Origin: Clostridiaceae bacterium AF10-41
GTDB taxonomy: Bacteria; Bacillota; Clostridia; Clostridiales; Clostridiaceae
Assembly: GCA_027686065.1 (NCBI GenBank)
Contig: JAQCTH010000067.1
Span: forward strand, 1 to 18,950
Direction: 5' to 3'
Length of the DNA stretch: 18,950 nt
In this document: piece by piece, positions 1-18,950 of the stretch
How positions within the stretch are numbered: the first letter of the stretch is position 1
Layout of the letters: the number at the start of each line of letters is the position of its first letter
Position numbers and translations under genes: made by a program
The notes under the pieces: generated by a model
Databases searched by the model: none
The model's input: the letters and a program-made list of their open reading frames with translations, nothing else
What the model was told of the DNA's origin: nothing

Positions 1-25
1 AACTGTGAACTGTGCGCTGTGAACT
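1..25. repeat. 7-bp tandem repeat (AACTGTG) at the window edge
   Basis: The window opens with AACTGTG, AACTGTG, CGCTGTG and a partial AACT, a short tandem array that may continue beyond the left edge. A single inverted relative, CAGTTCACA, lies at 2752-2760 between two other genes. Such short intergenic arrays carry no coding signal. Its function is unknown and its full length cannot be seen. Confidence 0.6.
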
Positions 26-26
26 A

Positions 27-49
27 TATAAATTGCTTCGCGATTTATA
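27..49. other. Short AT-rich inverted repeat after the PFL-family gene
   Basis: Ten-base arms (27-36 and 40-49) surround a three-base loop. Pairing is complete on a plus-strand transcript, with one G-U pair, but has a C-A mismatch on the minus-strand transcript of the upstream gene. No T-run follows in either direction, so it is at best a weak terminator for the gene ending at 51. Confidence 0.3.
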
Positions 50-50
50 A

Positions 51-1406
51 CTAATTCTTAAATGAATGAATTGGTGCTGGTATTCTTCCACCTCTTTGAA
101 TGAATAGTGAAGATGAATATTTGTTTACTTGCATTACTGGAGCAGTTCCTAGTAATCCTCCAAATTCAACTAAGTCTCCCACTTTGCATCCTGGAGCTGG
201 TATAACTCTTACTGCTGTAGTTTTATTATTAATCATCCCTATTGCTGATTCATCTGCAATCATAGCTGCTATTGTTTCTGCTGGTGTATCTCCAGGTACA
301 GCTATCATGTCTAACCCTACTGAACATATAGCAGTCATAGCCTCTAACTTTTCTAAATTTAATGATCCATTTAATACAGCATCAATCATACCTGCATCTT
401 CTGAAACTGGTATAAATGCTCCACTTAATCCACCTACATGGCTACATGCCATAACTCCACCTTTTTTAACAGCATCATTTAATAATGCAAGAGCCGCTGT
501 TGTACCATGAGTTCCAACTACTTCAAGACCCATTTCTTCTAATATATGTGCAACCGAATCTCCTACTGCTGGCGTTGGTGCTAATGATAAATCTACTATT
601 CCAAATGGAACTCCCAGTCTCTCAGAAGCTTCTTTTGCAACTAATTGTCCCATTCTAGTTATCTTAAATGCAGTTTTCTTTATAGTTTCTGCAACTACAT
701 CAAAGGACTCTCCCTTAACCTTTTCTAAAGCCCTTTGAACAACTCCTGGTCCACTTACCCCAACACTTATAACCTTATCTGCTTCTCCAACTCCGTGGAA
801 AGCTCCTGCCATAAAAGGATTATCCTCAACAGCATTACAGAACACTACAAGTTTTGCACAACCAAATCCCTTTGCATCCTTTGTGTACTCAGCAGTCTTT
901 TTAATTACTTCGCCCATTTCTCTAACTGCATCCATATTTATTCCACATCTTGTTGACCCAACATTTACAGATGAGCATACTTTATTAGTTTTAGCTAATG
1001 CTTCTGGTATAGAATCTATTAATATTTTATCTCCTTTTGTATATCCCTTTTGTACTAAAGCTGAAAATCCACCTATAAAATCTACGCCTAAAGTCTCTGC
1101 TGCTTTATCTAAAGTTTGTGCAAACTTAACATAATCTGTTTCGTCTGTAGCTCCAGCAATTATTGATATAGGCGTTACAGATACTCTTTTATTTACTATA
1201 GGAATTCCAAATTCATTCTCAATATCTCTTCCTACTTTAACTAAATCCTTAGCACTATTAACTATTTTATTATATATCTTTTCTCTTGCCTTATCTCCAT
1301 CTGGATCTATACAATCTAATAATGAAATTCCCATGGTTATAGTTCTTATATCGAGTTTTTCTTCTTCTATCATCTTTATGGTCTCTAATATATTATTACT
1401 ATTCAT
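51..1406 (-). CDS. PFL family protein (UPF0210/DUF711)
   Basis: The 451-residue product has the length and overall character of the UPF0210/DUF711 'PFL family', conserved soluble proteins related in fold to glycyl-radical enzymes but with no established reaction. Visible segments include the early [27 protein letters not shown] region, a glycine-rich [17 protein letters not shown] stretch near residues 216-232, the [13 protein letters not shown] segment near 273-285, and a C-terminal end in [13 protein letters not shown]. The start is an ATG with GGAGG well placed upstream. It follows the ACT-domain gene by 13 nt, a pairing that recurs in Firmicutes and suggests the small protein senses a ligand for this one. 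No signal peptide or membrane segment is seen. Identification is from family recognition; the biochemical role is unknown. Confidence 0.9.
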
Positions 1407-1419
1407 TTTTTACCTCCAA

Positions 1420-1689
1420 TTATAAAGTGTGCATTGAATTAAATATTTCTTCTCTCTGAATTTTAACATCTACTCCAAGTTCTTCACCTTTTGCTATTAA
1501 TGCACTCTTAATATCCTCAAAGGCAGAATTAGATTCTTTTAAATCTAACATCATTATCATTGTAAAATATTTATCCATTATTGTTTGATTAACATCTAAT
1601 ATGTTTATGTTTAATCTTAATAACTCATTGCTAACCCCTGCAATTATTCCTACTTTATCTTTTCCTATTACTGTTAAAATAGCTTTCAT
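1420..1689 (-). CDS. ACT domain-containing protein (UPF0237)
   Basis: This is an 89-residue stand-alone ACT domain. It begins MKAILTVIGKDKVGIIAGVS, the usual first strand and ligand-binding loop, followed by NELLRLNINILDVNQTIMD and a C-terminal half rich in DLKESNSAFEDIKSAL. ACT domains commonly bind amino acids and regulate partner enzymes. I chose the ATG at 1689 because AGGAG lies about 9 nt upstream; an upstream TTG at 1698 would overlap that ribosome site. It is the first gene of a two-gene operon with the PFL-family gene, driven by the promoter at 1751-1779. The ligand is unknown. Confidence 0.88.
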   Translation of the reverse strand: MKAILTVIGKDKVGIIAGVSNELLRLNINILDVNQTIMDKYFTMIMMLDLKESNSAFEDIKSALIAKGEELGVDVKIQREEIFNSMHTL

Positions 1690-1750
1690 TGTCCCCAACT
1701 CCTAATTTTAAATTTATAACATTTTTATATATTCTAAAAAAGTTATTATA

Positions 1751-1779
1751 ATTTTATCCTTGCTACGTAAGTTTGTCAA
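1751..1779 (-). promoter_or_regulatory. Promoter of the ACT-PFL operon
   Basis: On the minus strand TTGACA (1774-1779) and TAAAAT (1751-1756) are separated by exactly 17 nt, a near-perfect vegetative sigma-A promoter. It lies about 60 nt upstream of the ACT-domain start codon. The rest of the 340-base gap (1690-2031) is AT-rich DNA with no gene that I can support. Confidence 0.8.
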
Positions 1780-1995
1780 TTTGAAATATATATCATTCGT
1801 GAATTTAAATTAATTAATTTTATTTAGACTATTATGTGAGTTTTAATAAGTATTATACAAATTTTATTACTTTTTTTAGGCTTTTGCACTATTTTTTCTA
1901 AATTGTATTTAATTAATTAACCTTTTCTATTATAATATAGTTATTGCACGGGTTAATTTAGTTATCCCTTTACAATTTATATATACCAAATAATT

Positions 1996-2027
1996 AGGCA
2001 GACTTCTATTATAGAGTCTGCCTAGTT
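1996..2027 (-). terminator. Terminator after the Crp/Fnr-family gene
   Basis: A 9-bp perfect stem (AGGCAGACT at 1996-2004 with AGTCTGCCT at 2015-2023) encloses a 10-nt loop only a few bases past the stop codon at 2032. The following tract is AATTATTT on the minus strand and AGTTATTTT on the plus strand. It is therefore T-rich rather than pure T, and could act in both directions. Confidence 0.7.
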
Positions 2028-2031
2028 ATTT

Positions 2032-2700
2032 TCACATAAAAAATTCATCTTCTAAGGATTCAAGATCAATAATTTTAATTTCTTTTAAGTTAAAATCTAT
2101 TAGTCCCATGTCCTTCATTTTAATTAATTCTCTTGAAAGAGATGGCCTTGGTATTCCAAGTTCTTCCGCAAAGTCCTTTTTAGAAGATATCTTAAAAGAA
2201 AATGTGTTATTTCTTTTATAGTTATCTAATAAGACCTTACATATTTTCCTTCTTATAGAATCTAATTCTATTAGGTTTATTTTTTTATTTAATATAACTA
2301 TTTTTTGTGATAACAATTCTAATATATTTTCTGTAAATTGAGTATTCTTTTGAATTATTCCTAAGACACTTTTTTTAGGGAAAGATAATACCTTACAATC
2401 CTCAATAGCCATTACTGTTGCTGGATATTCTCTTGCTTTAGAAAATAATAATGCCTCTGCAAATACATCACTAACATCAAAGGTTGCTAAAGTCAGTACT
2501 TTTCCATTTTCATATATAGTCTGAATAACAGCCTTACCTTCAACTATTACTGATAAACTATTGCATTTTTCTCCTTGATTTGCTATTACTTCACCTTTCT
2601 TGTATGACTTTAAGAGATAAACTTCAGATTTAAGTATTTCCTCGATTTCACTATTTGATATTCCCTTAAAAAAGCAAGTATTTTTTAAAACATCTATCAT
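2032..2700 (-). CDS. Crp/Fnr family transcriptional regulator
   Basis: The 222-residue protein has an N-terminal cyclic-nucleotide-binding-like beta-barrel (about residues 10-120; note KKGEVIANQGEKCNSLSVIVEGKA) and a C-terminal winged helix-turn-helix (KKDFAEELGIPRPSLSRELIKMKDMGLI, about 170-200). I chose the ATG at 2700: GGAAAGG lies about 10 nt upstream, whereas a longer frame from 2736 would run through a perfect 19-bp dyad that looks like an operator. There is no cysteine pattern of an oxygen-sensing Fnr iron-sulfur cluster, and I cannot identify the effector. It acts in the cytoplasm as a DNA-binding regulator. Its targets are unknown; self-regulation through the adjacent dyad is possible. 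Confidence 0.9.
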   Translation of the reverse strand: MIDVLKNTCFFKGISNSEIEEILKSEVYLLKSYKKGEVIANQGEKCNSLSVIVEGKAVIQTIYENGKVLTLATFDVSDVFAEALLFSKAREYPATVMAIEDCKVLSFPKKSVLGIIQKNTQFTENILELLSQKIVILNKKINLIELDSIRRKICKVLLDNYKRNNTFSFKISSKKDFAEELGIPRPSLSRELIKMKDMGLIDFNLKEIKIIDLESLEDEFFM

Positions 2701-2721
2701 AAATAAATTTCCTTTCCAAGC

Positions 2722-2740
2722 ATTTTTGCATTGCAAAAAT
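2722..2740. promoter_or_regulatory. Perfect 19-bp dyad upstream of the Crp/Fnr gene (candidate operator)
   Basis: The arms ATTTTTGCA (2722-2730) and TGCAAAAAT (2732-2740) are exact reverse complements around a single central base. The dyad lies 22-40 nt upstream of the chosen start codon. Crp/Fnr proteins bind two-fold symmetric sites, so an autoregulatory operator is a reasonable reading, but nothing in the sequence proves which protein binds here. Confidence 0.5.
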
Positions 2741-2772
2741 ACTTCATTTTACAGTTCACACTTTAAGATTAG

Positions 2773-3225
2773 CTAATTATTTAGTAAGAATCTCCACTTT
2801 AAATGAGATGCAATTACATATGTATCCATTGGTTCATTTAATATATCTCTTATTACTTCTTGCCTAGGGTTAAAGCCTTCATTATCTGCCCAAACAATTA
2901 AGTTATCATCTCTGCCACTTAATAAATCATTATGTATATCTAAATAGCAATCGAAGATATCACAACTATAATGTTCTTGCCAACCAACTATATGAAACTT
3001 TTTCACATTTGTAAAACATAATTCTAATACCTTTTTGGCACATTGGCTTTGAAAAATCATATGAAGTTTTCTATCCTCCGGCATTCCAAAACCCATGTTT
3101 CCTTCATTATCTACAGATGCACCACTTTTATAATTTAATTCCACTAAACAAGAATCATGAAAGCCACAATACTCTTTAATCAAATATTCTATATCTTCTC
3201 TATTGTTAATTTCATTCCATTCCAT
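2773..3225 (-). CDS. Hypothetical protein, 150 residues
   Basis: I do not recognise a named family. The product is acidic, soluble-looking and without membrane segments. Notable stretches are GFHDSCLVELNYKSG (about 21-35), MGFGMPEDRKLHMIFQSQC (about 44-62) and the tryptophan-containing IVGWQEHYSCDIFDCYLDIH region near 79-98. The start is supported by AAGGAG 9-10 nt upstream of ATG. It sits between the synthetase gene and the Crp/Fnr gene on the same strand, with a possible promoter at 3305-3333. Its reading frame is intact and has strong coding character, so it is a real gene of unknown role. Confidence 0.75.
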   Translation of the reverse strand: MEWNEINNREDIEYLIKEYCGFHDSCLVELNYKSGASVDNEGNMGFGMPEDRKLHMIFQSQCAKKVLELCFTNVKKFHIVGWQEHYSCDIFDCYLDIHNDLLSGRDDNLIVWADNEGFNPRQEVIRDILNEPMDTYVIASHLKWRFLLNN

Positions 3226-3304
3226 ATAGCAAACGCTCCTTAAATATGCCTATAATTATATTTTAATTTATTGACTATTCACCTTAAACTTATTTATTAT
3301 TTTT

Positions 3305-3333
3305 ATTATAACATATTTTGTAAATATGTATAA
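3305..3333 (-). promoter_or_regulatory. Possible promoter of the 150-residue protein gene
   Basis: A perfect TATAAT (complement of 3305-3310) is preceded 17 nt upstream by TTATAC (complement of 3328-3333). The -10 is strong and the -35 is poor. It is the best candidate in the gap between the terminator at 3364-3402 and the start codon at 3225. Confidence 0.4.
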
Positions 3334-3363
3334 CTTTTAATAATGTAGATACTTTAAGATATA

Positions 3364-3402
3364 AAAATAGCCTTAGACAAGTCCACTTAATGGTCTAAGG
3401 CT
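3364..3402 (-). terminator. Terminator of the methionyl-tRNA synthetase gene
   Basis: AGCCTTAGAC and GTCTAAGGCT (complement of 3393-3402 and 3369-3378) form a perfect 10-bp stem around a 14-nt loop, followed by ATTTTTAT on the minus strand. It begins about ten bases after the synthetase stop codon. This is a standard intrinsic terminator. Confidence 0.85.
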
Positions 3403-3412
3403 TAAAGATTAC

Positions 3413-5071
3413 TTATAAGGAAACTCGACTCACATACCTTCGCTGAGTAAGTTCCACCAACCTATTTTTCTCTTCTTCTATTATCTTCTTATTAAGTCTT
3501 TCAAATAATATTGTAACTTCCTCAATTGATACTCCATACTTCGGCACAATTCTTTCCCACCTATCCTCATTAATAGCTAACCATACTTTTATTTTACCTG
3601 AAGATTCTGGCAAAAATGGTGATAATAAATTTGCTAAATTTGCTATTGAATAAATACAATTATATATTGTGTTACCACAAACTTCCAAATCATCTTTTAC
3701 AGTAATCCATGGTGCGTTTTCATCAAAATATTTATTGATACTTCTTATAAATTCAAAAACTTTCTCAAGTGCAATTTTAAAATTTCCTTGTTCTATAAGG
3801 TTTCCTATAATATTATATAAAATATCTATTTTTTCTTTTATATTGATATCCACTTCTCCATTAGGAATTTTATTATTAAAATATTTTTTAGCAAAAACTA
3901 AAGTTCTATTAACTAAATTACCATATGCCCCTAATAATTCACCATTATTACTATTCACAAATTCTCTCCAAGAAAAGTCAGTATCTCTTTTTTCTGGTGC
4001 ATTAATTAAGAAAAAGTATCTTAATGTATCTGAGTTATAACGCTCTATTATATCTGGTACCCATACTGCCCAGTTACTACTTGTTGATATTTTTTTACCC
4101 TCTAATGTTAAATATTCACTAGATATTATCCTATCTGGTAACTTATTATATCCTATACCCTTTATTAATGCTGGTAAAATTATGGAGTGAAATGGTATAT
4201 TATCTTTACCATGTACATAATATGAAGTAGCATTTTCTTCCCAAAACTCTTTATATGATTTTTTATTTTCTAATGCCCATTTTTTACTCATTGTAAGATA
4301 TCCAAGTACTGCATCTATCCACACATAAACCTTTTTATCTCTAAATTGTTGTATGGGTATATCTACTCCTAATGATAAGTCTCTTGATATAGCCCTATCA
4401 CATAACCCTTCATTTAGGTATCTTTTTGTATTATTTACTGCATTAACTCTCCAATTACTTTGAGTTTTATCTAGGTTTTCTTTAATAGTGTTTTGAAATT
4501 TAGATAAAGCGAAATATAACTGTTTTGTATTCTTTACTATTGGTGTATTATTACATAACTTGCATTTTCTTTCTGAAAGTTCTAATGGTTCTAGTAAAGT
4601 ACCACAATTATCACATTGGTCTCCTCTTGCAATTGAATTACATTTTGGACACACTCCTTCAACATATCTATCTGGTAAAAACTGCTTACAATGTTGACAG
4701 TATATTTGCTCTACTTCCTTTTCATAAATTAATCCTTTATTGTATAGTAAAACTATAGCTTCTTGTACATCCTTCTTATGAAATTCATCATCTGTTCTAC
4801 CATAATAATCATATGAAAAATTTAACCTTTCAAAACACTTTTTGAATTCTGCATGATATTTATCTGCTATATCCTTTGGCGATACACCTTCTTTCTTTGC
4901 TCTTATTGATATAGGAGTTCCATGACAATCACTCCCTGAAACATATAATACATTGCATCCCTTCATCCTATAATATCTTGCTAATACATCTCCTGGTAAT
5001 AATGCAGCTATATGGCCAATATGTATTGACCCATTAGCATATGGCCAAGCCCCTCCAATAAAAATATTCAT
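3413..5071 (-). CDS. metG: Methionyl-tRNA synthetase, 552 residues, two-zinc-knuckle type
   Basis: This class I synthetase charges tRNA-Met with methionine using ATP. HIGH is at residues 17-20. Four CxxC pairs (Cys125/128, 141/144, 153/156, 170/173) form the two zinc knuckles of the E. coli-like insertion. The KMSKS-loop equivalent reads KISTS at 327-331. The helical anticodon-binding domain fills the C-terminal third. The product ends soon after it, so the C-terminal tRNA-binding (EMAP/Trbp111-like) domain of the long Firmicute enzymes is absent. The start is an ATG with AAGGAGG upstream. The gene is governed by a T-box leader and its own terminator. A compact form with a diverged signature loop resembles the second MetRS found in some Firmicutes, known in some species to give resistance to MetRS inhibitors. 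Whether another metG exists elsewhere cannot be seen. Confidence 0.92.
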   Translation of the reverse strand: MNIFIGGAWPYANGSIHIGHIAALLPGDVLARYYRMKGCNVLYVSGSDCHGTPISIRAKKEGVSPKDIADKYHAEFKKCFERLNFSYDYYGRTDDEFHKKDVQEAIVLLYNKGLIYEKEVEQIYCQHCKQFLPDRYVEGVCPKCNSIARGDQCDNCGTLLEPLELSERKCKLCNNTPIVKNTKQLYFALSKFQNTIKENLDKTQSNWRVNAVNNTKRYLNEGLCDRAISRDLSLGVDIPIQQFRDKKVYVWIDAVLGYLTMSKKWALENKKSYKEFWEENATSYYVHGKDNIPFHSIILPALIKGIGYNKLPDRIISSEYLTLEGKKISTSSNWAVWVPDIIERYNSDTLRYFFLINAPEKRDTDFSWREFVNSNNGELLGAYGNLVNRTLVFAKKYFNNKIPNGEVDINIKEKIDILYNIIGNLIEQGNFKIALEKVFEFIRSINKYFDENAPWITVKDDLEVCGNTIYNCIYSIANLANLLSPFLPESSGKIKVWLAINEDRWERIVPKYGVSIEEVTILFERLNKKIIEEEKNRLVELTQRRYVSRVSL

Positions 5072-5108
5072 TTTCTAAATCCTCCTTATTAATAATAAAA
5101 CTTAAATA

Positions 5109-5153
5109 TAAAAAAGCTCCCGTTCTAAGAAATTAATCTTAGGAACGAGAGCT
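5109..5153 (-). terminator. Leader terminator of the metG T-box
   Basis: AGCTC-T-CGTTC and TAAGA pair with TCTTA, GAACG and GAGCT (arms about 5137-5153 and 5115-5130), apart from a wobble pair and one bulged C, and a T-run follows on the minus strand. The 5' arm lies just after the T-box core at 5160-5169, so part of it can instead form the antiterminator when uncharged tRNA is bound. Confidence 0.85.
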
Positions 5154-5399
5154 AAACTTCGTGTTACCATCCTATTTCATGCATACCTTACAATATGCAC
5201 CTCATCAAGTACGTCATATATAATATGATTATACTCTATCACTATAACGGGTGAATCCGTTGCAGCCTTAATTTTTATAACAAAAATCTCGGTACACCGC
5301 TCCAAGGCCATTTTCACTTTAATATCCTTTGCTTCCTCTCACCAATGGAAACTCTCTGTATAAGTATTCTTAAAGTTACTTTCCTCTTCATTGCATTTG
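5109..5399 (-). promoter_or_regulatory. T-box leader, methionine specifier
   Basis: The leader runs from the inferred transcript start near 5398 to the terminator. It contains an AGAGAG-type stem I element (about 5350), a stem I specifier region in which AUG (complement of 5309-5311) is the natural codon within GAAAATGGCC, and the T-box core TGGTAACACG (complement of 5160-5169). The UGGU part would pair with an ACCA tRNA 3' end, as expected for a tRNA with adenine at the discriminator base. T-boxes raise read-through when the matching tRNA is uncharged, so the synthetase should be induced by methionine or charging shortage. The downstream core (AACACG) departs from the textbook ACCGCG. Confidence 0.88.
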
Positions 5400-5404
5400 T
5401 AATT

Positions 5405-5432
5405 ATTATACTCTTCTTAATTACATTGTCAA
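5405..5432 (-). promoter_or_regulatory. Promoter of the metG T-box transcript
   Basis: Consensus TTGACA (complement of 5427-5432) and consensus TATAAT (complement of 5405-5410) are spaced by 16 nt. The recombinase gene ends only 25 bp upstream, so the mobile island stops just short of this promoter and leaves it working. Confidence 0.85.
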
Positions 5433-5460
5433 TATACAAATTTAGTAAAATTCTACGTCA
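5433..5460. other. Probable island/chromosome junction (attachment-site region)
   Basis: Large serine recombinase genes usually lie at one end of their element, next to the attachment site. Here the recombinase stop codon (5458-5460) and the metG -35 box (5427-5432) leave a 25-bp gap, so the crossover is expected in or very near it, possibly overlapping the 3' end of the recombinase gene. The exact core cannot be fixed, because the other end of the element is outside the window. This is inference from gene layout, not a seen repeat. Confidence 0.45.
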
Positions 5461-6996
5461 TTTGTGGTACGATTCACCATAACTACGTTGAACCAAAATA
5501 GTTGATAATTTAAAGACTACATCTACGTAGTCTTCGAAAACTAGCACCTTCTCTACATATAGAAAAATAAACTTCTTTATAAGTTCCTTATCCCTTTGCT
5601 CTAATATCTTTTTATGCTCCTTAAATATCTTTTTTAAATAAGAAGCTGTAATTGGCTCTGTATCTGGATAACTCAATTTAGTCTCTTCCATCTGTATAGC
5701 TAAATTTTCTTTTTCTTCTTCTAATTTAGATAGCCTGTCCATTAAGCTAGCATGTCTATTGCCTTCTGCAACTGCTAGTAAAATATTTTCTATATCTTTT
5801 TCTATTTTAACTAAATTATTCTTAGTAAATTTTAATTCATCTTGCATTTGCTTAGATTTACTATTTGAAAATTTACTTAATTCTTTTACCAAATAATTTA
5901 TTGCTTGTTCTGAAAAAATAACTTTCTCCATCTCTGTTAAAATATATTCTTCTAAGATATCTCTTCTTATGCTTTTAGTATGTTCCTTACCTCCCCCTGC
6001 TTTTGCAGTACAACGATACATTATATATCTTAATTTTTCTCCATTATTATTATAGTAAGATATATTCCCATTCATTTTAGCACCGCACTCACCACATTGG
6101 ACTAGTCCAGAAAGTAAATAAACTTCTTTTGCATTAAAAGTATTATGAATTCTTTTATTTCTTACCATAATTCTTTTAACTTCTTCAAAATCTTTTTTAT
6201 CTATAATAGCTGGCATTCCACCCTCTATTTTAATTATTTGATCTTCATTTTTAGACCTATGAGAGTTTCTCTTTCCATCTACATTTTTAGCCTCTGCTTT
6301 ATTGTAAGTATAGGTTCCAATGTATTTTTCATTTTTTAATATATCCCTAACCGTAGATACAGTAAACTTATTTCCCTTCCCTGTCTTTAATCCTTTTTTG
6401 TTTAATTCACTTACAATATCATTATATCCTCTTCCATTGATATAACTTTCAAAGATAAATCTTATTATTGGAGCAGTTTCTTCATTTATTAAATATAATT
6501 GTGTTTTAGGATCTACTGAATATCCAAGGGGAGGTAACCCTCCATTATGTCTACATGTTCTTGCATTTTCTAGAGAACCTTTCATCACTTCTCTAGCCAA
6601 ATTCTTTGATTCATACTCCGCCATCCCCATAAGCAGGCTTTCCATCACTGTACTTTCTGGACTATCATCAAGTCTTTCCAGTACGCTCAGTAATTTAACA
6701 TTATTCCTTTGTAGTTTATGTTTATATTTTACAGCATCATACTTATTACGGGAAAATCTATTTAACTTGTGAACGATAACTGCATCAAAAATTTTCTTTT
6801 TACTATCCATAATCATTTGCATGAACTGCGGCCTATCATCTTTTGTTCCACTCATTGCTCTATCTATATACGTTTTTACAATTAACATATTGTTTTGTTT
6901 TGCATATTCTTCTATTGCTCTTAATTGAGCATCTATGCTCTCCTCTCTTTGATTATTGCTACTGTATCTTGCATATGCTACAACTCTCATTTTCAT
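5458..6996 (-). CDS. Large serine recombinase (site-specific integrase)
   Basis: The 512-residue product has an N-terminal resolvase catalytic domain (about 3-150) with the nucleophile Ser12 in YARYSS and the conserved LNRFSRN segment at 78-84. A recombinase domain follows (about 150-280, beginning GGLPPLGYSVD), then a zinc-ribbon-like domain (Cys301, Cys304, Cys329; the expected fourth ligand is not a cysteine and may be His339) and a long coiled coil (about 380-440). Such enzymes integrate and excise mobile elements by a double-strand-break mechanism with a phosphoserine link. The start is ATG with AAAGGAG about 8 nt upstream. It follows a 64-residue gene by 18 nt. The full length and intact active site suggest a working enzyme. 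Its end, facing the metG promoter, marks the left boundary of the island. Confidence 0.93.
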   Translation of the reverse strand: MKMRVVAYARYSSNNQREESIDAQLRAIEEYAKQNNMLIVKTYIDRAMSGTKDDRPQFMQMIMDSKKKIFDAVIVHKLNRFSRNKYDAVKYKHKLQRNNVKLLSVLERLDDSPESTVMESLLMGMAEYESKNLAREVMKGSLENARTCRHNGGLPPLGYSVDPKTQLYLINEETAPIIRFIFESYINGRGYNDIVSELNKKGLKTGKGNKFTVSTVRDILKNEKYIGTYTYNKAEAKNVDGKRNSHRSKNEDQIIKIEGGMPAIIDKKDFEEVKRIMVRNKRIHNTFNAKEVYLLSGLVQCGECGAKMNGNISYYNNNGEKLRYIMYRCTAKAGGGKEHTKSIRRDILEEYILTEMEKVIFSEQAINYLVKELSKFSNSKSKQMQDELKFTKNNLVKIEKDIENILLAVAEGNRHASLMDRLSKLEEEKENLAIQMEETKLSYPDTEPITASYLKKIFKEHKKILEQRDKELIKKFIFLYVEKVLVFEDYVDVVFKLSTILVQRSYGESYHK

Positions 6997-7014
6997 AATA
7001 TCTACTCCTTTCTT

Positions 7015-7209
7015 CTATTGCAATTTTCCTTCCTTTTGCAGTATGTTGTAAAACAACTCTAAAATTGGATCAAATAATTGTTCCATGTAATCTTCATCTA
7101 TATCAACTACATCTAATACTTCACTGCTATTAGATACATAACATCCATTCTCTAAATTATTCCTTGTCACCCTTGTCTTAACTCTATTAAAAGTAAATGT
7201 GTTGCACAT
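7015..7209 (-). CDS. Small protein directly upstream of the recombinase
   Basis: This is an unrecognised product of about 64 residues, basic at the N-terminus (NTFTFNRVKTRVTRNN) and acidic in the second half (DVVDIDEDYMEQLFDPILELFYNIL). GGAGG lies 11 nt before the ATG at 7209. An ATG at 7218 is in frame but only 2 nt after GGAGG, and a TTG at 7227 overlaps it. The gene is 18 nt from the recombinase and probably shares its transcript. A recombination directionality factor or another small regulator would fit the position, but there is no motif evidence for that. Confidence 0.6.
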   Translation of the reverse strand: MCNTFTFNRVKTRVTRNNLENGCYVSNSSEVLDVVDIDEDYMEQLFDPILELFYNILQKEGKLQ

Positions 7210-7243
7210 ATCATACATCACCTCCAAAACTTAATTTTTAGAC

Positions 7244-7271
7244 AATATACGTATATAAAATCTAAAATCAA
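7244..7271 (-). promoter_or_regulatory. Possible promoter of the recombinase operon
   Basis: TTGATT (complement of 7266-7271) and TATATT (complement of 7244-7249) are 16 nt apart. The perfect 12-bp dyad ATATACGTATAT overlaps the -10 side and could be a repressor site. The match is moderate. Confidence 0.35.
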
Positions 7272-7301
7272 ATTTTGACATGATATTTTTTTATATTTTT
7301 T

Positions 7302-7330
7302 TAGCCACTAGCTTTGAATGCTAATGGCTA
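7302..7330. other. 11-bp hairpin after the RNase H-like gene
   Basis: TAGCCACTAGC (7302-7312) pairs with GCTAATGGCTA (7320-7330) through one G-U wobble, around a 7-nt loop, 6 nt past the stop codon. On the minus strand the following tract is A-rich, not T-rich, so it is not a classical terminator for the gene above it. It may slow or end transcription, or protect the mRNA 3' end. Confidence 0.45.
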
Positions 7331-7335
7331 TGATT

Positions 7336-7989
7336 TTACTTATATCTTTTACAGGCAATTATATGTTTGCAAGTTTCTTTATTATAATAGAAATATCTAC
7401 ATGAACATGTTTTTCTTGACAGGTTTACTGTAAATTTATTTCCCTTTACAGTTGTTACAATAAACTCCTCTTCCTTAATCTCTTCTATCGTTAACTCTTT
7501 AATATCTTCTTCCCATTTTCGTAACAACATTAGTTTCTCATATACCTTACATGCTTTTCTGTAATTCTCTAATGTTTTATGAGCCTTGTTATCTTTACTA
7601 CTAATATACTTAAATTTTACTGAACCAATTTTACTTACCATATTTTTTGCATTTTCCAATTCCACCTTTAATACTTCTTCTATTTTAGTGTTTTTTCTCT
7701 TATTTCTAAAAAGTCTATTTAATATATAAATAACAGTCGTATTGTCATTATAAATATTGATTTCTTGCTCTTGATTACTACTATTATTAACTAAATATTC
7801 TAGTGCAAATAATACAGAAAGTAACTCTAAGTATATTGTTTCATTTATTCGTTTTTCTAGCACTTCTTTAGATAAATCAATTTCTTCAACATCTTTTTTA
7901 ATAACTGAATTATCTTCTAAAACTAGAAAACCTATTAACCAATATGGCTTTTCTTTTTTAGAGCTTGCATCTGTATTAATCACTAACAT
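7336..7989 (-). CDS. RNase H-like domain fused to a SWIM zinc finger
   Basis: This 217-residue protein starts with a ribonuclease HI-like fold. The likely acidic residues are Asp7 in VINTDASS, Glu55 in the helix YLELLSVLFALEYL, Asp82 in IYNDNTT and Asp133 in SSKDNKAH, consistent with a DEDD-type active site. The C-terminal CSCRYFYYNKETCKH (Cys195, Cys197, Cys207, His209) is a CxC-CxH SWIM zinc finger, a module seen in DNA-binding and transposition-related proteins. I chose the ATG at 7989, where AGGTGA lies just upstream; the longer frame to 8010 adds seven residues. It overlaps the preceding gene's 3' end by 14 bp, implying coupled translation. RNase H acts on RNA-DNA hybrids, but the substrate here is unknown. 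Confidence 0.75.
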   Translation of the reverse strand: MLVINTDASSKKEKPYWLIGFLVLEDNSVIKKDVEEIDLSKEVLEKRINETIYLELLSVLFALEYLVNNSSNQEQEINIYNDNTTVIYILNRLFRNKRKNTKIEEVLKVELENAKNMVSKIGSVKFKYISSKDNKAHKTLENYRKACKVYEKLMLLRKWEEDIKELTIEEIKEEEFIVTTVKGNKFTVNLSRKTCSCRYFYYNKETCKHIIACKRYK

Positions 7990-8287
7990 AAAAATCACCT
8001 GTATCATCATTAATCCTTTTTTCTAATGTAAAAACCTCATCTCTTTCATCTTTAACTGCTATTTTTATACTTATCTCTATTTTTGCTCGTTCAAATTCTA
8101 TTTCGTTATCCTTGTTAAATAAGTTATATAAATCTTGTATTATCCTTAGAATTAAATAATTATCTTTATTAAACTTAGTTAGTGGGTTTCCATCTTTTCT
8201 TAAACATCTGAATATGAGCTGTGCATAATAACTATTTTCTTTTGTTAATTCATCTACATCATGATATTTTACTTCTGTTTCACCCAT
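7976..8287 (-). CDS. Hypothetical protein, 103 residues
   Basis: I do not recognise a family. The product is soluble and charged, with a helical centre (DELTKENSYYAQLIFRCLRKDGNPLTKF) and alternating strand-like stretches near the C-terminus (FERAKIEISIKIAVKDERDEVF). The start is ATG at 8287, because AGGAGGAGG lies immediately upstream; a longer frame to 8332 would run through that site. It is co-transcribed and translationally linked with the RNase H/SWIM gene, whose start lies inside its 3' end, so the two probably act together. Confidence 0.65.
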   Translation of the reverse strand: MGETEVKYHDVDELTKENSYYAQLIFRCLRKDGNPLTKFNKDNYLILRIIQDLYNLFNKDNEIEFERAKIEISIKIAVKDERDEVFTLEKRINDDTGDFYVSD

Positions 8288-8322
8288 CCAGTTTTCACCT
8301 CCTCCTAACTGGATAATAACGT

Positions 8323-8349
8323 AAAAAAGCACCCTTGACAGGATGCTTT
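8323..8349 (-). terminator. Terminator after the zinc-ribbon-like gene
   Basis: AAAGCATCC (complement of 8341-8349) pairs with GGGTGCTTT (complement of 8326-8334) with one wobble, around a 6-nt loop, followed by TTTT on the minus strand. It ends the transcript from the promoter at 8909-8937, although read-through may supply the next genes, which have no obvious promoter of their own. Confidence 0.75.
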
Positions 8350-8369
8350 AATCTTTGTTAGCGCAATGT

Positions 8370-8720
8370 TTACAATTTAAATTTTTTATCTACTCTTTTA
8401 GCAAATTCATCTTTTAGTTTCTGTATATTTTCTGGTGTTCTATCTTTTTCTATAAGTTTGTTTAGAGTTTCTGCAATATCTATACCTAAAGCTGCTGCTT
8501 TAAAATCTAGATATTCTTTATTGCTTGGTTTTAAATAAATACTATATTTATTATTTTTCTCAACCTCATCAACTATGTTATTTTCTTTATTAACTTTTAA
8601 TTTATCCTTACACTTTAAGCACCTATTACTAAAATAGAATCCTTGTCTATCTCTAGTAAATATTTTATCTATAATCATCTTATCATGGATATCCTCAAAT
8701 TTATTATCAATAATCTTCAT
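8370..8720 (-). CDS. C-terminal part of a split zinc-ribbon-like protein
   Basis: From the first ATG this frame gives 116 residues with one CxxC pair (NRCLKCKDKL) and a basic, ribbon-helix-helix-like C-terminal half (YSIYLKPSNKEYLDFKAAALG). No good ribosome site precedes the ATG. The same frame stays open upstream to 8789 and encodes LQVQCVQCKTWITI, a second CxxC pair, but with no ATG, GTG or TTG start there. This strongly suggests that the protein normally begins further upstream and is joined, through a +1 shift, to the short frame at 8776-8874. The rebuilt product would be about 165 residues with a CxxC-(about 40)-CxxC zinc ribbon. Its function is unknown. Confidence 0.6.
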   Translation of the reverse strand: MKIIDNKFEDIHDKMIIDKIFTRDRQGFYFSNRCLKCKDKLKVNKENNIVDEVEKNNKYSIYLKPSNKEYLDFKAAALGIDIAETLNKLIEKDRTPENIQKLKDEFAKRVDKKFKL

Positions 8721-8775
8721 AATAGTAATCCATGTTTTACATTGTACACATTGTACCTGTAACTCCTTAATTTCT

Positions 8776-8874
8776 TTAACATACCTGTACTAATGGTGGT
8801 ACATCTACTCTATCCCCATTGTCTCCTATAACATACATAAAGTCCTTGCTAAATTTTATAAATTCTTTCTCCAT
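8776..8874 (-). pseudogene. N-terminal part of the split zinc-ribbon-like gene
   Basis: A 32-residue frame, MEKEFIKFSKDFMYVIG then DNGDRVDVPPLVQVC, has an excellent start (GAGGAG about 8 nt before ATG) and a near-consensus promoter at 8909-8937. It stops at TAA (8776-8778) inside the overlap with the +1 frame that carries the two CxxC pairs. Skipping the single T of TGT-TAA-A would join the frames into one protein. It could be a disabling one-base mutation, an assembly error, or a programmed +1 shift at a stop codon. I favour decay or an error, since the neighbouring small gene is also damaged. Confidence 0.5.
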
Positions 8875-8908
8875 AATACATCTCTCCTCTACTTTAAAAG
8901 TTTAATGC

Positions 8909-8937
8909 ATTATATGGAGTACACATAATACTTTCAA
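8909..8937 (-). promoter_or_regulatory. Promoter of the split zinc-ribbon-like gene
   Basis: TTGAAA (complement of 8932-8937) and consensus TATAAT (complement of 8909-8914) are exactly 17 nt apart. The start codon at 8874 and its ribosome site follow about 35 nt downstream. This is one of the best promoters in the island. Confidence 0.75.
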
Positions 8938-8960
8938 GTTTTCACCCAATATTTTTTAAC

Positions 8961-9149
8961 TTAAAAAGGAAACCAATCTCCATTTAAAGCCTTTGCTATC
9001 TCTTTAACCTTTTCTTCATAAGTTAAATATTCGTAACTAATTATTTGTTCTATTTCATCATTTGTATGCTTACTATAATCTAAATCAAACGCTATATCTA
9101 ATAGCATTTCTTTATCCTCTTTACTTATATTTAATTCATGTATTTTCAT
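8961..9149 (-). CDS. Small hypothetical protein, 62 residues, possibly interrupted at its 5' end
   Basis: The product is acidic and mostly helical (MKIHELNISKEDKEMLLDIA, then DEIEQIISYEYLTYEEKVKEIAKAL), with no family I recognise. Its ATG has no ribosome site. In the same frame, 12 codons upstream, an ATG at 9185 has a good AGGAG and encodes MEKWSMDL, but the next codon is TAA (9159-9161). Either a nonsense mutation has cut a 74-residue protein, or the 8-residue peptide is a leader and translation restarts at 9149. Confidence 0.5.
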   Translation of the reverse strand: MKIHELNISKEDKEMLLDIAFDLDYSKHTNDEIEQIISYEYLTYEEKVKEIAKALNGDWFPF

Positions 9150-9158
9150 TATTTTATC

Positions 9159-9185
9159 TTATAAATCCATTGACCATTTTTCCAT
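9159..9185 (-). other. Eight-codon leader frame or cut-off 5' end
   Basis: ATG at 9185, with AGGAG about 8 nt upstream, reads eight codons to a TAA and is in frame with the 62-residue gene below. The ribosome site belongs here rather than to the downstream ATG. Confidence 0.4.
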
Positions 9186-9244
9186 ATTAATCACTCCTAA
9201 ATTTTATAATATTTATATCTAACACACATTCATAATGATAATTA

Positions 9245-10156
9245 TTAATTTAAATAAATTTCTGTAATACTTATTCTATAATGACCTAACTCTCTACTTA
9301 CAACTTTTCTAGCTTGCAAGTCTGTTAATCCATGCTGAATCAGTTCTTTATATCTATTTTGGCAATAAAAGTGTCGTAAACCATGAAATGTGATTGATCT
9401 ATTTCTGTCAATAGAAAATTTTTCTTGATTGCTATATATAAACATTTGAATATTTTTAATAACCTTATGTGTTTGCTCACCTTGTCTTATAAAAACCTTA
9501 TCTCCTCTTTTAGTATTATCATATAACTGTTGAATTAGAGTCTTATCTCTAACAGGTACATCTCTTACAAGTCCCCCTTTGCCTTTAATAGATATCTTTC
9601 CATCTTCTAATGCTTGTCTCAAATGCCACTTATCTAATCTACAAACCTCATGGATTCTTAGTCCAATCTCACTGCTTAGTCTTGCCATATCCCCATATCT
9701 CACCTGTCCTACATCACTTGCATATTTTATAAAACTCTCTATCTCAATAGGTGACCATGCTTTATTATCTCCTATTCTTTCTTCTTTACTTCTACTAATT
9801 ACACCTAGTCTATTATTATTTGGAAGTTTACTACTATCACCACCAACTTGATCAATGAAAAATCTTATTGCTGAAAGATTTGTAGTTACATAGGATGTAG
9901 AGTATCCAATATCCTGCATAAATTCTACATATCCATATAAATGCTTAGATTTTATGTTATTTAAATTCTGCTTTTTAAATGCATCTGCCATAAACTTCGC
10001 AAAGTTTTTAACACCATCCTCATATCTCTCCCTAGTTTTAAAAGATCCTTGATTACAATGTTTAAAAACTTTTTCTATCTGTACACATAAGTTTTCATAA
10101 ATATTTTGTGCTTTTTCATCCAACTCCCAATTGTTTTTATCTATATCTTTCTTCAT
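9245..10156 (-). CDS. Tyrosine recombinase / phage-type integrase
   Basis: The 303-residue product has an N-terminal SAM-like core-binding domain (about 18-110, including TRERYEDGVKNFAKFMADAF) and a C-terminal catalytic domain. The expected catalytic set is present: Arg167 in IGLRIHE, a lysine in ISIKGKGG (191 or 193), His258 and Arg261 in HGLRH, His292 in LGHYR and the nucleophile Tyr301. The frame ends right after the tyrosine, as is common. The start is ATG with AAGGAG about 10 nt upstream. These enzymes cut and rejoin DNA through a 3'-phosphotyrosine at paired inverted half-sites. It is the second, unrelated recombinase of the island, and the repeat-rich region upstream (10301-10849) is a candidate for its target DNA. 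Confidence 0.9.
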   Translation of the reverse strand: MKKDIDKNNWELDEKAQNIYENLCVQIEKVFKHCNQGSFKTRERYEDGVKNFAKFMADAFKKQNLNNIKSKHLYGYVEFMQDIGYSTSYVTTNLSAIRFFIDQVGGDSSKLPNNNRLGVISRSKEERIGDNKAWSPIEIESFIKYASDVGQVRYGDMARLSSEIGLRIHEVCRLDKWHLRQALEDGKISIKGKGGLVRDVPVRDKTLIQQLYDNTKRGDKVFIRQGEQTHKVIKNIQMFIYSNQEKFSIDRNRSITFHGLRHFYCQNRYKELIQHGLTDLQARKVVSRELGHYRISITEIYLN

Positions 10157-10187
10157 TCTATACCATCTCCTTTAATAATTTTACGAC

Positions 10188-10215
10188 AGTATACTTACTT
10201 CTTATCCATTATCAA
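10188..10215 (-). promoter_or_regulatory. Probable promoter of the tyrosine recombinase
   Basis: TTGATA (complement of 10210-10215) and TATACT (complement of 10188-10193) are 16 nt apart, about 35-60 nt upstream of the start codon at 10156. Confidence 0.5.
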
Positions 10216-10300
10216 ATTATTAGATAAGATTTTTATAAAAACTTATACAAAATTTCCACTTATTTTTTTGTTTCATCAAATTTTCAAACAAGTTGTTTTG

Positions 10301-10320
10301 CTTATCCCTCACGGGATAAG
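10301..10320. repeat. Perfect 8-bp hairpin
   Basis: CTTATCCC (10301-10308) and GGGATAAG (10313-10320) are exact reverse complements around TCAC. No T-run follows on either strand, so it is not a usual terminator. Confidence 0.7.
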
Positions 10321-10336
10321 GATTTACAGCCCTACT

Positions 10337-10372
10337 GCAAATCGTCTCAGTACATTTACTGAGACGATTTGC
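10337..10372. repeat. Perfect 16-bp hairpin with a 4-nt loop
   Basis: The arms 10337-10352 (beginning GCAAATCGTCTC) and 10357-10372 (ending GAGACGATTTGC) match over all 16 bases around CATT. This is the longest perfect stem in the window. Neither strand shows a T-run beside it. A structured RNA element, a recombination site or a cruciform-forming site are all possible. Confidence 0.8.
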
Positions 10373-10425
10373 TATATAAGTAAAATCTCTGGTTAGTAAT
10401 AAGCCCGTATTCTTGCCTTTGCAAG

Positions 10426-10453
10426 TGTGGCTATATTTATAAATATAGCTACA
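10426..10453. repeat. 28-bp dyad of two 14-bp half-sites
   Basis: The half-site TAAATATAGCTACA (10440-10453) and its inverted copy (10426-10439, one base different) meet with no gap. The central 20 bp (10430-10449) is perfectly self-complementary. The same 14 bases recur at 10630-10643. Repeated half-sites in this form suggest binding by a dimeric protein such as the adjacent tyrosine recombinase. Confidence 0.7.
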
Positions 10454-10600
10454 ACGGATTGCAGTATTCTCACCATAGATGCTGCTTTAAAAGCTAACAC
10501 TGCCAAATAATTGTTAATTCCTATTCATAATCTATATAATCCCTTTTTATAAGAGTTGTTCTGTTTAATTTTTCAAAACAAGTTTAACTAAACAATAATT

Positions 10601-10643
10601 AAATACCTTTGTAAAATAAAAAATACCTTTAAATATAGCTACA
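10601..10643. repeat. Direct repeats: AAATACCTTT twice, then a third half-site
   Basis: AAATACCTTT occurs at 10601-10610 and 10621-10630, exactly 20 bp apart, or about two DNA turns. The 14-bp half-site TAAATATAGCTACA of 10440-10453 recurs at 10630-10643. Regular spacing resembles protein-binding iterons, but in DNA this AT-rich short repeats also arise by chance. Confidence 0.5.
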
Positions 10644-10729
10644 CTATAGTTAAAGATATTTTGTATTCTCAAATATTATTTTTAAAAACTTATAAATTTA
10701 TGAAATATTGTTCTTCAACCCCATAAACT

Positions 10730-10746
10730 TGTGATAACTTATCACA
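10730..10746. repeat. Perfect 17-bp dyad TGTGATAA-C-TTATCACA
   Basis: Eight-base arms match exactly around one central base. It has the shape of an operator for a dimeric regulator, though no promoter is evident beside it. Confidence 0.5.
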
Positions 10747-10820
10747 TATATCTAAATCATCCTTATCTACTACCTCAAAAATTCTATCATAATAATTAAT
10801 TCATTTTATCATTTCAAATT

Positions 10821-10849
10821 ATTACTATATTTTTCATAAATATAGTAAT
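10821..10849. repeat. Perfect 12-bp hairpin sharing the ATAAATATAG core
   Basis: ATTACTATATTT (10821-10832) and AAATATAGTAAT (10838-10849) pair fully around a 5-nt loop. The AAATATAG part is shared with the half-sites at 10440-10453 and 10630-10643, but the flank differs. Confidence 0.6.
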
Positions 10850-11051
10850 TTTTATTTCCACCCTTTTACGTTATTAGTTCTATTCCAACAATTTGATACA
10901 GCAACTTCAATAATAAATAATAATTTACCATGAAGAAGATAGTTAAATGAAACTTAAATTTTAAAATAGAAATTTGATTTTTTTCAAAAGAAGATGTATC
11001 AACTTAATTAAAAATTACCGAAAGTACGTTTTTAATTAATCCTCTTGCAAT

Positions 11052-11072
11052 AAAAAAATCCCCTCTCGGGGA
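11052..11072 (-). terminator. Terminator downstream of the methyltransferase gene
   Basis: TCCCC and GGGGA arms (complement of 11068-11072 and 11059-11063) around a GAGA tetraloop are followed by a run of seven T on the minus strand. It lies about 100 bp after the methyltransferase stop codon and closes the defence locus. Confidence 0.85.
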
Positions 11073-11170
11073 CTATAAGTTTTCTCATTCCACTTTCCCA
11101 CTTTTTAATATTTGATTATAACTTAACTTTAAGTCATGAATCTAATAAAACTATTATTTACTTCAACAAT

Positions 11171-12409
11171 TTATAAAAAATTCTTCATTTTCTTTTTAAT
11201 TGCTTTAGCAATTATTTCTGCCATAAGAGGGGGGACTGCATTACCTATCTGCTTAAATGCAGTTGTTCTTGATGATTCAAAATAAAAATCATCTGGAAAT
11301 GATTGTATTCTTGCCGCTTCTCTTACAGTAATAGATCTATTTTGGTTAATGTCTGGATGAATATAATAATGTCCATCCTTTGCTATATGCGCTACGACTG
11401 TATGACAAACTCCATCATATTGTACTATTTTAAATCTATCAAGAAAAGACTCCTTATTACTATGTGTTGATAAGTACTCTGGCAACTCATTGTATTTAAG
11501 TTTTCTTCCCTCTTCATTCCACAATTTAATACACAATTTATATATCTCTAAATCTATCTTATTATTAGGACGACTTATATTTTGAGTTAAAACATCCCAC
11601 TCTTTTGTTCTAATATGAGTATCCTCCAAACATTTAGTACACTCTAATTTATACGTATTAGATGATTCACCCGAATTAATATATGGTAAATCATTAAATA
11701 AATCTTTTATTGTATATTTATTCTGTACTAACTTAAATTGTGGATATTCAAATTCAATATCTTCTCTCCATCCAATTAATATAATTCTTTTTCTATTTTC
11801 AAGTACTCCAAATTCTTTAGCATTTAATATTCTATAATCAATATTATAGCCTACACTTTTAAATTCTTTTTTTATATCCATAAATATTGATCCATTTTTA
11901 GCAGATAATAAACCCACCACATTTTCAAACACAAATAACTTAGGTGAATATTTTACTAAAAATTTTATATACTCTTTATATAAATAATTTCTCTTATCTT
12001 CAACCATTCCTTTTGGATCTCTTGAACGTCCTATAACTGAATAAGCTTGGCATGGAGGTCCACCAATTATTATATCAATATTTTTTCCTCTTCTATTCTT
12101 ATCAATTTCCTCGAAAATTCTTGGTATAGTTTCCTCACTTATTTCTGAATTAATTACACTTTTAAAAACTCTATTAGGTATATGTGAATAAAACTCGTCC
12201 CTACTTATATTACCTTTAATATAATCTATATATATATTTATTCTATTATTTCTTTTTAAAAAATAGTATGCTTGTCTAGTCTTTAAAGTTAAAGACGCCG
12301 CTTCATCCATTTCAACATGTGCAAAAAATTTAAATCCTGCTCTATGAAACCCCTCTGATAGCCCGCCTGCTCCTGCGAATAAATCAATACAGTTCACTTT
12401 TTCACACAT
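11171..12409 (-). CDS. drmMII: DISARM cytosine-5 DNA methyltransferase DrmMII
   Basis: This 412-residue C5-methyltransferase moves a methyl group from S-adenosylmethionine to cytosine in its target site and marks host DNA as self. Motif I is DLFAGAGGLSEGF (9-21). Motif IV is GGPPCQAYS with catalytic Cys120. Motif VI is ENV (162-164), motif VIII is ENRKR (204-208), the motif IX region is SITVREAARIQSFPDDF (359-375), and motif X is QIGNAVPP (387-394). The target-recognition region (about 240-350) includes a CxxC pair (Cys257/260). The set is complete, so it should be active. It is last in the locus and separated from drmB by 152 bp holding a hairpin and a private promoter with a very short leader (about 15 nt). 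Alone it would be an ordinary Dcm-like enzyme; the drmA and drmB neighbours give the specific name. Confidence 0.88.
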   Translation of the reverse strand: MCEKVNCIDLFAGAGGLSEGFHRAGFKFFAHVEMDEAASLTLKTRQAYYFLKRNNRINIYIDYIKGNISRDEFYSHIPNRVFKSVINSEISEETIPRIFEEIDKNRRGKNIDIIIGGPPCQAYSVIGRSRDPKGMVEDKRNYLYKEYIKFLVKYSPKLFVFENVVGLLSAKNGSIFMDIKKEFKSVGYNIDYRILNAKEFGVLENRKRIILIGWREDIEFEYPQFKLVQNKYTIKDLFNDLPYINSGESSNTYKLECTKCLEDTHIRTKEWDVLTQNISRPNNKIDLEIYKLCIKLWNEEGRKLKYNELPEYLSTHSNKESFLDRFKIVQYDGVCHTVVAHIAKDGHYYIHPDINQNRSITVREAARIQSFPDDFYFESSRTTAFKQIGNAVPPLMAEIIAKAIKKKMKNFL

Positions 12410-12429
12410 CCTCTCTATATCCTAAAAAA

Positions 12430-12458
12430 ATTATACCAGGTCTCTAGTACTATTACAA
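12430..12458 (-). promoter_or_regulatory. Private promoter of drmMII, overlapping a CCTGG site
   Basis: TTGTAA (complement of 12453-12458), 17 nt, then an extended -10 TGG-TATAAT (complement of 12430-12438). The inferred transcript start near 12424 leaves a leader of only about 15 nt containing AGGA and GAGAGG. CCTGG (complement of 12436-12440) covers the extended -10 TGG bases, so methylation there could change promoter strength. Confidence 0.7.
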
Positions 12459-12495
12459 TCTCTATATGTTATTTTTTATTTTTCTCAAAATTAAA

Positions 12496-12538
12496 AGACT
12501 ATATATTAAAATTTATTTAAAATTCACTTATATAGTCT
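12496..12538 (-). terminator. Hairpin, likely weak terminator, after drmB
   Basis: AGACTATATA (complement of 12529-12538) pairs perfectly with TATATAGTCT (complement of 12496-12505) around a 23-nt AT-rich loop, followed by TTTAATTTT. The AT-rich stem suggests partial termination, so some drmE-A-B transcript may continue into drmMII. Confidence 0.55.
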
Positions 12539-12561
12539 AATTTCATGTTATAAAACTTTAA

Positions 12562-14541
12562 TTACTTAAAATTGTTAAAGAACCCTATCTTCTGATTATC
12601 TAACGTTCCAACTATTAATGCTCTATCTAATAAAGTATTAAATTCTTCACAACTAGTTTCTGATATTAAGCAACATGAAAAACATGCAGCTAAATTTAAT
12701 CCATCTCTTCCTTGCCCTAAACTTTCTATGCAAACAGGATCCGATGAACAAAATCTTGCTTTTTCTATTGCTCCATCAATAATCTTAGGTAATCTATCAC
12801 TTTTACCTTGTCTAACTAATCCTCCTAAAGTTCCTTCTGAATCACCATTTGCAGTATATATAAGAATTCCACACATGCTATACTTATCCTCACTGTCATT
12901 ACAATATATACGTTCTCTAAGTGAAGTAGAACTATATCCACATTTAAAACTTAACTCTTTAATTATTATATGAGAAAGAGTATGAAGTAATACGAATTTA
13001 GGCGTTATTTTTCTTATAGAAAATCCTTTATCTACTAACATCTTTGAATATCTTTTATCAATATTATTTACTCTTTCATTTACCTCTGGATTTTCTTTTA
13101 TCCATTTTTCTATCATTTTTTCATTTAACTGAATAAATATACCTTCCCCATTTATATCAATAGCAGGATACCAATCTCTATCTGATAATGGCTTAATTAA
13201 TCTATACTCTTTATTTTCTGTTTTCTCTTCATCAACACTATCAATTATATTATTATCTGGTCCATTTACTCTTGAAAATCCAGTTAACACCCTTACCTCT
13301 CTCATCTTATGTATCAATACAACTTTGCTTAAATAATTTCTATTGTATTCATTAACCTCTTTAGGCTCAACCTTAAAATCTGCTTGATTAAGAATATCGT
13401 AACTTAATTCTCCTATTAAAGCCTTATATTCTTCTTCTTTATATTTCATCTTATCTATAGTATCGCTATTTTCTTCTTCAATATTTTCTAACTTTCTTAG
13501 TATTATTTTTTTTACTATCTTTTCATTAAGTTCTATTTCTCTAGAAATTTTCTTACTAGCATTATCTATAATCTCTTTTATTTTATCTTCTCTATCCTCA
13601 TCTTCTAATTTTATGATTAATCTTTCAAACTCATAGGATTCTTCTACACTCTTAGTAAACTTATCCGAATATGGTGGTATTACTATTGAACTTTCTATTT
13701 TAGGAAAATATATATTAATTGCACCCCTTTGAACTGTTTTAGGATATAACCCACACCCTTTATCTCTTATACCATCCCATGGTCTATTCCCTTTACATAT
13801 AAATGAAAACTCTTCATCACTACTCAATAAATTTTCCTTATTTTTATTTACCTTATCCTCTAATTTCTTAAATTCATTTTTATCACCACTTGTAAATGTT
13901 CCACTTAAACTAACTCTAGCATTACATGTTTTGCATTCAACACTTATTCCTTCAAGCCCAGAACTTACTCCACTTGTTTTTATAATTAGTTTAGGATTAT
14001 CGCAAATCTTTTTGTTATTTTTAAAATGTGTCCACTCTATCCAAGGAAAATCATCTATATGACCATTAGCACATGCTACTACAAGCCTTGCTGGAGCTAG
14101 TTTCACCCTACAGGTCTTATTAGTTTTAGTTATAAGATTAGAACATACAGGTCTTTTCATAATCTGATCTTCACCATTTACTTTTTTATAATCTTTCTCC
14201 CATTCTTTTAAAGTTTTAAATGTTCTACATCTTGGGCAGAAATACCAAGTAGGAAATTGTACAAATGGAATATATAAGTTATCATTATTCTCTTCATCTG
14301 AGTCATTATTATCTTGTTTAACAACAGATGATTTAAAACACTTAACTTTAAGAATCTTTTCTAATCTTTCATCATGTATGGTTGTTAACTTCTTTTTATC
14401 CCAGTATTCTGCACCAGCTGTCATAAGTACCCAATCTGGCATATCAATCATTGCACCTGGTCCAAATGGGAAAACTAATGTAGATGCTCTAATTTTCATT
14501 TTTTTCATTGATATTTGATATTTTCTTTTCAAATCGCTCAT
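12562..14541 (-). CDS. drmB: DISARM protein DrmB (DUF1998 domain)
   Basis: The 659-residue product matches the DrmB pattern: FGPGAMIDMPDW near residues 26-37, zinc-type pairs Cys102/Cys105 and Cys203/Cys206, the characteristic ACANGHIDDFPW (156-167), LLHTLSH near 518-524 followed by KCGYSSTSLRERIY, and a C-terminal cysteine cluster (598, 604, 620, 623, 624, 631) in the DUF1998 region. DrmB binds DrmA, and the DrmAB complex is the core DNA-engaging part of DISARM. I chose the ATG at 14541, 4 nt after the drmA stop; a TTG at 14565 would overlap drmA by 20 nt. The close spacing implies coupled translation and matched amounts of the two partners. All key segments are present. Confidence 0.88.
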   Translation of the reverse strand: MSDLKRKYQISMKKMKIRASTLVFPFGPGAMIDMPDWVLMTAGAEYWDKKKLTTIHDERLEKILKVKCFKSSVVKQDNNDSDEENNDNLYIPFVQFPTWYFCPRCRTFKTLKEWEKDYKKVNGEDQIMKRPVCSNLITKTNKTCRVKLAPARLVVACANGHIDDFPWIEWTHFKNNKKICDNPKLIIKTSGVSSGLEGISVECKTCNARVSLSGTFTSGDKNEFKKLEDKVNKNKENLLSSDEEFSFICKGNRPWDGIRDKGCGLYPKTVQRGAINIYFPKIESSIVIPPYSDKFTKSVEESYEFERLIIKLEDEDREDKIKEIIDNASKKISREIELNEKIVKKIILRKLENIEEENSDTIDKMKYKEEEYKALIGELSYDILNQADFKVEPKEVNEYNRNYLSKVVLIHKMREVRVLTGFSRVNGPDNNIIDSVDEEKTENKEYRLIKPLSDRDWYPAIDINGEGIFIQLNEKMIEKWIKENPEVNERVNNIDKRYSKMLVDKGFSIRKITPKFVLLHTLSHIIIKELSFKCGYSSTSLRERIYCNDSEDKYSMCGILIYTANGDSEGTLGGLVRQGKSDRLPKIIDGAIEKARFCSSDPVCIESLGQGRDGLNLAACFSCCLISETSCEEFNTLLDRALIVGTLDNQKIGFFNNFK

Positions 14542-14545
14542 TACT

Positions 14546-17500
14546 TTACTCTTCCCCTCTCTCAAATATTCTCACTCCAACTTCTCCGTCAACATTTCTC
14601 ATTGATGTCATTGTAGGAATTCCTTTTATCCCCCCACTATTATCATAAAATCTACTTATTAATGGATTATCTCCTTTAACATACTGCAATGGATATTCAT
14701 CATTTTGGCTTTTACTTATCCAATTATCTATGAAATTATCAATCTTTTTAGTTACATATTCTATACTAGTTGGCTCAATCTCTGCAGCTCTGTTAATAAT
14801 ATAAGCTTTTATTTTTTTAATATTCTCTTCTTCTGATTCTATATCAATTGCTGACTTTTCATCATTTAATCTAGTACTGTGCCTAATCATACTTATAAAA
14901 GTTGAGTGAAGCATTCTTTCAATGGAAGCTTCAGAATATGGTGTAATACTTGTTGGTTCTACATATTTATAAAATGCTTGATGATATGCTTGGAATATTT
15001 CATAATGAGAATCATCTCTAGATTTTCTTCCATCATATAAAGTGAATACAATTCCAGGATCACTACGACCAACTCTACTAGATGCTTGTATATATTCTGA
15101 AGTTAGTTTTGGTTGTCCTATTACTGACATTATATTTAACCTAGGCACATCTACACCAACTGAAATCATGTTTGTTGCCAACAAAACATTTATGGCTTCC
15201 TTTTCAGGATACTTTTTTTCTAAATCTTTTAAAGTTTTGACTATATCAGATGAACTTACTCTACTTGTTAATTCTCTAGCACTAGATATATTTCTTGTAT
15301 ATCTAGAATCTTTTACTCTTCTAGCTATTCTAATCATATAATCTTTAACGTCATCATATATAAGTGTTGAAGCTTTCCCAAGCTCTCTTATACTATTAAA
15401 ATATGATACTAATGTCCAATATTTATCTTTTTCTTCATCTGATATATCCATAGTGCCTATTCTTTGTAAAATAGATGCAAATAATCTTATCTCTGTAGTT
15501 GTCTGTGTTTGCCCTATACCTTCAACCCCTACATACATTCTACCAAAACTTTCTTTAAGGCTACTTTCTCTTGTAAAAAATGAATCTTCAATTTCAATAC
15601 CTGGTGCTGGAAACTGCTTAACTTCTCTATTATATAAATTTCTTATTTGTTCATCTGCTTCACATATCGTAGCTGTAGATGCTATTATTTTAGGTCTAAC
15701 TCCTTTTCTACCACATAAATAATCAATTGCTGTTTCAAACAAACTTACTAAAGTTCCTAAAGGTCCTGATATTAAATGTAATTCATCTTGTATTATTAAC
15801 TCTGGTGCCTCACTACATTTTCCGAAAAATGATGAAGCCTCACCTTTCCAAGGTAACATTGCAAATTTATCAACTGTTGAAAAAAGTAATGTTGGTGGAT
15901 TCTTATATAATGATTCGTCTATTATTTGAATGGGTAATGTTTCATGAAAGTGACAATCTTTGTTTTTACATATAAATTCAAACTTTTTCTTTCCTCTTGT
16001 AGAAATATCATAGGAATCTATTGTAAAATCTGTCTTACACCAAGGACATTCTCTAAGTTGAAATTTATTTTCAGCATATTGATTCTTAGAAAGTTCTCTC
16101 TGTTCATATTTAGCATCTTGTAAAGTATTAGGAGTCTGAGTTGAACCAATCCATAATCCAATTGAAATTGGTTCTTCACCAAGTAACTTATCATTTATTT
16201 TTCTTAAGTATTCACATGCACATATTAATTTACTAGCCCTCTCAAATTGCTGAGCTGCTAATAAACGTAATGTATATCTCATTATTATTGTTGTCCCATA
16301 GCCACTCTTGCCTTTACTTATTCTCCTATAAAAAATAGTGAAAGCACTTACCCCTAAATAAGCTTCAGTTTTTCCTCCACCAGTAGGTATCCATATTAAA
16401 TCAACTATATCTCTGAATTTATTTTTACAATCAACTAACGATGATATCGTCATTAATAAAAATGCTAATTGAAATCCTCTCCACTTAGCCTCTTTGATAT
16501 CATACTTTTTATACATATTAATTGAGTTCGCCTCTTCTAAATCTTTTGGATGATTTGATTGTATTCTCTGTATTAACATTGCTGTATTAGCTAATTGAAA
16601 TGATTTAAATGCATCATCATTGCTAGCAAGTAGTTCTACGCCTTCTCTCATTCTATTATAAGAAATATAACAATCTTTAATGTTATTTTCTGCTACATCT
16701 TTATATAATGAATTAAATTTCTCATTATTAATTTGATTTTCTTTATTATCTATCCATAACTTATAACTTAATACGAACTTCAGCAATAGCTCTATAATTT
16801 CATCTTTACCTAACTCACTTAAAGTTGATAACCTTAACATAGAAAGAACTTCATTTTCTATATCAGTTATTTCCTTCATATTAAAATCTGTACCAACAAC
16901 TTCATATATTGGCATATAATCAGTCCTTATTATTCCATTTCCAGTTTTTGTATCTATATCAGAAAAGTCTACTGATACCCCATGTCCAGAACCATAACTT
17001 TGCTTATTTCTGTATAATAATTTTAATAGTTTGTCCTCATTACTTTCATCAATATTTGAACTAACAAATTTGAATTTATTTTCTTCTGAACTAATTGTAA
17101 TTTCTGGTTGAAAAACATAGTATTCATCTGCACCTTTTGATGTGCTTTCATTAACTAGCATAACTGTAATGCTGTACTTATCAAAATACCTTCTTTTTAG
17201 TACAAATACCTTTAACTCCTCTTCCTCTATGTTGAAAACCCCATAATTTCCTTTATTAAAATTAACCACTATAGGATTATCAAATTTAATATTGAATCTT
17301 TTATATGATTTATAACGTCTACTACATTGTTTTAATAACTTATACAGTGCATCTTTAAACTCCTCTCTACCTGTAAAATATCCTTTTTCATTAAACTTAT
17401 CTATAAAGCTCTTATCAAATCTATTTTTCAGCTTCAAATAACCTTCTTCATAATATACGTACATAGATATTTCAGGATCTTCTAATGGCAATAAATCTCC

Positions 17501-17950
17501 ACTATAACTAACCATACATTCACTAGTTTTAACTTCTTTATATCGTGCACCATTTAAATGCATTAATATTTGATCTATATCCCTATCACAAAAGAAAGTC
17601 ATCCCCATAGAACTTTTTCTTGGTATATGAGTATTATTTATACTTTCATGAAATTCTTCATCAATCACTTCCCTATATGAGCTCTTTTTAACTTCTTTTT
17701 CTTCTTTACTATATCCTTCATATTCATCTTCATTATCTTCTTCAGGATTATCTAAATTATTAATTTCATTTTGAGACTCTTCTTTTGTAAATAAAATTCC
17801 AGTAGAATATCTTTTACTTGGTCTATCAGTTATAATTTCTTCTTCAATTGGTAATCCTGTCTTCTCAGAACCTGGTCCAAGAATTTCCTCTCTAACTGCA
17901 AAATAAATTTCTCTTCGTATTTTCTCCAAGTTATTTTTCATACTACCCAT
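14546..17950 (-). CDS. drmA: DISARM helicase DrmA
   Basis: This 1134-residue superfamily 2 helicase has Walker A IPTGGGKTEAYLG (GGGKT at 524-528), the Walker B/DEAH-like QDELHLISGP (DELH 722-725), motif III ASTAT (757-761), the C-terminal LLATNMISVGVDVPRLN (about 923-939) and motif VI QASSRVGRSD (955-964). A cysteine set between the motifs (635, 638, 661, 666) may bind zinc. The N-terminal 500 residues are the family-specific part, with an acidic, low-complexity stretch near 55-100. DrmA moves on DNA within the DrmAB complex. In the published model, the complex senses unmodified invading DNA with a free 5' overhang. The gene starts 3 nt after drmE with GAGGAG just before the ATG, and ends 4 nt before drmB. 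Catalytic motifs are intact. Confidence 0.9.
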   Translation of the reverse strand: MGSMKNNLEKIRREIYFAVREEILGPGSEKTGLPIEEEIITDRPSKRYSTGILFTKEESQNEINNLDNPEEDNEDEYEGYSKEEKEVKKSSYREVIDEEFHESINNTHIPRKSSMGMTFFCDRDIDQILMHLNGARYKEVKTSECMVSYSGDLLPLEDPEISMYVYYEEGYLKLKNRFDKSFIDKFNEKGYFTGREEFKDALYKLLKQCSRRYKSYKRFNIKFDNPIVVNFNKGNYGVFNIEEEELKVFVLKRRYFDKYSITVMLVNESTSKGADEYYVFQPEITISSEENKFKFVSSNIDESNEDKLLKLLYRNKQSYGSGHGVSVDFSDIDTKTGNGIIRTDYMPIYEVVGTDFNMKEITDIENEVLSMLRLSTLSELGKDEIIELLLKFVLSYKLWIDNKENQINNEKFNSLYKDVAENNIKDCYISYNRMREGVELLASNDDAFKSFQLANTAMLIQRIQSNHPKDLEEANSINMYKKYDIKEAKWRGFQLAFLLMTISSLVDCKNKFRDIVDLIWIPTGGGKTEAYLGVSAFTIFYRRISKGKSGYGTTIIMRYTLRLLAAQQFERASKLICACEYLRKINDKLLGEEPISIGLWIGSTQTPNTLQDAKYEQRELSKNQYAENKFQLRECPWCKTDFTIDSYDISTRGKKKFEFICKNKDCHFHETLPIQIIDESLYKNPPTLLFSTVDKFAMLPWKGEASSFFGKCSEAPELIIQDELHLISGPLGTLVSLFETAIDYLCGRKGVRPKIIASTATICEADEQIRNLYNREVKQFPAPGIEIEDSFFTRESSLKESFGRMYVGVEGIGQTQTTTEIRLFASILQRIGTMDISDEEKDKYWTLVSYFNSIRELGKASTLIYDDVKDYMIRIARRVKDSRYTRNISSARELTSRVSSSDIVKTLKDLEKKYPEKEAINVLLATNMISVGVDVPRLNIMSVIGQPKLTSEYIQASSRVGRSDPGIVFTLYDGRKSRDDSHYEIFQAYHQAFYKYVEPTSITPYSEASIERMLHSTFISMIRHSTRLNDEKSAIDIESEEENIKKIKAYIINRAAEIEPTSIEYVTKKIDNFIDNWISKSQNDEYPLQYVKGDNPLISRFYDNSGGIKGIPTMTSMRNVDGEVGVRIFERGEE

Positions 17951-17953
17951 CCA

Positions 17954-18950
17954 CTACTCCTCTAAAATCTTATTTGCCAAATATATTGGAATCTCTTTCT
18001 TTACTTTATAAATACTTTGTACTTCAACTTTTTTTATATAATTTACCGATTCCTCAATTCTATTTTTAATTAATAAATCTAAATTCTCCTCTTCTTCATT
18101 TATTGATAACTTTAATATACACCTTGCTATTGCTTTTCTAATACGTACTTGAAATCTACGTATATTTACACATGCTTCATAACACCCTATATAATTATTT
18201 TTTAAGATACCTATTGATGTTATTTCCCCTAAAGCCTTTAATACCTCTTGATCTTGTGGTCCAACAACTGAATTTAAAAGCCAAGCTCTAATAGTGGCTC
18301 CACAACGTGATACCCCCTTAGATTTAAGTCTATTTTCTAATTCATTATATTTAATATCATTAATTGCAATATAACGCTTCATCTCTAGCTTCCATTGCTT
18401 TACTAACATATAATCTTCATTATATTTAGAGTTAATTTCACTTATCTCTAGTAAATCACTCATTATATTATCAATTAAATCTTTATCTATTTCTTCTATA
18501 AATAAAATAACGTCACCCTTCTCTATGTTTTTTCCCTTTTTATTTATAATTTCTTCTCTACTTTCACTTAAAACATAGGCTTCATATTGAGATGTTATAA
18601 ATGCTCTCTCTCCTGATTGAAAAACTAATACCTTTTCACAAGTTATAGATGATTGCTTCCTTTCATTATTTAAATATGATGGTATATAACTAGTTGCTAT
18701 TAGCATTTCTAACTCATTATTTAAATTATTTTCCTCTTCAATTTCTTCTTTTTCAGATACTACTTTTTTATCCCTATAATCATTTTCTATAGCACTTATA
18801 TATTCAAGCACTTCTGCATCCTCTATTTTATTAATAAACTTGTTATACCTATTCTCTAAATATTTAATGTTATATTTCTCACTCTTATGGAAAATATAAA
18901 TTATCTTATTTGAATTGAAAATATTATAATTCCAATAATAATTATCATCT
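17954..18950 (-). CDS. drmE: DISARM protein DrmE, C-terminal part (gene continues beyond the window)
   Basis: About 331 residues are visible. The first internal start candidate is a GTG at 18811, but the frame has no stop from there to 18950 (it continues through NRYNKFINKIEDAEV directly into the GTG codon), so the true start lies outside the window. The visible part is charged and helical, with an acidic stretch (SEKEEIEEENNLNNELEML) and a later region with RIRKAIARCILKLS. I see no catalytic motif here. The call rests mainly on context: class 2 DISARM carries drmE together with drmA, drmB and a DrmMII-type methylase, and this gene ends 3 nt before drmA. DrmE's precise action is not well defined. 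Another helicase-associated protein cannot be excluded. Confidence 0.65.
   Translation of the reverse strand, partial: DDNYYWNYNIFNSNKIIYIFHKSEKYNIKYLENRYNKFINKIEDAEVLEYISAIENDYRDKKVVSEKEEIEEENNLNNELEMLIATSYIPSYLNNERKQSSITCEKVLVFQSGERAFITSQYEAYVLSESREEIINKKGKNIEKGDVILFIEEIDKDLIDNIMSDLLEISEINSKYNEDYMLVKQWKLEMKRYIAINDIKYNELENRLKSKGVSRCGATIRAWLLNSVVGPQDQEVLKALGEITSIGILKNNYIGCYEACVNIRRFQVRIRKAIARCILKLSINEEEENLDLLIKNRIEESVNYIKKVEVQSIYKVKKEIPIYLANKILEE

Follow-up and report, generated by a model that had tools for sequence, protein, structure and literature searches.

A DISARM-type operon, probably from a drmC-free branch, located next to recombinase genes in a Clostridiaceae bacterium

Results

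The genes of the operon

The window, i.e., the whole stretch of 18,950 nt analyzed here, harbors on its minus strand, between positions 11171 and 18949, the genes drmMII, drmB, drmA and a partial drmE in head-to-tail arrangement. The drmMII gene (11171-12409) encodes a C5-cytosine DNA methyltransferase of 412 aa, identified by the PADLOC profile DrmMII PDLC02649 (E 8e-171), by PF00145 and by the strings FAGAGG, GGPPCQ, ENV and GNAVPP, which we take to be methyltransferase motifs; two further methyltransferase patterns, in the form tried, gave no match in drmMII. The drmB gene (12562-14565) encodes a DUF1998/MZB protein of 667 aa if counted from the TTG in the ORF list, and its product reached 502.3 bits against NF038324 DrmB_fam (cut-off 240) and matched the DrmB structure PDB 7s9v_B with E 9e-76. 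An ATG at position 14541 corresponds better to the start in C. ragsdalei and is more likely the start of drmB than the TTG. The adjacent drmA gene (14546-17950) encodes a short-form SF2 helicase of 1134 aa with 960.3 bits to NF038325 DISARM_DrmAS (cut-off 950), E 9e-235 to PADLOC PDLC02575 and E 8e-170 to the DrmA structure PDB 7s9v_A. It contains the strings PTGGGKTEA, DELH, STAT, SVGVD and QASSRVGR, presumably the helicase motifs. Only the C-terminal 331 codons of drmE (17954-18949), recognized by NF038316 DrmE_fam and PF24957 DrmE_C, are visible, as the 5′ part falls outside the window; the DrmE proteins of close relatives have ~850 aa, and the fragment is 96.7% identical to one of them (P0018, 851 aa). 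There are no internal stops in drmMII, drmB and drmA, and the drmE frame is open up to the window end.

These assignments agree with an earlier note on this DNA, whose coordinates and frames we recovered and which had described a helicase with intact motifs, a DUF1998 protein with DrmB signatures and a complete C5-methyltransferase. Curated profiles name all four genes and support the reading as a DISARM-type locus in which drmE leads and drmMII supplies the methyltransferase. The note's fourth gene, "fused tightly upstream", is indeed separated from drmA by 3 bases, but adjacent rather than fused.

The gap of 152 bases between drmB and drmMII (12410-12561, minus strand) contains, at 12496-12538, a hairpin rich in A+T whose fold has a z of -2.65 (2 of 200 shuffles folded equally well) and a promoter-like site, TTGTAA-17-TATAAT with an extended -10 (12458-12430). 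Across the whole region, promoter-like matches were fewer than expected (17 compared with 24.2 in shuffles), and this site is credible solely because it is conserved in L050, the closest relative of identical gene order. Downstream of drmMII, a terminator-like hairpin followed by a T run was detected at 11057-11074 on the minus strand (one found, 0.6 expected). Apart from the tyrosine recombinase gene described below, drmMII and drmB, all ORFs in 10150-12600 have at most 96 codons, and a DrmC profile built in this analysis matched none of the window ORFs of at least 80 aa, consistent with the description of the gap as a hairpin and a promoter in place of drmC.

Location on a putative mobile element

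The operon is carried by an insertion with a large serine recombinase gene at its left end (5458-6996, minus strand; PF00239, PF07508, PF13408) and a XerC/D-like tyrosine recombinase gene (9245-10156, minus strand; PF00589, 41.5 bits) between this gene and the DISARM genes. The near-identical chromosome G027 diverges from the window at ~5476, where the recombinase-bearing insertion starts, and the DNA of G025 likewise departs at a short imperfect palindrome that the window shares with both (5460-5481, no strand assigned), which marks the left junction and may be the attachment site. With regard to Tn7, a TnsE_C gene is located 6.4 kb upstream of drmE in C. ragsdalei, and the Pfam scan, which covered ten window proteins, gave no Tns domain.

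A predicted pseudo-helicase in front of drmA

The DrmE fragment of the window reached 226.5 bits against NF038316 DrmE_fam (cut-off 80) and E 9e-11 against PADLOC PDLC02636. Against the DISARM_DrmE equivalog NF038323 (cut-off 250), it scored 48.6 bits and the full-length C. ragsdalei DrmE 52.3 bits. The predicted fold has the two RecA-like domains of an SF2 helicase; a Walker A motif is absent from all 25 DrmE rows and a lone DEYH is present in one, suggesting, as far as a predicted structure allows, a helicase fold without ATPase motifs, i.e., a pseudo-helicase. The 25 rows also contained no PLD motif, and no DrmC-type nuclease was among the top matches listed in the fold comparison. With the C. 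ragsdalei protein as tblastn query, no DrmE relatives were found on plasmids, but the DrmE profile weakly matched (E 5e-12) a protein of 278 aa whose gene adjoins drmA on a Priestia plasmid.

Distribution of drmC among relatives

Among the 41 stretches compared, drmC was found in 10 and this drmE type in 16, with both in none; in the window, and in L067, whose contig pieces are split, the view of the operon is one-sided. In the acetogen C. ragsdalei P11, the orthologous operon (L001, 6011-15363) consists of the methyltransferase gene, drmE, drmA and drmB. DrmE_fam proteins were detected in 14 genomes (9 of 206 and 6 of 398, one genome being common to both sets), and the classical DISARM_DrmE (NF038323) exceeded its cut-off in none of the 398. 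Two protein searches of this analysis were limited in scoring to the candidates with the most shared words. In one search with the DrmC model, the maximum was 47.4 bits in the 14 DrmE_fam genomes, compared with 96.6-115.2 bits in six drmC-positive genomes. In viral contigs, back-translated patterns revealed no DrmA relatives.

For the co-occurrence of drmC and drmE, we preferred the DrmA tree to the Fisher test, which is blind to kinship. Rooted on two drmC-bearing plasmid rows, the tree contains a clade of 24 rows, including the window, none of which has drmC, and the branch has good, though short of maximal, support (94/94). From the careful tree, 13 of 45 rows were excluded, including the drmC-negative L054, L084, L085 and L086; in a 39-row tree, these four fall outside both the drmC-positive group and the window's group, and the absence of drmC thus extends beyond the window's branch. 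With a midpoint root, the 39-row tree could also be explained by one gain of drmC instead of loss. The drmC label needs two changes in the 39- and 40-row trees with L075, whose contig ends 166 bases past drmB, scored as negative. Bacilli with the classical drmE+drmC operon lie outside the sample, and the rule may therefore fail for some DrmE.

Genes adjacent to the drmC-free operons

Of 15 DrmE_fam loci, 8 have a gene for a type II restriction endonuclease or a Vsr endonuclease within the cluster, namely of the EcoO109I type (L048, L049, L052), with an NgoFVII-type C-terminal domain (L044, L046), with a FokI cleavage domain (L045) or of the Vsr type (L046, L063, L064). In five of these loci (L045, L046, L048, L052, L063), it is separated from a methyltransferase gene by 8-41 bases or overlaps it by 4 bases. 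No such gene is visible in the window, and its two nearest kin (L001, L050) have only GHKL proteins with a similarity to BbrUII far below the cut-off. In the drmC-positive stretches, none of 12 scanned neighbor ORFs encoded a type II endonuclease; one has an OLD-like TOPRIM domain, and an 893-aa protein in L038 resembles type III restriction enzymes with scores below the threshold. This control is thin; in both kinds of stretches, the scan covered part of the neighbors. A conserved substitute for drmC was also considered and rejected, as the only genes recurring in at least three DrmE stretches, for a ~580-aa helicase-like ATPase (5 loci), Vsr (3) and the EcoO109I-type enzyme (3), are absent from the window.

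Discussion

The gene identities, the intact motifs of DrmA and the methyltransferase, the absence of drmC in the sampled relatives and the absence of the insertion from a near-identical chromosome are established. Judged from sequence, we regard the locus, with a probability of about 0.75, as a complete-looking operon of drmE, drmA and drmB plus drmMII with its own promoter, belonging to a DISARM branch devoid of drmC and carried on a serine-recombinase mobile element. The relatives lack drmC as well, which suggests a stable natural variant and not a damaged copy.

We consider it improbable that drmC is merely hidden from view, either upstream of drmE or at another genomic site, and that the system is an ordinary class 2 DISARM. 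The window ends inside drmE with the rest of the genome beyond view, and a drmC to the right of 18950 is therefore formally possible; the absence of drmC holds for the visible part and the sampled relatives. However, drmC does not adjoin the operon in any of the 16 stretches with DrmE, no DrmC-grade match exists in the 14 DrmE_fam genomes, and the 7.4 kb upstream of the C. ragsdalei drmE contain genes for TnsE_C, a GHKL ATPase, two proteins that match no Pfam family and a methyltransferase, but no drmC, all of which disfavors the note's suggestion of a drmC upstream of drmE. Even less probable is a decaying, non-working remnant after drmC loss: the drmE of the sister locus L050 is interrupted by an ISLre2-type transposase gene, but in the window all visible frames are open, the motifs intact and the promoter-like site conserved, and the absence of drmC extends over a deep clade.

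Where DNA is cut, the nuclease might come from elsewhere. A host PLD-family or other nuclease acting in trans, as proposed for DISARM (PMC9142583), is a minor possibility. PLD-domain proteins occur in 21 of 22 genomes, in G415 and G215 (~790-800 aa) no more than a few kilobases away from the operon, but many are two-domain proteins of ~480-540 aa, which we assume from length and repeat to be cardiolipin-synthase-like, the DrmC score is at most 47.4 bits in all 16 genomes without drmC, and the drmE-bearing G325 has no PLD match at all. Somewhat less likely, the cutter is an adjoining type II restriction or Vsr endonuclease borrowed from a restriction-modification partner. The eight clusters with such a gene and its proximity to the methyltransferase gene point in this direction, whereas none is visible in the window, none is confirmed in L001 and L050, and the control of 12 ORFs is thin. 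Moreover, the neighborhood need not imply a shared mechanism, since DISARM often adjoins restriction-modification systems (PMC10270631).

As the most likely mechanism of the drmC-free operon itself, cytosine methylation by DrmMII would mark the host's own DNA, and DrmAB would be restrained by methylated DNA, load onto phage DNA that is unmethylated and has single-stranded ends, and then translocate. DrmE, as a pseudo-helicase with a helix-turn-helix-like tail, may aid in recognizing or holding phage DNA. Circularization or replication of the phage could thereby be blocked without a dedicated DISARM nuclease, and any cutting would be left to host or neighboring nucleases. A more specific version is speculative: a whole DISARM branch would have given up its nuclease early in its evolution and would carry DrmE in place of DrmC. 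DrmE would be a catalytically inactive helicase of the RIG-I/FANCM type that has a HINT-like, helix-turn-helix tail and serves as DNA sensor or adaptor, and phage DNA would either be blocked uncut or be left to interchangeable, neighboring type II restriction and Vsr endonucleases.

These considerations touch on the question of how phage DNA is destroyed by DISARM when its sole nuclease is removable. A natural drmC-free branch makes this testable; if the operon protects alone, the DrmC nuclease lies outside the mechanism. The predicted pseudo-helicase nature of DrmE may give a structural idea of its role. The dispensability of drmC (PMC9142583), which agrees with the note's statement that it was the least essential gene in the first study, its frequent absence and the frequent location of DISARM beside restriction systems are previously in print.

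The five-gene PADLOC definition of type II DISARM requires DrmC (PMC9252829). DrmA, DrmB, DrmMII and, at the family level only, DrmE were recovered by curated profiles, while DrmC is missing from the operon, in its visible part and in all 16 DrmE-carrying stretches. Belonging to a drmC-free branch, the locus thus falls outside PADLOC type II, and a finder demanding all five genes would miss the branch as type II DISARM. The label "class 2" fits in kind but not by the strict definition (DrmC required; DISARM_DrmE 48.6 vs 250 bits). Compared with class 2 DISARM (drmE, drmA, drmB, drmC, drmMII), the window shares DrmA, DrmB, DrmMII and a DrmE-family protein ahead of drmA; it differs by the lack of drmC, a DrmE far from DISARM_DrmE and a promoter-like site of drmMII's own. 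As for class 1, the PADLOC scan of nine window proteins gave neither DrmD nor DrmMI. The DrmAB of Serratia DISARM (PDB 7s9v, 7s9w) has a homologous helicase and DUF1998 partner in the window, although DrmA is shorter here (1134 vs 1325 aa) and DrmD and DrmMI are not among the visible genes. DISARM-like operons with drmC from the same phylum (L038-L043, L072) share drmA, drmB and, except for the cut L042, a C5 methyltransferase with the window, but have drmC and no DrmE according to the profile built here; L038, scanned gene by gene, additionally encodes a SNF2 helicase, an N6/N4 methylase and a type III-like protein. In PMC12458937, "DrmE" does not occur in the main text and the relevant passages do not describe a drmC-free branch; the uncharacterized DISARM-like classes reported there are likewise operons of a YprA-family helicase with varied partners.

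Gene content and predicted expression signals of the locus

The genes drmE (17954-18949, truncated at the window end), drmA (14546-17950), drmB (12562-14565) and drmMII (11171-12409) lie in tandem on the minus strand and were called DrmE, DrmA, DrmB and DrmMII by PADLOC. Against the NCBIfam models, DrmA scored 960.3 bits with DISARM_DrmAS (cut-off 950), DrmB 502.3 bits with DrmB_fam (cut-off 240) and DrmE 226.5 bits with the broad family model DrmE_fam (cut-off 80), and among the operon proteins DrmE_C, MZB, Helicase_C and DNA_methylase exceeded their Pfam cut-offs; the profiles thus bear out the DISARM-type assignment proposed in the earlier note. DrmA aligns with chain 7s9v_A and DrmB with chain 7s9v_B of the solved Serratia DISARM structure, and both DrmA and the methyltransferase retain intact catalytic motifs.

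No drmC was found in the visible 7.8 kb of the locus. As had been claimed from the sequence, the spacer between drmB and drmMII (152 bases) contains a hairpin and a promoter-like site instead. The -35 and extended -10 elements of this site are conserved in L050, the nearest relative with the same gene order, and a terminator-like hairpin lies 3′ of drmMII, an arrangement predicting that drmMII can probably be expressed separately, as would be expected if host protection must come first. In L050, located in genome G014, drmE is naturally disrupted by an ISLre2-type transposase gene (4615-6093).

Absence of drmC in related loci

Scanning the genome collection for patterns recovered a single relative, Clostridium ragsdalei P11, in which the methyltransferase gene, drmE, drmA and drmB occur and drmC is absent over 23 kb. 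DrmA searches yielded 22 matches (13 over the cut-off) among 206 genomes from the window's family and 60 mostly weak matches (9 over the cut-off) among 398 from its phylum, while DrmE_fam matched 9 and 6 of these genomes, respectively, one of them shared, giving 14 genomes. The stretches retrieved around strong DrmA or DrmE matches were scanned with DrmC and DrmE profiles built in this analysis. Among 41 stretches, which take in the window, two plasmids and three loci of overlapping content from one genome (L067, L076 and L077), DrmC was detected in 10 and DrmE in 16, but the two never together. L047, which lacks DrmC, is borderline, with a DrmE_fam score of 80.4 in the genome search (just over the cut-off) and 66.6 in the protein scan (under it). 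Its genome, G059, carries two differing drmC-free DISARM-type loci, L046 with DrmE alone and L047 with the borderline DrmE-like protein and a helicase-like ATPase.

When the NCBIfam DrmC model was run genome-wide on 22 genomes, six gave matches of 96.6-115.2 bits, each beside drmB, and the best matches in the other 16, including all 14 DrmE_fam genomes, were at most 47.4 bits; as all fell short of the curated cut-off (133), the model serves as a relative yardstick only. PLD domains are common (21 of the 22 genomes), and in G415 and G215 they occur in proteins of ~790-800 aa encoded a few kilobases from drmC-free operons, so that a PLD protein could conceivably act in trans. The absence of drmC from the visible part of the locus is confirmed. 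A Lactiplantibacillus plantarum plasmid locus (L070), also without drmC, has the order methyltransferase, 801-aa protein (gene 6570-8975, no Pfam or NCBIfam match), drmA and drmB.

DrmA phylogeny

Three DrmA trees were computed: a midpoint-rooted tree of 39 rows (one DrmA sequence each), a tree of 40 rows rooted on the plasmid loci L091 and L092, which have a long DrmA and an annotated drmC and were taken as class 1-like, and a careful tree of 32 rows. The last omits 13 of 45 rows, as near-copies (L039, L040, L042) or as long, cut or doubtful (L054, L070, L075, L081-L086, L093). In it the drmC-positive rows branch off first, and the other 24, including the window and plasmid loci of Priestia, Photobacterium, Tsukamurella and Deinococcus, form a drmC-free clade (support 94/94). 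The drmC label changes once, which, rooted on the two plasmid rows, reads as one putative drmC loss; in the midpoint-rooted tree, one gain would fit as well. In that 39-row tree the drmC-negative L054 and L084-L086, plus L083, fall outside both the drmC-positive and the window groups, so drmC absence also occurs elsewhere than in the window's clade. Both the 39- and 40-row trees need two label changes, a result of counting as negative L075, with a contig that stops 166 bases past drmB. The polarity of loss or gain depends on the two outgroup rows, whereas the separation of DrmE from DrmC rows is independent of them.

Genomic context

Window positions 37-5476 match the chromosome of G027 at 97% (3300-5459 at 100%). 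Past 5476 the window enters a large serine recombinase gene, and G027, which does not figure among the genomes with a DrmA or DrmE_fam match, continues with other genes, the first for a 187-aa protein (P-loop by eye) and the next of ordinary chromosomal look. The operon therefore lies on an insertion, absent from G027, that spans at least 13.4 kb and has its right end beyond the window. The insertion starts just upstream of the T-box leader (5138-5400, minus strand; RF00230, 104.8 bits) of metG (3413-5071), within a short imperfect palindrome, a likely attachment site, also found in G027 and G025. The stretch separating the tyrosine recombinase from the DISARM genes contains two inverted repeats, one with perfectly matched 16-base arms and a 4-base loop (10337-10372) and one of 14 bases (10426-10453), and 7336-8010 (minus strand) encodes a 224-aa protein with an RNase H-like region (below cut-off) and a SWIM zinc finger (Pfam). 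At the C. ragsdalei locus (L001), a gene encoding a TnsE C-terminal domain (7-1041) precedes the DISARM genes, which might hence be carried by a Tn7-like transposon.

Type II restriction endonuclease or Vsr genes occur in the cluster at 8 of 15 DrmE_fam loci, in five of them overlapping the methyltransferase gene or at most 41 bases from it, and in L046 and L051 a DUF2357/PD-(D/E)XK gene paired with an AAA_5 gene also follows; none was confirmed among the scanned neighbors in the window, L001 or L050. Given a scan of selected neighbors, a small drmC-positive control of 12 ORFs and the frequent proximity of DISARM to restriction-modification systems already described in PMC10270631, this pattern is a hypothesis and not a rule. 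A conserved ATPase/SF1-helicase-like gene (~580 aa) directly follows drmE in L051, L064, L065, L066 and L067.

Relation to known DISARM types

Type II is stated to require DrmC (PMC9252829), drmABC is common to both subtypes (PMC10270631) and many DISARM-like classes are uncharacterised (PMC12458937). The titles and abstract openings screened, with thin coverage of subscription journals, contained no description of a drmC-free DrmE branch. The locus is of DISARM type and comes from this drmC-free branch, so the missing drmC is normal for its kind; compared with the known systems, it is new in detail, not in kind.
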